64,000 bases of DNA from Maribellus sp. YY47 (GTDB taxonomy: Bacteria > Bacteroidota > Bacteroidia > Bacteroidales > Prolixibacteraceae): the NCBI RefSeq assembly GCF_023111095.1, contig NZ_JALGYW010000006.1, forward strand, positions 1-64,000, read 5' to 3'. A program made the position numbers and the translations under genes. Shown here in pieces: positions 1-64,000 of the stretch (position 1 is its first letter; every line of letters starts with the position of its first letter). The notes under the pieces are model-generated. The model worked only from the letters and a program-made list of their open reading frames with translations, searched no databases and was not told the origin of the DNA.

Positions 1-319
1 ACAAACAAGATACCATTAAAATTAAAAGCTATAAAAGAACAGACCGTTTCAAAGCTAGCTTTGAAACGGTCTGTGAATCTATTAACTTAGTCCAATAATC
101 TGTAACGCTTATTTAGGACTAGTCATAGTCAATCTTAAAAAATATCCAATTCTCAATATTGAATGTAAAATATCCAACAAAATCCGGAAGAATGGACATT
201 GGGAATTCTGGATTGGATATTCTGCTTTAAAAATTAAAAACAAATCCCGGATAGCAACATGCATTTTAACTTTCATTTCTGTTGGTGATTCCCCGGAATC
301 ATGATTGTTCTGTATGGAG
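1..319. other. Intergenic region with palindromic repeats, no gene seen
   Basis: No convincing coding frame. It holds a perfect 34-bp palindrome at 40-73 (listed separately). It also holds an imperfect inverted repeat with arms near 141-166 and 196-222; each arm, read outward-in, begins AATATCCAAT and ends AATGT. AT-rich interspersed palindromes of this kind are common between Bacteroidota genes. The right part (240-319) shows no structure I can support. Confidence 0.5.
40..73. repeat. Perfect 34-bp palindrome
   Basis: The left arm CAGACCGTTTCAAAGCT is followed immediately by its exact reverse complement, giving 17-bp arms with no spacer. On the reverse strand the right arm is followed by TTCTTTTAT, a weakly T-rich run, so it could act as a terminator for reverse-strand transcription. 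It could equally be a cruciform or a binding site. The role is inference. Confidence 0.6.
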
Positions 320-889
320 TTATTTTAAGCCCAGATTCTTTTTCTCCAGTAAAAGTTCAATCGATTGTTTTACACGTCTTGTCCTCGTTTCCGGTCGCTT
401 GGCCGTTTTTATCCACAGGAGGTATTCCTTCTGATGTCTTTTGCTGAGCCCGTTAAAATATTCTGCTGCTGTTGTATGTTTTTCGAACTCTTCCTTAAGT
501 TCCTGTGGAATTGTCAGGTCTATTTCAGGAGGAGTGTTTATCTTGGCCCAATTGCCGTTTTGTTGGGCAGCTTCAATCTTTTTTAAACCCACAGGTTTTA
601 TTTTCCCTTCTTTTAACAATGCGGCAACGCGTTTTTTATTGGATTCCGACCAGACACTGTTTTCTTTTCGGGGAGTGAATTTTCGGGCATAGCGGTCTTC
701 ATCCAGCTTTTTTACCAAACCGTCGATCCAGCCCCAGCATAAAGCTGATTGAACGGACTCTTCGTAAGAAATTCCGGGAACGTCTGTGTGTTTTTTTAAA
801 TAAACCAGCCACAATTCAGTTTCTGTATCGTGGTTTTGCTCCAGCCAGCTTTCCCATTGTTCGGATGTTTCAAAAAACATTGTTTTCAT
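320..889 (-). CDS. YdeI/OmpD-associated family protein
   Basis: A cytosolic protein of about 189 residues that resembles the YdeI/OmpD-associated ('bacteriocin-protection') family. The family hallmarks near the N-terminus are a W-x-x-W-L-E-Q-N-H stretch, ESVQSALCWGWIDG and RKFTPRKENSVWSESN. The C-terminal half carries the usual YFNGLSKRHQKEYLLWI-type helix. The open frame extends 14 codons upstream, but I place the start at the ATG at 889, preceded by AAAGAA, because the upstream residues do not look like the family. Members are linked to stress or envelope phenotypes and the biochemical function is unknown. It is transcribed alone. Confidence 0.8.
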   Translation of the reverse strand: MKTMFFETSEQWESWLEQNHDTETELWLVYLKKHTDVPGISYEESVQSALCWGWIDGLVKKLDEDRYARKFTPRKENSVWSESNKKRVAALLKEGKIKPVGLKKIEAAQQNGNWAKINTPPEIDLTIPQELKEEFEKHTTAAEYFNGLSKRHQKEYLLWIKTAKRPETRTRRVKQSIELLLEKKNLGLK

Positions 890-986
890 TTCTTTGAAAT
901 TGAGTTGTCTTTTGCAAGATACAAAAAACACCCGCAGACTGTTTTGTATAGATCTACGGGTGTAAAGTTATTTTTCCTGTTTTCTG

Positions 987-2582
987 TTACTTGAACTCAA
1001 CCGGAAGCAGGTATTTAACGGGAACTGCTTTGCCGCGTTGTTTCCCGGGTTTCCACTCCGGCATTTCAGAAGCAATAATTACAGCTCCTTTTCCGGCGGC
1101 ATCATTTTCTTTTTCAACTACTTTAATGTCGGTAACTTTGCCCGCAGCATTTACGGTGAACGCGACTTTTGCTTTTCCTTTTATTCCTTTTTCCCGCGCT
1201 ATTTTCTGTTGCATTTTGTAAACATAGTCACCCAATGCCTCTGACCTTCCGGGGTATTCAGGCATATCTTCTACTACTATAAATACTTCTTTTTCCCCAC
1301 TAGCAGGTGGCGGTGGAGTTAACTTTTCCTTTTTTCCTGGAGGAGGTGGGGGAGGTGGCGAGGCAGGTGCTGCCGGACCAATTAAAATAACCGCATCTCT
1401 CAGAACGTATTTTTTATAAAATGCTCCCTCTTTCATTTCCCCGGAAGTAATCTGAGTGTAGTGTTCCACCAGGGTTTCTTTTCCGACAAATGACAATACA
1501 ATACTCGATTTTTCAGGGACATCCAGTGAGAATGTGCCATCTCTGTCAACTACAGTTCCAACAGTTCCTCCCTTAACAACTACCGATGTTCCGGGCATTG
1601 GATCACCATTTTCATCCGTAACCATACCATTTAGCTTGATGGTTTTTTGTGAAATCAACTTGCTTGCTTCTACTTCACCGGTCTCCTGTTCTTGAATGGG
1701 AGCTTGATATTCCGGTTCAGCAAAAGCAAACAACAGAAGCGCAAGGGCAGGTAATGCCCACATAAATTTTACTCCGCGTATGTGCGGCGTTCTCTTTTTC
1801 GTCATCATTTTTAATCGATTTGCGTTAAGGGCGAAATTCAGGTTGTTGGTGATGCCAATAATCTGCATGCCCATTAACTGGTTTACTAATAAAGCCTGGT
1901 AGCGGGCTACAGTGTGTCCCTGCGCAAGAACACCTTTGTCGGCCAGGTACTCGTGGTTTTGTTTAATGGATCGTTCAAAGAACCAAATAAATGGGTTGAA
2001 CCAAAAGATGACTGTTAACAGTTCTATAAAAAGCAGGTCGAACCAGTGATTCTCACGAATGTGCACTTTTTCGTGAGCCAGAATTTCCGGCAGGTCGTCC
2101 TGTGTGTGAAATTTCGGATTGATAAATATTACATTGAAAAACGAGAAAGGGAGACCGTATTTCTCATTTTCAATAATTCTGACACCTTCCAGCGATTTCA
2201 TCCGGTGTCTGATCATCAGCGACAATAACACGCCGGTTTGTATGATTAGTCGTAGCATGAAAATGGCTGCTCCGGTGAGATAGACAATCAGAAGTGCGTG
2301 TTGCCAACTGAAAACCGTACCACTATCGTTAATGGCTTCTGTAATGGGGATATTTTTAAAAGTGTCGGCAATGGTACGAACCGGTGCATTGGTGCCGGCC
2401 TGGGCTAAAACGTTATATTGGAGGGGGAAAACCGGCAGGAGCGCCGCGGTAGCCAGGGCCGCCAAAAGATAAAAGCGGTTAGCCTGGTGGAAAGTTTCTT
2501 TTCGAAGGAACAGCCAGTAAACTGAATAGAACAGTACAATACCGGCCGAGGCACTGACTAAATAAGTTAATAGCGTTTCCAT
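987..2582 (-). CDS. BlaR1/MecR1-type M56 metallopeptidase sensor with TonB C-terminal domain
   Basis: A 531-residue membrane protein that pairs with the BlaI-type repressor upstream (the genes overlap by 16 bp). The N-terminal half has several membrane helices and a gluzincin HEKVH motif at residues 170-174 with a downstream glutamate in HEYLAD (around 211), as in M56 peptidases. A helix near 273-290 is followed by a carboxypeptidase-regulatory-like beta domain (314-375). Then come proline-rich stretches (403-426) and a TonB C-terminal-like domain (445-531). Unlike classical BlaR1 there is no penicillin-binding sensor domain, so the signal is unlikely to be a covalently bound beta-lactam. By analogy, the peptidase would inactivate BlaI after sensing an envelope signal. 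The signal is unknown. Confidence 0.85.
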   Translation of the reverse strand: METLLTYLVSASAGIVLFYSVYWLFLRKETFHQANRFYLLAALATAALLPVFPLQYNVLAQAGTNAPVRTIADTFKNIPITEAINDSGTVFSWQHALLIVYLTGAAIFMLRLIIQTGVLLSLMIRHRMKSLEGVRIIENEKYGLPFSFFNVIFINPKFHTQDDLPEILAHEKVHIRENHWFDLLFIELLTVIFWFNPFIWFFERSIKQNHEYLADKGVLAQGHTVARYQALLVNQLMGMQIIGITNNLNFALNANRLKMMTKKRTPHIRGVKFMWALPALALLLFAFAEPEYQAPIQEQETGEVEASKLISQKTIKLNGMVTDENGDPMPGTSVVVKGGTVGTVVDRDGTFSLDVPEKSSIVLSFVGKETLVEHYTQITSGEMKEGAFYKKYVLRDAVILIGPAAPASPPPPPPPGKKEKLTPPPPASGEKEVFIVVEDMPEYPGRSEALGDYVYKMQQKIAREKGIKGKAKVAFTVNAAGKVTDIKVVEKENDAAGKGAVIIASEMPEWKPGKQRGKAVPVKYLLPVEFK

Positions 2583-2962
2583 GGTTTTTCTTCCTTCTCT
2601 TTTTTGATCTCCTCTTCTGTAATTTTCATAATTTCTTCCAGTTCTTCGAGGCTCAGGTTGTTCTCTTTGGCAAAAAAGGTGGCCATTTTAGGGAACGAGC
2701 CGTTGAAGTAGTTTTTCAGTAAAGAACCAAACTGAACGCGGGTGTATTCCTGTTTGCTTACTTCGGCATAAAAGAGATTTACATTGCCTACTTTTTTGCT
2801 TTGCACAAAACCTTTTTTCTCCAACACCTTTAGAACGGTAGCGACGGTGGTATAAGCCGGTCTGGGCTCCTCAAATTCGTCTACAACTTGTTTTACTACT
2901 GCCTCTTTTAGTTTCCAGAGGATATGCATAATTTGCTCTTCGGCTTTTGTAAGTGTCTTCAT
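2567..2962 (-). CDS. BlaI/MecI/CopY-family winged-helix repressor
   Basis: 131 residues. The N-terminal winged helix (residues 1-75) has the family pattern LTKAEEQIMHILWK and RPAYTTVATVLKVLEKKGFV. An acidic/lysine-rich helical tail follows and would serve for dimerisation. It is the first gene of a two-gene operon with the M56 peptidase. Two TACTA-N6-TAGTA sites lie just upstream, one overlapping the -7 promoter box, which is what an autoregulated BlaI operon needs. The family is known to be cleaved by the partner peptidase upon signal; that step is inferred here. Confidence 0.92.
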   Translation of the reverse strand: MKTLTKAEEQIMHILWKLKEAVVKQVVDEFEEPRPAYTTVATVLKVLEKKGFVQSKKVGNVNLFYAEVSKQEYTRVQFGSLLKNYFNGSFPKMATFFAKENNLSLEELEEIMKITEEEIKKEKEEKPWKRY

Positions 2963-2978
2963 TCAAAAAAATATTAGC

Positions 2979-2994
2979 TACTACAAATATAGTA
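2979..2994 (-). promoter_or_regulatory. BlaI-type operator 1 overlapping the -7 box
   Basis: TACTA-N6-TAGTA at 2979-2994. On the reverse strand the spacer and right arm contain TATATTTG (2991-2984), a consensus Bacteroidota -7 element. A TTTG lies 18 nt upstream (3013-3010). A repressor bound here would block the promoter of the blaI/blaR1-type operon. Confidence 0.75.
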
Positions 2995-3031
2995 AGTAAA
3001 ATTAATTCTCAAACTATTCTTTTAATAAAAA

Positions 3032-3047
3032 TACTAGAAAGATAGTA
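3032..3047 (-). promoter_or_regulatory. BlaI-type operator 2
   Basis: A second TACTA-N6-TAGTA with the same arms and spacing as operator 1. Its centre is about 53 bp away, roughly five helical turns, so two dimers could lie on the same DNA face. It sits upstream of the -33 element. Confidence 0.7.
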
Positions 3048-3065
3048 GTTCGGATTTGGAGAATA

Positions 3066-3095
3066 AAAAAACCAGCTGAATTTCAGCTGGTTTTA
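3066..3095 (-). terminator. Intrinsic terminator
   Basis: The arms AACCAGCTGAA and TTCAGCTGGTT form a hairpin with a T/A-rich flank on both sides (AAAAAA before, TTTTAT after). It lies directly after the stop of the reverse-strand lipoprotein gene and insulates the BlaI-type promoter. Confidence 0.75.
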
Positions 3096-3115
3096 TGCTC
3101 GTTCTTTTGTGGTGT

Positions 3116-3829
3116 CTATTCCCAAACAAAATTCTGGCTTGCAATTGAAATTTCTTCAATGTTGTACCAGTAATTAGAAGCCGTTGCTGTACTTTCATAT
3201 TGGATAGCCTGCAGTTCGAGAGTGTATGTATCTCCCGAAACCAGTTGTTTGGCGAACGTTCCGGTGCCCGCAGCTATTTGGAATGTTACAGCAGAGCTCG
3301 ACAAACTCGTGCCGACAAATGCAATAGCGCCTTCGTCGTCTTTTAAGCGAACGACATAATTGTCCGCATCTGTTACTTTATCCCACTTTACGGTTATAAT
3401 TCCTGAACCGGTAGTTACAGTAACTTCAGTAATTTCAGGAATTTCGAGTGTTCCCATTTCTGTGGTTTCGGCCAGTGTATGTTCAATACCTTCGTTAACA
3501 ACGGTAAACGAGAAATCACCAAATTCCAGTGCGTCCTTTGAATAGTCAGCTGCGGCAGGTTCTTCATAGTACGTTTGCTTGTTGGATTCATAGCTCGTCA
3601 GATCCTTTGTTCCTCCCTCGGGGAGTGTAATGGTGGCTGAGCTCATCGGATAGTTGCCGTAAACATAATATGCCCTGGCATAATGTACTGTGTCGTTTAC
3701 CAGTTTTTTAATTGTCAGTACTTCTCCGTAAGCAGTAAAAGGTTCGGTTTCGTCATCATTACAAGAAGCCATTCCTGCAACAATCAGGAACATCATTAAT
3801 AACTTTCCAATTTTCTGAATAGTAATCAT
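3116..3829 (-). CDS. Secreted lipoprotein with fibronectin III-like region, function unknown
   Basis: 237 residues. A hydrophobic signal segment ends in the lipobox GMASC (cysteine 23), followed by NDDETEP, the acidic +2 to +5 pattern typical of surface-exported lipoproteins in Bacteroidota. The remainder looks all-beta. The segment around residues 130-225 (EITEVTVTTGSGIITVKWD ... YTLELQAIQYE) resembles a fibronectin type III fold. No enzyme motif was seen. The gene is monocistronic with its own terminator. I do not recognise a specific family. Confidence 0.75.
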   Translation of the reverse strand: MITIQKIGKLLMMFLIVAGMASCNDDETEPFTAYGEVLTIKKLVNDTVHYARAYYVYGNYPMSSATITLPEGGTKDLTSYESNKQTYYEEPAAADYSKDALEFGDFSFTVVNEGIEHTLAETTEMGTLEIPEITEVTVTTGSGIITVKWDKVTDADNYVVRLKDDEGAIAFVGTSLSSSAVTFQIAAGTGTFAKQLVSGDTYTLELQAIQYESTATASNYWYNIEEISIASQNFVWE

Positions 3830-3966
3830 TTGATTAAGATTTTATTTAATTACAAATTAAGTAAGAATTATCTTACATTTCCAGTCTCTGCATACACAGA
3901 TGCACCAATTGAGATATGGTTGCGTAGGAATAACCAATTTTTCGAGAAAAAATTTTTCAGTACCGT

Positions 3967-6900
3967 CTAACTGCTTGGGAAAACGTCACTAATGATCTCT
4001 TTTAGAATGTAGTCGGCCGTTTCAATGTTGGGGATGTTGGCAAAAGTAAGCGTGAGCTTTCCGTTGGCTTCTTTCATTTTGCCCTTTGATTTTCCCTTTT
4101 GGATGTGTTGAACGATTCTGACAAATGTATCCGACTGGTAGAACGAGGAACGTTGATCGGAAACAAAATAGCAGATCATTTTTTTCTCTTTCAGGATGAT
4201 TTTTTCCATGCTGAGTTCAATCGCTTTCCAACGTAATGGGAGCACGTCCAGCAATTCACGGCTCATGGCGGGCAGGGCACCAAACCGGTCGATCAATCCC
4301 TTTTTGTAGAGTTCGAGTTGTTCATGATCTTCGATGTTGTCGAGTTCGCGGTACAACAGCATTCTTTCCGAATTCCCAGGAATGTAATCGCTCGGGAAAA
4401 GTAATTCCATATCGGTGTCGATTACGCAGTCGTTCACGTATTTTAGCTTCAGGAAAGCCTGTGATTGATTGTCATCCTGTTCGGCAAATAAATCGCTGAA
4501 TTCTTCCTGTTTCAATTCCTGAATAGCTTCGTTCAGAATACGGTGATAGGTTTCAAATCCAATGTCGGCGATAAATCCGCTTTGTTCGGCTCCCAGCATG
4601 TTTCCGGCCCCACGAATATCGAGGTCCTGCATCGCAATATTAAATCCGCTGCCCAGTTCCGAAAACTGCTCAATGGCCTGAATTCTTCTTCGGGATTCAG
4701 GACTTAAGGAAGACAGCGGAGGTGTGATGAGGTAACAAAATGCTTTTTTATTCGATCTTCCAACCCGTCCGCGCAACTGGTGCAATTCGCTCAATCCGAA
4801 GTTTTGGGCGTTGTTAATGATAATCGTGTTGGCATTCGGAATATCGAGTCCCGATTCGATAATGGTGGTTGCGATCAAAACATCAAACTTGCCGTTGATG
4901 AAATCGAGCATCACTTTTTCCAGTTTCGGGCCTTCCATTTGCCCGTGGCCAACCACTGTTTTCACGCCCGGCACAATTCGCTTGATCACATCTTCCACCT
5001 CAAAAATATTTTGTACGCGGTTGTGGATAAAGAAAACCTGCCCGTTACGGTCGAGCTCGAATTCGATGGCTTCGCGAATCATTTGCTCGTTAAAGCCATG
5101 AGCTTCTGTTACGATGGGATAACGGTTGGGGGGAGGCGTTTGAATGATGGAAAGATCGCGTGCTCCCATCAGCGAAAATTGAAGGGTTCTTGGGATTGGA
5201 GTAGCAGTAAGTGTCAGTGTATCAACATTTACTTTTATTTCTTTCAGTTTTTCTTTTACCGAAACTCCAAATTTCTGTTCTTCGTCGATAATCAGCAGGC
5301 CAAGATCGTTGAACTTCACGTCTTTGCTTACCAGTCGATGTGTTCCGATGATAATGTCGGTCTTTCCGCTGGCTACCTCTTTGAGTGAATTCTTTATGTC
5401 GGCAGTCGATTTTAAGCGGCTTACGTAATCAATTTTCACCGAGAAATCCTGCAGACGTTCAGAGAAGGTTTTAAAATGTTGTAGCGCCAGAATGGTGGTG
5501 GGAACCAAAACAGCTACCTGTTTACTATCGGCTACTGCTTTAAATGCAGCACGAATGGCGACTTCTGTTTTTCCGAAACCCACATCGCCGCAAACGAGGC
5601 GGTCCATCGGGATCGTTTTTTCCATGTCGCTTTTTACCGCCGAAGTTGCCTTTTCCTGATCGGGCGTGTCTTCGTATATAAACGAAGCTTCGAGCTCGGT
5701 TTGCAGGTACGAGTCGGGCGAAAAGGCATAGCCTTCTTCGGCTCTTCTTTTGGCGTACAAGGCAATCAGCTCCTTGGCAATGTCTTTCACTTTTGCCTTG
5801 GTGCGGTTTTTCATTTTTTGCCAGGCACCGGTTCCCAGTTTATTGATGTTGGGCTCGGCCCCGTCTTTCCCTTTGTATTTCGAGATGCGGTGCAGCGAAT
5901 GAATGCTCACCAGCAGCGAGTCGTTATCGCGGTACACCAAGCGGATGGCTTCCTGCATTTTGCCATTTACGTCGGTTTTTACCAGTCCGGCAAATTTTCC
6001 GATTCCGTGATCGATATGAACCACATAGTCTCCCGGGTGAAGCTTGTTTATTTCCTGTAGCGAAATCGCTTCGCGCTGCGCTTTCCTGGTTTTAAGCTTA
6101 AACCGGTGGTAACGCTCAAATATTTGATGGTCGGTATAAAAACAGGCTTTTATGTCGTGGTCGATAAATCCTTCGTGCAAAATAAAATCAACCGGATTAA
6201 AGTGCACACGAATATTGGTATCCCTGAAAATGGCTTGCAGTCGGTCGAATTGTTTTTCCTGGCTCGACAAAATAAAAAGTTCGTAACCGTTGCTTTGGTG
6301 TTCCACCAGGTTGGCGCCCAGCAATTCGAAGTTTTTATTGAAAACCGGCTGAACCGAGTTCGAGAAACTGATGATTTCGTTGGGTTTGAAGGCCCGGGCA
6401 ATTCCAAAATCAAAAACCGTCGACGCGGCCAAATCTTTTTCCAGTTCATTGCCTGAAATGATCAGCCCGGAGAAATCCTCTTCTTCGCGGCTGACAAGGG
6501 TTTGCCGGTGAATGTCGGACATACGGTCGAAAAAAATGTTCAGATCGTTGCCAAACCACAGCGGATTATCCTGGATAAATTGAGCCAGCGACACCCTGCT
6601 TCCTTCAATTTCAGCGTTCTGAATATTGGGGACAATGGTTATTTTCTCGAGTCGTTTTTTCGAGAGCTGATTTTCGATGTCGAAACTGCGGATCGAATCA
6701 ATCTCGTCGCCAAAAAAGTCGATGCGGTAGGGATCCTCGTGCGAAAAAGAGAAGATGTCAACGATGCTTCCACGTACCGAAAATTGTCCCGGTTCGTACA
6801 CAAAATCAACGCGTTCGAATCCGTATTCATACAAAAACTCATTCACAAATTCAATCGAAAGTTTGTCTCCGATTTTTACCTGTAAGGTGTTGCTTTCAAG

Positions 6901-7320
6901 GCTTTCGTTCGAGATTACTTTTTCAACCAAAGCTTCGGGGTACGACACCAGCACATACGAATTCTCCTTTTTCGATAAAAGGTTGAGCACTTCGGTGCGT
7001 TGAACAATATTTTCCTGCTCGGGCTGATCGTATTGCACCGAACGCTTGTACGATGAGGGAAAAAACAGCGTTTGCTCCAACAGTCCGAGGTTGTTCAGGT
7101 CGTCGTAAAAGTAGGCTGCCTCTTCGCGGTCGTTGAGCAGTACTACAAAATTTTTACCGGTGTTTTGAAAAAGTTTGGCGAGTAAAATGGTTTTGGCAGA
7201 GCCAATAAGCCCCTGCAGGTGAACTTTCTCACCCGGGGGGACAAGCAGCTTTTTTTCTACTTTAGAAAAGCCGGGATGCCCTTCGAAATATTTAAGAAAC
7301 AGGTTGGTTTCCAAAACCAA
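3967..7320 (-). CDS. mfd: Transcription-repair coupling factor Mfd
   Basis: A DNA translocase of about 1,120 residues that removes stalled RNA polymerase and recruits UvrA. The UvrB-like N-terminal module covers roughly 1-340. The RNA polymerase-interacting domain is around 430-490 (HPGDYVVHIDHGIG). The motor follows, with Walker A GDVGFGKTE at 582-590, DEEQ at 683-686 and TATPIPRTL. The TRCF C-terminal domain ends the protein (positions by the longest frame). There is no ATG before codon 271. The longest frame opens with TTG at 7332, which lies inside a TATATTTG promoter-like box (7337-7330), so I prefer a downstream TTG (7320 or 7314). The exact start is uncertain. Confidence 0.95.
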   Translation of the reverse strand: MVLETNLFLKYFEGHPGFSKVEKKLLVPPGEKVHLQGLIGSAKTILLAKLFQNTGKNFVVLLNDREEAAYFYDDLNNLGLLEQTLFFPSSYKRSVQYDQPEQENIVQRTEVLNLLSKKENSYVLVSYPEALVEKVISNESLESNTLQVKIGDKLSIEFVNEFLYEYGFERVDFVYEPGQFSVRGSIVDIFSFSHEDPYRIDFFGDEIDSIRSFDIENQLSKKRLEKITIVPNIQNAEIEGSRVSLAQFIQDNPLWFGNDLNIFFDRMSDIHRQTLVSREEEDFSGLIISGNELEKDLAASTVFDFGIARAFKPNEIISFSNSVQPVFNKNFELLGANLVEHQSNGYELFILSSQEKQFDRLQAIFRDTNIRVHFNPVDFILHEGFIDHDIKACFYTDHQIFERYHRFKLKTRKAQREAISLQEINKLHPGDYVVHIDHGIGKFAGLVKTDVNGKMQEAIRLVYRDNDSLLVSIHSLHRISKYKGKDGAEPNINKLGTGAWQKMKNRTKAKVKDIAKELIALYAKRRAEEGYAFSPDSYLQTELEASFIYEDTPDQEKATSAVKSDMEKTIPMDRLVCGDVGFGKTEVAIRAAFKAVADSKQVAVLVPTTILALQHFKTFSERLQDFSVKIDYVSRLKSTADIKNSLKEVASGKTDIIIGTHRLVSKDVKFNDLGLLIIDEEQKFGVSVKEKLKEIKVNVDTLTLTATPIPRTLQFSLMGARDLSIIQTPPPNRYPIVTEAHGFNEQMIREAIEFELDRNGQVFFIHNRVQNIFEVEDVIKRIVPGVKTVVGHGQMEGPKLEKVMLDFINGKFDVLIATTIIESGLDIPNANTIIINNAQNFGLSELHQLRGRVGRSNKKAFCYLITPPLSSLSPESRRRIQAIEQFSELGSGFNIAMQDLDIRGAGNMLGAEQSGFIADIGFETYHRILNEAIQELKQEEFSDLFAEQDDNQSQAFLKLKYVNDCVIDTDMELLFPSDYIPGNSERMLLYRELDNIEDHEQLELYKKGLIDRFGALPAMSRELLDVLPLRWKAIELSMEKIILKEKKMICYFVSDQRSSFYQSDTFVRIVQHIQKGKSKGKMKEANGKLTLTFANIPNIETADYILKEIISDVFPSS

Positions 7321-7329
7321 AATTTTTCG

Positions 7330-7337
7330 CAAATATA
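7330..7337 (-). promoter_or_regulatory. Probable -7 element for mfd
   Basis: TATATTTG on the reverse strand, the consensus Bacteroidota -7 box. If used, transcription would begin around 7322-7325, leaving almost no leader before the possible TTG starts of mfd. Confidence 0.45.
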
Positions 7338-7360
7338 GTTTTTACCTGAAAGCTGGGAAC

Positions 7361-7384
7361 AAAAAAAGGAGCAATAATGCTCCC
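7361..7384 (-). terminator. Intrinsic terminator
   Basis: On the reverse strand GGAGCATTATTGCTCC is followed by a run of seven T. It ends the small exported-protein gene that stops at 7411 and separates it from mfd. Confidence 0.75.
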
Positions 7385-7410
7385 TGAGTATCTAAATATA
7401 AAATTAGCTT

Positions 7411-7818
7411 TTACCAGCTCCAGTTCGGAAAAACATTTCCGGCACCGTTCGAATGAAACCTCACCCGGAACTCTCCTTTACTATTGATTTTTACATTGTC
7501 GTCAACCATATATGCAGTGACTTTTCCTTCGTCATCGAGTGTTAGCGGATGGGTCAATGCGATGTAATTCATGCCGTTTTTCGGGATCAAAAAATGACCT
7601 TCCGGCAATTGAAAGCAGGCTATTTTTGTAATGTTCCCTGAAGCCGATAAAACTGTAGTGTAACTTTGGGCAACAAATGGTTCTTTATCTGCTGAACCTT
7701 TGGAGACAGGAAGCCACACAGTTAACGTTTTTGAGAAATCTACTTCGGCCTGGGATTTTGCTTTGTACGAAAACATCAATACAAAGCCAAGCAAGAATAG
7801 GAATGCTAGTTTTTTCAT
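7411..7818 (-). CDS. Small exported protein, function unknown
   Basis: 135 residues. MKKLAFLFLLGFVLMFSYKAKSQA is a clear Sec signal peptide with a likely cleavage after SQA. The start is placed at the ATG at 7818 rather than the in-frame GTG two codons upstream. The mature part (about 112 residues) is beta-rich and ends in a tryptophan-containing tail (FPNWSW). It contains one cysteine and no motif I recognise. It follows the peroxidase gene by 40 bp on the same strand, so cotranscription is possible. A terminator follows. Confidence 0.7.
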   Translation of the reverse strand: MKKLAFLFLLGFVLMFSYKAKSQAEVDFSKTLTVWLPVSKGSADKEPFVAQSYTTVLSASGNITKIACFQLPEGHFLIPKNGMNYIALTHPLTLDDEGKVTAYMVDDNVKINSKGEFRVRFHSNGAGNVFPNWSW

Positions 7819-7858
7819 TATCACAATCTTTAAGTGGGTTTGTAAATCAATTCCTAAG

Positions 7859-8422
7859 TTAAGAATTGTTTTTGATGAATTCTAATATTTGTTGGGTATC
7901 CTTTGTGGCATCCACTTCGGTGTTCTTGTAAACGATCTTTCCGTTTTTGCCGATAACAAAAGTCCATCGGCTGGCGGTAACTCCCCTGACAAGGTCAACA
8001 TCGTGTCCGTCGATTTCGCGGGTAATGCTGCCTCCCTCGCGGGTGGGTACCCCAAATTTTTTTGCAATTTCGCCACCGGCATCCGATAGAAGAGGAAAGT
8101 TCAAATCGTTTGCTTTTTTGAACAGTTTTAATCCTTCCACGTTGTCGCCACTAACACCCACTACCATGGCATCAGCCGATGCAATTTCACTTTTAAAATC
8201 GCGGTAGGCGCAGGCTTGTTTGGTGCAACCGCCTGTCATGGCTGCCGGGTAGAAATAAACCACTATAAATTTTTTGCCAACATAGTTTTTCAAATCCCAG
8301 GTCAATCCATCGTCGGCCTGCGTTTTAAACTCAGGAGTTTTGTCTCCCACGTTCAACTCCTGTGAGCGGACGTTTGTGGAAACAATGGTCAATAGCATCA
8401 TGGCTGTAAGTATTGTTTTCAT
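7859..8422 (-). CDS. Exported peroxiredoxin (AhpC/TSA, BCP-like)
   Basis: 187 residues. A signal peptide (MKTILTAMMLLTIVSTNVRS) precedes a thioredoxin-fold peroxidase domain. The active-site segment PAAMTGGCTKQACAYRDF has the peroxidatic cysteine preceded by T-G-G, with a second cysteine five residues later, as in BCP/PrxQ enzymes. The family reduces H2O2 or organic peroxides using thioredoxin-like donors; here it would act in the periplasm. I choose the ATG at 8422 rather than the TTG at 8431 because the signal peptide begins there. Confidence 0.88.
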   Translation of the reverse strand: MKTILTAMMLLTIVSTNVRSQELNVGDKTPEFKTQADDGLTWDLKNYVGKKFIVVYFYPAAMTGGCTKQACAYRDFKSEIASADAMVVGVSGDNVEGLKLFKKANDLNFPLLSDAGGEIAKKFGVPTREGGSITREIDGHDVDLVRGVTASRWTFVIGKNGKIVYKNTEVDATKDTQQILEFIKNNS

Positions 8423-8575
8423 CGATTTCAAATTTTCAGTTTTTGAATGTTAGTATTACTACAAATTTAAACTCAAAATGTTCTGGCAAAATACTGTTGT
8501 AAAACTACTTTCAATGTAGTTGAATGGATTTTTTAACCGCCTTAAAATGTTTAACTTTAGGAAAATCATCGTTAC

Positions 8576-8992
8576 ATGGGACAAGCTTATTCTTATCAGT
8601 GCGATCACTGCGGCTACGAAGAGAATTTTAAACAGGGGCACGGTTTTTTAGTGCACTCCCAACCGCTGCGCGACTACCTGAAACAACCCATGCAGATATT
8701 TCACTATAAAACGCACCGTTTACTGCAAAAACTGGCGTCGGAGACCCGACCTTTATTTCTAAAAGCCGGATTTCAGATTTACAAATGTCCGCGCTGTAAA
8801 ACGCTGCACGATAAAATTGAAGTAACGGTTTACGATGAAGAAAATGTGGTGCACAAAACAGAATTCAGGTGTTCCCAGTGTAAATCGCGGCTAAAGCTGA
8901 CCAATATTCACCGGCTTAAAAAGGCAATTTGTCCGAAATGTCGTCGCCGCACGTTTCACCGCAATCATACCTATCTGGCTTTGTGGGATTAA
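8576..8992 (+). CDS. Zinc-ribbon protein, function unknown
   Basis: 138 residues with four CxxC knuckles (CDHC near 9, CPRC, CSQC and CPKC), enough for two zinc ribbons. The rest is basic and rich in His and Lys, suggesting nucleic-acid or protein contacts. There is no signal peptide. It is divergent from the peroxiredoxin gene and convergent with the following reverse-strand gene, whose stop it overlaps by 4 bp. I do not recognise a named family. Confidence 0.75.
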   Translation: MGQAYSYQCDHCGYEENFKQGHGFLVHSQPLRDYLKQPMQIFHYKTHRLLQKLASETRPLFLKAGFQIYKCPRCKTLHDKIEVTVYDEENVVHKTEFRCSQCKSRLKLTNIHRLKKAICPKCRRRTFHRNHTYLALWD

Positions 8993-9729
8993 TTTGTCGT
9001 TTTGCTGATGCATTCGTCGTACAGTTCCCTGAACTTTTGATTATCCGGATAATGCATGCTAAGCGATTTAAAATGAAAGGCTCCCTTGTCAAACTGTTTT
9101 TCGTAACTCAGGTAAATTTTTCCTAAAAAGTAAGCAGAAAGGGTAGATGTAATTGTGGCCGACGAACTGGAAAGTTTTTCCAGTTCGGTAAGTGCTGCCA
9201 GCATGTTTTCGTCTTTGTCGTTACTGAAAAATGGTTTTAAATAGTTGTCGAAATATAGAATCAAGGCGCTGTACAAGTCAAATAATTCGCGTTGATCTGA
9301 ATGGAGTGCCGAGGCATGATCCTTTAACTCGAAGAAAAGCGTTAATGTTTTCTTCCGGGTAGAAATGGCATTGAAAATTTTAAAGCGCTTCAGCTCATAA
9401 CGTAGCTGATACGAAAGCGTGATTAAACGAATGGCTTTTTGATGAAAGGTTTCAGCCGCTTCAATGTTGTATTTGTTCAGCGTTTGTTCAAAGGCAGAGT
9501 AGTTGGGTTGGTTGGTGCCGGTAACATTTTTCCAATAACTCAAATCAATTTCGAGAACGGCCCGGTAATAGTCGTCGATTGTGTTATTTTGAGCAAGCAG
9601 AACCGACGCCGAGTCGTAATGTTGGTTATAAATGAGGTTGAAAATATGATTCGTTGGTTCATGCTGAGCGCTTGTCTTCAGCTGAACGAAAATCAAAAGC
9701 AACAATACAGGAAGTAAACTCTTGGTCAT
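8989..9729 (-). CDS. Exported helical protein, function unknown
   Basis: 246 residues with a Sec signal peptide (LLPVLLLLIFVQLKTSAQ). The mature protein is predominantly alpha-helical, and its C-terminal part (LGKIYLSYEKQFDKGAFHFKSLSMHYPDNQKF) looks like a tetratricopeptide-like hairpin. It lies 3 bp after the ElaA-type acetyltransferase gene, so the two are almost certainly cotranscribed. No catalytic motif was seen. Confidence 0.7.
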   Translation of the reverse strand: MTKSLLPVLLLLIFVQLKTSAQHEPTNHIFNLIYNQHYDSASVLLAQNNTIDDYYRAVLEIDLSYWKNVTGTNQPNYSAFEQTLNKYNIEAAETFHQKAIRLITLSYQLRYELKRFKIFNAISTRKKTLTLFFELKDHASALHSDQRELFDLYSALILYFDNYLKPFFSNDKDENMLAALTELEKLSSSSATITSTLSAYFLGKIYLSYEKQFDKGAFHFKSLSMHYPDNQKFRELYDECISKTTN

Positions 9730-9732
9730 GTA

Positions 9733-10185
9733 TCACTGTTTTTTGTATTCCAGCAACATCCCGAAATGAGGGATTCCGTCCTCCAGGTATTCTTCGGTGA
9801 TGACGACAAAACCAAGATCTTCATAAAATTTCTGCAGGTACTTTTGGGCGCTGATTTTGATTTTATCGGCCTTCCATTCTTTTAAAATGTAAGCTTTGGC
9901 TTCCTCCATCATCTCAATACCTATTCCTGTTCCGCGCTCCGACTCTTTCACAACAACCCGCCCGATGGAACAATCGTTAAAACGCGAACCCGGTTTTAGA
10001 AGCCGTGAACAAGCAACCATAATGCCGTCTTTACGCAGAAACTGGTGAATCGCTTCTTTGTCGTGACTGTCCAGATCGTTGTACACACAGTTTTGCTCCA
10101 CTACAAAAACTTCGGAACGAAGCTGTAGTAAGTCGTAAAGCTCGTCGGTGGTCAGCTCGGAGAAATGTTTGAATTCGAATTTCAT
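9733..10185 (-). CDS. elaA: ElaA-family GNAT acetyltransferase
   Basis: 150 residues. It closely follows the ElaA pattern: DLLQLRSEVFVVEQNC near the N-terminus, the acetyl-CoA loop region GRVVVKESERGTGIGIEMM (canonical R/Q-x-x-G-x-G/A region) and the C-terminal FYEDLGFVVITEEYLEDGIPH. GNAT enzymes transfer acetyl from acetyl-CoA to an amine; the substrate of ElaA is not established. It is cytosolic and the first gene of a two-gene unit. Confidence 0.9.
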   Translation of the reverse strand: MKFEFKHFSELTTDELYDLLQLRSEVFVVEQNCVYNDLDSHDKEAIHQFLRKDGIMVACSRLLKPGSRFNDCSIGRVVVKESERGTGIGIEMMEEAKAYILKEWKADKIKISAQKYLQKFYEDLGFVVITEEYLEDGIPHFGMLLEYKKQ

Positions 10186-10216
10186 GAATAAACTTTTTTA
10201 GGACTGTGTTGCAAAT

Positions 10217-11575
10217 TTAAACGAATAAACTTGCAAGCAAGGTAAAAGCCAACCCGCATAATGCAATAATCGTTTCCATCACGGTCCACGATTGTAAAGT
10301 TTGTTTTTCGTTCATCCCGAAATATTTGCCGACCAGCCAGAATCCGCTGTCGTTGACATGCGACAACAAGGTAGCGCCAGAAGCAATGGACAAAACCACC
10401 AACGCTCTTTGAGGATCATTCAATCCCAATTCGTTAATTACGGGTGCAATAATTCCTGCGGCTGTGATCATCGCCACGGTAGCAGAACCCTGTGTTACCC
10501 GAACAATGGCTGCAAGAATCCAGGCCAATGCGATAGGTGGCAAGGCAGAATTTGCCATCGATTCTGCCATCATTTTACCGATTCCTGAGTCCACCAGTAT
10601 TTGTTTGAGAACTCCTCCTGCTCCGGTTATTAAAATGATAATTCCTGCCGGGCCAAGCGCTTTGGTGCTCAGATCGAGTATGGTCTGTTTGGGCATTCCT
10701 CGTTTCACGCATAAAACATAAATCGCAATTAAAGTGGCAATGATCAAAGCAGTAAACGGGTGGCCGATAAATTCAACACCATCGGTCAGCATCGATTTTT
10801 GGATCACTCCTTTTTCAACAAGAAGTGAGGTTAAGGTATTCAGTAAAATTAATACGAGTGGTATTGAAATGATCAGGGCAACAACACGAAACGAAGGCAG
10901 ATCTTTGTCTTTTTTTGTTTCGTCGAAGGAATTTAAGAATTCAGCAGGTGGCAAAATGTGAATTTTCTTTGAAATGTATTTTCCCCAGAAAGGCCCGGCG
11001 ATAACAGCCGTTGGAAATCCCAGGATAACGCCAAAAAATATCACCCAGCCCAACTGGGCATTCAGAATATCGGAAACAGCTACCGGACCGGGAGTCGGAG
11101 GAATGAAGCTGTGAGTAACCGCAAGCCCGGCTAAAAGCGGGATTCCATAGTAAAGCAGCGACTTGCCGGTGTCTTTGGATAAAGCATAGATAATAGGAAC
11201 CAGGATGATAAAACCCACATCGAGAAAAACAGGAATGGCAACGATAAAACCGGTGATCACCATTGCCCAGGTTGCCTTTTCTTTACCGAACTTTTTCACC
11301 AGCGAATGGGCGAGCGATAAAGCTCCTCCCGAACTTTCAAGCATTTGGCCGAAAATGGCGCCCAGTCCAACCACTGTGGCTACAAAACCCAGTGTGCTAC
11401 CCATTCCGCCCTGAATGCTCTGAAGGATATTTTTCACTGGCATTCCGGTCAGAACTCCAACATAGATCGAGATGATTAGCAGGGTGATAAAAGCGCTTAT
11501 TTTTAATTTGAGCACCATGAAAAGCAAGAGTGCAACTGCCGAGGTGACCAAAAAAAAGATAAAAAATGTCGACAT
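10217..11575 (-). CDS. GntP-family gluconate:H+ symporter
   Basis: 452 residues, the usual length for GntP permeases, with about 12-14 membrane helices throughout. Family signatures include PIIYALSKDTGKSLLYYGIPLL, HSFIPPTPGPVAVSD and the C-terminal QGSATVAMITAAG and LSHVNDSGFW segments. It is expected to import gluconate or a related aldonate with protons. It is the last gene of a three-gene reverse-strand cluster with a Gfo/Idh/MocA oxidoreductase and a zinc-type alcohol dehydrogenase, so it probably supplies their substrate. Confidence 0.93.
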   Translation of the reverse strand: MSTFFIFFLVTSAVALLLFMVLKLKISAFITLLIISIYVGVLTGMPVKNILQSIQGGMGSTLGFVATVVGLGAIFGQMLESSGGALSLAHSLVKKFGKEKATWAMVITGFIVAIPVFLDVGFIILVPIIYALSKDTGKSLLYYGIPLLAGLAVTHSFIPPTPGPVAVSDILNAQLGWVIFFGVILGFPTAVIAGPFWGKYISKKIHILPPAEFLNSFDETKKDKDLPSFRVVALIISIPLVLILLNTLTSLLVEKGVIQKSMLTDGVEFIGHPFTALIIATLIAIYVLCVKRGMPKQTILDLSTKALGPAGIIILITGAGGVLKQILVDSGIGKMMAESMANSALPPIALAWILAAIVRVTQGSATVAMITAAGIIAPVINELGLNDPQRALVVLSIASGATLLSHVNDSGFWLVGKYFGMNEKQTLQSWTVMETIIALCGLAFTLLASLFV

Positions 11576-11605
11576 CGTTTTTAGGTTTAGTTTGCTTAAA
11601 ATTAG

Positions 11606-12733
11606 TTAGATCAGCCGGCCGTCCATATCTTTTCGTTCTTTTTCAGACTGAAGTGGAAATTTTACCGGCTGATTATCACGTGTTGAGCGGTAAATAGCCG
11701 TAAACAACTCAACTGTTTTTCGTCCTTCTTCACCGGTTACCAATGGTTCGGTGTTCTTGCTTAATGCCGTCAAAAAATCTTCAATTTGTTTTTGCATGTA
11801 ATAAACCATTGGATCGACAGATTGGAAAAATGCAGCGTCTTCTTCTTTCCATTGATTTAGGAGTTGTTCTTCGCCGGGAACAGTCCAGATATCGTTTGCC
11901 GGAGGTTCCAGTATTCCCGACATGCCCGCAATAAACATGGCCCCGCCATCGGTTTGAACACCCACCGAAGCACCATTGTCGCCATGAATGTGTACTTTCC
12001 CGTAAATTCCGGGTTTGGTTGAATTGCTAACGATAATGTTGCCAATTCCGCCATTTTTGAATTTTATAATCGCCAGTGCCGTATCTTCCACTTCGATATA
12101 CGGGTGATTCAGGTTTTTCCAGATGCCATAAACTTCATCGATTTCGCCCATGTACCAGAGCAGGATATCCAGCTGATGCGGCGCCTGGTTCACCAGAACA
12201 CCGCCACCTTCCATCTTCCAGGTTCCGCGCCAGGCATCTGCATCGTAGTAAGCTTTGTCGCGCCAGCCGAGAATATTTACGGTTCCAAAAACCGGTTTAC
12301 CGATTTTGCCGTCTTCAATCGCATTTTTAATTCTTTTAACCGGTTCGTACCAACGCCGCTGACTAATAACTCCGAGTTTAACACCGTGCTTTTTACAAAC
12401 ACTTATTATTTCATCGGAATCGGCAAGTGTTGAGGCCAGCGGTTTTTCAACCAAAACGTTTGCTCCGGCTTTGGCAGCTTCCAGCGTTGGCCCGAGGTGA
12501 AAAGGATGAGGCGTACAAACAATAGCCAGATCAATTTTCTTATCAGAAATGAGTTTTGAAATATCGGTAAATGCTTCCACGTTGTATTCTGAAGCAAAGT
12601 TTTTCGCCGTTTCAAGTGTTCGGCTCCAAACACCTGAAAGTTGGGCATTGGGCAGATTCTGAACGGCTTTCGCATGAAGATGAGCTACTTTTCCGCAACC
12701 CAGAATGGCAATATGGTATAGTTCTTTTTTCAA
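11606..12733 (-). CDS. Gfo/Idh/MocA-family oxidoreductase (cytosolic)
   Basis: 375 residues. The N-terminal Rossmann fold has IAILGCGKVAHLHA. VEKPLA carries the catalytic-region lysine of the EKP motif, followed by the family's second alpha/beta domain (GGGVLVNQAPHQLDILLWYMG). There is no signal peptide, so it acts on a cytosolic sugar, sugar acid or inositol with NAD(P). The frame opens with TTG at 12733; no nearby ATG fits. It is flanked by the dehydrogenase (57 bp upstream) and the GntP permease (30 bp downstream), which suggests a shared sugar-acid pathway. Confidence 0.9.
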   Translation of the reverse strand: MKKELYHIAILGCGKVAHLHAKAVQNLPNAQLSGVWSRTLETAKNFASEYNVEAFTDISKLISDKKIDLAIVCTPHPFHLGPTLEAAKAGANVLVEKPLASTLADSDEIISVCKKHGVKLGVISQRRWYEPVKRIKNAIEDGKIGKPVFGTVNILGWRDKAYYDADAWRGTWKMEGGGVLVNQAPHQLDILLWYMGEIDEVYGIWKNLNHPYIEVEDTALAIIKFKNGGIGNIIVSNSTKPGIYGKVHIHGDNGASVGVQTDGGAMFIAGMSGILEPPANDIWTVPGEEQLLNQWKEEDAAFFQSVDPMVYYMQKQIEDFLTALSKNTEPLVTGEEGRKTVELFTAIYRSTRDNQPVKFPLQSEKERKDMDGRLI

Positions 12734-12790
12734 GTTGATTGAAGTTTTAGGATTTATGTGATTTTGGCATTTTCGAATAGAACGGAAGAA

Positions 12791-13822
12791 CTATGGAACA
12801 AGAATAACTTTCTTTAACCCGGGTTCTTTGTTGTACAACCGTTTAAACCAATCAGCGCCTTCCGAAAGCGGGGCAACAGCCGAAATCATGTCATCCACCT
12901 TAATTTTGCCGGCGGCAATCAGTTGAAGCACGGTTTCGTATTCTCCCCTGATGGCGCAACTTCCCTGTACTTTAATTTCGCGGGTAACGACACTTTGAAG
13001 CGGAAAATCGATGGTGGGCGAGAGGTTTCCAACCAACACCACTTTTCCTCCCTTTCTGACGATTTCGATCGCATTATTAACGGTCGGGCTAATTCCAACG
13101 GCTTCAAAAACATGGTCGACTCCGCGATTATTCGTGCGGGCTAAAACTTCCTTTGTCAATTTATCTTTATTTGAATTCAAAATCACTTCAGCGCCAAATT
13201 TTTTTGCCATTTCCAGTTTCGAATCGTCAATGTCGATAGCAACAAGCGGTGAAGGATTTGAAAGCGCCAAAAGTTGAACGAGGAACAAACCGATCATCCC
13301 GGCGCCAACAACAGCAGCACTATCTCCCAGTTGAATTCCAGACTGATGAATGGCATGCCGCGCAACAGCAGCGGGTTCCACCATGGCTGCCTGTTCAAAA
13401 CTGACATTGTCCGGAAGTTTGTAAAGAATGTGTTCAGGCACCGTTACATATTCAGCAAAAGCTCCATGTTTTTTGTAAGTCCCGGGCGACACGCCAAGTA
13501 CTTGCCGGTTCTCGCTCAAATTATAATGACCGTTCAAAGTGTACCAGTCGTTTAGCGGATAAATCGTTGAATCGAAGGTCACCCTGTCGCCAATATTCCA
13601 GCCTGATACTTCGCTACCAAGAGCCGTGATAATCCCCGAAGCTTCGTGCCCCATAATAATCGGGGGTATTCTCCTGCCGGTACTGCCATCCATACCATGA
13701 ACATCAGAACCGCAAATTCCGCAGGCTTTTACTTTTACCAGTACTTCATTTTTTGCAGGAACAGGTTCAGCAACATCTTTGTAAACCAACTCATTGTAGT
13801 TTTCCAGTATCAGTGCTTTCAT
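12791..13822 (-). CDS. Zinc-dependent polyol/sugar dehydrogenase (MDR family)
   Basis: 343 residues. The catalytic domain carries CGICGSDVHGMDG and GHEASGIITALGSEV, with the zinc-ligand Cys, His and Glu of medium-chain dehydrogenases. The nucleotide-binding motif GAGMIGLFLVQLL follows. The usual four-cysteine structural zinc lobe of many family members is missing in the 95-130 region. It is closest in style to sorbitol, galactitol-phosphate or threonine dehydrogenases; the substrate cannot be told. It is the first gene of the cluster with the Gfo/Idh/MocA enzyme and GntP permease. Confidence 0.9.
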   Translation of the reverse strand: MKALILENYNELVYKDVAEPVPAKNEVLVKVKACGICGSDVHGMDGSTGRRIPPIIMGHEASGIITALGSEVSGWNIGDRVTFDSTIYPLNDWYTLNGHYNLSENRQVLGVSPGTYKKHGAFAEYVTVPEHILYKLPDNVSFEQAAMVEPAAVARHAIHQSGIQLGDSAAVVGAGMIGLFLVQLLALSNPSPLVAIDIDDSKLEMAKKFGAEVILNSNKDKLTKEVLARTNNRGVDHVFEAVGISPTVNNAIEIVRKGGKVVLVGNLSPTIDFPLQSVVTREIKVQGSCAIRGEYETVLQLIAAGKIKVDDMISAVAPLSEGADWFKRLYNKEPGLKKVILVP

Positions 13823-14165
13823 AGTTTAGGTTTGATAATTGGAATTAAATATAGATATATGAAAGGACGTTAACAAGTGGATCAACGAACTCTTTTGTTT
13901 GGGGAGCTGTCCGGACTGTTGTACCTTTTGTTTCATTTTCAGAGATTTTAGGATGGATAGAGTGAATGATTGAAGGGGAGCAGGCATTTTAGTGCGTTCT
14001 GGTTGTGTTTCAAAAGATTTTAGTTCAGAAAATATGTGTCAGATGTTAGCCGGTAAGCGTATACGGTAATAATTTCCATTTTTGTCGCGGAAATAGTACT
14101 TTTCGCGGTGGATGTGGCTATTGAATTTGTAGACATCAGATACAAAACTTTTGCAAGTAAGAACT
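13823..14165. other. Divergent intergenic region
   Basis: 343 bp between the reverse-strand sugar cluster and the forward corrinoid-protein gene. It must hold both promoters. I checked for a cobalamin riboswitch because of the corrinoid genes and did not see the conserved B12-box core. A near-palindrome CTGTCCGGACTG (one mismatched pair) lies around 13908-13919. Confidence 0.4.
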
Positions 14166-14834
14166 ATGAAAGAGATTCTTCAGAAAATTTCGGAGTGCAT
14201 TGAAATGGGAAAGATCAATCGGGAAGCGCCTTTCCCGGTGGAAATGAAGGGACAAGACGGAGTTGACGAGCTTACACAGCAGGCACTGATGGAAGGGATA
14301 AGTACACAGGAAATTCTGAGCCAGGCACTGATGCCCGGCATGGAGAATGTTGGGATAAAGTTTCGCGAAAACAAGGTTTTTGTTCCCCAGGTGTTGATGT
14401 CGGCCAAAGCGATGAGTAAAGCGCTTGTTCATCTCAAACCCTATTTTTTATCGGGACAAGTCACCCAAAAAGGAACCTTTATAATCGGCACGGTGGAAGG
14501 CGATTTTCACGATATCGGCAAGAGCCTGGTTTCGATGATGGTGGAAGGAAACGGTTGGGAGGTTATTGACCTGGGGACGAACGTGAAAGCAGAAACGTTT
14601 ATCGAGGCGTTAAAGAAACATCAGAATGCAATTCTCGGGCTTTCGGCGCTGTTAACCACGACCATGATGAGTATGGAGAGAATTACAAAGGCGATCAGAG
14701 CCGAGATTCCGGATGCTATTATTGTAGTGGGCGGTGCGCCGGTGAACCAGGACTTTTGTGACAGAATCGGAGCAAACGCTTATGCTGCCGATCCGCAGGG
14801 ACTGGTGGAATACCTGAATTCGGTAGTACGCTGA
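14166..14834 (+). CDS. Corrinoid-binding methyltransferase shuttle protein
   Basis: 222 residues, a stand-alone corrinoid protein of the MtbC/MtmC/MetH-B12 type. A helical cap (residues 1-90, with MPGMENVGIKFRENKVFVPQVL) precedes a Rossmann B12 domain. Its GDFHDIGKS contains the D-x-H-x-x-G motif; histidine 115 would ligate cobalt. Later GLSALLTTTM and VVGGAPVN match the cobalamin tail-binding loops. An in-frame TTG lies five codons upstream, but I choose the ATG at 14166. It ends 4 bp before the homocysteine methyltransferase gene, so the two very likely exchange the methyl group. No substrate-specific methyltransferase is adjacent. Confidence 0.92.
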   Translation: MKEILQKISECIEMGKINREAPFPVEMKGQDGVDELTQQALMEGISTQEILSQALMPGMENVGIKFRENKVFVPQVLMSAKAMSKALVHLKPYFLSGQVTQKGTFIIGTVEGDFHDIGKSLVSMMVEGNGWEVIDLGTNVKAETFIEALKKHQNAILGLSALLTTTMMSMERITKAIRAEIPDAIIVVGGAPVNQDFCDRIGANAYAADPQGLVEYLNSVVR

Positions 14835-14838
14835 GAAA

Positions 14839-15729
14839 ATGGGCAAAATCGTTGAGCAAATAAAGCAAGGGAAAATTTTGGTGTCGGATGGCGCCTGGGG
14901 AACCTTTCTTCAGCAAAAAGGATTAAAGCCCGGTGAATGTCCGGAAGAGTGGAACCTCTCTCATCCCTGTGATGTGACCGACATTGCGGCGAGTTATATC
15001 AGTGCGGGAGCCGATATGGTAAAAACCAACAGTTTTGGGGGCAATCGTTTCAGACTCGAGAAGTATGGGTTAGGCCATAAGGTTTTTCAACTGAATAAGC
15101 GCGCTGCCGAATTAAGTCGTAAAGCGGCCGGCGATAAGTTCGTGCTCGGATCAGTTGGGCCAACCGGGAAAATACTCATAACCGGTGACGTGAGTGAAGA
15201 GGAGCTATATGAAGCTTTCAAAGAACAGGTGTTGGGCCTGGAAGCGGGTGGCGCCGATGCGATTTTGATTGAAACCATGACCGATCTCGACGAAGCACAA
15301 ATTGCGATCAGGGCGGCAAGGGAAAATACACGGTGTGAAGTTTTTTGTACGATGACGTTCGGGAAAACGGCAACCGGGGAATTTCGCTCAATAATGGGTG
15401 TAAGCCCTGAAGAAATGGTTAACCCATTGATTGAAGCCGGTGCCGATATGATAGGCGCCAACTGTGGTAACGGAATGTTCAGTATGATCGGAATTGTTGA
15501 GGAAATCAGAAAAGCAAATCCCGATATTCCGGTGTTGCTAAATCCCAGTGCGGGGATTCCTGTTTACCGGGACGGTGAAACATTTTTCCCGGAAACTCCC
15601 GAAGAAATGGCCAGGCTGGTACCGGAGTTACTAAGGGTCGGTGCGAATGTTATCGGCGGTTGTTGCGGAACAACGCCTGAACATATTTGGATGTTGGGGG
15701 AAGAGAGGTTAAAAAATAATTTGGTGTAA
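14839..15729 (+). CDS. Homocysteine S-methyltransferase domain protein (MetH N-terminal-like)
   Basis: 296 residues matching the first domain of methionine synthase. It has SDGAWGTFLQQ near the start, MVKTNSFGGNR at 60-70 and zinc ligands C209 (ANCG) plus C275 and C276 (GGCCGTTPEH). The family transfers methyl from a methylcorrinoid to homocysteine or a related thiol. Folate, B12 and reactivation domains are absent. The B12 protein is encoded separately 4 bp upstream, so this looks like a split corrinoid methyltransferase whose methyl donor is unknown. Confidence 0.92.
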   Translation: MGKIVEQIKQGKILVSDGAWGTFLQQKGLKPGECPEEWNLSHPCDVTDIAASYISAGADMVKTNSFGGNRFRLEKYGLGHKVFQLNKRAAELSRKAAGDKFVLGSVGPTGKILITGDVSEEELYEAFKEQVLGLEAGGADAILIETMTDLDEAQIAIRAARENTRCEVFCTMTFGKTATGEFRSIMGVSPEEMVNPLIEAGADMIGANCGNGMFSMIGIVEEIRKANPDIPVLLNPSAGIPVYRDGETFFPETPEEMARLVPELLRVGANVIGGCCGTTPEHIWMLGEERLKNNLV

Positions 15730-15742
15730 TTCTCTATGCTCT

Positions 15743-15772
15743 CTGTGGTAAATAAAAGAAAATTAACCACAG
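15743..15772. other. Small inverted repeat before the CobW gene
   Basis: CTGTGGT and ACCACAG (7-bp arms, 16-nt A-rich loop) lie between the methyltransferase and CobW genes. There is no T-tract, so it is not an obvious terminator; it could be an operator or mRNA hairpin. Confidence 0.35.
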
Positions 15773-15812
15773 AATTATCAGAGAACTCATGTAGAAACAC
15801 AGCGGTAAAAAG

Positions 15813-16718
15813 ATGAATAAAATTCCACTTCATATTGTTTCGGGCTTTTTGGGAAGCGGAAAAACCACCTTTCTGAAACGGATCATCGAACAAAATGCGT
15901 CGAAATTAAAAATCGGGATCGTTCAGAATGAATTTGCCCCTTCGAATATCGACGGGATGGAGCTGAGAAAATGTGGAGGAAATTTTCAGTTGCTGGAGTT
16001 CAAAAACGGATCGGTGTTTTGCGATTGTCTGCTGGGGGATTTTTCCCGTTCGCTTGAACGTTTTGTTGATGAACATCAACCGGATGTGGTAATTGTGGAA
16101 GCGTCGGGGCTTTCGGATACTACATCGGTGGCGGAAGTGCTTTCTTCGGGACAGCTTGCTGAAAAGGTATTTCTGGCGTCGAACTGCTGTATTGTTGATG
16201 CCGGGAATTTTGGGAAGGTGGGCTTGATGAGGCAGCGCGTGAATCATCAACTTCGGATGGCCGACCTTGTTGTGGTGAATAAAACTGATCTTGCCCGGAA
16301 TGATACAGATAATCTTCTCGAAGAAATCAAAAAGATAAATCCCTTTGCAGAAATTAGATCGACTTCGTTTTGTCAAATCGATTTTCAATGGGGAGTTGGT
16401 ACAATTAGCAAATTTTATCCTGACGAAGTACAGGGAATGCCGCGTCCTGCTGTAAATTCGATGGTTATAAAAACGAAGAAAGAAGTATCTGAGGCAGCCT
16501 TGCTTGCGTTTTTGAACGAATGGGCGCCCAAAGCCTATCGAATAAAAGGCTATGTGAAGATGCCGGGGCAAAAAGTTGCGGCAGTTCAATGCACATTCGA
16601 TAAGGTTTCGGTAACCAAAGTCGACGACGATTTTCTCCCGACGGAACTGGTTGCTTTAAGTGATCAGTTTTCCCTGCGCGATTGGAGCCGGGCCTTTCGG
16701 GAACTCCCCCGAAAATAG
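15813..16718 (+). CDS. CobW/G3E-family GTPase
   Basis: 301 residues. Walker A GFLGSGKTT at about 11-19, VEASGL as Walker B region, and VNKTDL for guanine recognition; a C-terminal CobW domain follows. The usual metal-binding GCxCC is altered to FCDCLL. G3E GTPases deliver metals or help activate metallo- or cobalamin enzymes (CobW, MeaB, UreG, Zur-regulated chaperones). It lies 83 bp after the corrinoid and homocysteine methyltransferase genes, so a role in loading cobalt/corrinoid or zinc onto that pair is a reasonable inference. Confidence 0.9.
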   Translation: MNKIPLHIVSGFLGSGKTTFLKRIIEQNASKLKIGIVQNEFAPSNIDGMELRKCGGNFQLLEFKNGSVFCDCLLGDFSRSLERFVDEHQPDVVIVEASGLSDTTSVAEVLSSGQLAEKVFLASNCCIVDAGNFGKVGLMRQRVNHQLRMADLVVVNKTDLARNDTDNLLEEIKKINPFAEIRSTSFCQIDFQWGVGTISKFYPDEVQGMPRPAVNSMVIKTKKEVSEAALLAFLNEWAPKAYRIKGYVKMPGQKVAAVQCTFDKVSVTKVDDDFLPTELVALSDQFSLRDWSRAFRELPRK

Positions 16719-16905
16719 TGGAGAAAAGCGTTTTCCCTGTGCGGGATTAGCATTCAATTTTCATGAAATCAAGCATTGGTTCTTATGCCTCCGTACAAAA
16801 ACCAGCGGCTTTTGCGCTTGTTTAACCGACTTCCGGCCTCCAATTTAAACCGAAAATTAAATTGTTTGTAGAAACATTTTAAATTAGCTATTTTAGAACG
16901 CCTTT

Positions 16906-16937
16906 TTTGCGGATAAAAAGGTGTTCGTCTACATTTG
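16906..16937 (+). promoter_or_regulatory. Promoter of sdhCAB
   Basis: TTTG at 16906-16909 and TACATTTG at 16930-16937, separated by 20 nt. This matches the Bacteroidota primary-sigma consensus (TTTG, about 19 nt, TAnnTTTG). It lies about 45-50 bp upstream of the sdhC start. Confidence 0.7.
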
Positions 16938-16985
16938 TGTTGCTCTTTTAAAGAGTTATTAAATCAACCAAAATATTAATAGATT

Positions 16986-17675
16986 ATGAGCAAATTTTTA
17001 ACTGCCTCAATTGGAAGAAAGTTCATAATGAGTTTGTCAGGGCTCTTCCTGATGGTATTCATTGCGGTCCATTTGGGGCTCAACCTGTTACTTATTTTTG
17101 ATGACAGTGGTGATCTGTTTAATCAGGGAGCTCATTTTATGGCTACCAACCCACTTATCAAGGTAATGGAACCCATTTTAGGATTGGGATTCATAGTTCA
17201 CATCTTATGGTCGTTCACGTTGGAGTACCAAAACTGGAAAGCACGTCCGGTAAAGTATGCCAAAAAGAACATGAGTGGAGCCAGTTCATGGGCATCGCGC
17301 AACATGCTGGTGCTCGGAGCGCTGGTGCTGGTTTTCCTGATCATCCACATCCTCGACTTTTTTGTGAAGATTAAATTTACCGGCGATCCTTCACTCACTG
17401 AAGTACTCGTTGCCGGGGAGCATATGGAGAATACCTATGCCCTTGTTTCGGGAGCTTTTATGAGCAGTACTGCCCTGTGTGTATTGTACATCCTTGGTGG
17501 TATTTTGTTGGGAGTGCACCTTTCACACGGATTCTGGTCGTCATTCCAGACACTGGGGTTAAACAACAAATACTGGTTAAAAAGATGGCAGATTGTTGGC
17601 CAGATTTATGCCGTAGTAGTTGCCCTTGGTTTTGCGATTATCCCGCTTTATTTCATGTTTGGATTGTACAATTAA
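16986..17675 (+). CDS. sdhC: Succinate dehydrogenase/fumarate reductase cytochrome b subunit
   Basis: 229 residues with about five membrane helices, typical of the single-subunit di-heme type B anchor found with Bacteroidota SdhCAB/FrdCAB. It opens with [27 protein letters not shown], and several intramembrane histidines ([30 protein letters not shown]) are candidates for heme ligation. It anchors the flavoprotein and iron-sulfur subunits and exchanges electrons with quinone. It is the first gene of sdhCAB. Confidence 0.93.
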
Positions 17676-17688
17676 AAAGGAAAGAATT

Positions 17689-19629
17689 ATGAGCATTTTA
17701 GATAGTAAAATACCTCAGGGGCCATTGGCAGAAAAGTGGACCAAGCACAAGGCGACTATTAAAGTGGTGAGCCCTGCCAACAAGCGTAAATTGGAAATTA
17801 TTGTGGTTGGTACCGGTTTGGGTGGTGCTTCTGCAGCTGCCTCACTGGCCGAACTTGGATATAAAGTAAAAGCATTTTGTTACCAGGACAGCCCGCGTCG
17901 TGCGCACTCGATTGCCGCGCAGGGTGGTATCAACGCTGCAAAAAACTACCAGAACGACAACGACTCGGTTTTCCGTCTGTTTTATGATACCATTAAAGGT
18001 GGTGACTACCGTGCACGCGAAGCCAACGTTTACCGTTTGGCCGAAGTTTCACCAAATATTATCGACCAGTGTGTGGCACAGGGTGTTCCGTTTGGTCGCG
18101 AATACGGTGGTTTGCTCGACAACCGTTCTTTTGGCGGGGTGTTGGTAAGCCGTACGTTTTATGCACGCGGACAAACCGGACAGCAGTTGTTAATCGGTGC
18201 TTACCAGGCGCTGAACCGTCAGATTGCCAAAGGCGCTGTTGAAATGTACAACCGTCACGAAATGCTGGACGTGGTTAAAATTGACGGAAAAGCACGTGGT
18301 ATTATTGCCCGTGACCTGGTAACCGGAAAAATCAAAAGATTTGGAGCACACGCCGTAGTGGTGGCAACAGGTGGTTACGGAAACGTATTCTTCCTTTCAA
18401 CCAATGCAATGGGAAGTAACGGATCGGCCGCTTGGCAATGCTACAAAAAAGGAGCTGTAATGGCGAATCCTTGTTTTGTGCAGATTCACCCGACCTGTAT
18501 TCCGGTTCACGGCGATCAGCAGTCGAAACTGACGTTGATGTCGGAATCGTTGCGTAACGACGGTCGTGTTTGGGTTCCAAAGAAAAAGGAAGATGCAGTA
18601 AAACTGCAAAAAGGCGAAATTGGCCCGAACGATATCGCTGACGAAGACCGCGATTTTTACCTCGAAAGAAGATATCCATCATACGGTAACCTTGTTCCGC
18701 GTGACGTTGCTTCGCGTGCTGCAAAAGAACGCTGCGATGCAGGTTTTGGTGTAAATGCCGAAGGAAAAGCTGTATTCCTCGATTTCAAATATTCAATTGA
18801 AAGACTGGGTAAAGATGTAATTACAGCCCGTTACGGAAACCTGTTCCAGATGTACGAAAAGATCACCGATACTGATCCGTATAAAGAGCCGATGATGATC
18901 TATCCGGCTATTCACTATTCAATGGGTGGAACCTGGGTTGACTACAACCTGATGACAACTGTTCCGGGTTTATACTCGATTGGTGAAGCCAACTTCTCTG
19001 ACCACGGAGCTAACCGTTTGGGCGCTTCTGCACTGATGCAGGGACTGGCTGACGGATATTTCGTATTGCCTTACACCATTGGTGATTACCTGGCAGATGA
19101 AATCATGACTCCAAAAACCGATGTAAATGCGAAAGAATTTGCTGAAGCAGAAAAAGCAGTTACCGATCGGATTGAAAAACTATTCAATATTAAAGGTTCA
19201 AAACCGGTTGATTATTTCCACAAGAAACTTGGACACATTATGTGGGAATACGTGGGAATGGCCCGTAATGCAGAAGGCTTGAAAACAGCCATTAAAGAAA
19301 TTCAGGAAGTGCGGGCTGAGTTCTGGAAGGACGTTAAAATCCCTGGAGAACTGGATAACCTGAACCCTGAGTTGGAAAAAGCAGGACGTGTAGCCGACTT
19401 TTTCGATATTGGTGAACTGATGGCTCGTGATGCGCTCGACAGGAACGAATCGTGTGGTGGTCACTTCCGCCTGGAATCGGCAACCGAAGAAGGCGAAGCA
19501 AAACGTAACGACGAGCAGTTTACTTACGTTTCGTGCTGGGAATATAAGGGAGAAGGCAACGAGCCGGTATTACACAAAGAAGATTTGGTTTTTGAGAATG
19601 TGAAACTCACACAACGTAGTTACAAGTAG
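17689..19629 (+). CDS. sdhA: Succinate dehydrogenase/fumarate reductase flavoprotein subunit
   Basis: 646 residues. The FAD fold has [19 protein letters not shown] near residue 35, the flavinylation/active-site segment [15 protein letters not shown], and the substrate-side HPTCIPVHG and [26 protein letters not shown]. Together with SdhB it interconverts succinate and fumarate. The ATG at 17689 is used, 13 bp after sdhC; the frame is open further upstream inside sdhC but without family residues. Direction (respiration or fumarate reduction) cannot be read from sequence. Confidence 0.96.
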
Positions 19630-19669
19630 TCTCACTACTCAAATCTATTAATCTTAAAATCGAAAAGAA

Positions 19670-20431
19670 ATGGCTGATAAAATTCTGAAACAACTCAAAA
19701 TAAAAGTTTGGAGGCAAAAGAATGCCAAATCCAAAGGAAGATTCGAGACTTATACGATCGAGAATATTTCGACCGGATCTTCTTTCCTTGAAATGATGGA
19801 CATTTTAAACAACGACCTGATTGAAAAAGGAATTGACCCGATCGCTTTTGACCACGATTGCCGCGAAGGTATTTGCGGAACCTGTAGTCTGTACATCAAC
19901 GGACGCCCACACGGACCAGATACAGAAGTAACTACTTGTCAGTTGCACATGCGTAAGTTCAAAGATGGCGAAACCATCACTATTGAACCCTGGCGTGCCC
20001 GTGCTTTCCCGGTAATTAAAGACCTGGTAGTAGACCGTAGTGCATTTGATAAAATTCTTCAGGCCGGTGGTTTTGTATCGGTTAATACCGGTGGTGTGCC
20101 CGATGCCAATGCAATTCCTGTAGCCCGCGAAGATGCAGAAGAATCGATGGATGCTGCGGCATGTATCGGCTGCGGCGCCTGTGTGGCTGCGTGTAAAAAC
20201 TCGTCGGCAATGTTGTTCGTTTCTGCTAAAGTTTCTCATTTGGCAAAATTGCCACAGGGAAAAGTGGAAGCTAAAACACGCGCCATGAGCATGGTAGCAA
20301 AAATGGATGAACTTGGTTTCGGCGGTTGTACCAACACCCGCGCTTGCGAAGCTGAGTGTCCGAAAAGCATTTCTATCATGAATATTGCCCGTCTGAACAG
20401 GGAGTATTTAAAAGCCCGTTTGAGCAGATAG
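19670..20431 (+). CDS. sdhB: Succinate dehydrogenase/fumarate reductase iron-sulfur subunit
   Basis: 253 residues. The N-terminal ferredoxin domain carries [20 protein letters not shown] plus a later cysteine for the [2Fe-2S] cluster. The C-terminal domain has [13 protein letters not shown] and [15 protein letters not shown] for the [4Fe-4S] and [3Fe-4S] clusters. It passes electrons between SdhA flavin and the SdhC hemes and quinone. It ends the operon and a strong terminator follows. Confidence 0.96.
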
Positions 20432-20451
20432 TTTGTTAACTTATTATAGAC

Positions 20452-20487
20452 AAAAGGCCTTCTCTTCATCCGGGAAGGCCTTTTTTT
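20452..20487 (+). terminator. Intrinsic terminator after sdhB
   Basis: AAAAGGCCTTC and GAAGGCCTTTT form an 11-bp stem closed by a short loop and followed by a run of T. It lies about 20 bp after the sdhB stop. Confidence 0.85.
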
Positions 20488-20581
20488 GCACATAATTCAC
20501 AACCGGATGTGTATAAGTTAGAAGGCGAAGACCTGCATTTGGATTGCCGATTCTTTAAATTCGCAGAAACAAGTAGGACAA

Positions 20582-21397
20582 ATGCCATACAGAAGATTAC
20601 CCACAACGGACAAAGCACGACTTCGTGCACTGGAAGCAGCACTAAATAAGGTAAGTACAATTACCACCCGAAATATTCCTTTTGCCAAACATTCGATAGA
20701 AGAGCTTCAAAACGTGAAAACCCAGTTTGAAAATGCTCTGAAGCACTACGAACTGAACATTAAGCAGCAGTCGGATAATAACAAAAATTACAAGGCAACG
20801 CAGGAAACTGCACGTTTATATCTTTCCCATTTTATTCAGGTTTTGTTATTTGCTTCGGAAAGAGGTGAAATAAAAGGTGGACTAAAATTTTACGGGAATT
20901 TACAGGAAATGGGTGGAAAACTTCCTTCACTCAACACCGAACAGGAAATACTGGAATGGGGAAGGATTGTGGTGAATGGTGAGCAAAACCGGGTTCGTCA
21001 GGGCGGAAGCGCTATTTACAGTCCGTCAATCGCGTTGGTAAAATTCAAATTGGAAGAATTTAGCGATGCAGCCATATTTCAGCAAAACCTGAAACGAAAT
21101 ACGCTAAGGGCTTTCGAGAAAATGCAGCAGTTGCGTAAATCGACCAACGACTTTATCTCTCAATTGTGGACCGAAATCGAAACTCACCTGGAACTGGAAG
21201 CAGGTTCAGAAGATGAAAAACGCAATCTGGCCGAAGAGTTTGGTATTGTTTACGTGTTGCGCCGGAAAGAGAGAAAATTGCTACAGAAGCAAAACGTTGA
21301 ACAAACAAAGGAGACAGAAAATGAGGTTTCTTTGACGGAAAAAGCAGAAGAAAAACCCAGGTTTGTTCAGCGCGATTTGTTTATGCAGTTTAACTAA
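20582..21397 (+). CDS. Conserved-type helical protein, function unknown
   Basis: 271 residues, cytosolic, almost entirely alpha-helical. It is strongly charged, with a Lys/Glu-rich tail (residues 225-260) and a closing FVQRDLFMQFN. The N-terminal part (MPYRRLPTTDKARLRALEAAL) and a central GGSAIYSPSIALVKFKLEEF are the most motif-like stretches, but I do not recognise the family. It is transcribed alone after the sdhB terminator and converges with the CPBP protease gene, whose stop it overlaps by 4 bp. Confidence 0.75.
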   Translation: MPYRRLPTTDKARLRALEAALNKVSTITTRNIPFAKHSIEELQNVKTQFENALKHYELNIKQQSDNNKNYKATQETARLYLSHFIQVLLFASERGEIKGGLKFYGNLQEMGGKLPSLNTEQEILEWGRIVVNGEQNRVRQGGSAIYSPSIALVKFKLEEFSDAAIFQQNLKRNTLRAFEKMQQLRKSTNDFISQLWTEIETHLELEAGSEDEKRNLAEEFGIVYVLRRKERKLLQKQNVEQTKETENEVSLTEKAEEKPRFVQRDLFMQFN

Positions 21398-22332
21398 AAC
21401 ACCATGTCGCGGGCAACAATCGCGTTGGCATTGTTTTCCTTTTTAATCAGGTATAAAATAGCAGCGATAATCAAAAAACTGAAGGTTGCGGCAAAATAGC
21501 TTGTAGCGCCATAATCTTCCATTCCTTCTCCAATGGTTCCGTTGTTCACCAAAAACATGGCAATAACAGCCATTGCATTGTTTAAGAAGTGTCCCAGCAT
21601 CGGGAGCCACATCGATCCACTCCATACCAGGAGGTATCCAAAAACAGCACCGAGAAACATGCGTGGAAAGAAGCCAAAAAATTGCATGTGCATGGCACTG
21701 AAAAGAATGGCCGATATCCAGATTCCCCAGTGATGATTTCGGGTCATCCGGGTGAATATCTTCTGAATAACTCCGCGAAACAGCAATTCTTCACCGATAG
21801 CCGGTAAAAAAGCTACCATAAAAAGATTGAATGCAAGTCCGGGAATGGTTTTTACATCCAGAAACGCTTCGGTTAGACGGGCCGCTTCATCTTCCGAGTT
21901 CCGCATCCATTCTTCCACGCCCGATAACCACCCGGGCAACGACAGGCGGCTGTTTAATTCTGCGGTGAAATTGATAAAGGGCATCATAAAAACCATTAGT
22001 ACAATTACCAACAGGAAAGTTGAGCCCCGGAACGATGTATTCAGATAAAGATATTTTGATACACTTCCCTGGTAAAGATAAGCGAGAATGAGCGGCGGAA
22101 GCACAAACAAACCGATCGCCTGAACGGTTTGAAAGTATTTCAGGAAGTTCAGACTTTCAGGATTTTCCAGGTCGGTAAGTGTGGGAAGATTCAGTAGCGA
22201 ATCGAACCCAAAAACAGGTACAGCAATTATCAGAGACAGGATCAGGAAGGTTAAAAAACAAACCAGAATTACAAAAGCTGAAAACAAAAGTTGAGGGAAC
22301 GGCTTCATTCCCCTGAATGCGGTAATTGCCAT
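21394..22332 (-). CDS. CPBP-family intramembrane metalloprotease (CAAX-protease-like)
   Basis: 312 residues with about eight membrane helices. It has the three CPBP/Abi motifs: GEELLFRGVIQ (the EE-xxx-R motif), ISAILFSAMHMQFFGFFPRMFLG and LGHFLNNAMA, which give the glutamates and histidines of the putative active site in the membrane. Family members process prenylated or membrane proteins, or bacteriocin-related substrates; the substrate here is unknown. The insertion near residues 140-175 is hydrophilic. Confidence 0.88.
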   Translation of the reverse strand: MAITAFRGMKPFPQLLFSAFVILVCFLTFLILSLIIAVPVFGFDSLLNLPTLTDLENPESLNFLKYFQTVQAIGLFVLPPLILAYLYQGSVSKYLYLNTSFRGSTFLLVIVLMVFMMPFINFTAELNSRLSLPGWLSGVEEWMRNSEDEAARLTEAFLDVKTIPGLAFNLFMVAFLPAIGEELLFRGVIQKIFTRMTRNHHWGIWISAILFSAMHMQFFGFFPRMFLGAVFGYLLVWSGSMWLPMLGHFLNNAMAVIAMFLVNNGTIGEGMEDYGATSYFAATFSFLIIAAILYLIKKENNANAIVARDMVF

Positions 22333-22453
22333 ATTTTACGATTTTGGGGTAAAGATAAAAGAATTGTAATTGATGGTAACAGATAGTAATTTGTTGTTTT
22401 TCATTTACGAAAACAACTATTAATTACAATGAATCACAACAAGTCGCTAAAAA

Positions 22454-23167
22454 TTACTCCTTAATTTCCCTGATTTTCATATTCCGGAACATGGTTAAGC
22501 CGCCGTGGTCCTGCAGTCCGATGTGACCACTTTTGCCCATCCCGTATTCAGGGGCATCTGCCCATTTGCTGTTAGCCTTTCTGGCGTTCCAGTCATCCGA
22601 CCATAATTCGTAAGTAACTACTTTCGTGCCGTTTAGCCAGTGTTCTACATGCGGACCATTCACAATAATACGGGTGGTATTCCATTCTCCCACAGGTTTT
22701 ACTTCAGCATTTTCGGGCGCATTCATCGCATAGTTCGCTCCTGTGTATTGGTCATTGTGAATCTTGTTGGGCCAGCCTTTGTCGTCAATTAGCTGGTATT
22801 CAGGGCCTGATTCATAGATGGAGTTGGTCAATCCTTCCTGAACATGATAAAAAATACCGGAATTACTTTTGGGAGAAATTTTCCATTCCACGTACAATTC
22901 GAAATTGGTATATTCTTTTTTGGTAACAATGTCGCCACCATGATCGGAGCCAACGCCTGAATTTTGTAACTCATCATTTACGATCTTCCAGCCGGCAACC
23001 GGGCCCCCGTTAAAGGTTTTCCAGTTGTCGAGCGATTTTCCGTCGAAAAGGAGTTCCCAACCCTCTTTTATTTCTTTTTTGGTGAGGGTGTTGGTTTTTT
23101 GTTCTGTCTGGCACGAGGTAATCAGTAGGATGATTCCCAACGCGAGTAATCCGCTAAATGTTTTCAT
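22454..23167 (-). CDS. DUF1080 lipoprotein (3-keto-disaccharide hydrolase-like)
   Basis: 237 residues. The signal peptide ends in the lipobox LLITSC. The mature part is a jelly-roll domain of the DUF1080 family: GWELLFDGKSLDNWKTFNGG, then GDIVTKKEYTNFELYVEWKI, NSGIFYHVQEG and the closing GHIGLQDHGG. Some members hydrolyse 3-keto-glycosides. It therefore fits a pathway in which a Gfo/Idh/MocA-type dehydrogenase first oxidises the sugar; such enzymes occur elsewhere in the window. The start is at ATG 23167, where the signal peptide begins. Confidence 0.88.
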   Translation of the reverse strand: MKTFSGLLALGIILLITSCQTEQKTNTLTKKEIKEGWELLFDGKSLDNWKTFNGGPVAGWKIVNDELQNSGVGSDHGGDIVTKKEYTNFELYVEWKISPKSNSGIFYHVQEGLTNSIYESGPEYQLIDDKGWPNKIHNDQYTGANYAMNAPENAEVKPVGEWNTTRIIVNGPHVEHWLNGTKVVTYELWSDDWNARKANSKWADAPEYGMGKSGHIGLQDHGGLTMFRNMKIREIKE

Positions 23168-23315
23168 TAGGCAATTGAATTTAGGATTTAGATTGTCTTT
23201 CAAAAATACAAATTCAGCCTGAAACAACTCAGACAAAATCACTTTCTTTTTTGTCTAATAATGAGGTATTTTAGTGGATTACGTTTAATTTTAACCGATA
23301 TCAAAAAAATACTCC

Positions 23316-24104
23316 TTGAAACTGAACAAAAGCATAATTGGGATGGTGCATGTGGGGGCTTTGCCCGGAACACCTAAAAGCGATGCATCTATCTCTGAGT
23401 TGATAGCCAATGCGCTTGCTGATACGGAGATTCTTCAGGAAGAAGGTGTGGATGCCATCATGATCGAAAACATGCACGACCGCCCTTACCTGAATCGCGA
23501 AGTGGGGCCCGAGATTGTAGCATCGATGACAGCCATTGCCTGTGCACTTCGTTCTGTAGTAAAAATACCGCTGGGAATTCAAATTTTGGCTGGAGCCAAC
23601 AAAGCAGCACTGGCCGTAGCACTGGCTGCCCGATTTGATTTTATTCGTTCAGAAGGTTTTGTTTTCGGGCATTTAGCCGACGAAGGAATGATGAACAGCG
23701 ATGCCGGAGCGTTGCTGAGGTACCGGAAACAAATTGGTGCCGATCGGGTGAAAATATTCACCGATATCAAAAAGAAGCATTCGTCGCACGCAGTGTCGGC
23801 TGATGTTTCGATTGCGGAAACAGCTAAAGCAGCTGAGTTTTTTCTTTCGGACGGAGTGATTGTTACCGGGAGTTCAACCGGGGAGAAACCATCGTTGGAG
23901 GAGTTGAAACAGGTGAAAAGCTCGGTAAAAATTCCTGTACTTATTGGTTCGGGTATCGACGCCGGGAATATCCACGAATACTGGAACTGGGCAGATGGAT
24001 TTATTATCGGATCGTCGCTGAAAAAGGACGGAAACTGGAAGAATGAGGTAGACCGGGAACGCGTGAAACATTTTATGCTTACTATAAACCAACTCAGCAG
24101 ATAG
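23316..24104 (+). CDS. BtpA/SgcQ-family TIM-barrel protein
   Basis: 262 residues with the family opening IIGMVHVGALPGTP and the motifs GVDAIMIENMHDRPY, IPLGIQILAGANKAALAVA and GVIVTGSSTGEKP. BtpA was linked to photosystem I assembly and SgcQ sits in sugar gene clusters. The fold suggests a ribulose-phosphate-binding-barrel enzyme acting on a sugar phosphate or nucleoside, which is not proven. Translation most likely starts at TTG 23316, because the first ATG (23343) would delete the conserved first strand. Confidence 0.85.
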   Translation: MKLNKSIIGMVHVGALPGTPKSDASISELIANALADTEILQEEGVDAIMIENMHDRPYLNREVGPEIVASMTAIACALRSVVKIPLGIQILAGANKAALAVALAARFDFIRSEGFVFGHLADEGMMNSDAGALLRYRKQIGADRVKIFTDIKKKHSSHAVSADVSIAETAKAAEFFLSDGVIVTGSSTGEKPSLEELKQVKSSVKIPVLIGSGIDAGNIHEYWNWADGFIIGSSLKKDGNWKNEVDRERVKHFMLTINQLSR

Positions 24105-24179
24105 CTTATGGAATTTGATACCTGGCACTTGTGGATACTTGCTGCCATCGTTTTTCGACTTAACCGGTAGAATTTCTTT

Positions 24180-25766
24180 CTATTCTTTCATCAGGTCTTT
24201 GTCGTAATCTGTTTTATTCACCCAGCCCGCCGGAACATTTTCGCCTCCCATGTAACGGTTGTAGTAATTTCGCACGGCACCCGAATACTCGTAATTGTCA
24301 AAAATATCGCCGTTTCCCAAAATTCGTGGGTCGTTTTGTTGAGTAAGTTTTTCTTTCATTTCTGTTTCCAGCCGGGTTTTTATTTCCAGGTAATTAGTGT
24401 CGGCGGCCAGGTTGTTCATGCAATACGGATCTTTCAAAACATCATACAATTCCTCCTCTTCACGTTTGCCAAAATTAAGTTGCCAGTATTCCATCACACC
24501 TTTTTTTCTGCGGGTATCCAGAATGTAAGTTTTGGTTGGACTTCCGTCGCAGTTCAGATAACCGGTTTCCGGATTTCCCAGCGGCCAGCGATCGGGTTCG
24601 AAATTGTGGAGGTACAAAAACCCGTCGCTAAGAATACCTCTGACGGGATATCCTTCATCGTTCGGACGGCCCACATCGTGGCGTTCTTTTCCCACCAAAA
24701 CAAAATTGCGATTGGGGTTTACCGTTCCTTCTTTTTCTGAATTGAAAATATCGGTCAGGCTTTTTCCTGATATTGGCTGCATTCCTGCGTTACCCGGATC
24801 AACACCGGCAAGCTCGAAATACGTAGGCGCAAAGTCGATAAAATTGACAAAGTCGTCGACCACTCGTCCTGGATTTTTAATGCCTTTGGGCCACATAATT
24901 GCCAGGGGTAAGTGGTTTGAGTATTCATATACTTGTCCTTTTATTCTTGGGAAAGGCATGCCGTTGTCGGCGGTAACCACCACAATTGTATTTTCCAGTT
25001 CACCCAGTTCTTCCAGTTTTTCTAGCATTTTCTGAAGGTGCGAATCAAAATACTCAATTTCAAAAGCATAGTCGAGCAGGTCTTTTCGAATGATATCTAC
25101 ATCGGGCCAAAAAGCCGGGACTTCATCAATTTCAGCGGTATTTTTTCCACCCTTTTTTATTCCCGATTCAAATTCGTAGCCGCGGTGTGGTTCGGTGCTT
25201 CCGTACCAAAAACAAAAAGGTTGTCCTTCGGGTTTTGCTTTCAGGAAAGCTTCAAAGTTACGGGCATAATCATTTTTGTTGATTTCGCTGGTTGGTGGCG
25301 TGGTAGTAAATTCATCAAATTTTGGGCCGGTAAGTTGACGGTTTTTTCCGTCTGTTTTTCCGGGATCTCCGGGTGCCCATCCTTTGGCAACACTTCCCAC
25401 AAAATACCCGTTTTCACCCAAAGCTTCGGCATAAGTTTTAAACTTGACCGGGAAATGAGGAGAGTGGTTACAGGCTTCTTCGAGTTGCCAGCTGTTGCGA
25501 CCGGTTAAAATACAAGCCCGCGACGGCGCACATTTGGCATTGGGAGTATAGGCGCGGGTAAATAAAATTCCGTTGCTGGCCACCCGGTCAAAAGCCGGAG
25601 TATTCACCCATTGGCAGCCATAAGCGCCGAAGTGTTTCCACGAAGCATCGTCGGCAATGGCAAACAAAATGTTGGGTTTTTGAATTTTTTCTTTACTGGG
25701 TTGACAGCCTTCAAAACACAAAAAAAAGGCGCTGAAAAGAAAAACTTGAAGAAAAATAGTTTTCAT
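24180..25766 (-). CDS. Sulfatase lipoprotein (heparan N-sulfatase-like)
   Basis: 528 residues. Lipobox FEGC ends the signal peptide. The sulfatase fold opens with [13 protein letters not shown] (metal-binding aspartates) and has the modification motif C-A-P-S-R at 79-83, whose cysteine must become formylglycine. It continues with [12 protein letters not shown]. The style resembles family S1 subfamilies related to N-sulfoglucosamine sulfohydrolase; the substrate is not certain. It removes sulfate from a glycan in the periplasm or on the cell surface. It is a single-gene unit. Confidence 0.9.
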
Positions 25767-25939
25767 GGGTTTAGATTTTTGGATGATTGTTTTTCCTTTA
25801 AAAGTTTAAATGTACTTTTAACTTTCCGTTCAAAATTCAATTATTTGTCAATAGTAACGATTAAAAAAATGAAGATGAAAGTAGCTCTGATAAATTGAGC
25901 GAACTTCATCGAATACCTTCACAATTTAAATTTAAACAA

Positions 25940-27064
25940 ATGAAAAATACCTGGTTTATTTTCGCACTGATGTTGCTTTTCTCTTGTTCGCAACCACAAC
26001 CCAAACAACCTGTTTTGATCGACAAAGCAAACTTCGAAGTCGAGCACGACGGGAAACCGATTGATCTTTACACCTTGAAAAACAACCAGGGAATGGTCGC
26101 GCAAATTACCAATTTTGGCGGGAAAGTTGTTTCGTTATGGACTCCCGATAAACAAGGGAACTTTGGTGATATCGTTTTAGGCTTTAATACAATAGATGAA
26201 TATTTGAAAACCAGCGAGAAGTACTTTGGCTCGTTGATTGGCCGCTATGGAAACCGCATTGCCAATGGTCAGTTTACGATTAATGATACCGTTTATACAC
26301 TTGCCAAAAACAATGGTGAAAATGCATTGCATGGTGGAATTGTTGGTTATAATAATGTGGTTTGGGATGTCGAGCAACCCGATGATCAAACACTGGTGCT
26401 GACTTATCATTCTCCCGACGGGGAAGAGGGTTATCCCGGAAATCTGGATGTGAAAGTTCAGTATAAACTTACCGATGCGAACGAAATTAAAATCGAATAT
26501 TGGGCAACTACCGATAAGGCTACCCCGGTTAACCTGACCCACCATTCGTTTTTTAACCTGAAAGGTGCCGGACAAGGTGATGTAAATGAGCACGTGGTAC
26601 AGATCAATGCTGATAATTACACTCCGGTAGATGCAGGGTTGATTCCAACCGGCGAAATTGCACCGGTAGAAGGAACTCCGATGGATTTCAGAACTCCGAT
26701 AGCTATTGGTGCCCGCCTCGGCGACGATTTTGAACAGCTGAAATTGGGTAATGGTTACGATCACAACTGGGTGTTGAACCAAGCTGCCGACGGATTGACT
26801 TTTGCGGCAAAAGTAGTTGAGCCGCAAACCGGTCGTACGATGGAAGTGTATACCAACGAGCCCGGCATGCAGTTCTATGGCGGTAATTTCCTGGATGGAA
26901 AGGCGGTTGGAAAAGAAGGTGTTCCGTATGTATTCAGAGGTGCTTTCTGTATGGAAACACAGCACTTCCCTGACAGTCCGAACAAACCCGAATTCCCATC
27001 GACTATTTTGGAGCCGGGAAGCAAATACTACTCAATTTGCGTCTATAAATTTGGTGTAGAATAA
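25940..27064 (+). CDS. galM: Aldose 1-epimerase (mutarotase), lipoprotein form
   Basis: 374 residues. The signal peptide ends in the lipobox LLFSC. The mutarotase fold shows ITNFGGKVVSLWTPDK, GSLIGRYGNRIANGQF, NGENALHGG (catalytic-region His), NLTHHSFFNLKG (second conserved His) and near the end FYGGNFLDG and GAFCMETQHFPDSPN. It interconverts alpha and beta anomers of galactose, glucose or xylose. The lipid anchor places it in the periplasm, next to exported glycan-degrading enzymes. The ATG at 25940 starts the signal peptide. Confidence 0.92.
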   Translation: MKNTWFIFALMLLFSCSQPQPKQPVLIDKANFEVEHDGKPIDLYTLKNNQGMVAQITNFGGKVVSLWTPDKQGNFGDIVLGFNTIDEYLKTSEKYFGSLIGRYGNRIANGQFTINDTVYTLAKNNGENALHGGIVGYNNVVWDVEQPDDQTLVLTYHSPDGEEGYPGNLDVKVQYKLTDANEIKIEYWATTDKATPVNLTHHSFFNLKGAGQGDVNEHVVQINADNYTPVDAGLIPTGEIAPVEGTPMDFRTPIAIGARLGDDFEQLKLGNGYDHNWVLNQAADGLTFAAKVVEPQTGRTMEVYTNEPGMQFYGGNFLDGKAVGKEGVPYVFRGAFCMETQHFPDSPNKPEFPSTILEPGSKYYSICVYKFGVE

Positions 27065-27087
27065 TACCTTGTTTCAAAGATATTGAG

Positions 27088-27117
27088 AAGGCTCGGAGGT
27101 TTCCGGGCCTTTTTGTT
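27088..27117 (+). terminator. Intrinsic terminator after galM-like gene
   Basis: AAGGCTCGGA and TCCGGGCCTT pair over 10 bp (one G-U) with a tiny loop, and a T-rich run follows. It is about 25 bp after the stop. Confidence 0.8.
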
Positions 27118-27187
27118 TTTTAAGGCTCGATCTGATTCGGATGCTCATCGAAAAAGGATTAGGTAACATTCTGCCATTAAGCTCATT

Positions 27188-27222
27188 TTTGAGTTCAGCC
27201 CCTAAAAAAATTTCTATATTTG
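27188..27222 (+). promoter_or_regulatory. Probable promoter of ileS
   Basis: TTTG at 27188-27191 and TATATTTG at 27215-27222, the Bacteroidota pattern with a slightly long 23-nt spacer. It is about 40 bp before the ileS start. No T-box leader was seen. Confidence 0.55.
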
Positions 27223-27260
27223 CATATTTTTTAAAATCAGCAGATTAGGAAGGTGATTAT

Positions 27261-30200
27261 ATGAGGAATAAATTTCAGGAATACAAACAATTAGATTTAT
27301 CGCAAATCAACAAAGATGTGCTGGAGCGTTGGGAAAACGATGATACTTTTCACAAGAGTATTTCCACGCGCGAAGGGCACCCCACTTTTGTATTTTACGA
27401 AGGCCCGCCATCGGCAAACGGAATGCCCGGCATTCACCACGTAATGGCGCGTGCGATCAAAGATATTTTCTGTCGTTACAAAACCATGAAAGGATTTCGT
27501 GTTCACCGCAAAGCCGGTTGGGATACGCACGGACTTCCGGTGGAACTGAGTGTTGAAAAAGCGCTCGGTATTACCAAAGACGACATTGGCAAAAAAATTA
27601 CCGTAGAAGAATACAGCCAGGCCTGTAAAAAAGAGGTGATGAAATACACCCGCGAGTGGGAAGAACTCACCCGTAAAATGGGCTACTGGGTAAATATGGA
27701 CGATCCGTACATTACCTACGACAACCGCTATATTGAATCGGTTTGGTGGCTGCTGAAACAGATCTACCAAAAAGGATTGTTGTACAAAGGGTACACCATT
27801 CAACCCTACTCGCCGGCCGCCGGGACAGGTTTGAGTTCGCACGAGCTGAACCAGCCGGGTTGTTACCGCGATGTAAAAGACACCACGGCTATTGCGCAGT
27901 TCAAGGCAATTCGTAACCAACGGTCAGAGTTTCTTTTCGAAGGACTGGATACTGATCTGTACTTCCTGGCGTGGACGACCACTCCGTGGACTTTGCCATC
28001 GAATACGGCACTGTGTGTTGGACCCAATATTAACTATGTAAAAGTTCGGTCGTTCAATCCGTATACCGGTTTGCCTGTTACGTTGATCCTGGCTAAAGAT
28101 CTTTTCCCGGTGTACTTCTCTGCAAAAAATGCCGAAATGGCATTGGAAGAATACAATCCGGGCGATAAAAATATTCCTTACAAAGTGCTGGCTGAATATA
28201 CGGGCGGGCAACTCAAAGGTGTTCAGTACGAACAGCTGATCGAATGGGTAAAACCCGAAGGAAAAGCTTTCGAAGTGATCACTGGCGATTTTGTGACTAT
28301 CGAAGACGGTACCGGAATCGTTCACATTGCTCCTACTTTTGGTGCGGATGACGACCGCGTGGCCAAACAACACGGAATTTCTCCGTTGGTTGTGAAAGAC
28401 GCCGATGGAAAAATGCAGGCGTTGGTAGATAGAAAGGGACGTTTCTACCCGACCATCGACCTTGATCCCGAGTTTGTTGAAAAATATGTCAACACCGAAA
28501 AATACCACGGCTTTGCCGGTCGCCCGGTAAAAAACGAATACGACGATAAACTGGATGAGGATGATCCGACAGTGGACATCGACATTTCGGTGATGCTGAA
28601 ACAAGAGAACAAGGCTTTCAAAATAGAAAAGCATGTTCACAGTTACCCACACTGCTGGCGTACCGATAAGCCTGTTTTGTACTACCCGTTGGATTCATGG
28701 TTTATTAAATCCACTGCTGTGAAAGACAAGATGGTGGAGTTGAACAAAACCATCAACTGGAAACCGGTTTCAACGGGTACGGGGCGTTTTGGAAACTGGC
28801 TCGAAAACCTGGTGGACTGGAACCTTAGCCGTTCACGTTTCTGGGGAACTCCACTGCCGATCTGGCGCACCGAAGATGCTCAGGAAGAATTGTGCATTGG
28901 TTCGGTAGAGGAGCTGATGAATGAAATTCAGAAATCAGTGGAAGCCGGTTTTATGACCGAAAATCCGTTTGATGGATTTGAAGTGGGGGACAACTCGTTG
29001 GAGAACTACGAAAAGATCGACCTGCACAAATCACATGTGGATCCGATTGTTCTGGTTTCGCCAAGCGGACAGAAAATGTACCGCGAATCGGATCTGATCG
29101 ACGTTTGGTTTGATTCAGGTGCGATGCCTTATGCGCAGCGTCATTACCCATTCGAGTGGAAGGAAAATTTCAAAAGTGTATTCCCGGCCGACTTTATCGC
29201 CGAGGGAGTGGATCAAACCCGTGGTTGGTTCTTTACTTTGCATGCCATCGCTACCATGATCGACGAATCGGTAGCATTCAAAAATATTATTTCAAACGGG
29301 CTGGTGCTCGACAAAAACGGCATGAAAATGTCGAAACGTCTGGGTAACGCAGTCGATCCGTTCGAAACCATCGAGAATTATGGTTCCGACCCGCTGCGCT
29401 GGTACATGATTACCAATGCGCAACCGTGGGATAACCTGAAATTCGACATTGCCGGAGTAGAAGAAGTAAAACGTAAGTTCTTCGGAACACTTTACAATAC
29501 GTATAGTTTCTTTTCGCTTTATGCCAATGTTGACGGCTTTAAATATGCCGAAGAAGAAATTCCGGTGGCTCAGCGTCCGGAGATCGACCGCTGGATTATT
29601 TCGCTGCTCAACTCACTGGTAAAAGAAGTGGGCGAAAGCTACGAAAGTTACGAGCCAACCCGTGCAGGCCGTGCCATTTCGGAATTCGTGACTGAAAACC
29701 TGAGTAACTGGTTTGTGCGTTTGAGCCGCAAACGTTACTGGGGAGGCGAATATTCACAGGATAAAATTTCTGCATACCAGACGCTTTATACTTGTCTGTC
29801 AACAGTGGCTAAACTGATGGCGCCAATCGCACCGTTTTATGCCGATCTGCTTTTCAGTGACCTGAACAAAGTGACCGGAAAAGAAGCCGATCAGAGTGTT
29901 CATTTGCTGGATTTCCCTGGGTACGACGCAACACTGATCGATAAAGACCTGGAAGAAAAAATGGACATCGCTCAACGAGCTTCGTCGATGATTCTGGCAT
30001 TGCGCCGTAAAGAAAAACTGAAAGTGCGTCAGCCGCTGGCGAAAATTATGGTGCCGGTATTAAATCCGCATTTTAAAGAACAGTTCGAAGCAGTTTCGAG
30101 TATAATTCTGGCAGAAGTGAATGTGAAGGAAGTTGAATTTCTGACCGACACTGCCGGGGTGATTAAAAAGAAGATCAAGCCAAATTTCAAAACTCTTGGG

Positions 30201-30695
30201 CCGAAATACGGTAAGATCATGAAACAGATCGCTGCAGCGGTAAATCAGTTTGATCAGGCCACCATTTCAGGCATTGAAAGCACTGGTGAATACGAACTGG
30301 TCGTTGGCGACGAAAAAGTGATGCTGGCGCTTGAAGATGTTGAAATTCAGACAGAAGATATTCCGGGCTGGACAGTAGCTACTGAAGGGCAGATGACCAT
30401 CGCTTTGGATATCAATGTTACTGAAGAATTGAAACAGGAAGGAATCGCCCGCGAATTCATCAATAAAATTCAGAATTTGCGCAAGGAAAGTAACTTTGAA
30501 GTAACGGATAGAATTAAGCTTTCGATTGAGAAAAATGAAGCCTTTAATGAGGCGTTGGAAAACCATCGTGAATACATCTGTACACAAACACTTGCCGATG
30601 CGTTGAAGCTTGTAGATAAAGCAGATGAGGTATTTGCAAAAGAGGTGGAAATCGACAAAGATGTAAATGCCAAAATCGAAATCGAAAGGTTGTAG
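27261..30695 (+). CDS. ileS: Isoleucyl-tRNA synthetase, type 2, with swapped GxHH signature
   Basis: 1,144 residues; charges tRNA-Ile. Class I catalytic core: EGPPSANGMPGIHHVM near 47-62 and GMKMSKRLGNAVDP (KMSKR). The editing (CP1) domain lies in between. Length, WDTHGLPVELSVEKALGI and VWWLLKQIYQKGLLYKGY fit the eukaryote-like type 2. The first signature, normally H-x-G-H, reads G57-I58-H59-H60: first and third positions are exchanged. A natural group of type 2 enzymes with this exchange is reported to be extremely mupirocin-resistant. It appears to be the only ileS here; monocistronic. Confidence 0.97.
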   Translation: MRNKFQEYKQLDLSQINKDVLERWENDDTFHKSISTREGHPTFVFYEGPPSANGMPGIHHVMARAIKDIFCRYKTMKGFRVHRKAGWDTHGLPVELSVEKALGITKDDIGKKITVEEYSQACKKEVMKYTREWEELTRKMGYWVNMDDPYITYDNRYIESVWWLLKQIYQKGLLYKGYTIQPYSPAAGTGLSSHELNQPGCYRDVKDTTAIAQFKAIRNQRSEFLFEGLDTDLYFLAWTTTPWTLPSNTALCVGPNINYVKVRSFNPYTGLPVTLILAKDLFPVYFSAKNAEMALEEYNPGDKNIPYKVLAEYTGGQLKGVQYEQLIEWVKPEGKAFEVITGDFVTIEDGTGIVHIAPTFGADDDRVAKQHGISPLVVKDADGKMQALVDRKGRFYPTIDLDPEFVEKYVNTEKYHGFAGRPVKNEYDDKLDEDDPTVDIDISVMLKQENKAFKIEKHVHSYPHCWRTDKPVLYYPLDSWFIKSTAVKDKMVELNKTINWKPVSTGTGRFGNWLENLVDWNLSRSRFWGTPLPIWRTEDAQEELCIGSVEELMNEIQKSVEAGFMTENPFDGFEVGDNSLENYEKIDLHKSHVDPIVLVSPSGQKMYRESDLIDVWFDSGAMPYAQRHYPFEWKENFKSVFPADFIAEGVDQTRGWFFTLHAIATMIDESVAFKNIISNGLVLDKNGMKMSKRLGNAVDPFETIENYGSDPLRWYMITNAQPWDNLKFDIAGVEEVKRKFFGTLYNTYSFFSLYANVDGFKYAEEEIPVAQRPEIDRWIISLLNSLVKEVGESYESYEPTRAGRAISEFVTENLSNWFVRLSRKRYWGGEYSQDKISAYQTLYTCLSTVAKLMAPIAPFYADLLFSDLNKVTGKEADQSVHLLDFPGYDATLIDKDLEEKMDIAQRASSMILALRRKEKLKVRQPLAKIMVPVLNPHFKEQFEAVSSIILAEVNVKEVEFLTDTAGVIKKKIKPNFKTLGPKYGKIMKQIAAAVNQFDQATISGIESTGEYELVVGDEKVMLALEDVEIQTEDIPGWTVATEGQMTIALDINVTEELKQEGIAREFINKIQNLRKESNFEVTDRIKLSIEKNEAFNEALENHREYICTQTLADALKLVDKADEVFAKEVEIDKDVNAKIEIERL

Positions 30696-30788
30696 AAATA
30701 TAATGTTTAGAAGCACCTGATATGATAGGTTTTTTTTTTACTTTAGGAGCTTCTTGAAAAATAGAAAATGAACTAAAACCCAACAACT

Positions 30789-31166
30789 ATGGGAGTTAAA
30801 AACAGATATTCGGATGAGGAGTTGATGGAATTCAAAGAGATCATCCTGAAAAAGCTTGAAAAAGCACAGGCTGATTACGAAATGTACAAGAATTCGATTA
30901 CTCAAGGAGATGGGAATGACATCTCGGACACTTCGCCAACGTTTAAGGTATTGGAAGAAGGAGCAGCTACCCTCTCTAAAGAAGAAGCAGGGAAACTGGC
31001 TCAACGCCAGCAGAAATTCATTCAACATTTGCAGGCTGCTTTGGTTCGTATCGAAAACAAAACATATGGTGTTTGTCGGGAAACAGGCAAACTGATTTCA
31101 AAAGAAAGATTGCGGGCTGTTCCTCATGCAACGCTTAGTATCGATGCTAAAAACAGTCAAGGCTGA
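30789..31166 (+). CDS. TraR/DksA-family regulator with degenerate zinc finger
   Basis: 125 residues. An N-terminal coiled coil (residues 8-80) and a C-terminal finger region, YGVCRETGKLISKERLRAVP, follow the DksA/TraR arrangement. Only one of the four zinc cysteines remains, so the finger is probably stabilised without zinc. DksA-like proteins bind the RNA polymerase secondary channel and tune stringent-response transcription. This short form next to lspA is a frequent arrangement in Bacteroidota as I recall. A terminator follows. Confidence 0.88.
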   Translation: MGVKNRYSDEELMEFKEIILKKLEKAQADYEMYKNSITQGDGNDISDTSPTFKVLEEGAATLSKEEAGKLAQRQQKFIQHLQAALVRIENKTYGVCRETGKLISKERLRAVPHATLSIDAKNSQG

Positions 31167-31190
31167 GGAAGTGAAAAAAGATTTTAATTT

Positions 31191-31233
31191 GCTCTTCGAA
31201 ACCAGCGTGAACTGACATTCGGAGAGCTTTTTA
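31191..31233 (+). terminator. Probable terminator after the DksA-like gene
   Basis: GCTCTTCGAA and TTCGGAGAGC pair over 10 bp (one G-U) around a 17-nt loop, followed by TTTTTATTTT. It sits between the DksA-like gene and lspA, so some read-through into lspA is possible. Confidence 0.7.
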
Positions 31234-31249
31234 TTTTAATGAAACAGAC

Positions 31250-31906
31250 ATGTCGCGGACTAAAAAAGCGCTACTAATCATTTTTTTGATTTTGATAGTT
31301 GATCAGGTTTTGAAGATCTGGATCAAAACAAACCTGGCCATAGGTGACGAAATCGTCATTTTTAAAGATTGGTTTATCCTTCATTTTGTGGAGAATAACG
31401 GAATGGCCTTTGGCTTCGAGTTTGCCGGTGAATACGGGAAAATGTTTTTGAGTGTATTTCGCATTCTGGCAGTGGTTGCCATTGGTTGGTATCTTTTTAA
31501 ACTGGCGAAAAGCAAAGAAGTACCGTTTGGTTTCATCGTTTGTATTTCGCTGATTTTTGCAGGTGCCATCGGAAACATCATCGACAGCTTATTTTATGGA
31601 CTCATTTTTAACGATAGTTACGGGCAGGTAGCATCGCTTTTTCCTGCTGAAGGTGGCTATTCCAGCTTTCTGCATGGCAGAGTGGTGGACATGTTTTATT
31701 TTCCTTTGATCGAGGGGCGTTATCCGGAATGGGTACCCAGTGTGGGAGGAGACCCTTTCATTTTTTTCCGCCCGGTGTTTAATATTGCCGATTCGTCGAT
31801 TACAGTTGGCATTTTCGCCATTTTGTTATTTTACCGCAAGTATTTCAACAAGGTAGAGGTGTCAAACGAAACAAACACAACTGCTGAAGAAACTACTCAG
31901 GGGTAA
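31250..31906 (+). CDS. lspA: Signal peptidase II (lipoprotein signal peptidase)
   Basis: 218 residues with four membrane helices. Family motifs are DQVLKIWIK, VENNGMAFGFEF, GAIGNIID, the first catalytic Asp in GRVVDMFYFP and the second in FNIADSSITVG. It cuts prolipoproteins before the lipid-modified cysteine, a job with many clients here given the number of lipoboxes. The insert around residues 120-160 is longer than in E. coli LspA, as in other Bacteroidota. It ends with a polar tail rich in Thr and Glu. Confidence 0.95.
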   Translation: MSRTKKALLIIFLILIVDQVLKIWIKTNLAIGDEIVIFKDWFILHFVENNGMAFGFEFAGEYGKMFLSVFRILAVVAIGWYLFKLAKSKEVPFGFIVCISLIFAGAIGNIIDSLFYGLIFNDSYGQVASLFPAEGGYSSFLHGRVVDMFYFPLIEGRYPEWVPSVGGDPFIFFRPVFNIADSSITVGIFAILLFYRKYFNKVEVSNETNTTAEETTQG

Positions 31907-31925
31907 GGAGATTGCAGTACATAGA

Positions 31926-31960
31926 TTTGACCTGAAAATCCTTCATTTATCTTACCTTTG
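31926..31960 (+). promoter_or_regulatory. Probable promoter of cysS
   Basis: TACCTTTG at 31953-31960 is a clear -7 element followed by the start codon 26 bp on. A TTTG at 31926-31929 is a possible -33 box, with a 23-nt spacer. Confidence 0.5.
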
Positions 31961-31986
31961 CACCATTATTCGATTTCATAAATATT

Positions 31987-33462
31987 ATGGGAAATCAATT
32001 ATTTATTTACAATACTTTAAGTCGTAAAAAGGAAGAATTTAAACCGCTGGTGGAAGGGAAAGTGGGACTTTATGTTTGCGGTCCTACGGTTTACAGCGAT
32101 TCGCACCTCGGACATGCCCGTCCGAACATCACTTTCGACCTTTTGTTTCGCTACCTTACTTTTTTAGGTTACAAAGTACGTTATGTCCGGAACATTACGG
32201 ATGTGGGTCACCTGGAAAACGAGTCAGAAGAAAGCGGCGAAGATAAAATCGGCAAAAAAGCGAGACTCGAACAATTGGAACCCATGGAAGTGGTTCAGAA
32301 ATACATGAACTCGTTTGTTCACAATATGGAGAACCTGAACGTGTTGCCTCCGAGCATCGAACCGCGTGCGAGCGGCCACATTATTGAGCAACAACAAATG
32401 GTTCAGGAAATCCTCGACAATGGTTTTGCTTACGAATCCAAAGGGTCGGTGTATTTCGACGTGGAAAAATACAACCAGAAATATAGGTACGGGATTTTGT
32501 CGGGCCGTAACCTGGACGATATAAAAACCAATACGCGCGAGCTTGACGGACAAAGTGAAAAGAAAAACTCTTTCGATTTTGCTTTGTGGAAAAAGGCATC
32601 GCCGGAGCACATAATGCGCTGGCCGTCGAAATGGAGCGAAGGTTTTCCGGGCTGGCACCTCGAATGTTCGGTGATGAGTACCAAATACCTCGGCGAACAA
32701 TTTGATATTCACGGGGGAGGTATGGATTTAACTTTTCCGCACCATGAATGTGAGATTGCACAAAACGTAGCCTGTAACGGCCGGGAAGCGGTAAGGTACT
32801 GGATGCACAACAATATGATTACCATCAACGGGCAAAAGATGGCGCGTTCGCTGGGGAATTTTATTACGCTTAAAGAGCTGTTTTCGGGAAAACACGCCAT
32901 GTTGCAGCAGGCGTATTCGCCCATGACGATCCGTTTCTTTATTCTGCAGGCGCATTACCGCAGCACCATCGATTTCTCTAACGAAGCTTTGCAGGCGTCG
33001 GAGAAAGGTCTGGAGCGATTGATGAGCTCGCTTAAAACTTTGGGCGAATTAAGTGCTTCCGATGTATCGACTGTGGATGTGGCCGCGTTAAAAGAAAAGT
33101 GTTTTGCTGCCTTAAGCGACGATTTGAACAGTCCGATTGCGATTGCTCATCTTTTCGATGGCGTCAAAATGATCAACTCAATAAAAGCCGGAAACGAGAA
33201 GATTTCGGCAAACGATCTGACAGAGCTGAAAAGCTTTTATCATGCCATTATCTTTGATGTGCTGGGTTTGAAAGAGGAACAAACCTCCGATTCGGGAGAT
33301 AACCAGGTTTTGGCAGGAGCAATGGAGTTGCTGATTAGTTTGCGTACCGAAGCAAAAGCGCACAAAGACTGGGCAACAGCAGATAAGATTCGTAACGATC
33401 TGAATGCGCTCGGGATTGAATTAAAAGATACCAAAGACGGGGTAGAGTGGAGCCTTAAATAA
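31987..33462 (+). CDS. cysS: Cysteinyl-tRNA synthetase
   Basis: 491 residues. It has the zinc-site opening [18 protein letters not shown], which combines a zinc cysteine with the HxGH signature. [21 protein letters not shown] (zinc ligands), the KMSKS equivalent KMARSLGNF and the DALR helical domain (350-440) follow. It charges tRNA-Cys in the cytosol. Length and motif order are ordinary. Confidence 0.97.
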
Positions 33463-33587
33463 AGGCAGATTTTAGAATGATGATTAACGATTGATGATTG
33501 ACGAAGGTATTTTATTCGTTGTAACATTGAAAAAATAAACTGAGTAAGAGAGTCTCTGAACTTTAAACTCTAAACTTTAAACTAGTT

Positions 33588-34199
33588 ATGTTTTCAGGAA
33601 TAGTTGAAGAATACGGAACAGTAGTAGCCATCGAAAAGGATCAGGAAAACGTTCATTTTACGCTGACCTGTTCGTTTGCCGATGAATTAAAGGTAGATCA
33701 GAGCTTGTCGCACAACGGCGTTTGTTTAACCGTTGTTTGGATTGATAAAGCGGAAAAAAAATACAAGGTGACAGCCATTAAGGAAACGCTTTTGAAGTCG
33801 AACCTGGGTTTGCTGGACGTCGGTTCGAAAGTGAATCTTGAACGCAGCATGATGATGAATGGCCGTTTGGATGGGCACATCGTGCAAGGTCATGTGGATC
33901 AGACAGCTGTGTGCAAAAAAGTAGAAGAAGCTGATGGCAGCTGGTACTACACTTTTGAATACGATTTCGATATTGAAAAGGCAAGACAGGGTTACATGAC
34001 CGTTGAAAAAGGATCGGTAACCGTTAACGGAGTAAGCCTCACAGTGGTGAATTCAAAAGACAATTCTTTCCAGGTTGCAATCATTCCGTTCACGCACGAA
34101 GTGACTAATTTTCATACTTTTAAAGAGGGATCGGTCATCAACATTGAGTTCGATATCATTGGAAAGTATCTGAGTAAACTGAACTCATACAACAGCTAA
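33588..34199 (+). CDS. ribE: Riboflavin synthase, alpha subunit
   Basis: 203 residues with the two tandem lumazine-binding barrels: MFSGIVEEYGTV in the first half, with SHNGVCLTV, and VTVNGVSLTVV in the second. GHIVQGHVDQTA lies between them. It dismutates two 6,7-dimethyl-8-ribityllumazine molecules to riboflavin and the pyrimidine product. It stands alone with its own terminator; no FMN riboswitch core was seen in the 125 bp upstream. Confidence 0.95.
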   Translation: MFSGIVEEYGTVVAIEKDQENVHFTLTCSFADELKVDQSLSHNGVCLTVVWIDKAEKKYKVTAIKETLLKSNLGLLDVGSKVNLERSMMMNGRLDGHIVQGHVDQTAVCKKVEEADGSWYYTFEYDFDIEKARQGYMTVEKGSVTVNGVSLTVVNSKDNSFQVAIIPFTHEVTNFHTFKEGSVINIEFDIIGKYLSKLNSYNS

Positions 34200-34219
34200 G
34201 AAATTTCAAATAGAATAGA

Positions 34220-34246
34220 GAGGTCCGTTTTTCGGGCCTTTTTTTG
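34220..34246 (+). terminator. Intrinsic terminator after riboflavin synthase
   Basis: AGGTCCG and CGGGCCT (one G-U pair) form a 7-bp stem, followed by a run of seven T, about 20 bp after the stop. Confidence 0.75.
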
Positions 34247-34299
34247 AACCAAGAGGAGAGATGCCTGTTATTTTGCCGAAGATTGGGTAACTTAGAGAC

Positions 34300-35031
34300 A
34301 TGAATCCGACAGCACTCATAACAGGCGCATCCAAACGAATTGGTAAAGCTATTTCGGAACATCTGGCCGCAAACGGATGGAATGTAATCATTCATTTTAA
34401 TCGTTCGGCAGAAGAGGCCATTGAGCTTGTGCAGGAACTTGGTGATAACTATCCGACACAGCTTTTTTCGTCGGTTACTGCCAATTTGAGCAATAACCAT
34501 GAGGTGGAAAGCCTTATTCCGAATATCGTTGCAAAATCGGGGCCTTTTGATTTGCTGGTCAACAATGCTTCCGTTTTTGATAAAAGCTATCTGCGCGAAA
34601 CATCCGAAAGGCTTTATGATAGCCAGATGAATGTGAATCTGAAAGCTCCTTTTTTCCTGACGCGCGATTTTTCAGTGTACTGTAAAAAAGGGAACATCAT
34701 CAATTTTGTGGATACCCGAATTACCGGAAACACTTCCAATTTTGCTGCTTACACCCTGTCGAAAAAGGCCTTGTGGGAATTAACCAAAATGGCTGCGTTG
34801 GAGTTTGCTCCCGAAATCAGGGTGAATGCCATTGCTCCAGGTGTTACCTTAGCGCCGGCAGATGAGGATGAAAACTACCTGCAAAATCTGGCTAAGAGTA
34901 TCCCAATGAAACAGCCGGGTGGCGTGGACCCGATTCTGAAAAGTATTGATTTTATTCTGGAGAACAATCATTTAACCGGGCAACTTTTATTTGCTGACGG
35001 TGGCGAAAATCTTGGAAAAAACATTGAATAA
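34300..35031 (+). CDS. SDR oxidoreductase, FolM/pteridine reductase-like
   Basis: 243 residues. It is a short-chain dehydrogenase with the TGASKRIG motif (the TGxxxRxG variant typical of FolM and pteridine reductases), LVNNAS, and a Y-x-x-x-K active site in YTLSKKAL. It lies directly upstream of folB (stop and start adjacent) and folK. Reduction of dihydropterin or dihydrofolate with NADPH is therefore the likely role, by motif plus context. The serine normally three turns before the tyrosine is replaced in NFVDTRITG, a variation also seen in FolM-type enzymes. Confidence 0.85.
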   Translation: MNPTALITGASKRIGKAISEHLAANGWNVIIHFNRSAEEAIELVQELGDNYPTQLFSSVTANLSNNHEVESLIPNIVAKSGPFDLLVNNASVFDKSYLRETSERLYDSQMNVNLKAPFFLTRDFSVYCKKGNIINFVDTRITGNTSNFAAYTLSKKALWELTKMAALEFAPEIRVNAIAPGVTLAPADEDENYLQNLAKSIPMKQPGGVDPILKSIDFILENNHLTGQLLFADGGENLGKNIE

Positions 35032-35385
35032 ATGGCGATAATACGTGTAAAAAACCTGCTGATAAGAACCTATATCGGTTTTAATCCTGAAGAGTTGGTC
35101 AACAAACAGGATGTGGTGATTAATATTGAAATTGAAACGGATATACCGGCTTCAGCGCTGGAGTCAGATGAACCTGACGGCATTTTTGATTACAAAACCA
35201 TCACCAAAAAAATAATTGTATTTGTTCAGGAGGGTAGGTTTAAATTGCTCGAAGTGTTGACCCGCAATATTCTTGATCTGGTAATGGAAGACGAACGCGT
35301 GATCCGGGCAAAAGTGGAGGTGGATAAACCGCATGCGCTTCGCTTCGCAGAATCAGTTTCGCTTGAAATGGAGGCAAAAAGATGA
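35032..35385 (+). CDS. folB: Dihydroneopterin aldolase
   Basis: 117 residues. The tunnelling-fold family is recognised from IIRVKNLLIRTYIGFNPEEL, VVINIEIETDI, DYKTITKKI and a late VEVDKPHALRFAESVSLEM. It converts dihydroneopterin to 6-hydroxymethyl-dihydropterin and glycolaldehyde in folate synthesis. It starts right after the SDR stop codon and overlaps folK by 4 bp, so the three genes form one operon. Confidence 0.93.
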   Translation: MAIIRVKNLLIRTYIGFNPEELVNKQDVVINIEIETDIPASALESDEPDGIFDYKTITKKIIVFVQEGRFKLLEVLTRNILDLVMEDERVIRAKVEVDKPHALRFAESVSLEMEAKR

Positions 35386-35750
35386 ATACGGTGATTATCG
35401 GTATCGGTTCCAACATCGATGCTGAGACCAACATCCCCAAAATGATGGAGATACTTCGCGCAAAGGTGGAGGTGGTGAAAGTGTCGGAAATGATTCAAAC
35501 CAAAGCCGTGGGGATTGTCGATCAGGCCGATTATACCAATGGTGCGGTGAAAATTAATACGGAACGTAACCGGAAGGATCTGACGAAGTTGTTAAAATCG
35601 ATTGAAGATCAACTCGGACGCGACCGGACCGGGCCAAAATTCGGGCCCCGAACCATGGATCTCGACATTGTGGTTTGGAACGGTGAAATCGTAGACCAGG
35701 ATTACTATACGCGTGATTTTTTGCAGAAAAGTGTAGAAGAAGTTCAGTAA
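35382..35750 (+). CDS. folK: HPPK (6-hydroxymethyl-dihydropterin pyrophosphokinase)
   Basis: 122 residues. It opens with IIGIGSNIDAETNI, and the catalytic segment LGRDRTGPKFGPRTMDLDIV carries the Mg-binding D-L-D and pterin-contact residues. It phosphorylates the folB product for condensation with p-aminobenzoate. It is about 35 residues shorter than E. coli FolK, ending soon after the D-L-D motif, so the C-terminal helix region is reduced. Overlap with folB supports translational coupling. Confidence 0.9.
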   Translation: MNTVIIGIGSNIDAETNIPKMMEILRAKVEVVKVSEMIQTKAVGIVDQADYTNGAVKINTERNRKDLTKLLKSIEDQLGRDRTGPKFGPRTMDLDIVVWNGEIVDQDYYTRDFLQKSVEEVQ

Positions 35751-35760
35751 ACTTCTTTTG

Positions 35761-36528
35761 CTAGGCCTGGTTTTTTAGGAAGAGTTGGTTCAGGCCAACT
35801 ATTCCGTTTATTTCTTCCAAATCGCTTACCACGAAATCGGCTCCGTTTTCGGCGAGTTCCTTTTCATTGTTTTCGCGTGCAATTCCCAGTGTCAACCCAA
35901 AATTACCTTTTGCGCCGGCCTGAACTCCTGACACAGCATCTTCAACGACAATCGATTTTGCAGGAGTTGAACCCAGCATTTCGCAGGCGGTGATAAAAAT
36001 ATCGGGTTCCGGTTTTCCGTGTAATCCCAGTTCTGCCGAAACTACACCATCAACACGGGCTCCAAATGTTGATAATAAATCAACCGCTTCAAGAACCGGT
36101 GCACAGTTTTTGCTCGATGAAGCCACTCCCAGCTTTATTCCAGCTGCTTTAAGATCTTCCAGTAGCTTTGCTGTCGATTCGTAGACCTGCACACCATCGC
36201 GTGCAATCACCTCGTTAAAAGCGTGGTTTTTGCGGTTTCCAAGGCCACAAATCGTTTCTGTTCCGGCTTCGTCGGCAGGATCGCCAAACGGTAAGGAAAT
36301 GCTTCTGGATTCGAGAAAGGAGGCAACGCCTTTGTAACGGGGTTTTCCGTCAACATAAGCGAGATAATCATTTTGGGTGAATTCCTCAAAACTTTTGTTG
36401 TGTTCCGCTGCCCATTTCTGAAGAAATTCGTCAAACATCTTTTTCCATGCCGCTGCATGGGTAATGGCTGTTTTGGTGATCACTCCGTCCATGTCAAAAA
36501 TTACCGCTTCGAATGCCAGTTTTCCCAT
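35761..36528 (-). CDS. HAD-superfamily hydrolase, beta-phosphoglucomutase-like
   Basis: 255 residues, subfamily IA. Motif I is FDMDGVIT with both aspartates, VASSSKNC is motif II, the motif III lysine is in HGKPEPD, and motif IV is VVEDAVSGVQAGAKG. The large helical cap (residues 20-130) and its VDGKPRYKGVASFLESR fit beta-phosphoglucomutase/trehalose-hydrolysis partners, but a phosphatase role is possible. No maltose or trehalose phosphorylase is adjacent. It converges with folK. Confidence 0.85.
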   Translation of the reverse strand: MGKLAFEAVIFDMDGVITKTAITHAAAWKKMFDEFLQKWAAEHNKSFEEFTQNDYLAYVDGKPRYKGVASFLESRSISLPFGDPADEAGTETICGLGNRKNHAFNEVIARDGVQVYESTAKLLEDLKAAGIKLGVASSSKNCAPVLEAVDLLSTFGARVDGVVSAELGLHGKPEPDIFITACEMLGSTPAKSIVVEDAVSGVQAGAKGNFGLTLGIARENNEKELAENGADFVVSDLEEINGIVGLNQLFLKNQA

Positions 36529-36634
36529 TTTCTGTAGTTTTTAATTCCTTTCGCAAAAGTAGTGGTTTTTTTAGATGATGTTCAAATACTTGTAAAACTG
36601 ATATTTGTCCTGTTAGAATTGCCTGAAAGCTTTT

Positions 36635-36642
36635 TACCTTTG
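36635..36642 (+). promoter_or_regulatory. Possible -7 element upstream of tnaA
   Basis: TACCTTTG, a consensus -7 box about 150 bp before the tnaA start. No well-spaced TTTG is seen, so it is uncertain. If correct, tnaA has a long leader of about 145 nt. Confidence 0.4.
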
Positions 36643-36645
36643 GGC

Positions 36646-36729
36646 ATGTTTAAGTTTTTACTTGCCATATTTCTTCACAACCGCAGCTACCTGAATATTA
36701 AAAACAGGGATGCGTTTCCATGTTTATAG
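36646..36729 (+). other. Possible 27-codon leader reading frame before tnaA
   Basis: An ATG-to-TAG frame of 27 codons, hydrophobic at first (MFKFLLAIFL) then basic, ending NRDAFPCL. It occupies the position of a leader peptide, but contains no tryptophan codon, unlike TnaC. The -7 box just upstream would put the transcription start near or inside its ATG. It may be chance. Confidence 0.25.
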
Positions 36730-36793
36730 CATTCTTTTTTTCTATTATTCCCTCATTCATCCTCTAAAGTTTAATATTTAAAAGAATTCAGAC

Positions 36794-38173
36794 ATGGAAT
36801 TACCTTTTGCAGAGTCGTACAGAATAAAAATGGTGGAACCCATTTACAGGAGTACCCGCGAACAGCGCGAGGAGTGGATAAAACAGGCACATTACAATTT
36901 ATTTAACCTTAAAAGTGAGCAGGTTTTTATCGACTTGCTTACCGATAGCGGAACCGGCGCCATGAGCCATAACCAGTGGGCTGCCATGATGACGGGGGAT
37001 GAAAGTTATGCCGGTTCGTCATCGTATTATCATCTGAAAAATGCCATCCGCGATATTTTGGGATTTGAGTATTTTCTTCCCACACATCAGGGGAGGGCAG
37101 CCGAAAATGTTTTGTTTTCGGTATTGGTAAAAGCCGGAGATGTAGTTCCCGGAAACAGTCATTTTGATACCACCAAAGGGCATATCGAATTCAGAAAGGC
37201 TTCGGCAATTGATTGTACTATTGATGAGGCTTTTGATACTGAATCGCTTCATCCGTTTAAAGGAAATGTCGATCTCAGAAAACTGGAGAGCGTTTATTCG
37301 TCGTACCACCAGGAGGAGATTCCGATGGTCATTGTAACGCTCACCTGCAATACTTCGGGTGGTCAGCCGGTTTCGATGCAGAATTTGAAAGATGTTTATG
37401 AGCTTTCCAAACGATACGGGATAAAAGTGGTATTCGACTCGGCACGTTTTGCTGAAAATGCCTGGTTTATAAAAGAAAGGGAGCCGGGATACGGCGATAA
37501 GTCGATTCGCGAAATTGTGGCTGAAATGTTTTCGTATGCCGATGCAATGACGATGAGCAGCAAGAAAGATGGCATTGTAAATATTGGTGGTTTTATTGCC
37601 ATGAAAGACGAGAAGCTGTTTCAAAATGCTTCGGTTTTCAATATTATGTACGAAGGCTTTAATACATACGGAGGAATGGCAGGCCGCGATATGAATGCTC
37701 TTTCTGTAGGTTTGAATGAAGTAACCGACGATCATTACCTGGAGAACCGCGTTAAACAGGTAGAGTATCTGGGAAACAGGTTGATTGGGTGGGGAATTCC
37801 GGTTCAGAAGCCGATTGGCGGACATGCGGTGTTTGTGGATGCCCGCAAGTTTTTGAAACATGTCCCGAAAGAAGAATATGTAGCGCAGACCTTGGCAATA
37901 GAGCTTTATTTGGAAGCCGGCGTGCGCGGTGTTGAAGTAGGAACATTGTTGGCTGACCGTGATCCTAAAACCGGTGAAAACCGTTACCCAAAACTTGAAA
38001 TGTTACGACTGGCGATTCCTCGACGCGCATACACCAACAATCACATGGACGTGGTGGCTGTGGCACTCAAGAACATTTTCGACCGCAGGGAAAAGATCAC
38101 TCACGGGTTTAAAATTGAAAAAGAAGCGCCCATCATGCGGCACTTTACAGTTGAACTCGAAAGAATAGTATAA
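36794..38173 (+). CDS. tnaA: Tryptophanase
   Basis: 459 residues of the tryptophanase/tyrosine phenol-lyase family: DLLTDSGTGAMS, LPTHQGRAAEN, VFDSARFAENAWFIK and the PLP lysine in MSSKKDG (K258). Two specificity positions favour tryptophanase over tyrosine phenol-lyase. Aspartate 125 in SHFDTTKGH sits where the lyase has threonine. VEVG at 380-383 lacks the lyase's M-x-R residues. It splits L-tryptophan to indole, pyruvate and ammonia. No tryptophan permease follows. Confidence 0.93.
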   Translation: MELPFAESYRIKMVEPIYRSTREQREEWIKQAHYNLFNLKSEQVFIDLLTDSGTGAMSHNQWAAMMTGDESYAGSSSYYHLKNAIRDILGFEYFLPTHQGRAAENVLFSVLVKAGDVVPGNSHFDTTKGHIEFRKASAIDCTIDEAFDTESLHPFKGNVDLRKLESVYSSYHQEEIPMVIVTLTCNTSGGQPVSMQNLKDVYELSKRYGIKVVFDSARFAENAWFIKEREPGYGDKSIREIVAEMFSYADAMTMSSKKDGIVNIGGFIAMKDEKLFQNASVFNIMYEGFNTYGGMAGRDMNALSVGLNEVTDDHYLENRVKQVEYLGNRLIGWGIPVQKPIGGHAVFVDARKFLKHVPKEEYVAQTLAIELYLEAGVRGVEVGTLLADRDPKTGENRYPKLEMLRLAIPRRAYTNNHMDVVAVALKNIFDRREKITHGFKIEKEAPIMRHFTVELERIV

Positions 38174-38176
38174 CAA

Positions 38177-40690
38177 CTAACTTTTAATGGCATGTTCTTC
38201 AATGAATTCGTTGAAGTTCATGCCAAAGTTTTCTCCCATACTTTTCTTGTAACGCGAGCAGAAAGACTCGAACTGGAATTTGGCCAGATGAACGTTATTA
38301 ACTTGTTGATGTGCCCAAACTTGCAAAAAAACAGCTTCTTCGCTTAGTTCGTCGTAGTCGAGCATGCGCTGGGCAACCTTTTCGACTTCATGAATACGGT
38401 TCTCTTTTTGCAGAAATGTGGCCAGCTTTAACAGGTTGTCCATTACCTGGTTGCCAATGAATCCGCGAATATCGTCGAGCCAGGGCCAGTCAATCCCTTT
38501 TAAAAGGCTTCCGTTTTTCACCAGTAAATAAAAGCTGTCAAGCTGCTGGCGGTTCATCCCTTCCGGGATCATGCATAACTTAAAGGCCTCGAGGTAATCA
38601 CAACTAAAGCTTCCGGTAGTTTTAATCTGTAAAAAGCCGTTGTTTAATACCACTTCAACGCTGTCGAGCAGAAGAAGTAATTTCCTTAATTTATTGAGCG
38701 TTACCGCACGGTTGTTCGCGATTTTGCGGGTCTGGATTCCTTCCCATAAGATCGAATCTACTTCGGCAATGGGAACACCCATTTTATTTCGTGCCGATCC
38801 GATGAGAATGAAAACAAACAGTTCCTTTACTTTGGGCGTAAACAAGCTGGTGATATCCTCTCCTTTTGTGTCGAGCGCCATAAACTCTCCAAAAAGGCGA
38901 ATGTGATTCGTTGCGGCGGTTTTGGGCGTTTCCAGTCCGCGGTAATGTTTTTTAGAGGTTTTCCGGGTAATAATCAACCAGGTAAGAAGGGCTAGAAATA
39001 ACAAAGTCATTCCGATGAACCCAATGTATAGCGGCCGTATAAGGCTTTCGTCTTTCTTATCCCGTTCTGGCAGAGCAAGAATTTCTTCATCCAAGGCCAA
39101 ACGGTTAATTTCCTCGTTTCCTAAAGGACGGTTCCATATGTTTAGATTGTCGATATAACCACGCATACTTGCACCGTCGGAGAGCGCGCTTCCAATATGT
39201 AAGTCGCTTGTTCCCGAGTAGGGAGGATGTCCGTCTGACCCGCCAACATTTTTCCCGTTCAGAAAAATAGCTTGTTGACCGGTTTCGATAATATAGCGCC
39301 AGGTAAGATGGTACCAAACATTGTTCTTCAGTACTTCTTCCGACATGAAGTCGTTCGACCATAAGCCAAAATACGGATGTCCGGACCGCAAAACGAGGTG
39401 CATCCCACGGCGGTAACCCTGCTCGTTGTTTCCGAGGATGGCATTGTCGCCAAATTCAAGAATATCAGTGAATTTTACAAAGCAACTAACGGTGAAACTG
39501 CTGTTTTGCAAGCCATACAGTCCCGGCTCTCCAATCAGGATATTAGCGTTTTCAGGAAGCTTAAGTACAGTTCCCCGGTCGATGTCCTGGCTAAAAGAGT
39601 AATTGGTTCCTGTATAATCTCTGTCCGGATTTACGTTGTCAGTTAAGTTCCCGTCGAAGTTGAACTTGGCTGTCAGTCCCTGGTTCAGGTTAAGGGGAGA
39701 GGCCAGGATCGAATATTCTTCGGGTAAGGCCATTTCAGCCGTCACAATTATTTGAGAAGGAGTCATGTTGTACCCCGGAGCAAAGGGAGACAGGATCATT
39801 TCTTCTCCTCCACGGATCGGAAAACTGAATTTCCCTCCGGAAATCAGTATCTCGGGATTTTTCCAGTAAACCCGTTCCAGGTTTTTTCCCACTGTCCGGA
39901 CTTGTCCTTTTATATCGTTAAAAGAGTTGAGCTGCGCTATAAGAAAATCGAAACTCATAACGGTATTGCCAACGCTGATAAAATTAGGTTTCTTGCCGTA
40001 TTTGGTCCAGCTGTCGAGCAGAAAGTTCACATAATCCGGGACCTGGTTTTTCCCCAGCTTGTTAGACACAACGCCTGTTGGGAGGTTCTCAAAATCATTG
40101 ATTTTAAAAAGTTCCTTGTTAATGTTTGATTCCGAGCTTAGTATAACCGAGTTCGGCGTAATCTGGCTTGCCGATATTTCCAGCGCGTAGTTTTTAATAG
40201 GGTGAAGGATTCTGCTCTCGTTGGTAATGTTGCCATCTACGAAAAAAATTACCCGGCGATTCGCCTGTACCAAATAATTGGTTGACGGCCATGTTTCTCC
40301 CTGAGGTAAAAAGAAAATACGGTCGGAAATAGAAGAAGCATTAATGACAGAATCCAAAAAGTGAATATTCCCGTCGAAATGTATAAAAACCGGAACAATT
40401 TTCGATTCTTTGTTGTCGATTATACTTCGTATTTTGGCCAGAACAGTTGTCAGCTCCAGGGTGCTGTTCTGAATATAGGCATAGCGCTCTGTCGATTCAA
40501 TATCCAGTTCAATTCCCACCCAATCTCTGGATTCGATAAAATCCCATAAACGGCTATTGGAGAAATCGTTGTTGGCGATTTGGGCAATAAGATAGGTATT
40601 GTCTGCAAATTCAGAAGCTTGGGTTGGAGTAGTCAAAAACATACTCATCCAAACAAAAATAACTCCCCAAAAACAGCCCGTTTTGTTCAT
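38177..40690 (-). CDS. Transmembrane one-component regulator: PLC-like + LamG sensor, SARP-type wHTH output
   Basis: 837 residues. A signal peptide (1-26) is followed by a region (about 28-170) with PLC/PI-phosphodiesterase-like strands: DWVGIELDIES, KIVPVFIHFDG, GETWPSTNYLVQANRRVIFF. A LamG/concanavalin-type beta domain follows (about 338-535, with GYIDNLNIWNRPL), then one membrane helix (553-576). The cytoplasmic part starts with a winged helix resembling SARP/OmpR regulators (597-690: IRLFGEFMALDTKG, VDSILWEG, RAVTLNKLRKLL). It ends in a helical BTAD-like segment (700-825). It should read an extracytoplasmic ligand, perhaps glycan, and act on DNA directly. It diverges from the cytochrome-SUMF1 operon, its likely target. 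Confidence 0.75.
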   Translation of the reverse strand: MNKTGCFWGVIFVWMSMFLTTPTQASEFADNTYLIAQIANNDFSNSRLWDFIESRDWVGIELDIESTERYAYIQNSTLELTTVLAKIRSIIDNKESKIVPVFIHFDGNIHFLDSVINASSISDRIFFLPQGETWPSTNYLVQANRRVIFFVDGNITNESRILHPIKNYALEISASQITPNSVILSSESNINKELFKINDFENLPTGVVSNKLGKNQVPDYVNFLLDSWTKYGKKPNFISVGNTVMSFDFLIAQLNSFNDIKGQVRTVGKNLERVYWKNPEILISGGKFSFPIRGGEEMILSPFAPGYNMTPSQIIVTAEMALPEEYSILASPLNLNQGLTAKFNFDGNLTDNVNPDRDYTGTNYSFSQDIDRGTVLKLPENANILIGEPGLYGLQNSSFTVSCFVKFTDILEFGDNAILGNNEQGYRRGMHLVLRSGHPYFGLWSNDFMSEEVLKNNVWYHLTWRYIIETGQQAIFLNGKNVGGSDGHPPYSGTSDLHIGSALSDGASMRGYIDNLNIWNRPLGNEEINRLALDEEILALPERDKKDESLIRPLYIGFIGMTLLFLALLTWLIITRKTSKKHYRGLETPKTAATNHIRLFGEFMALDTKGEDITSLFTPKVKELFVFILIGSARNKMGVPIAEVDSILWEGIQTRKIANNRAVTLNKLRKLLLLLDSVEVVLNNGFLQIKTTGSFSCDYLEAFKLCMIPEGMNRQQLDSFYLLVKNGSLLKGIDWPWLDDIRGFIGNQVMDNLLKLATFLQKENRIHEVEKVAQRMLDYDELSEEAVFLQVWAHQQVNNVHLAKFQFESFCSRYKKSMGENFGMNFNEFIEEHAIKS

Positions 40691-40920
40691 TTCAGCCTTA
40701 AATAGTTCCTTAATTTGCTATTATTTTCTCCTCAAATATATCAAAAATGAATAGAATGAAAATATTTCATGAGAAAAGTTTGGAATTTATAATCTATTTT
40801 ATTTCAGAATATTGTAAAAAAAATTAAGATTAAATTAAGAGGTGTTTAAGTAGTCGATGAGGTTTTGGTTAATACTGTGCTAATAGCACGCACTTATCTT
40901 GTGCATCTTTTAAATTCAGG
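40691..40920. promoter_or_regulatory. Divergent promoter region with inverted repeats
   Basis: 230 bp, strongly AT-rich, between the LamG-SARP regulator and the cytochrome-SUMF1 gene. Near the forward gene it has GTGCT-AAT-AGCAC (40877-40889) and immediately after it GCAC-N7-GTGC. The shared GTGC/GCAC arms make this a plausible operator, which is inference. Confidence 0.45.
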
Positions 40921-42441
40921 ATGACAGATAAGACAATCAAACGAAGGCACTACCTTATTTTTATAGCAGGAGGATTAAGCGTTATCCTTTTTATTTTGTT
41001 ATTCAATAAAACGGTTGAATATACTTCCAGCAACGAATTTTGTAACAGTTGCCATATTCATACCCATGCCGAAGCGAGTTGGAGGTTATCGGTTCATAAC
41101 AATACATCAAGTGGAGTTTCGGTAAAATGTGTCGATTGTCACTTACCGCCTGAAGATCAAACAGCCTATTTTCTATCCCGGAAAGCATATCATGGAGCAC
41201 ACGATCTTTATGTATATCTAACTAAGGATGCAGATGAGATTGATTGGCAGGCAAAACGATCAAACGATGCAGCTAAGCGATTTGTGTATGAAGACGGATG
41301 TTTAAAGTGTCACACCAATCTGTTTCCTTCCACTTTGAGTAGTCAGGGAGGACAACAGCATCTAAAATACATTCGTAACCCTCAGAGCAGCTCTTGTTTG
41401 CAGTGCCATCACGAAATGGGGCATTACCGTGGAGAGCAGTCTGGATTTGCTGATGAGGAGAGTGAAACACCCAAAGAGGTTTTCAAGGAACTTACGGTTG
41501 TAAATGATTTTAAAACTTTTGAAGAAAAGATTCCGGGAACAGCGGTTTCGTTTAAAATGATTGCGGTTCCGGGAGGAACATTTAAAATGGGCAGCCCGCA
41601 GGATGAACCTTATCGACGAAACGATGAAGGACCGGTGCGTGAAGTGGCCGTTGATAGTTTGTGGATGGCTGAAATTGAAGTTTCGTGGGACGAATACCTG
41701 GCCTTTTTCTCTGCAACAAGTTCTCAGGGAAGAAAGGAAGCCGTTGAATTGGACGAGGAAACCGATGGTGTATCGGGAGCAACACCGCCCTGGGGAGCGC
41801 CCGATCAGGGCTGGGGAAAAGGAAGCCGCCCCGCAATAACCATGAGTCACCATGCTGCCGAAACCTACTGCCGCTGGTTGAGCCAGGTTACCGGAAGAAA
41901 ATACCGTCTGCCCACTGAAGCAGAATGGGAATATGCTGCGCGAGGCGGCACACAGACTCCCTATTTCTTTGAAGGTTCTCCGAAAGATTATGAAGCCGAT
42001 GGTTTCCTGAAAAAATTGCTGGGCGCCAATACCGGGTTATTTAGCCAATATGTGGTTTGGAACGGAAACAGCCCCGGAAAAACACAACAACCCGATGTGG
42101 TGGAAAGCAATCCTTTTGGTCTGAAAAATATGCTGGGGAATGTGGCTGAATTCTGTCTCGACTACTACGATCCTTCGGTGTACGGAAAATATCCGAAAGG
42201 TGTAATCCGTAATCCACGGGGGCCACGAAGTGGCAGCGAACATGTAGTTCGCGGAGGGTCGTTCCAAAATACACCAAAAGATTTGAGGGTTGCCCGGCGT
42301 GATTTTACCAGAACCACCGACTGGCTGGTAACGGATCCGCAGATTCCGAAAAGTATCTGGTGGTATTCCGATGTAAAAAGCGTCGGGTTTAGGGTGATTT
42401 GCGAGTATCATCCGGAAGAACTTAAAAACACAGAAAAATAA
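40921..42441 (+). CDS. NapC/NirT-like tetraheme cytochrome fused to a SUMF1 (FGE-like) domain
   Basis: 506 residues. One N-terminal membrane helix (11-29) anchors a cytochrome part with four CxxCH heme sites (41-45, 70-74, 127-131, 159-163), as in NapC/NirT quinol dehydrogenases. From about 210 to 495 runs a SUMF1 domain: IAVPGGTFKMGS, RLPTEAEWEYAARGG (329-343), GNVAEFCLDYY, HVVRGGSF (441-448) and SVGFRVIC. The two catalytic cysteines of formylglycine-generating enzymes should follow the VRGGS motif and are absent, so sulfatase activation is unlikely. Its location is the periplasmic face. It is the first gene of the operon with the Tat oxidoreductase. Confidence 0.88.
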   Translation: MTDKTIKRRHYLIFIAGGLSVILFILLFNKTVEYTSSNEFCNSCHIHTHAEASWRLSVHNNTSSGVSVKCVDCHLPPEDQTAYFLSRKAYHGAHDLYVYLTKDADEIDWQAKRSNDAAKRFVYEDGCLKCHTNLFPSTLSSQGGQQHLKYIRNPQSSSCLQCHHEMGHYRGEQSGFADEESETPKEVFKELTVVNDFKTFEEKIPGTAVSFKMIAVPGGTFKMGSPQDEPYRRNDEGPVREVAVDSLWMAEIEVSWDEYLAFFSATSSQGRKEAVELDEETDGVSGATPPWGAPDQGWGKGSRPAITMSHHAAETYCRWLSQVTGRKYRLPTEAEWEYAARGGTQTPYFFEGSPKDYEADGFLKKLLGANTGLFSQYVVWNGNSPGKTQQPDVVESNPFGLKNMLGNVAEFCLDYYDPSVYGKYPKGVIRNPRGPRSGSEHVVRGGSFQNTPKDLRVARRDFTRTTDWLVTDPQIPKSIWWYSDVKSVGFRVICEYHPEELKNTEK

Positions 42442-42452
42442 AAAGATCAACC

Positions 42453-43793
42453 ATGGATAAGAATCAACTATCACGAAGGAATTTTCTTGGGAAATCGGCC
42501 ATTATTGGGGCGGCCGGTGTAATCGGGATGAGTGCACTCAGCTCTTGTTCCGGGAAAACCAAAGCGGTTGATTATGAATTTCCGCCTTTGCTCGATCAGG
42601 CACCTGATGGGAAGCCGTTAAAAGCAGGTCTGGTGGGTTGTGGAAACCGCGGAACAGGCGCGGCACTTAACTTTCTGGCGGCTGGCAACGATTTGCATTT
42701 GGTCGCTTTGGCCGATGTTTTTGAAGATAAAGTGTGGGACTGCCGGAATAAGTTGATGAAACAACGGGTTGAAGTTCCTGAACAGAATTGTTTTTGGGGC
42801 TTTGATGCTTACAAAGAATTGTTGGCGCTGGATCTCGATGTGGTAATTCTGGCAACGCCACCGCATTTCAGACCGATGCATTTCGATGCTGCCATTCAGG
42901 CAAAAAAGAATGTATTTCTCGAGAAACCGGTTTGCGTTGATCCGGTGGGAGCCCGGCAAATTATAGCCACGGCTAAAAAGGCGGAGAACATGGGATTAAC
43001 TGTAATCACCGGAACGCAGCGGCGTCATCAGCGCGATTACCTGGAAACCTACAAACAGGTTGCCGGAGGTGCCATTGGCGATTTGGTTGCGGCAAAAGCT
43101 TTCTGGATGCAGTCGCACGTTTGGTTTCGTACCCGTGAAGAAGGCTGGAGCGACATGGAATACATGCTGCGCAACTGGAATAATTTCTGCTGGCTTTGTG
43201 GCGATCATATCCTGGATACGCATGTTCATAACATTGATATCATAAACTGGTTTATGGGAAAACATCCGGAAGAGGCGGTCGGTTTTGGGGGCCGCGCTCA
43301 CCGGTTGACCGGCGACCAGTACGACTATTTTTCCATTGATTTTGATTTCGGAAACGGTGTTTTTTCGCACAGTTTTTCCCGGCAGGTGGATGGATGTGCC
43401 AATCAGCTGGGCGAATTGATAATGGGTACCGAAGGCTACACCAACTGTAAAAACACAATTTACAATCCGGACGGATCGGTGAAGTGGACCTATGAATATC
43501 CGAAAGATAAAGATGGCCGCTCAACCGGTGTAGTGAAAGTTTCTCCATACGTTCAGGAGCATATCCATCTGGTTACAGCTATCCGTACAAATGCTCCTGT
43601 AGTGGAAGCTGAGCGTACTGCTATTTCAACGTTAACGGCAATTATGGGGAGAACTGCAGCTTATACCGGGCAGAAAGTGACCTGGGATGAGATGATGACA
43701 TCGAATATGAAATTAGGTCCCGAGAAATATGAAATGGGACCGGTGGATATGGAATTTCCGGTGCCTGTGCCCGGAACTGCGCATAAAGCTTAA
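42453..43793 (+). CDS. Tat-exported Gfo/Idh/MocA-family oxidoreductase lipoprotein
   Basis: 446 residues. The signal has the twin-arginine motif SRRNFLGKSA and a lipobox ending LSSC (C32), so it is a folded, cofactor-loaded, lipid-anchored periplasmic enzyme. The Rossmann motif is GLVGCGNRGTGAA, the EKP motif is FLEKPVC, and the second domain has DTHVHNIDIINWFMG. Exported members carry tightly bound NAD(P) and oxidise or epimerise sugars. It starts 11 bp after the cytochrome-SUMF1 gene, which suggests electron exchange or a shared substrate. Confidence 0.93.
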   Translation: MDKNQLSRRNFLGKSAIIGAAGVIGMSALSSCSGKTKAVDYEFPPLLDQAPDGKPLKAGLVGCGNRGTGAALNFLAAGNDLHLVALADVFEDKVWDCRNKLMKQRVEVPEQNCFWGFDAYKELLALDLDVVILATPPHFRPMHFDAAIQAKKNVFLEKPVCVDPVGARQIIATAKKAENMGLTVITGTQRRHQRDYLETYKQVAGGAIGDLVAAKAFWMQSHVWFRTREEGWSDMEYMLRNWNNFCWLCGDHILDTHVHNIDIINWFMGKHPEEAVGFGGRAHRLTGDQYDYFSIDFDFGNGVFSHSFSRQVDGCANQLGELIMGTEGYTNCKNTIYNPDGSVKWTYEYPKDKDGRSTGVVKVSPYVQEHIHLVTAIRTNAPVVEAERTAISTLTAIMGRTAAYTGQKVTWDEMMTSNMKLGPEKYEMGPVDMEFPVPVPGTAHKA

Positions 43794-43804
43794 AAACGAT
43801 AAGT

Positions 43805-44779
43805 ATGATTTCCGTAGTTATACCACTTTACAACGAAAGCATTTTGGTTGACCGTCTTTTGGAAGCAGTAACCCAAAATGTGAGGGCGCTAAATGAGCCC
43901 TTCGAGGTGGTGTGTGTCGACGACGGAAGTACAGATGAAACGCTGGCCAAATTGCTACAGTTCAGAAAGGAAGTTCCGGAGGTAAAAGTGATTTCGCTGT
44001 CGAGAAACTTTGGCTTACAGGCTGCAATTACCGTCGGGCTGGAATATGCCAAGGGCGGGAAAGTAATCATCATGGACGGTGATCTGCAGGATCCGCCTGA
44101 ATTGATTCCGGAGCTACTTCAAAAAATGGAAGAAACAAACTGTGATGTTGTTTCTGCAGTGCGTAACAAACGGATGGAGAGTTTTACCAAGCGTTTCTAT
44201 ATTAAGGTTTTTCATAAAATATTTGCCAGTATTTCTGAAGGCAATCAGGTGGAGCAAAGTGGGAATTTTTGCCTGTTAAACCGCAAAGCCGTGAATTCGA
44301 TTCTGGCTTTTTCGGAACGTAACCGGTATTTCCCGGGCATCCGGAATTTTATCGGATTTCAGCACGAGTTTGTAGTATACGACCGGGCCGATCGTGTCGA
44401 AGGAAAAGCTAAGATGACTACCAGAAAATTATTCTCGCTGGCTGCCGATGCGATTTATTCCTTCTCGAAATGGCCGATAAAAGCCTGCCTTTATTTGGGC
44501 TTGCTGGGCGTTGTTGTTTTCCTGCTTGCCATTGTTTATACGCTGGTCTCGAAATTTACCGGACTGGCACCTTTCGGATGGTCTTCCACATTCTTGGCCA
44601 TCAGCTTTTTTGGCTCAGTGCAGCTTACTTTCCTGGGCTTAATCGGCGAATACATTTTTCGCATTTATAAGGAAGTTCAACGACGGCCGGTTTACCTGGT
44701 GAAACAGGTTTTCGGCGATACTGAAAACGACCATGAAGTCAATAGTAAAATAAATCCAACAAAAAGATCTGATGCATAA
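43805..44779 (+). CDS. GtrB/DPM1-like polyprenyl-phosphate glycosyltransferase (GT2)
   Basis: 324 residues. The GT-A domain has VVCVDDGSTDET (nucleotide-sugar DDGS), MDGDLQDPPELIP (metal-binding) and FPGIRNFIGFQ. Two C-terminal membrane helices follow (about 220-300). Such enzymes move glucose, mannose or aminoarabinose-type sugars from a nucleotide to undecaprenyl phosphate on the cytosolic face. It precedes and overlaps by 8 bp a GT-C membrane glycosyltransferase, the usual pairing for moving the sugar onto a periplasmic acceptor. Confidence 0.9.
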   Translation: MISVVIPLYNESILVDRLLEAVTQNVRALNEPFEVVCVDDGSTDETLAKLLQFRKEVPEVKVISLSRNFGLQAAITVGLEYAKGGKVIIMDGDLQDPPELIPELLQKMEETNCDVVSAVRNKRMESFTKRFYIKVFHKIFASISEGNQVEQSGNFCLLNRKAVNSILAFSERNRYFPGIRNFIGFQHEFVVYDRADRVEGKAKMTTRKLFSLAADAIYSFSKWPIKACLYLGLLGVVVFLLAIVYTLVSKFTGLAPFGWSSTFLAISFFGSVQLTFLGLIGEYIFRIYKEVQRRPVYLVKQVFGDTENDHEVNSKINPTKRSDA

Positions 44780-46724
44780 TACATCCAAAATATTCACTGC
44801 ACGCAATGTGTTTGTCCTTAGCCTGGTTTTGGCTGGGGCAATACTGGCATTGCTGGCTCCAAAAGCTGCGGTGAATGTGGATGAAATGCTGCACTATCCT
44901 CACGCTCAAAAAGTAGTCGAGTGGTACTATACGGGCGGTAAGGATGTATCGTGTATGGAAACTCCGGTTACCAATTTGAAATATTACGGGCAATCGGTTG
45001 ACAATTTCACGGCCTTGTTTAATCGTATATTCTCCATCGAAAACGAATTTCTCACCCGGCATTTTACCGGTGCTTTCTTCTTTTGGTTGTTGCTCTTGGT
45101 GGCGGGACTACTGGGAAAAGAGATCAGTGGCTCATTCTGGGTTGCGGCACTTGTGGTGCTTTCGCTGATGGTAACACCGCGTCTTTTCGGTCAGGCCTTT
45201 GGTAACCTGAAAGATATTCCCTTTGCCACCGGATATGTAGCCGGTATACTTTTTATCATACGTTTTCTGAAAGCGTTGCCTCAACCGAAATGGAGAACCG
45301 CAATTCTGTTGGGGTTAAGCATCGCATTTACTTGTTCGGTGCGCATTGGCGGGCTCATTCTCTTTGCGTATTTGGGAGTGGGCTTACTCGCTATCTTGTT
45401 TGTAAAGCCTTTTTTACTTAAATATTTTATTTCAACTAAATCTTGTTTTGTGAGGCTGACGGGCCAGTTGTTAGTAATAGCGGTTTCCGGTTATTTTATC
45501 GGGCTGTTATTCTGGCCCTTTGCCTTGCAGGATGTCTGGCGTCACCCGCTCGAAAGTCTTTCGGTGATGGAACACTACAAAGTGAGCATCAAGCAGATTT
45601 TTGAAGGATCGGCGGTCTGGAGTTCGCAATTGCCGTGGAATTACCTGCCACGCTGGTTTTGGATAACAACACCCGAATTTGTTTTACTGGGCTTGATATA
45701 TTTTATCGCCTTTTTAACCTATATGTTTACTAAACTATTTAACGAACAACTCTTTTTAGAGTTGTTCGTGTTTTTTACACTTGCCTTTCCTGTTTTCTAT
45801 GTAATTATAATTAAATCGAATTTGTACAGCGGAATTCGTCAAATGCTGTTTGTTGTTCCGGTTATGATTGTTCTGAGTTCACTCGGTTTTTATAAGATGA
45901 TTCGTTCACAAAAAAAAACGGGACGTAAAATTCCATACCTGTTGCTTTTCTTTGGTTTAATGGTATTGCCGATAGTGCATCAGGCCAGTACTTTTCCGGT
46001 TGATTATGTTTATTTCAACCATGTGAATGGCGGGAATAAAAAGGCCTGGAGCAATTACGAATACGACTACTATTTTCATGGGATGAAGGAAGCGACCGAT
46101 TATCTTTTAACTGAAATTGGCGATAAAAATGCTGTGGTGGCGATGAATTGCCAGTTGCCCAATTATTTCGAAAAGGTACCTAATGTTTCGTTTCAGTATA
46201 CCCGCTATCTTGAGCGAAGTTCAGCCGACTGGGATTACGCTTTGTTTGGTGTTAACTACATTCATCCCTGGCAGTTGAAACATGATACCTGGCAGTCGGC
46301 AAAAATCAAAAAAGTATTTTACCACAAGGGAAATCCATTGGTGGTATTACTCGAAAGAGGAGATAAAAAGGATCTTCGCGGAATACAAGCCGTTAAAAAC
46401 GGTAAGTGGGAAGAAGGCGAGGATTTATTAAAAAAAGCATTTGAAGTTGAGCCAAACAATGTTTGGATCTGTGTAAATTTGGCGAATCTTAATTTAGCCC
46501 GGAGAAATTTTGCAGAAGTGGATGATTGGCTTCAAAAGGGAAGGGCAATACATCCGTTTTACGAACCGTTGTATTTGATCGAAGCACAAAAATTTTACGA
46601 TCAGGGGGAATACGAAAAAAGTATGACGGTTCTCGAAAAGCTGATTGAGGTCAATCCCCGGTATTTAAATGCCGGCCCGTTATTGAAGAAAGTAAAAGAA
46701 AAAATAAGTATAAAACAGAATTAA
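44772..46724 (+). CDS. GT-C membrane glycosyltransferase with C-terminal TPR
   Basis: 650 residues. About 11-12 membrane helices (to residue 410) follow an early periplasmic loop with VNVDEMLHYPHA, the D-E pair expected as catalytic site of GT39/ArnT-type enzymes. A soluble periplasmic domain and then tetratricopeptide-like helices (about 540-640: KNGKWEEGEDLLKKAFEVEPN) end the protein. It likely uses the polyprenyl-phosphate sugar made by the preceding enzyme to glycosylate lipid, protein or polysaccharide. The acceptor is unknown. Confidence 0.8.
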   Translation: MHNTSKIFTARNVFVLSLVLAGAILALLAPKAAVNVDEMLHYPHAQKVVEWYYTGGKDVSCMETPVTNLKYYGQSVDNFTALFNRIFSIENEFLTRHFTGAFFFWLLLLVAGLLGKEISGSFWVAALVVLSLMVTPRLFGQAFGNLKDIPFATGYVAGILFIIRFLKALPQPKWRTAILLGLSIAFTCSVRIGGLILFAYLGVGLLAILFVKPFLLKYFISTKSCFVRLTGQLLVIAVSGYFIGLLFWPFALQDVWRHPLESLSVMEHYKVSIKQIFEGSAVWSSQLPWNYLPRWFWITTPEFVLLGLIYFIAFLTYMFTKLFNEQLFLELFVFFTLAFPVFYVIIIKSNLYSGIRQMLFVVPVMIVLSSLGFYKMIRSQKKTGRKIPYLLLFFGLMVLPIVHQASTFPVDYVYFNHVNGGNKKAWSNYEYDYYFHGMKEATDYLLTEIGDKNAVVAMNCQLPNYFEKVPNVSFQYTRYLERSSADWDYALFGVNYIHPWQLKHDTWQSAKIKKVFYHKGNPLVVLLERGDKKDLRGIQAVKNGKWEEGEDLLKKAFEVEPNNVWICVNLANLNLARRNFAEVDDWLQKGRAIHPFYEPLYLIEAQKFYDQGEYEKSMTVLEKLIEVNPRYLNAGPLLKKVKEKISIKQN

Positions 46725-46736
46725 AAAACGTTGAAA

Positions 46737-46979
46737 ATGAAAAGAGTAATTGCATTGATCGGATTGTTTATGATGAGTTTGCCCACTTTGTTAATGGCCC
46801 AGGAACAGGGAACTTACATTGAAAACCTGGGAGCTCAGGACAGTTCTTATATGGATGAGGGATTAGTTACTTCCACTCAGCAATCATCGGGTTCAAATTC
46901 AACCGTAATTATTGTGATTGTGGTTGTGGTAATTGTGGCTGCTGTTGCGTTTTTCCTGTTGAAGAAAAAGAAAAAGTAA
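46737..46979 (+). CDS. Small secreted membrane-anchored protein
   Basis: 80 residues. A signal peptide (MKRVIALIGLFMMSLPTLLMA) is followed by a 35-residue polar Ser/Thr/Gln-rich stretch. A C-terminal helix made almost only of Val/Ile/Ala follows, ending in a run of lysines. It is single-pass with a short exported part that could itself be glycosylated. The start is at ATG 46737 (a TTG lies two codons before). It closes the operon; no family recognised. Confidence 0.7.
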   Translation: MKRVIALIGLFMMSLPTLLMAQEQGTYIENLGAQDSSYMDEGLVTSTQQSSGSNSTVIIVIVVVVIVAAVAFFLLKKKKK

Positions 46980-47010
46980 ATAATTATTTCTTTATCAAGT
47001 GATTGAAATG

Positions 47011-47041
47011 AAAAACCCGGTTTTTAAGACCGGGTTTTTTA
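47011..47041. terminator. Bidirectional terminator
   Basis: AAAACCCGGT and ACCGGGTTTT pair over about 10 bp around a short loop, with A-run before and T-run after. It serves the forward glycosyltransferase operon and the convergent gltX. Confidence 0.85.
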
Positions 47042-47056
47042 TTGAATTATAGTTGA

Positions 47057-48586
47057 TTATCCAATTTTTTCGATGGCAGTTTTTATTCTGTCGATGGATT
47101 CCTGCTGACCAAGAAGCTCGCAAATTACAAACAAATCGGGTCCCATGTTTCCTCCAACCAGGCACAGGCGAAGCGGGTTCATCACCACGCCAAAACCCCA
47201 TTCTTTTTCGTTCATAAATGCTGAAAAAGCTTCTTTTATCGACTCGGCTTTCCATTCCGATACCGTTGCAAAAACGTCGGCAATAGCCAGCAGTTTTTCA
47301 GGAGTATCCTCTTTCCACCGCTTGCTGATGGTCTTTTCGTCGTACGATTCCGGAGCTAAAAAGAAATATGAACTCTGCTCCCAAAGGTCGGTAACAAATT
47401 CGCAGCGTTCCTTCACCTCGGCAACTACGGCGAGTATCTTTTCGTCAGATGCAACTACTTCTTTTTTCTCTAGTATAGTTTTAAAAAGTTGAGCGAGTTC
47501 GTCTACCGGTTTTTGCTGAAAATAATGCTTGTTGAACCATTTCGCTTTTTCAGGATCAAAACGTGAACCTGATTTTACGACACGATCAAGACTAAAAATT
47601 TCTCCCAACTCTTCCAGCGAAAAGAATTCCTGATCGTTGCCCGGGCTCCAGCCCAGTAAGGCCAGCAAGTTGATGAATGCTTCCGGGAAATAGCCATCTT
47701 CACGGTAACCACGCGAAACGTCTCCTGTCTCAGGATCGGTCCAAAGCAGCGGAAATACCGGAAAGCCCATTTTATCACCATCGCGTTTGCTAAGTTTTCC
47801 TTTGCCTACCGGTTTCAAAATCAAGGGTAAATGGGCAAAGCGCGGACGTGTATCTTCCCATCCAAAAGCCTTGTATAAAAGGACGTGAAGCGGCATCGAA
47901 GGCAACCATTCTTCTCCGCGAATCACATGCGTAATTTCCATCAGATGGTCATCCACCACATTGGCCAAATGGTAGGTTGGCATTCCGTCGGATTTAAAAA
48001 GAACCTTGTCGTCGAGACTTTTTGTTGTGTTAAATGTTACGCTGCCGCGAATTAAATCTTCCTCTGTTACGTCGGTATCTTCGGGCATTTTAAAACGAAT
48101 AACATAGGCTTCACCAGCTGCAATTTTATCTTCAACTTCTTTTGCTGAAAGATTTAGTGAGTTGTTCAGTTTTTCGCGCGTACCAATTCCGTATGAGAAG
48201 GTTTCCTTGTTGGCTTCTGCTGTATTTCTTAAGGTTTCAATTTCTTCCGGAGTGTCGAAAGCATAATAGGCCCAACCACTGTTTATCAGCTGATCAGCAT
48301 ATATTTTATAGATTTCTTTGCGTTCACTTTGTCGGTACGGACCAAAATCTCCTCCAATTCCGGGGCCTTCCACCGGATTCAGACCACACCACCTCAAACT
48401 TTCAATAATGTAATCTTCGGCGCCCGGTACATAACGGTTTTGATCGGTATCTTCAATACGAAGGATAAAATCGCCTCCGTGTTTTTTGGCAAACAGGTAA
48501 TTAAAAAGGGCTGTGCGAACACCTCCCATGTGCAAAGGTCCTGTAGGACTGGGGGCAAATCGTACCCTCACTTTTCTTTCGCTCAT
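47057..48586 (-). CDS. gltX: Glutamyl-tRNA synthetase
   Basis: 509 residues. Class I signatures are RFAPSPTGPLHMGGVR (HIGH equivalent) and GKLSKRDGD (KMSKS equivalent), with LRIEDTDQNRY between them. It charges tRNA-Glu in the cytosol. The frame is open eight codons further, but the ATG at 48586 gives the family start (SERKVRVRFAPSP). Monocistronic. The C-terminal anticodon domain is complete. Confidence 0.96.
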   Translation of the reverse strand: MSERKVRVRFAPSPTGPLHMGGVRTALFNYLFAKKHGGDFILRIEDTDQNRYVPGAEDYIIESLRWCGLNPVEGPGIGGDFGPYRQSERKEIYKIYADQLINSGWAYYAFDTPEEIETLRNTAEANKETFSYGIGTREKLNNSLNLSAKEVEDKIAAGEAYVIRFKMPEDTDVTEEDLIRGSVTFNTTKSLDDKVLFKSDGMPTYHLANVVDDHLMEITHVIRGEEWLPSMPLHVLLYKAFGWEDTRPRFAHLPLILKPVGKGKLSKRDGDKMGFPVFPLLWTDPETGDVSRGYREDGYFPEAFINLLALLGWSPGNDQEFFSLEELGEIFSLDRVVKSGSRFDPEKAKWFNKHYFQQKPVDELAQLFKTILEKKEVVASDEKILAVVAEVKERCEFVTDLWEQSSYFFLAPESYDEKTISKRWKEDTPEKLLAIADVFATVSEWKAESIKEAFSAFMNEKEWGFGVVMNPLRLCLVGGNMGPDLFVICELLGQQESIDRIKTAIEKIG

Positions 48587-48787
48587 TGTGTTGATATTAA
48601 TTCGGGGCAAAGATAAAAAATTAGGAATGATTCATCGATTGAATCTTGTTTGTACTTCAAAATGAACTTGTATTGCCCCGGATTTTTAGTACAACTTGTT
48701 TGAAGTTTATTTTCTGTCTTTTATCACTTTTTATTCTTTCTGTATGTTTTTACTTTGTAGTACTTAATTTTTAAAAAAATCCGAAAG

Positions 48788-49975
48788 ATGTACGGCAAAA
48801 TGAAACAGGATCTTCAGCAAACACTCGAGCAGCTGAAGGAGCAGGGTTTATATAAAACTGAGAGGATCATTACCTCTTCTCAGAGTTCAGAAATTAGTGT
48901 ATCCGGCGGTCAGGAGGTTTTAAACTTTTGCGCCAACAATTACCTGGGGCTGGCGAACAACCCTGAAGTGGTGAAGGCGGCTCAGGATATTATGAATGAA
49001 TGGGGTTTTGGACTTTCGTCGGTGCGCTTTATTTGCGGAACCCAGGATATTCATAAGCAACTGGAGCAAAAAGTTTCTGAATTTTTGGGAACTGAAGATA
49101 CGATCTTGTATTGTGCCTGTTTTGACGCTAACGGTGGTGTTTTTGAACCGCTGTTGGGTGAGGATTCGGCTATTATCTCTGATGAATTAAACCACGCTTC
49201 GATTATTGACGGAGTGAGATTGTGTAAAGCGCAGCGCTTTCGTTACAAACATTCCAACATGGAAGAGCTGGAACAATGCCTGAAAGATGCAGCTGGTGCA
49301 ACCTATCGTTTAATTGTTACCGACGGTGTTTTCTCGATGGATGGCGACCTGGCAAAATTGCCTGAGATTGTTGCCCTGGCCGAAAAATACGACGCATTGA
49401 TAATGGTGGACGAATCGCATGCTACGGGTTACATCGGAAAAACCGGTCGCGGAACTGCCGAACATTATGATTTGCTCGGAAAAATAGATATCATCACCAC
49501 TACTTTTGGAAAAGCCATGGGCGGCGGAAACGGCGGTTGTACTTCGGGTCGGAAAGAGATCATCGATATGTTGCGTCAACGCTCGCGTCCGTATTTGTTC
49601 TCCAATACGCTTGCACCGGCAACTGTTGGCGCTACATTAAAAGTTATTGATATGCTTTCGGGTTCATCTGACCTTCCGGCCAAAACAATGGCAAATGCCA
49701 ATCGTTTTCGCTCGAAAATGGAAGCAGCTGGATTTGATCTTGTAAAAGGAGACACTGCCATTGTTCCGGTAATGCTTTATGACGAGCCTTTGGCCATCAA
49801 ATTTGCCGACGAATTGTTAAAAGAAGGAGTTTATGTTATTGGATTCTGTTTCCCGGTAGTACCTCGCGGTAAAGCCAGAATTCGTGTTCAACTGTCTGCA
49901 GCTCATTCTTTTGAGCAAATCGATAAAGCAGTTGATGCCTTTGTAAAAGTGGGTAAAAAACTGGAAATTATATAG
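48788..49975 (+). CDS. kbl: Glycine C-acetyltransferase (2-amino-3-ketobutyrate CoA ligase)
   Basis: 395 residues of the alpha-oxoamine synthase family: CANNYLGLANNPEV, GFGLSSVRFICGTQDIHK, DESHATGYIGKTGRG and the PLP lysine in TTFGKAMGG. It converts 2-amino-3-ketobutyrate plus CoA to glycine and acetyl-CoA in threonine breakdown. The partner threonine dehydrogenase is not adjacent. Length and opening (MKQDLQQTLEQLKEQGLYK) fit Kbl rather than BioF or SPT. Confidence 0.93.
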   Translation: MYGKMKQDLQQTLEQLKEQGLYKTERIITSSQSSEISVSGGQEVLNFCANNYLGLANNPEVVKAAQDIMNEWGFGLSSVRFICGTQDIHKQLEQKVSEFLGTEDTILYCACFDANGGVFEPLLGEDSAIISDELNHASIIDGVRLCKAQRFRYKHSNMEELEQCLKDAAGATYRLIVTDGVFSMDGDLAKLPEIVALAEKYDALIMVDESHATGYIGKTGRGTAEHYDLLGKIDIITTTFGKAMGGGNGGCTSGRKEIIDMLRQRSRPYLFSNTLAPATVGATLKVIDMLSGSSDLPAKTMANANRFRSKMEAAGFDLVKGDTAIVPVMLYDEPLAIKFADELLKEGVYVIGFCFPVVPRGKARIRVQLSAAHSFEQIDKAVDAFVKVGKKLEII

Positions 49976-49999
49976 TCCTATATAAGTTGTGTTAAAACC

Positions 50000-50028
50000 G
50001 GGGACGCTCTTTTTGGGCGTCCTTTTTT
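50000..50028 (+). terminator. Intrinsic terminator after kbl
   Basis: GGACGC and GCGTCC (50002-50007 and 50017-50022) form the stem, followed by a run of T. It is about 25 bp after the kbl stop. Confidence 0.8.
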
Positions 50029-50205
50029 ATTGCTTTTTTTACTATTTGCAGCATCAATTTACGATTTAACGGTTTTTTTGGGCCTAAAAAAATCAAATTT
50101 GTATTGCTGATTTAGCGCTTTTCTTCGTCAAAAGCATTATGAAGATATCCGGAATAGAACGTTATGTACGGACTGATTCCGACCCCAAGGAATGAAACTA
50201 AATGT

Positions 50206-50240
50206 AAAAAAGGTGGTCTCTGAAAAGAGCCACCTTTTTT
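50206..50240 (-). terminator. Terminator (long hairpin)
   Basis: AAAAAAGGTGG(T)CTC pairs with GAGCCACCTTTTTT with one bulged base. A/T runs on both sides allow use in either direction. It lies just past the stop of the reverse-strand isomerase-like gene. The stretch between this and the kbl terminator holds no gene I can support. Confidence 0.8.
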
Positions 50241-50259
50241 GGTTTATGATTGAGTAATG

Positions 50260-51189
50260 CTATGCTTCAAACGAATCTACCTTACGGTAAGCTTCAATAA
50301 GGGCCAGTTCGCCTTCTTTTCCACCAATGCTTTTTCCATGTTCGCAACACAAGGTCCCGTTGTAACCTTTATCGTAAATGTGTTTGAATATATTTTTGTA
50401 GTTGATCTCTCCGGTAGTAGGTTCTTTTCTGCCCGGATTATCGCCAATGTGGAAAGCTCCGATATAATCCCAACAAAGATCAATGTTCATAATCAGGTTT
50501 CCTTCAGTAATTTGCTGATGGTACATGTCGTCCACAATTTTGCAGCTCGGATGATTTACGGCAACGCAAATCATTTTTGCCTGCGACATTTTAGTTAGGA
50601 AAAGTCGTGGATGATCTACCTGATGATTCAGCGGTTCAAGAACCAGTTCCAATCCTGTTTTGCCGGCAATTTCACAGCAGGCACGCATGTTTTCAACAAC
50701 ATTGAGGGTTTGGTAATCCCAGTCCATCTTTTCGTCGTAAATTCCCGGAGTGATCAGCCCGGTCTTAGCACCGGTTCTTTTCTGAACTTCAACAGCTTCG
50801 GCTGTTTTTGTTTGCAGTAACTTTCGGACTTCCGGATCGTTGGTTACCATGTATTTAGCCCCATGATCAGCATAAACGATAAACGGACCCAAATCCAATC
50901 CGAGTCGGGCCAGCTCGTTCGCAATTTTTTCCTGCATTTCAGGTGTTCTGCCGGCCAGGCCATTGTCGAAAACTGCCCGGAAGCCCTGATCGGCAATGAA
51001 TTTAATGTTTTCAATCGGATCGTTTCCTACATGGTTACTGAACATGCCAAGCCCCGGAGCATACTTTAATTTGAATTTTGCAGCATTCGAACTTTCGGCG
51101 GCTGTCGCAGAAGTGCCTAACATGGTGCCCAGGCCACTCAAAGCTATACTACTGGCGGCAGTGTTCTTGATAAAGTTTCTTCTTTTCAT
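50260..51189 (-). CDS. Tat-exported hydroxypyruvate isomerase-like TIM-barrel protein
   Basis: 309 residues. A twin-arginine type start MKRRNFIKNTAAS with an Ala-rich signal (to about 31) is followed by an AP-endonuclease-2/xylose isomerase-like barrel. VLEPLNHQVDHP, HIGDNPGRKEPTTGEINY and CCEHGKS follow the hydroxypyruvate isomerase pattern with the metal-binding Glu, Asp and His. The substrate is probably a sugar or sugar acid. Export through Tat fits other Bacteroidota sugar isomerases/epimerases of this group. Single-gene unit. Confidence 0.85.
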   Translation of the reverse strand: MKRRNFIKNTAASSIALSGLGTMLGTSATAAESSNAAKFKLKYAPGLGMFSNHVGNDPIENIKFIADQGFRAVFDNGLAGRTPEMQEKIANELARLGLDLGPFIVYADHGAKYMVTNDPEVRKLLQTKTAEAVEVQKRTGAKTGLITPGIYDEKMDWDYQTLNVVENMRACCEIAGKTGLELVLEPLNHQVDHPRLFLTKMSQAKMICVAVNHPSCKIVDDMYHQQITEGNLIMNIDLCWDYIGAFHIGDNPGRKEPTTGEINYKNIFKHIYDKGYNGTLCCEHGKSIGGKEGELALIEAYRKVDSFEA

Positions 51190-51536
51190 CGTAAATATGG
51201 TTTAAAAATAATTCACTGGTCAATTAGCTTTAAAAGTAAAGAATATTCTCAAAAGAACTTCAGTTACATCGCTTCTTTGATGCGAAAATGCAAATCTGAA
51301 CCTTCTGTTTATTATGCTTCATTTTAGTGGTAATTATTTAGAGAAACAGCGGATTTGCCGGATCGGCTTTGGAAGATGTTGATTTGTATGCCTTTAAGTT
51401 GATTTCAAAAGCAATTGGTATATCCGCGCCCGGCTTTGCCTCTGTCCCGGGATGCTCTATCGCATCCCGGTAGCTAAATTAACAATACTAAATTTAGTAG
51501 GTAAGAGCGTGTAAAAAGTTTGATTACTGGAACAAA
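51190..51536. other. Intergenic region with a GC-rich hairpin
   Basis: 347 bp without a convincing gene. Near its right end CCGGGATGC (51447-51455) and GCATCCCGG (51462-51470) form a 9-bp perfect stem in a locally GC-rich patch, unlike the surrounding AT-rich DNA. There is no T-tract. It may be a REP-like interspersed element. The left part holds the promoter of the Tat-exported isomerase-like gene. Confidence 0.45.
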
Positions 51537-52763
51537 CTATTTGCATTCATCGAACTCACCGTTCATCACTTTTTTGACAGCATTGAGGTATCCGTATCCG
51601 TTTAACATATCGGGCAACAGGTAGCTGCCTTCCACCCATTCGTTCCAGGCGTTAATGGTAATCAGCCTGGGTTGTTCGGGGTGACTGTCGGCATATTTTT
51701 TAGCTTTTGAAAGTAAGGCTGCAAAACTTTCAGGCGTATTGTGGTAATGTACCACGTCGTTTATGCCTTTTGCAGGAAAGCGTGGGGTATCGTCCCAGCC
51801 AATGGAAACACAGGGGAACAGGGGCACGTTTAGGATCGAATCCATTTGTGTTCTGATTTTTACGGAGTTGGCGCCGTAAGCTAAATAATCTTCTTTCATC
51901 CCACCCATATTGTACATGGCAACACTGTTGAATCCCATTTTAGTTACGTTCTCTGAAAATTGATCAGCAGCCTCTTTCGACATGATGGAGCCTCCGCCTT
52001 GATTCCACTGAATATGCAGCCCCGGGAATCCGGCTTTTTTTACTTCCTCCCTGAAATAGTCGAGCGCTTTTCGGGCTTCTTCCACGCTTCCTCCAAAACC
52101 TTCGAGCAAGTTGCCGATACTGAAAATAGAAAATACCGGTTTGCCATCGATTTTGAAATAATTGGGCTGGTTGAAATATTGCTTAATTACCCTGTCAACA
52201 ATAATTTTAAAATTGTCCCAGTCTACGGCACCGTCCCATAGCAGCGAGGTATCGTCTTTAAATTTGTGCACATTCCAGTAGTTGCGTTTTACATCGTGGT
52301 TGGCCCACATGATATAAAACTGCATGTCGGAATTGTTTTTTGCTTTCAGGAAGCCATCGTTGAGGGCGCTTTCCAGGAAAGGGCCTCCATCGAACCAGTA
52401 CCAGTCGAAAACAAAAATATTTACGCCATGACTGGTTGCTGCATCAATCCATTTCTCCATTACGCGAGGGTCGTTGTCCAGTTCGTACCCCCAAAGCGGT
52501 TGACGCGGCTGGTAATGTCCTTCGAAGCGCGGATTTCCTTTTTTTATTACTTCCCACTCGCCAGTTCCTTCGGGCCACAGCATATCGCCAAAGCGTTCAT
52601 CGTGGTGGCACGACGGCCAGATGTAAGCAGCTACATAATAGTCGTTGTTCTCAGCCGTTACGTTAGCCGGTTTTTCGGGTTGGCTGCAATTTATCAGGAG
52701 TGCCGAGCTTAAAAAAATCAGAGCAAAGAGGAAGTACTTCGGGTTTAGTCTTGTCCTTTTCAT
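51537..52763 (-). CDS. GH99/WbsX-like glycan-active lipoprotein
   Basis: 408 residues. The signal peptide ends in the lipobox LLINC. The enzyme part opens with YYVAAYIWPSCHHDERFG and carries FVFDWYWFDGGPFLE, and near the end INAWNEWVEGSYLLPD. These motifs mark the GH99-like/WbsX group, which includes endo-mannan-type hydrolases and glycan-biosynthesis proteins. The acidic residues of NEW and the DWYW region are candidate catalytic sites. It acts outside the cytoplasm. An inverted repeat TATTTTG-N7-CAAAATA lies about 75 bp upstream. Confidence 0.83.
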   Translation of the reverse strand: MKRTRLNPKYFLFALIFLSSALLINCSQPEKPANVTAENNDYYVAAYIWPSCHHDERFGDMLWPEGTGEWEVIKKGNPRFEGHYQPRQPLWGYELDNDPRVMEKWIDAATSHGVNIFVFDWYWFDGGPFLESALNDGFLKAKNNSDMQFYIMWANHDVKRNYWNVHKFKDDTSLLWDGAVDWDNFKIIVDRVIKQYFNQPNYFKIDGKPVFSIFSIGNLLEGFGGSVEEARKALDYFREEVKKAGFPGLHIQWNQGGGSIMSKEAADQFSENVTKMGFNSVAMYNMGGMKEDYLAYGANSVKIRTQMDSILNVPLFPCVSIGWDDTPRFPAKGINDVVHYHNTPESFAALLSKAKKYADSHPEQPRLITINAWNEWVEGSYLLPDMLNGYGYLNAVKKVMNGEFDECK

Positions 52764-53352
52764 TTTTTGGTTTAGTTTTTAATGATGATTCAGGTATATA
52801 TAGCGCCTGATACACGGTTGATTAAACACTGACAGTATTTTGTGTTGTGCAAAATATAGCAGGCACCTAAATATACTTAATATAATGTGAGTTCGATCTG
52901 AGCGAATGTATAAATTTCTATTTGATCGAGGATTTCCTTTATTCTCAGGCGAGCTTTCTAGGTGAAAGCGAACAGGTAATCAGATGTTCCGGAACAGCTT
53001 GCGACTCCTGAATATTTTTCATAATTTAGACATTAGTTAAAAACCACAGCACGATTAATCCCGTTTATCGTTTCAATTTTTAACTGGCTCTGTTCACCTT
53101 ATCCTTGAGGAGGTATGTACACCGGCCTGTATAAGACAAGCGATAAAGAGGCCGCCCCTGGCCTTCGAAACTTCGGACGGCCCACAGTTGACAACGAAAC
53201 TCTTCGTTATGGTAACCGCCTAAATTAATAATTCGTCCATCCTCAACAATCTTATGGAAGATCATGATCATCTGACGAAAGATGATGATTCTACCCTGGA
53301 GGTAAAAAACGCTGAAAGTCACGCTTGAAATTTTCAGAGAAGTATATGTCTT
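52764..53352. other. Long intergenic region with one doubtful small frame
   Basis: 589 bp between the GH99-like gene and the sulfatase gene. It contains TATTTTG-N7-CAAAATA at 52836-52856, a candidate operator for the GH99-like gene, and a possible small reverse-strand gene at 53080-53271. Otherwise no repeats, tRNA or clear terminator were seen. Confidence 0.5.
53080..53271 (-). CDS. Possible small protein, unknown
   Basis: A frame of 63 codons from the ATG at 53271 (open to a GTG at 53322). The sequence is not low-complexity: EDGRIINLGGYHNEEFRCQL and GRPLYRLSYTGRCTYLLKDK look like real protein. It may be a small gene or the remnant of a larger one. It lies 82 bp after the stop of the sulfatase on the same strand. 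I do not recognise it. Confidence 0.3.
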   Translation of the reverse strand: MIMIFHKIVEDGRIINLGGYHNEEFRCQLWAVRSFEGQGRPLYRLSYTGRCTYLLKDKVNRAS

Positions 53353-54945
53353 TTAGTCGTTAATAATTCTGCTTCCCCACCAATTATTTCCCGGATTAAA
53401 ATCAGGCGACAAGAATTCGAGGCGTTGTTTTTCGAGCTGAGGCCATCGCTTTTTGATAACCTGTTGCAGGTATTGCTCTCCCTTTTCTGCCGTCCACTCC
53501 GGGTCGCGCGAAGGGTATTTGGCTCCCATCTCATTCAACTGAACGAAAAGCTCTTCATTCAATTGTTTAACCAGCCCGGGATGGTCGGCGGAAACATCGC
53601 TGGTTTCAGCCTTGTCATCCTTCAGATTGTAAAGTTCTTCGTGCCCGTCTTCGTAATAATGGATCAGTTTCCAGTCGCCCTTTCTAATAATCGACGACGG
53701 TTCTCCTCCCTGGTTTCCGTAGTGTGGGTAGTGCCAGATGAGCGCCCGTTCGGCAATGCTTTCTCCTTTTAACAAAGGGAGCAAACTCACGCCATCGGTA
53801 TGTTCTTCGGGCTTAAGATCTGCTCCGGCAAGTTCGAGGAGGGTAGGGTAAAAATCGGTTCCGCTAACGGGAGTGTTGCATGTTTGCCCGTTGCCCATTC
53901 CCGGGACTTTTATAAAATAAGGTTCGCGGATTCCGCCTTCAAACTGGTAGCCTTTGCCTGCACGAAGCGGCAGGTTTGAGGTAGCGAAAGCATCGCCGGC
54001 AGCGACTCCTCCGTTGTCAGAGGTAAAAATTACGATGGTGTTTTCTGAAAGCCCCAGTTCATCGAGTGTATTCAGCACATAGCCAACTGCGTCGTCCATC
54101 GATTCAACTAAACCGGCATAAACCGGATTGTCTTGAATCTGCCGGATCGGGAAGAAATGGCCCATTTCGAATCCACTTTCAGCAATACCCAAATCTTCGG
54201 CTTTCTGACGGTACTTGGCCCACTTTTCCTGCGTAGTTTGAATCGGTCCGTGAACGGCGTAGAATGAGAGGAAGGCAAAAAAGGAAGTGTCGCGGTTACT
54301 TCTGATAAAATTAGCTGTTTCTTTTGCCAGTCGCATCGTCAGGTTTTCTCCGTCGGGGCCGTTTTCGAGGTTGGGGTTGGTCCACGGGGCAAAGTAGCCG
54401 CCAATCGGGCTTCCTTTGTCCCAGCCCCCCTTGTTGATGTCAAAGCCATGGTCTTCGGGCCACGAGCCCTTGTCGCCCAGATGCCATTTTCCTGCAAAAA
54501 AGGTTCTGTATCCGGCTTCTTTCATGGCTTCAGGTAAAGTTATGTAGTCTTTGTTTAAAGCGTGATTGTACTCCGGAGGAAGCAATTGATTGGAACGTCC
54601 TGCATTTCTCCAGTCTTCTCCTGTAGGTGCGCCAATCCAGTCGGTAATTCCATGGCGTGCGGTAAATTTCCCCGTCATGATGCTGGCTCTCGACGGACTG
54701 CAAACCTGGCAGGCAGCATATCCATCGGTGAAAATCATACCTTCATTGGCAATCCGGTCGATATTGGGCGTTTCGTAAAATTTACTTCCGGTTACGCTCA
54801 AATCGTGATAGCCATAGTCATCGGCCAGAATAAACAACACATTGGGTTTTGCTTTTTCCGGTGTTTGGTGTGAACAGGAAATGAGCGAGAGTGTCGTTAT
54901 CAGTATCCCAATTCCCGTTTTCCAGTATGAATTTCTTAGTATCAT
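53353..54945 (-). CDS. Sulfatase lipoprotein (arylsulfatase A type)
   Basis: 530 residues. Signal peptide with lipobox LISC. Family S1 features are PNVLFILADDYGYHDLS (metal-binding), CSPSRASIMTGK with the formylglycine cysteine at 82, KWHLGDKG and VIFTSDNGGVA. It desulfates a glycan outside the cytoplasm. It lies 6 bp after the stop of another sulfatase gene and downstream of the GH2 gene: the third gene of an exported desulfation/hydrolysis operon. A maturing enzyme is needed and is not encoded in this window. Confidence 0.93.
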   Translation of the reverse strand: MILRNSYWKTGIGILITTLSLISCSHQTPEKAKPNVLFILADDYGYHDLSVTGSKFYETPNIDRIANEGMIFTDGYAACQVCSPSRASIMTGKFTARHGITDWIGAPTGEDWRNAGRSNQLLPPEYNHALNKDYITLPEAMKEAGYRTFFAGKWHLGDKGSWPEDHGFDINKGGWDKGSPIGGYFAPWTNPNLENGPDGENLTMRLAKETANFIRSNRDTSFFAFLSFYAVHGPIQTTQEKWAKYRQKAEDLGIAESGFEMGHFFPIRQIQDNPVYAGLVESMDDAVGYVLNTLDELGLSENTIVIFTSDNGGVAAGDAFATSNLPLRAGKGYQFEGGIREPYFIKVPGMGNGQTCNTPVSGTDFYPTLLELAGADLKPEEHTDGVSLLPLLKGESIAERALIWHYPHYGNQGGEPSSIIRKGDWKLIHYYEDGHEELYNLKDDKAETSDVSADHPGLVKQLNEELFVQLNEMGAKYPSRDPEWTAEKGEQYLQQVIKKRWPQLEKQRLEFLSPDFNPGNNWWGSRIIND

Positions 54946-54951
54946 CGCATT

Positions 54952-56382
54952 TTATTTTTGAAACGGGAATACTTCAGAAGGCGTACGGGCATTTTCCATC
55001 AGCGCTTCGAGTTCCTGAACCACCTCCGGGTGATCAGCTGCTACGTTGTTTTCTTCTCCCGGATCACTTGCCAGATTGTAGAGCTCAGTGGTCATTTTTT
55101 CGGGATGATTGACATTGTAATGTATAAGCTTCCAATCGCCTTGTCGGAGAGCTTTCCGGCCTCCCATTTCGTGGAATTCCCAATAAAGATAATCGTGTTC
55201 TTTTTGATCTTTGCCAAGAAGGGTGGGCAGGAATGATATGCCATCGATGTTTTCAGGAACCTCGGCTCCGGTTAATTCACCCACGGTAGGAAATACATCC
55301 CAAAAGGCTGAAATGTGATCGCTTTTGCTTCCGGCTTTAATTTTATTGCCCCAAACGGCAATCATCGGGACACGGATTCCTCCTTCATACAAATCACGTT
55401 TGTAGCCTTTAAAAGGTCCGTTGGAGTTAAAGAAGTCCGGATCGGCGCCACCTTCCATGTGTGGGCCGTTGTCGGAGGTGAAAATGATGAGTGTATTGTC
55501 GTAAACTCCCAGTTCTTTGAGCTTGGCAATAATCTCGCCTACCTGCATATCGAGGTAATCAACCATGGCAGCGAAAGCCGCATGGGCCTCAGGTTGCGAG
55601 CCATATCCTCCTACTTTGTAATTATCTCCGTCATCCACGCCCTTGAAATTTTTTTCGGGATCAAATTTTCCCCTGAATTTTGCGATGTATTCTTCCGTGG
55701 CAAACAGTTCTGCATGAGGAATAATAGAGGGATAATACATAAAGAAAGGCTTGTCTTTGTTGTCGTCCAGGAACTTTAGCGCTTGTTTGTGAATGACTTC
55801 AGGCGCATATTCCTTGGTTTGTTTACCGGCATTTCCTTCGAGTATTACTTTCTCCTGATTGTGCCAAAGGTGATAGGGATAATAGTTGTGCCCCATTCTT
55901 TGGCAATTGTATCCGAAAAATTCATCAAAACCCTGCATGTTCGGATCTCCTTCGGAGCCGGGATAACCGAGTCCCCATTTACCGAATGCGCCAGTTACGT
56001 ATCCGTCATTTTTTAAGGCTTCAGCCATGGTAATTGCGTCGGCTTGCATGGGGTATTGCCCCTCCGGTTTCCATTCTTTGTTGCCCCGGATGAATGTGTG
56101 CCCGGTGGTTTGTCCTGTCATTAACGAAGAACGAGAAGGTGCGCAAACCGTACAGCCTGCGTAATGTTGGGTAAACTGCATTCCCGATTCTGCAAGCTGA
56201 TCAATATTGGGAGTCTGAAAATGTGTTTGACCATAGCAGCTCAAATCTCCCCAACCCAGATCATCGGCCAAAATGTAAACAATATTAGGTTTTGTTACCT
56301 CTGAACTTTCTGGTCTGGTTTGGGTTGTGCACGAATTCAGGAAAACTGAAATCAGAAAAATGAACAGGATTGACTTTTGCAT
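54952..56382 (-). CDS. Sulfatase lipoprotein
   Basis: 476 residues. Lipobox LNSC follows a signal segment. PNIVYILADDLGWGDLS, CAPSRSSLMTGQ with the formylglycine cysteine at 80, FGKWGLGYPGSEG and IFTSDNGPH are all present. The subfamily looks different from the sulfatase that follows it: shorter, and with RMGHNYYPYHLW in the substrate region. The two may thus remove sulfate from different positions of one glycan. It is the middle gene of the operon with the GH2 enzyme (23 bp upstream). Confidence 0.93.
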   Translation of the reverse strand: MQKSILFIFLISVFLNSCTTQTRPESSEVTKPNIVYILADDLGWGDLSCYGQTHFQTPNIDQLAESGMQFTQHYAGCTVCAPSRSSLMTGQTTGHTFIRGNKEWKPEGQYPMQADAITMAEALKNDGYVTGAFGKWGLGYPGSEGDPNMQGFDEFFGYNCQRMGHNYYPYHLWHNQEKVILEGNAGKQTKEYAPEVIHKQALKFLDDNKDKPFFMYYPSIIPHAELFATEEYIAKFRGKFDPEKNFKGVDDGDNYKVGGYGSQPEAHAAFAAMVDYLDMQVGEIIAKLKELGVYDNTLIIFTSDNGPHMEGGADPDFFNSNGPFKGYKRDLYEGGIRVPMIAVWGNKIKAGSKSDHISAFWDVFPTVGELTGAEVPENIDGISFLPTLLGKDQKEHDYLYWEFHEMGGRKALRQGDWKLIHYNVNHPEKMTTELYNLASDPGEENNVAADHPEVVQELEALMENARTPSEVFPFQK

Positions 56383-56405
56383 TTTTTTGAAAATTATAGT
56401 TGAAT

Positions 56406-58835
56406 TTATATCGATTTTAATTCAACAGTTCCCGTTTCCAGGTTCTCACCTGTTACCTCAAGGGTGATGGCTCCGGCTTCTTCCAGCGACTGAACGGTTA
56501 CCACCAATTTTCCGTTGAAAGCTTTCATCGTTGGCAGGTGAAACATCTCTAAGGATGTGGCATCGCCGTTACATGCCACTTTGTATTTTCCGGCTCCGCT
56601 TACCTTAAAATGAAGTGGGTTTCCGGCATTCGGGCAAAGGTTTCCATCTTTATCAACTATCGAAACGGTAACATAGCTGAGATCCATTCCATCTGCAGCA
56701 ATCTCCTTTCTGTCGGCTTCCAATACGAGGTGATGAGGCGCTCCGGCAGTGTGTATTTCCTTTTCCAATGCCGGTTTCCCGGAATCATCAAGTGCTACTA
56801 CTTTTATTGTTCCCGGTTCGTATTTTACATCCCTCCACATCAGCCGATTCCGCTTAAGAAGGGAGTCTTTGTTTTTATGTTGTACGCCCATGCTTTTGCC
56901 GTTTACAAATAACTCGGCACTGTTGTAACTGGTGTATGCGAAAACAGGAATTGTTTCGCCTTCGCGGCCTTCCCAGTTCCAGTGCGGCAGGACATGAAGG
57001 GTGGGTTCTTTGGTGTTCCATCGGCTGCGATAAAGGTAGTATCGGTCTTTGGGAAGCCCGGCCAGATCACAGATTCCGAAGTATGAACTTCTCGATGGCC
57101 AGTATTCATCATAGGGAGTGGGTTCGCCCAGATAGTCGAAACCTGTCCAGACAAACTCTCCGATTACCCAATCAAAGTCGTCCTGCCAATAGAAATCCTC
57201 ATCTGGAATATTTGACCACCAGCAGGCTTCGAGGTCGTACGACGAACATTGACCGTCGGGATAGGTTTTTTGCTTTAATTCTTCCACCGGGAATTTGTAT
57301 ACTCCACGTGAACTAACCGTGGATGCGGTTTCGGAACCCAGAATAAATCCTTGCGGGAAACGTTCGTAAGCTTCGTTGTAAAGCGGCAGGCGATAGTTTA
57401 ACCCGGGAATATCCCAAATGGCGCCAAAACCGTTTTTCAAGGTGTTGGCCACCTGGTCCATCCCCACGGTAACCGGTCGGGTAGGGTCTTCGCGATGAAA
57501 AATATCCTGAAGCCATTTTCCCCGTTTTATTCCTTCGTTTCCCCATTGGTCGGGGACTTCGTTGCCGGCACTCCACATAACAATACAAGGGTGATTACGC
57601 GTTGCGCGAACCAGGTTTACCACATCTTTTTCGGCATATTCATCAAAAAAGCGATGGTAGCCGTTTTTTACTTTTGGGCGTTTCCATTCATCAAAACTTT
57701 CAGCGAGGAACAAAAATCCCATTTCGTCGCAAAGCTCGAGCTGTTCGAGTGACGGCATGTTGTGTGACGAACGCATGGCATTGCAGCCCATGTCCTTTAA
57801 AATCGTGAGCTGGCGTTTTAGTGCAGCTTTGTTAACCGCGGCACCCAACGGTCCCAGGTCGTGATGAAGGCAGACTCCTTTAAACTTGGTGGCTTTGCCG
57901 TTTAATATTAGTCCTTTGCCGCGTTCGTATTTTACATCGCGTATTCCAAAGCGAATCGTTTGTTCGTCTTTTAGTTGGCTTCCCGAGTAAAGCTTCATGG
58001 AAGCGTAATACAGGTGAGGAGTTTCGGTGTCCCATATTTTGGGTTGGGTGACGGCCAGGTTTTGCGCGGTCTTGTTGCCAAATAGCTGTTCGGAACTGGC
58101 TGAAGCAACCATTTTCCCGTCTTCGTCCCTGATTTCGGTAACCACTTTAATATCCTTGCCGTCAATTTCAGAGGTGATATTCACTTGTGCATGGTCTTCC
58201 GACACAAAAGGAGTGGTGATAAAAGTGCCCCATTGCTTAAAGCTGGTGTCGTTTTTTACAATGAGCTGAACTTTGCGGTACAAGCCTGCTCCGGGATACC
58301 ATCGGGAAGATTCTCCCTGATTTTCGAGTCGCACCGCCAAAAGATTTTCTGTGCCTGGATGGAGGAACTGCGTAATATCGAAATAGAAATAGGCGTAGCC
58401 GTACTTCCACTCGCCCACTTTGTTTCCGTTAACAAACACTTGCGGTTCGGCCATGGCTCCGTCGAAAACCAGCAATACTTTATTCCCTTTTTGTAATTCG
58501 GGGACTTCGAAACTATTGCGATACCAGCCTACGCCGATATATGGCAGAGCACCTGTTCTTCCGGTTTTTTCGGTGGCTGTTTTTTCCTGATTTTGCTCAA
58601 TTTGAACGGTTTGTTTGTCGATTTCCTTATCGAAGGGACCTTTGATTGCCCAATCGTGCGGAATTCTCACTGTTTCCCAGTCGTCGGTATTCAACCCTGC
58701 GGCCTGGCCGTTTTCAATATCCTGGTTGATGAATTTCCAACCTTCATCAAGCGTGTAAACTTTACGGGTGGCTTGATCAGTGGCACATGCAGAAAGCAGG
58801 CAGATGATAGCAAAAAAGTATATTATTGGTTTCAT
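56406..58835 (-). CDS. GH2 beta-galactosidase-like glycoside hydrolase lipoprotein
   Basis: 809 residues. Lipobox LLSAC. The GH2 layout is a jelly-roll sugar-binding domain (WKFINQD..., IPHDWAIKGPF), an Ig-like domain, then the TIM barrel. In the barrel, acid/base E426 sits in SAGNEVPD and nucleophile E502 in LGSETAS. C-terminal beta domains follow (DUF4982-type: VFAYTSYNSAELFVNGKSMG). It releases terminal beta-galactose or a similar sugar outside the cytoplasm. It leads the operon with two sulfatases, so a sulfated galactan-type glycan is a reasonable substrate guess. Confidence 0.93.
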   Translation of the reverse strand: MKPIIYFFAIICLLSACATDQATRKVYTLDEGWKFINQDIENGQAAGLNTDDWETVRIPHDWAIKGPFDKEIDKQTVQIEQNQEKTATEKTGRTGALPYIGVGWYRNSFEVPELQKGNKVLLVFDGAMAEPQVFVNGNKVGEWKYGYAYFYFDITQFLHPGTENLLAVRLENQGESSRWYPGAGLYRKVQLIVKNDTSFKQWGTFITTPFVSEDHAQVNITSEIDGKDIKVVTEIRDEDGKMVASASSEQLFGNKTAQNLAVTQPKIWDTETPHLYYASMKLYSGSQLKDEQTIRFGIRDVKYERGKGLILNGKATKFKGVCLHHDLGPLGAAVNKAALKRQLTILKDMGCNAMRSSHNMPSLEQLELCDEMGFLFLAESFDEWKRPKVKNGYHRFFDEYAEKDVVNLVRATRNHPCIVMWSAGNEVPDQWGNEGIKRGKWLQDIFHREDPTRPVTVGMDQVANTLKNGFGAIWDIPGLNYRLPLYNEAYERFPQGFILGSETASTVSSRGVYKFPVEELKQKTYPDGQCSSYDLEACWWSNIPDEDFYWQDDFDWVIGEFVWTGFDYLGEPTPYDEYWPSRSSYFGICDLAGLPKDRYYLYRSRWNTKEPTLHVLPHWNWEGREGETIPVFAYTSYNSAELFVNGKSMGVQHKNKDSLLKRNRLMWRDVKYEPGTIKVVALDDSGKPALEKEIHTAGAPHHLVLEADRKEIAADGMDLSYVTVSIVDKDGNLCPNAGNPLHFKVSGAGKYKVACNGDATSLEMFHLPTMKAFNGKLVVTVQSLEEAGAITLEVTGENLETGTVELKSI

Positions 58836-58923
58836 TGGATGATTCGTTTTAGTTTTGGTTTTATTTCAATTTTGAACGTTTCGTTTTCAAAAACAAATAG
58901 TGGAACGGATATTCACCGATTAA

Positions 58924-58940
58924 AATTTCGGTACGAAATT
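58924..58940. promoter_or_regulatory. Perfect inverted repeat upstream of the GH2-sulfatase operon
   Basis: AATTTCG-GTA-CGAAATT: 7-bp perfect arms with a 3-nt centre, about 90-105 bp before the GH2 start. This is the size and position of an operator for a LacI-, GntR- or AraC-type regulator. No regulator of those types is adjacent. Confidence 0.5.
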
Positions 58941-59051
58941 GATTAATGGCAAATATGGGAACTTTCCGTGAAACTATCTTCCGATTGCACTATTTCATTA
59001 AGAGGAAACGTCTTATCCCGATCAACGCGGGAAAGGCTGAGACGCAAGTTC

Positions 59052-61148
59052 TCAGGCGCGTTTAAGCGGCAGGCTAAAAGAAAAAAGACTGCCCTCTCCC
59101 GGTGTGCTGCTCACCCGAATTTCTCCTCCGTTTTTTTCAACAAACTCTTTGCAAAGAATCAAACCAAGGCCGGTTCCTTTTTCATTGGCGGTTCCGTCTT
59201 TCTGAATCGAATATTCTACTTTGAATAACTTTTGCAGGGTGTTTTCATCCATTCCCATTCCATGATCGCGGATGCTGCATTCCAGCATTTTCCCATTTGC
59301 CGAGACCGATACGTCGATTGTATCTCCTTCGTAAGAGAATTTGATGGCATTGTTCAGTAGGTTGCGAAATATAAAATTCACCATGTTAAAATCGGCCACT
59401 ACCATTTCGCGGTTTGATGGCCAGTTTATCGTCAGGTTTTTTGACTTGGCGGCTTCTTTAAAAAGAATTTCGTTGGTCGACAGTACTTTGTTGATATAAA
59501 ACGGCTGTGGATCAAACTGGAGGTTCCCGGTTTGCGTACGCGACCATTCGAGGAGATTCTCGAGTAGATTGTAGCCGGAAGTAGCGGTTTGAAACATCCC
59601 TTCTATCAATGTTTCAAAGTCTTTGGAATTTTTGATGTCGCTGTTGGTGCGCAGCAGGTCGGAAATTCCGATCAGCACGTTGAACGGATTTTTCAGATCG
59701 TGCGCAATGATGGAGAAAAACTTATCTTTGGTAGCGTTAAGCTCTTTTAGTTTCTTTTCATCTTCTTCCAGCTGTTTCAGGTTTCTTTCCAGTAAAATCT
59801 TCTGTTTGTTAATGGTTTTGTAGTTTTCGTTTAATACCGCTGCATGTTTTTTTCTCAGCCAGAGGTAGTAGGCCAGGATAATAACCACAATTACGAGCAA
59901 TACTGCAGCAAGTGCTGCAAAATAAAATTGAATACGGCTTTTGAATCTATCGTGTCTGTTTTTCTCTTCGGCTAATTTTGCATGCAGCTGATTTTGTTGC
60001 TGCTGTTCTTTTACGAGTTCCTGATGTTCGAATTCACCCAGTACCTGTGCAATTTTATTGGGTTGCAGCAACTGGTTCGTTTTTTCTTCGAGGTGTTGCA
60101 TCTGGTAGGCTTCTTTGTACCGCCCAAGTTCGGCCAGCGCTTTTGTTTTCTCGCTAAAAATGTCGGTGTCAAGGTCGTGCCGGTCCAGCTTTTCACAATA
60201 TTTCAGTGCCGTGTCAAAATAAGTCAGGGCTTCAGCATAGTTTTTTTGTTTTAAGGCCAGGCTTCCATGGAGGTAGACTACTTCAGCCTTAAGGCGCTCA
60301 AAGTTTTGCTTTTTGACCATCTTTTCTGCTTGCTCGATATTTGTTTCAGCTTCGTCCAGGTTGTCGGTTTCGAGGTAATAATAGGCAGATAAAATGATCG
60401 CATATGTTTCCATATGCGGGTCTTTCATTTCGGGTAACAACTTCAAGGTTCTTTCCAGGTTGTTCAGCGCCTCGTCCAGGTTTTTAAGTTTTATATTGAC
60501 ATAACACAAGCCGGTTGACAGCACTGCAATGTTGTCTTCCTGGTTTAGCCGTTCGGCAACATTCAGCGCCTTCATGTAGTAGCGGTAAGCGCTTCGGTAA
60601 TCTTTTATGTATTCATAATACCAGCCAATGTTGGTGTAAGCTTCTGTTAACCCGGCGCTTTCGTAGTTTTGGTTTTCAGAAAGATTTTTAGCGATGATGG
60701 TATATTCGAGTCCTTTTACGAAGTCGGAACCATAGGAATACAAAAGACCAAGATTCAAATAGCTGGCAACCAGAAAAGTAGTGTCTTTTATCTCTTCAAA
60801 AATAACAATGGCTTTTTCAAGATTTGTGATGGCCTGTTTCCAGTTTCCGGTTAGGTCGTAACTGTAGCTGATTCGAAATAATGCAACTCCTTCTCCCTTG
60901 GTATATCCGGTTTGTTGGGCCAGATTTAATGCTTTTTCTGCGTAAAACAACGAGCTGTCATGACTTGAAAATGCAAAATAACCCGCCAATGAATTGTAAT
61001 TATCGATCAGTTTGCTGGTATCGGTTTCGGTACGGCATACAGTTTTTAGTGAGTCGATCTTTTCGGTAAAGGCAAATGATGAAAAACTAAATAGCACAGC
61101 CAAACAGAAAAAAAGGAACTGTGTCGCGTGTATATATTTAATTTTCAT
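59052..61148 (-). CDS. TPR-containing sensor histidine kinase (orphan)
   Basis: 698 residues. Signal peptide (1-26), then periplasmic tetratricopeptide repeats (about 45-370), one membrane helix (407-431) and a coiled coil. The kinase core has H483 in SIIAHDLKNPFN, the N box FRNLLNNAIKFSYEG, G1 DHGMGMD and G2 GTGLGLILCK. The TPR part probably binds peptides or proteins. No response regulator is next to it, so its partner lies elsewhere. Divergent from the MltF-like gene. Confidence 0.93.
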   Translation of the reverse strand: MKIKYIHATQFLFFCLAVLFSFSSFAFTEKIDSLKTVCRTETDTSKLIDNYNSLAGYFAFSSHDSSLFYAEKALNLAQQTGYTKGEGVALFRISYSYDLTGNWKQAITNLEKAIVIFEEIKDTTFLVASYLNLGLLYSYGSDFVKGLEYTIIAKNLSENQNYESAGLTEAYTNIGWYYEYIKDYRSAYRYYMKALNVAERLNQEDNIAVLSTGLCYVNIKLKNLDEALNNLERTLKLLPEMKDPHMETYAIILSAYYYLETDNLDEAETNIEQAEKMVKKQNFERLKAEVVYLHGSLALKQKNYAEALTYFDTALKYCEKLDRHDLDTDIFSEKTKALAELGRYKEAYQMQHLEEKTNQLLQPNKIAQVLGEFEHQELVKEQQQQNQLHAKLAEEKNRHDRFKSRIQFYFAALAAVLLVIVVIILAYYLWLRKKHAAVLNENYKTINKQKILLERNLKQLEEDEKKLKELNATKDKFFSIIAHDLKNPFNVLIGISDLLRTNSDIKNSKDFETLIEGMFQTATSGYNLLENLLEWSRTQTGNLQFDPQPFYINKVLSTNEILFKEAAKSKNLTINWPSNREMVVADFNMVNFIFRNLLNNAIKFSYEGDTIDVSVSANGKMLECSIRDHGMGMDENTLQKLFKVEYSIQKDGTANEKGTGLGLILCKEFVEKNGGEIRVSSTPGEGSLFSFSLPLKRA

Positions 61149-61403
61149 TTAGTCATGTATTTCGGCCAAATATAACAAAATCGTAAAAATACAGGAAGCG
61201 ATGACTTACGATTATAACCAATATAAATAGAGTTCAAATAACATTGTTATTTTTGCGTTTTTACAGAAAGAATTTAATTCGGGCAATAATTTGGTAGCTT
61301 ACCGATTGATGTGGAATATGGCCTATATTCTTTTGTGGTATTTATAAAGAACTAAACTTTTTTTACCTTGTAGTCTGTAAAAGAAAGCAAACTGTAAATT
61401 TAT

Positions 61404-62834
61404 ATGGGAAAACAGCTTCGCTATCTGCTTTTTATAACGCTCATTGTTTTTACTTCTTGTGGGCTTTTTCGCGACAGGAAAGCTGAGAAGGAGAGAGAAA
61501 TAAAATTAAAACACGACTTGCCCCAAATCCTTGATGACGGTGTGCTTAATGTAATTACATCCTATAGTGGCACCAGTTATTTTTTGTACAAGGGCCAGCC
61601 AATGGGGTACGAATATGAACTCCTAAAGCGCTTTGCAAAACATCTTGGCGTTGAGGTCAATATTAGTGTGTCGAATAATATCGACACCATGTTTTACCAA
61701 CTGGGTGAAGGGAATGTGGATTTGATTGCTCACGGTCTGACCGTTACTAACGAAAGGAAGAAAAAAGTCACCTTCTCCGATTATCTTTATCTCACACACC
61801 AGGTGTTGGTGCAGCGAAAACCCGAAAATTACCGGAAAATGAAGTGGAGCGAGGTGCAGGCCTCGCTGGTTCACGATGCCATTGAGTTAATTGGAGACAC
61901 GGTGTCGGTTAGCGCTAATACTTCTTATTTTGCCCGGTTGGCCAATTTGAGTGAGGAGATTGGAGGGGAAATCCATATTGATACTTTACCCGGCGATTTA
62001 TCTACCGACAAGATTATTGAAATGGTGGCCAATGGTGAAATAAAGTACACCGTTGCCGACAATAATATTGCGAGTATTAACGCGTCCTATTACCCCGAAC
62101 TGGATATTCGTGTACCCATAAGTTTTTCGCAACGCATGGCCTGGGCGCTGCGACCCCAAAGTAAAGAGTTGGAAAAAGCGTTAAACGAGTGGATCAAAAC
62201 CATGAAAGACGGAGTGGCTTATTATGCCATTTATAACAAGTATTTTAAAAACGAACGCGATTTCAGAAGTCGTGAAAACAGTGATTTTTACAGTTTGAAC
62301 AACAACCGCGTAAGTGTTTACGACGAATTGATTCAGGCCAGCGCTGACACCTTGGGGTGGGATTGGCGTTTAATGGCTTCGATGGTTTTTCAGGAATCGA
62401 AGTTTAATCCGAACCTCGAGTCGTGGGCCGGTGCGAAAGGATTGATGCAACTGATGCCTGCCACTGCCGAACGGTTTGGGGTGAAAGACCGGGCCAATCC
62501 GGAACAGAGCATTGAAGCTGCTACCAAAATTCTAAAAATATTGTGGGATCGTTTTGAAGAAATTCCCGACTCCATTCAACGCATAAAATTTACCATGGCG
62601 GCGTATAATTGTGGCTACGGTCATGTGGAAGATGCGCGTAATCTGGCCATTTTGGAAAAGCTCGATCCAAAAGTTTGGGATAAAAATGTGGAGGAGACAA
62701 TGCTGAAACTGAGTTATCCTGAAAATTACAACAAGCGGGTGGTTAAATACGGGTATGTTCGTGGTGTGGAACCCTATACATACGTAAAAGAAGTTTTTGA
62801 CCGGTTTGAGAATTATGTATTATTTCTTGAATAA
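61404..62834 (+). CDS. mltF: Membrane-bound lytic murein transglycosylase F-like protein
   Basis: 476 residues. Lipobox FTSC. The first domain is a solute-binding family 3 fold (LNVITSYSGTSYFLYKGQPMGYEYE, about 40-285). The second is an SLT lysozyme-like domain (about 305-460) with the catalytic glutamate in FQESKFNP, GAKGLMQLMPATAERFG and AAYNCGYGHVEDA. It cuts peptidoglycan between MurNAc and GlcNAc with anhydro product formation, anchored to a membrane. The domain order matches MltF exactly. Confidence 0.93.
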   Translation: MGKQLRYLLFITLIVFTSCGLFRDRKAEKEREIKLKHDLPQILDDGVLNVITSYSGTSYFLYKGQPMGYEYELLKRFAKHLGVEVNISVSNNIDTMFYQLGEGNVDLIAHGLTVTNERKKKVTFSDYLYLTHQVLVQRKPENYRKMKWSEVQASLVHDAIELIGDTVSVSANTSYFARLANLSEEIGGEIHIDTLPGDLSTDKIIEMVANGEIKYTVADNNIASINASYYPELDIRVPISFSQRMAWALRPQSKELEKALNEWIKTMKDGVAYYAIYNKYFKNERDFRSRENSDFYSLNNNRVSVYDELIQASADTLGWDWRLMASMVFQESKFNPNLESWAGAKGLMQLMPATAERFGVKDRANPEQSIEAATKILKILWDRFEEIPDSIQRIKFTMAAYNCGYGHVEDARNLAILEKLDPKVWDKNVEETMLKLSYPENYNKRVVKYGYVRGVEPYTYVKEVFDRFENYVLFLE

Positions 62835-62873
62835 ACCGATTTATTCTATTGGTCAGGAACAATAATTTGAATA

Positions 62874-62905
62874 AAAAAAGCGGAGAGGTAATCTCCGCTT
62901 TTCTG
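62874..62905. terminator. Bidirectional terminator
   Basis: AAAAGCGGAGA and TCTCCGCTTTT pair over 11 bp around GGTAA, with A-run and T-run flanks. It separates the convergent mltF-like and RND pump genes. Confidence 0.85.
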
Positions 62906-62920
62906 TTGTATAGCTATTTG

Positions 62921-64000
62921 TTATTCTTTTGTTGGGTGTTGTTCGGGAAGATTTCCGGTCCATTTCCGAAGGGTATAATTGATCCGGATGGTGATCATAT
63001 ACATCACCGGTGAGATGATCAGGGTAAGTATGGTTGCAAAAGTTAATCCAAATACAACCGTCCACGACATGGGGCCCCAGAAGGCTACGCTTTCCCCACC
63101 TACCGAAATCTGAGGATCGAAATGTGTGTACAACGAAAAGAAGTCGAAGTTAAGTCCGATAGCCAAAGGCAGCAATCCAAGAACAGTGGTAATTGCCGTC
63201 AGTAATACCGGTCGTAAACGGGTACGTCCGGCTTCAACCAGCGCTTCACGTTGTACATCTTTTGGTAAAAATGCATCTTCAGGTAAGCCCAATTCTTCGC
63301 GTTTTCGTTGTCGGGTCAGATCGATATAGTCGATCAGTACAATACCGTTGTTGACCACGATGCCGGCCAGCGAGATGATACCAATCCCGGTCATGATCAC
63401 CACAAACTCCATCTGGAAGATTCCCAGTCCAAGAAATACCCCGATGGTACTGAAAATAACGGTGGCAATAATAATTGCCGGGCGGATAAACGAGTTAAAC
63501 TGTGTTACCATGATGATCATGATCAAAGCAATGGCAATCAATAAGGCAAACACCAGGAATTGCATACTTTCGGCTTGTTCCTGTTGTTCACCGGTAAACG
63601 CATAGGTATAACCTTCCGGCATCTGATAGTCTTCCAGTATCTGTGCAATACGGGCATTGATTTCGTTGGCATTGTATCCTTCGACCACTCCGGATGATAT
63701 GGTGATTTCGCGTTTAAAATCGATGCGGCTGATTTTATCATAGGTAGTGGCATACTTAAAACTTGCTACCGATGAAATGGGGACGCTGTGTTCGTTTACT
63801 TTAATTCGTTGGTTCATTAAGGTTGAAACGTCATTGCGATATGCCTCGGCTAAACGCACAAATATGTCGTATTCATCTTCTCCGTCTTTGAATTTACTGG
63901 CTTCGTAACCATACAGAGCATTTCTGAAGGCCAGGGCAATTTCCTGTGTCGAAAGTTCATACAAACGGGCTTGCTCACGGTCCACTTCAATCAGCATTTC
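62921..64000 (-). CDS. RND-family efflux transporter, C-terminal part (truncated by window)
   Basis: About 360 residues of the C-terminal half of an AcrB/HAE1-type permease; the N-terminus lies beyond position 64000. Visible are the second porter part (VDREQARLYELSTQEIALAF), then the second membrane-helix set, GIVVNNGIVLIDYIDLTRQR and RLRPVLLTAITTVLGLLPLA, both classic RND motifs. It would export drugs or lipids with a membrane-fusion partner, presumably encoded outside the window on the same strand. It is intact as far as seen. Confidence 0.92.
   Translation of the reverse strand, partial: EMLIEVDREQARLYELSTQEIALAFRNALYGYEASKFKDGEDEYDIFVRLAEAYRNDVSTLMNQRIKVNEHSVPISSVASFKYATTYDKISRIDFKREITISSGVVEGYNANEINARIAQILEDYQMPEGYTYAFTGEQQEQAESMQFLVFALLIAIALIMIIMVTQFNSFIRPAIIIATVIFSTIGVFLGLGIFQMEFVVIMTGIGIISLAGIVVNNGIVLIDYIDLTRQRKREELGLPEDAFLPKDVQREALVEAGRTRLRPVLLTAITTVLGLLPLAIGLNFDFFSLYTHFDPQISVGGESVAFWGPMSWTVVFGLTFATILTLIISPVMYMITIRINYTLRKWTGNLPEQHPTKE

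Follow-up and report, generated by a model that had tools for sequence, protein, structure and literature searches.

The window analysed here, a stretch of 64,000 nucleotides from Maribellus sp. YY47, carries a conserved pair of adjacent genes, CYT and GFO, which is the core of a larger layout in which a regulator and glycosyltransferases are additions. The initial annotation had proposed a quinone-linked periplasmic oxidation or reduction of sugar for this locus, and such an oxidoreductase is still the likeliest core, with oxidation and reduction as rival readings. Our leading but tentative reading is oxidation, a respiratory-linked chain in which electrons would pass from a sugar to NAD in GFO, then to an FMN covalently attached to the SUMF1 domain of CYT, to the haems and to quinone. 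The computed evidence comprises layout, conservation, domains, export signals, NAD-site and catalytic residues, an ApbE association, a sequence motif and upstream repeats.

The CYT-GFO pair and its neighbourhood

The locus had been described as a regulator gene (REG) divergent from an operon of CYT, GFO, GTRB, GTC and a tiny gene. All six ORFs lie where they had been placed, the gaps of 11 bp and 11 bp, the 8-bp overlap and the gap of 12 bp are exact, and the layout is conserved in relatives. GFO adjoins CYT in 55 of the 58 full-length CYT loci. A divergent REG together with GFO, GTRB and GTC was found in 20 of the 60 fetched CYT loci and in 20 out of 20 fetched loci of the window's sub-type, a co-occurrence that exceeds chance; of the 20 window-type loci, 19 also have the tiny gene. 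REG adjoins CYT in 25/60 loci, divergently in 20 and on the same strand in 5. In 32 of the 60 loci REG, GTRB and GTC are all absent around CYT, and thus the regulator and the glycosyltransferases are counted as additions to the CYT-GFO core. Locus L181 has lost CYT and retains REG, GFO, GTRB, GTC and the tiny gene. The proposed joint system therefore stands as a conserved neighbourhood but not as an indivisible unit, and a single six-gene unit is ruled out by the CYT-GFO loci without the other genes.

SUMF1-Gfo pairs without the tetrahaem part are spread over six phyla. Among named genomes, Gfo adjoins SUMF1 in 51 of 78 loci (80 loci, two of which were left out at ORF selection). A phylum-wide search with a fusion profile at E 1e-100 found the own genome only, among 296 genomes that included it and few others of the same order. 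ApbE and a Tat-exported TIM-barrel protein are recurrent neighbours and suggest the working mode of the core. Beyond the initial annotation are the putative flavin link, the TIM-barrel partner encoded elsewhere in the window, and the broader family of SUMF1-Gfo pairs.

Domains of the core and a proposed flavin link

CYT (40921-42441, + strand) is an NrfH/NapC-like tetrahaem domain fused to SUMF1. Its N-terminus has the features of the NapC/NirT/NrfH group, namely a Cytochrom_NNT domain (Pfam PF03264, E 5e-26, 91.9 bits, cut-off 24.1), a membrane anchor (helix 4-35 in the structure model) and four CxxCH haem motifs. Four CxxCH motifs are found in 59 of 60 CYT ORFs, the exception being a split gene. 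CYT was rejected as a plain NrfH or NapC, since it scores below the NCBIfam cut-offs (73.4 bits for the NrfH equivalog TIGR03153, cut-off 134.2). The remainder matches the FGE-sulfatase (SUMF1) domain (Pfam, E 3e-41). A second haem domain, PSCyt1, is fused to the same SUMF1 family in other loci, and Gfo lies alongside in only 1/7 of these. Two sequences (L161 and L174) start at a contig edge and have possibly lost an N-terminal haem domain, so that the PSCyt1 labels in the tree are unsure.

GFO (42453-43793, + strand) is a predicted Tat-exported Gfo/Idh/MocA lipoprotein (GFO_IDH_MocA, PF01408, E 8e-14, 52.8 bits, cut-off 24) whose lipobox-like Cys32 is kept in 28 of 28 aligned rows. In an alignment of 44 rows hand-picked from 80 loci, E157, K158, H259 and D262 are present in all 44 and P159 in 43; we take the EK(P) motif and the D/H catalytic residues to be the hallmark of Gfo/Idh/MocA enzymes. 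Asp88 after strand 2, presumably a sign of the NAD type, is also present in 44/44 rows. GFO is probably an oxidoreductase with bound NAD, judging from these residues.

A Tat-exported TIM barrel adjoins the SUMF1-Gfo pair in 24 of 78 loci. The window encodes a predicted Tat-exported AP_endonuc_2 TIM-barrel protein, P0011 (50260-51189, - strand), with 57% identity to its homologue in L080 and 51% to that in L111, where the gene is directly 3' of GFO. DUF1080 and TIM-barrel genes join CYT-GFO in relatives, and related operons contain 3-keto-sugar genes and sugar-breaking genes (3-keto-disaccharide hydrolase, ThuA).

The FMN transferase ApbE is encoded at most two genes from SUMF1 in 17 of 78 loci, where about 0.2% would be expected, and in L129 it sits between SUMF1 and Gfo. 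The SUMF1 domain of the window has the canonical flavinylation motif DGVSGAT (residues 282-288). The form D-x-x-[ST]-x-[AP]-[ST] occurs at the aligned position in 121 of 139 sequences (40/40 in an alignment of rows hand-picked from 80 loci). The canonical GA[ST] form is found in 33/139 sequences; 19 of the 20 sequences in the window's sub-type have it, as do only 9/56 tetrahaem fusions outside that sub-type. The relaxed motif is present in 64 of 79 SUMF1 ORFs versus 5.2 in shuffles, and is at chance level in other neighbouring protein classes. The own-genome SUMF1 control (L005, one ORF from five loci, the other four left out) is without the motif. Of the ten genomes with an ApbE in the operon, eight lack an FMN_bind protein, and DUF2271 and DUF3570 are missing as well from three of those eight; FMN_bind absence in 8/10 versus 3/10 gives a one-sided Fisher P of 0.035, a statistic that ignores relatedness. 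The ApbE association, the motif counts and the operon-ApbE genomes without FMN_bind support the flavin step, and the sequence thus far suggests that the SUMF1 domain of CYT may carry a covalent FMN.

Other observations weaken this step. The SUMF1s that adjoin ApbE have a degenerate motif, with Ala replaced by Pro and Gly usually by another residue, and flavinylation of this form is unproven. ApbE is found beside none of the tetrahaem fusions in 17 named-genome loci; a single ApbE was seen in the 60 CYT loci, in L050 at some 8.5 kb from CYT, and the three apbE genes of the own genome are all away from this locus. The relaxed motif is missing in 18/139 sequences, including the PSCyt1 fusions L116, L126 and L166. 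Genomes G397, G401 and G404 have an additional ApbE with no partner among the three families sought, and in the CYT structure model the loop with the motif is disordered.

Proposed electron path, alternatives and related systems

In the sugar-oxidation chain, GFO would be exported folded via Tat with NAD tightly bound, be anchored as a lipoprotein and oxidise a sugar or glycoside at one of its hydroxyls, C3 being the likeliest site. Electrons would move from GFO to an FMN that ApbE attaches to Thr288 of DGVSGAT. The FMN would release them one at a time to the NrfH-like tetrahaem domain, and this domain would reduce menaquinone. The TIM-barrel protein, P0011 here and its counterparts beside the pair elsewhere, might isomerise or beta-eliminate the oxo-sugar. 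We infer the path and direction of the electrons, the substrate and quinone as the acceptor. The adjacency of CYT and GFO and of SUMF1 and Gfo, the CxxCH motifs and the fusions to two haem domains support this reading, as do the retained active-site residues of GFO, the TIM barrel and the 3-keto-sugar genes. The chain is weakened by the PSCyt1 fusions, which are rarely next to Gfo, and by L181, which keeps GFO without CYT. NapC/NrfH proteins usually oxidise quinol, which weakens the proposed direction.

The same habit of drawing electrons from quinol would fit a reverse flow, from menaquinol through the haems, FMN and bound NAD, in which GFO reduces a periplasmic oxo-sugar and, for example, finishes or epimerises an envelope sugar for GTC. 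Mycobacterial DprE1/DprE2 offers a comparison for such an epimerisation, and GTRB and GTC are in the same operon at 20 window-type loci. However, by redox potential the step from menaquinol to a ketone is uphill, and the related operons contain sugar-breaking genes; we consider reverse flow quite unlikely. The SUMF1 domain might also work without a flavin, as a mere scaffold that brings GFO and substrate together or with a metal-dependent chemistry of its own, and NADH would then reduce the haem directly or via a diffusible carrier. This is unlikely, since the ApbE association far exceeds chance and no other neighbouring protein class has the motif above chance. It is highly improbable that SUMF1 is a formylglycine generator that activates a sulfatase, with the cytochrome serving its redox chemistry. 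The fold is the same, and in L129 a sulfatase gene is immediately 5' of SUMF1, yet 37 of 38 sequences that contain GGS/A/T lack the Cys pair of the FGE active site, which follows the GGS motif (only one has two Cys within 14 residues), and a role as sulfatase activator is therefore not favoured. Moreover, the usual partner is Gfo and not a sulfatase (51/78 loci), and another gene of the own genome matches the SUMF1 model much better (265 bits, versus 144 for CYT).

Returning to sugar oxidation, NAD-type Tat-exported Gfo/Idh/MocA enzymes would have to work where free NAD is not expected, which is an open problem that a covalent flavin on a haem-wired SUMF1 partner would solve. With slightly more caution, we suggest that this SUMF1 subfamily could be a new ApbE-flavinylated class of redox protein. 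Together with Tat-exported Gfo/Idh/MocA enzymes it would make up a modular NAD-FMN(-haem) chain that oxidises sugars in the periplasm and occurs in six phyla; Bacteroidales would have extended it by a tetrahaem connection to quinone, and one of their families by tying it, under regulation, to glycan assembly. If so, a large group of exported proteins named after the formylglycine-generating enzyme would gain a function, ApbE substrates would include a new protein class, and sugar oxidation would be tied directly to respiration.

Several known systems are related. Zymomonas glucose-fructose oxidoreductase is Tat-exported and has a tightly bound cofactor that is recycled on a second sugar; GFO resembles it in the Gfo fold (fold match at 15% identity) but has an adjoining gene for a redox partner. 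The LacABC system combines a flavin and a cytochrome. According to PMC9007349, LacABC / glucoside 3-dehydrogenase of Caulobacter and Agrobacterium is a three-component membrane-bound dehydrogenase for periplasmic glycoside 3-oxidation, whose gene neighbourhood includes DUF1080, sugar-epimerase and reductase genes, and in these respects it is similar to the present loci. The differences are the NAD-type Gfo/Idh/MocA dehydrogenase, the proposed covalent FMN on SUMF1 and the NrfH-like haem fusion. Gfo, DUF1080 and TIM-barrel genes are shared with the BT2156-2159-type 3-ketoglycoside pathway of Bacteroides, for which we know of no haem protein; GFO has only 33.8 bits on the BT_2158 model (cut-off 750) and was rejected as a BT_2158 glycoside 3-dehydrogenase. 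The ApbE-flavinylated NqrC, RnfG, NosR, DUF2271 and DUF3570 proteins share the ApbE neighbour and the D-x-x-[S/T]-G-A-[S/T] motif, and they also link extracytosolic redox enzymes with membrane electron pools. SUMF1 is not named among ApbE substrates, and 'sulfatase' and 'formylglycine' are absent, in the main texts searched on ApbE flavinylation. Searches of an open-access collection that lacks most subscription papers turned up no paper connecting SUMF1 to ApbE, and none that brings NapC together with SUMF1 and Gfo/Idh/MocA. The comparisons draw on PMC8238504, PMC11334425, PMC10628242, PMC9007349 and PMC12052999.

The regulator and the glycosyltransferases

REG (38177-40690, - strand) consists of a signal peptide, an N-terminal region, a LamG domain, one TM helix and a winged-helix-like and helical C-terminus. 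It had been called a LamG-SARP membrane regulator. The LamG part is borne out (Laminin_G_3, Pfam, E 1e-16), but the SARP part is weakly supported. A Pfam scan of 15 homologues gave no match to Trans_reg_C or BTAD, and the C-terminus had no useful PDB sequence match up to E 10 (four matches, all short and with E 0.25 or worse). A profile comparison with OmpR-type winged helices, six in number and all from the own genome, gave a weak alignment that is in register (P 0.001, probability 21%). To the eye the N-terminal region resembled a phospholipase C; Pfam gave nothing usable for it, and the region is left unassigned. The LamG fold is the sole pointer to a glycan as the possible signal.

The proposed tie between the regulator and the operon agrees with operator-like direct repeats upstream of CYT, AATTAAG-N4-AATTAAG-N4-GTTTAAG (40822-40850, + strand). 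They have an 11-bp period, and direct heptamers at this spacing in a target promoter are, we assume, a SARP trait. The pattern occurs once in the 5.04-Mb genome, and of 20 intergenic regions from relatives 16 have a heptamer pair, with 0.15 expected. An 11-bp period is prominent in REG-linked loci and tracks REG across genera; among the exceptions, the unlinked L044 scores highest (6), and L078 was tallied as unlinked despite its REG because its split CYT misplaced the upstream stretch. TATCTTG (40895-40901, + strand) belongs to a TAnnTTG-like block conserved in the alignment and resembles what we take to be the consensus of the Bacteroidota -7 promoter element. In the window's lineage, REG may bind these repeats and control the module through them.

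The module would also be coupled in this lineage to GTRB as a lipid-linked-sugar synthase and to GTC as a GT-C transferase. GTRB (43805-44779, + strand) is a GT2 polyprenyl-phosphate sugar synthase-like enzyme (Glycos_transf_2, Pfam, E 5e-32) that scores 246 bits on the PgfS model, below the cut-off of 500. GTC (44772-46724, + strand) is PMT-like (Pfam, 27.3 bits, cut-off 22.7) with TPR at the C-terminus. The tiny gene (46737-46979, + strand) encodes a signal peptide, a short Ser-rich stretch, a TM helix and a Lys tail; it starts with ATG at 46737, and there is an alternative TTG at 46731.

Conservation of the cytochrome and oxidoreductase pair

The six open reading frames of the initial annotation, with their strands and spacings (gaps of 11 bp and 11 bp, an 8-bp overlap and a gap of 12 bp), were all confirmed by an ORF check of the window. 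Pfam and NCBIfam identified a LamG protein (REG, 38177-40690, minus strand), a NapC/NrfH-like cytochrome joined to SUMF1, a formylglycine-generating-enzyme-type domain (CYT, 40921-42441, plus strand), a Tat-exported Gfo/Idh/MocA protein (GFO, 42453-43793, plus strand), a GT2 enzyme (GTRB, 43805-44779, plus strand) and a PMT-like GT-C enzyme with TPR (GTC, 44772-46724, plus strand); the tiny gene is at 46737-46979 (plus strand). REG and CYT are divergent and 230 bp apart. A tryptophanase gene lies at 36794-38173 (850.6 bits against a cut-off of 750), its end 3 bp away from that of REG, and 11 of the 20 window-type loci have a TnaA homologue next to the operon.

CYT matches (E 1e-30 or better) were present in 61 of 101 genomes, including the own genome. 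Within the genus, 36 of 37 genomes had a match, 31 of these 36 with at least two match rows. A search of 295 other genomes sampled from the whole phylum did not find the fusion (E 1e-100). Sixty CYT loci were fetched for neighbourhood comparison. GFO directly adjoins CYT in 55 of the 58 loci with a full-length CYT; in two of the misses (L050 and L053) the contig runs out, while L085 is a real absence. The six genes had been proposed to form one layout, and this holds for part of the loci: a divergent REG together with GFO, GTRB and GTC is kept in 20 of the 60, but in 32 none of REG, GTRB and GTC was found within the fetched stretch. REG lies on the CYT strand in five further loci, and GTRB and GTC occur without REG in three. 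On these counts CYT and GFO are the core, and REG, GTRB and GTC belong to one sub-type. One genome (locus L181) carries REG, GFO, GTRB, GTC and the tiny gene with CYT absent from the locus. The own genome has a second CYT-GFO pair on contig C43 (L038:7554-10488), 49% identical to that of the window and without REG or glycosyltransferases. This pair is divergent from a phosphoribosyltransferase/zinc-ribbon (ComF-like) gene, a location conserved in several members of the genus.

The putative regulator and the REG-CYT intergenic repeats

When 20 REG-CYT intergenic regions were aligned, AATTAAG-N4-AATTAAG was seen ahead of a TAnnTTG-like box, often accompanied by a third half-site. The heptamer pair is in 16 of the 20 regions against 0.15 expected, the loci being related and the counts not independent. 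Across the 5.04-Mb genome the triple heptamer pattern has a single occurrence, at this site. For 26 REG-linked loci, which are again related, the period score was 3.23 at 11 bp versus 2.1-2.4 at nine other periods; for 49 loci counted as unlinked, with two misfits, it was 1.71 at 11 bp versus 1.6-1.9 elsewhere. OmpR/SARP-type regulators follow an operator spacing rule, and the repeats are compatible with REG, whose domain is weakly recognised, being a regulator of this type. REG is one of a family of similar regulators in these bacteria. Two paralogues in the own genome, on contigs C11 (62834-64618) and C12 (145806-146513), are 24-28% identical to REG and stand alone beside unrelated genes.

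The wider SUMF1-Gfo family and its proposed role in sugar oxidation

A scan of named genomes took the best 80 of 519 relatives, and 78 loci were usable after ORF selection. Within this set the tetrahaem fusion occurs in 17 loci, all Bacteroidota by title, including Parabacteroides and Tannerella, and the remaining loci encode SUMF1 proteins that lack the NrfH part. Pairing of this kind of SUMF1 with Gfo is found in Bacteroidota, Rhodothermota, Balneolota, Planctomycetota, Verrucomicrobiota and Acidobacteriota. A different haem domain, PSCyt1, is fused to SUMF1 in seven loci. A Gfo gene directly adjoins SUMF1 in 16 of 17 NrfH-type, 34 of 54 haem-free and one of seven PSCyt1-type loci. In a 94-row SUMF1 tree the NrfH fusions form one clade (100/100) with all PSCyt1 proteins outside it, and thus two different haem domains joined the SUMF1 fold independently. 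The nearest named fusion among the matches listed is from a Mariniphaga MAG (62%).

In GFO, the Tat residues R8, R9 and F11 and the residues G62, G64, R66, Asp88, E157, K158, H259 and D262 are invariant in 44 rows, which were chosen to span phyla; Asp88 is a sign of the NAD type. Cys32 is present in all 28 rows of the tetrahaem group. The GFO model is good (pLDDT 89), and its fold matches, with 15-20% identity, are GFOR, DgpA and dehydrogenases of sugars and inositol. These matches do not point to a particular substrate.

Two points favour periplasmic quinone-linked sugar oxidation: the thermodynamics of the oxidation direction, and the presence of genes for sugar breakdown (ThuA, 3-keto-disaccharide hydrolase and an extra Gfo) in the operons of relatives. 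Two readings bear on the place of GTRB and GTC: the sugar, once oxidised, may be degraded, or it may belong to a glycan that GTC would assemble. A respiratory periplasmic sugar dehydrogenase is a known kind of system; we know of no precedent for the present gene composition, and searches of an open-access collection of papers found no description of it.

Recurrent neighbours in the loci from the best 80 of 519 relatives are a TIM-barrel protein (25 loci) and the FMN transferase ApbE (20 loci). The window encodes a TIM-barrel protein with a Tat-like signal, P0011 (50260-51189, minus strand), which is 57% and 51% identical to the products of the genes that immediately follow GFO in L080 and L111, respectively. 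It is an isomerase/epimerase-type barrel that falls below all NCBIfam cut-offs. Since a characterised 3-oxo-glycoside beta-eliminase is described as a TIM barrel (PMC10628242), P0011 may be either an isomerase or an eliminase. In 24 of the 78 loci a member of its family, mostly with a twin-arginine N-terminus, is at most four genes away from SUMF1.

ApbE and a flavinylation motif in SUMF1

ApbE is described as the enzyme by which extracytosolic proteins acquire FMN (PMC8238504). In 17 of the 78 loci from the best 80 of 519 relatives its gene is at most two genes away from SUMF1, where about 0.2% is expected given 45 matches to ApbE across 20 of these genomes. In L129 it is between SUMF1 and Gfo; this verrucomicrobial operon (875-5828) reads sulfatase, SUMF1, ApbE, Gfo, each gene a few bases from the next. 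Residues 282-288 of the window CYT, DGVSGAT, fit the flavinylation motif published as D-x-x-[S/T]-G-A-[S/T] (PMC12052999). The strict form was matched by 11 of the 1110 proteins encoded in these neighbourhoods, nine of them SUMF1s. The relaxed motif D-x-x-[ST]-x-[AP]-[ST] occurs in 64 of 79 SUMF1 ORFs versus 5.2 in shuffles, compared with one of 79 Gfo proteins (2.5 in shuffles) and 25 of 907 other proteins (27.9 in shuffles). At the aligned SUMF1 place, 121 of 139 rows have the relaxed motif and 33 the canonical one, which is rarer in this full set than in the rows first aligned, a point that slightly lowers confidence in the proposed oxidation chain and in SUMF1 as a new class of flavinylated protein; the canonical form is in 19 of 20 members of the window's sub-type versus 9 of 56 other tetrahaem fusions. 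The SUMF1 fold in the CYT model is closest to PvdO and FGE, and its motif loop is disordered.

Several observations count against a flavin link. Where a SUMF1 has ApbE as its neighbour, Pro replaces the Ala of the motif and in most cases another residue replaces the Gly. The 17 named tetrahaem fusions from the best 80 of 519 relatives all lack an adjacent ApbE, and a single ApbE was seen across the 60 CYT loci, about 8.5 kb from CYT. The own genome has three ApbE genes at other sites, so the enzyme is available. An FMN_bind protein was absent from eight of ten genomes with ApbE in the locus versus three of ten without. In three of those eight (G397, G402 and G404) DUF2271 and DUF3570 were also absent, and by coordinates the sole ApbE of G402 is the copy in this operon. 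Other ApbE copies are near, or in frame with, DUF2271 or DUF3570 in G398, G399, G400, G401 and G403; G397, G401 and G404 each have one extra ApbE for which no partner of the DUF2271/DUF3570 type was found.

Two of the three ApbE genes in the own genome adjoin Gfo/Idh/MocA genes: contig C8 (L190:4962-12695) carries rhamnosidase, Gfo, ApbE, DUF6807 and Gfo in that order, and on contig C55 (L189:8157-10496) ApbE is divergent from a Gfo. The strict motif was not found in ORFs of at least 80 aa in the three fetched ApbE stretches of this genome. In two Opitutales-type genomes (L138:2620-5452 and L142:8171-10987) a SUMF1-PSCyt1 gene is divergent from ApbE, with no Gfo found within the fetched stretch; its product is possibly a flavin-haem protein without its dehydrogenase. 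In Maribacter and Zobellia (L121:2-7889, L122, L153 and L164) a YceI-like gene comes after SUMF1, and ApbE follows these two in L121 and L164. PSCyt1/PSCyt2/PSD1, DUF1501 and a second PSCyt1 gene then come in L121, L122 and L153.
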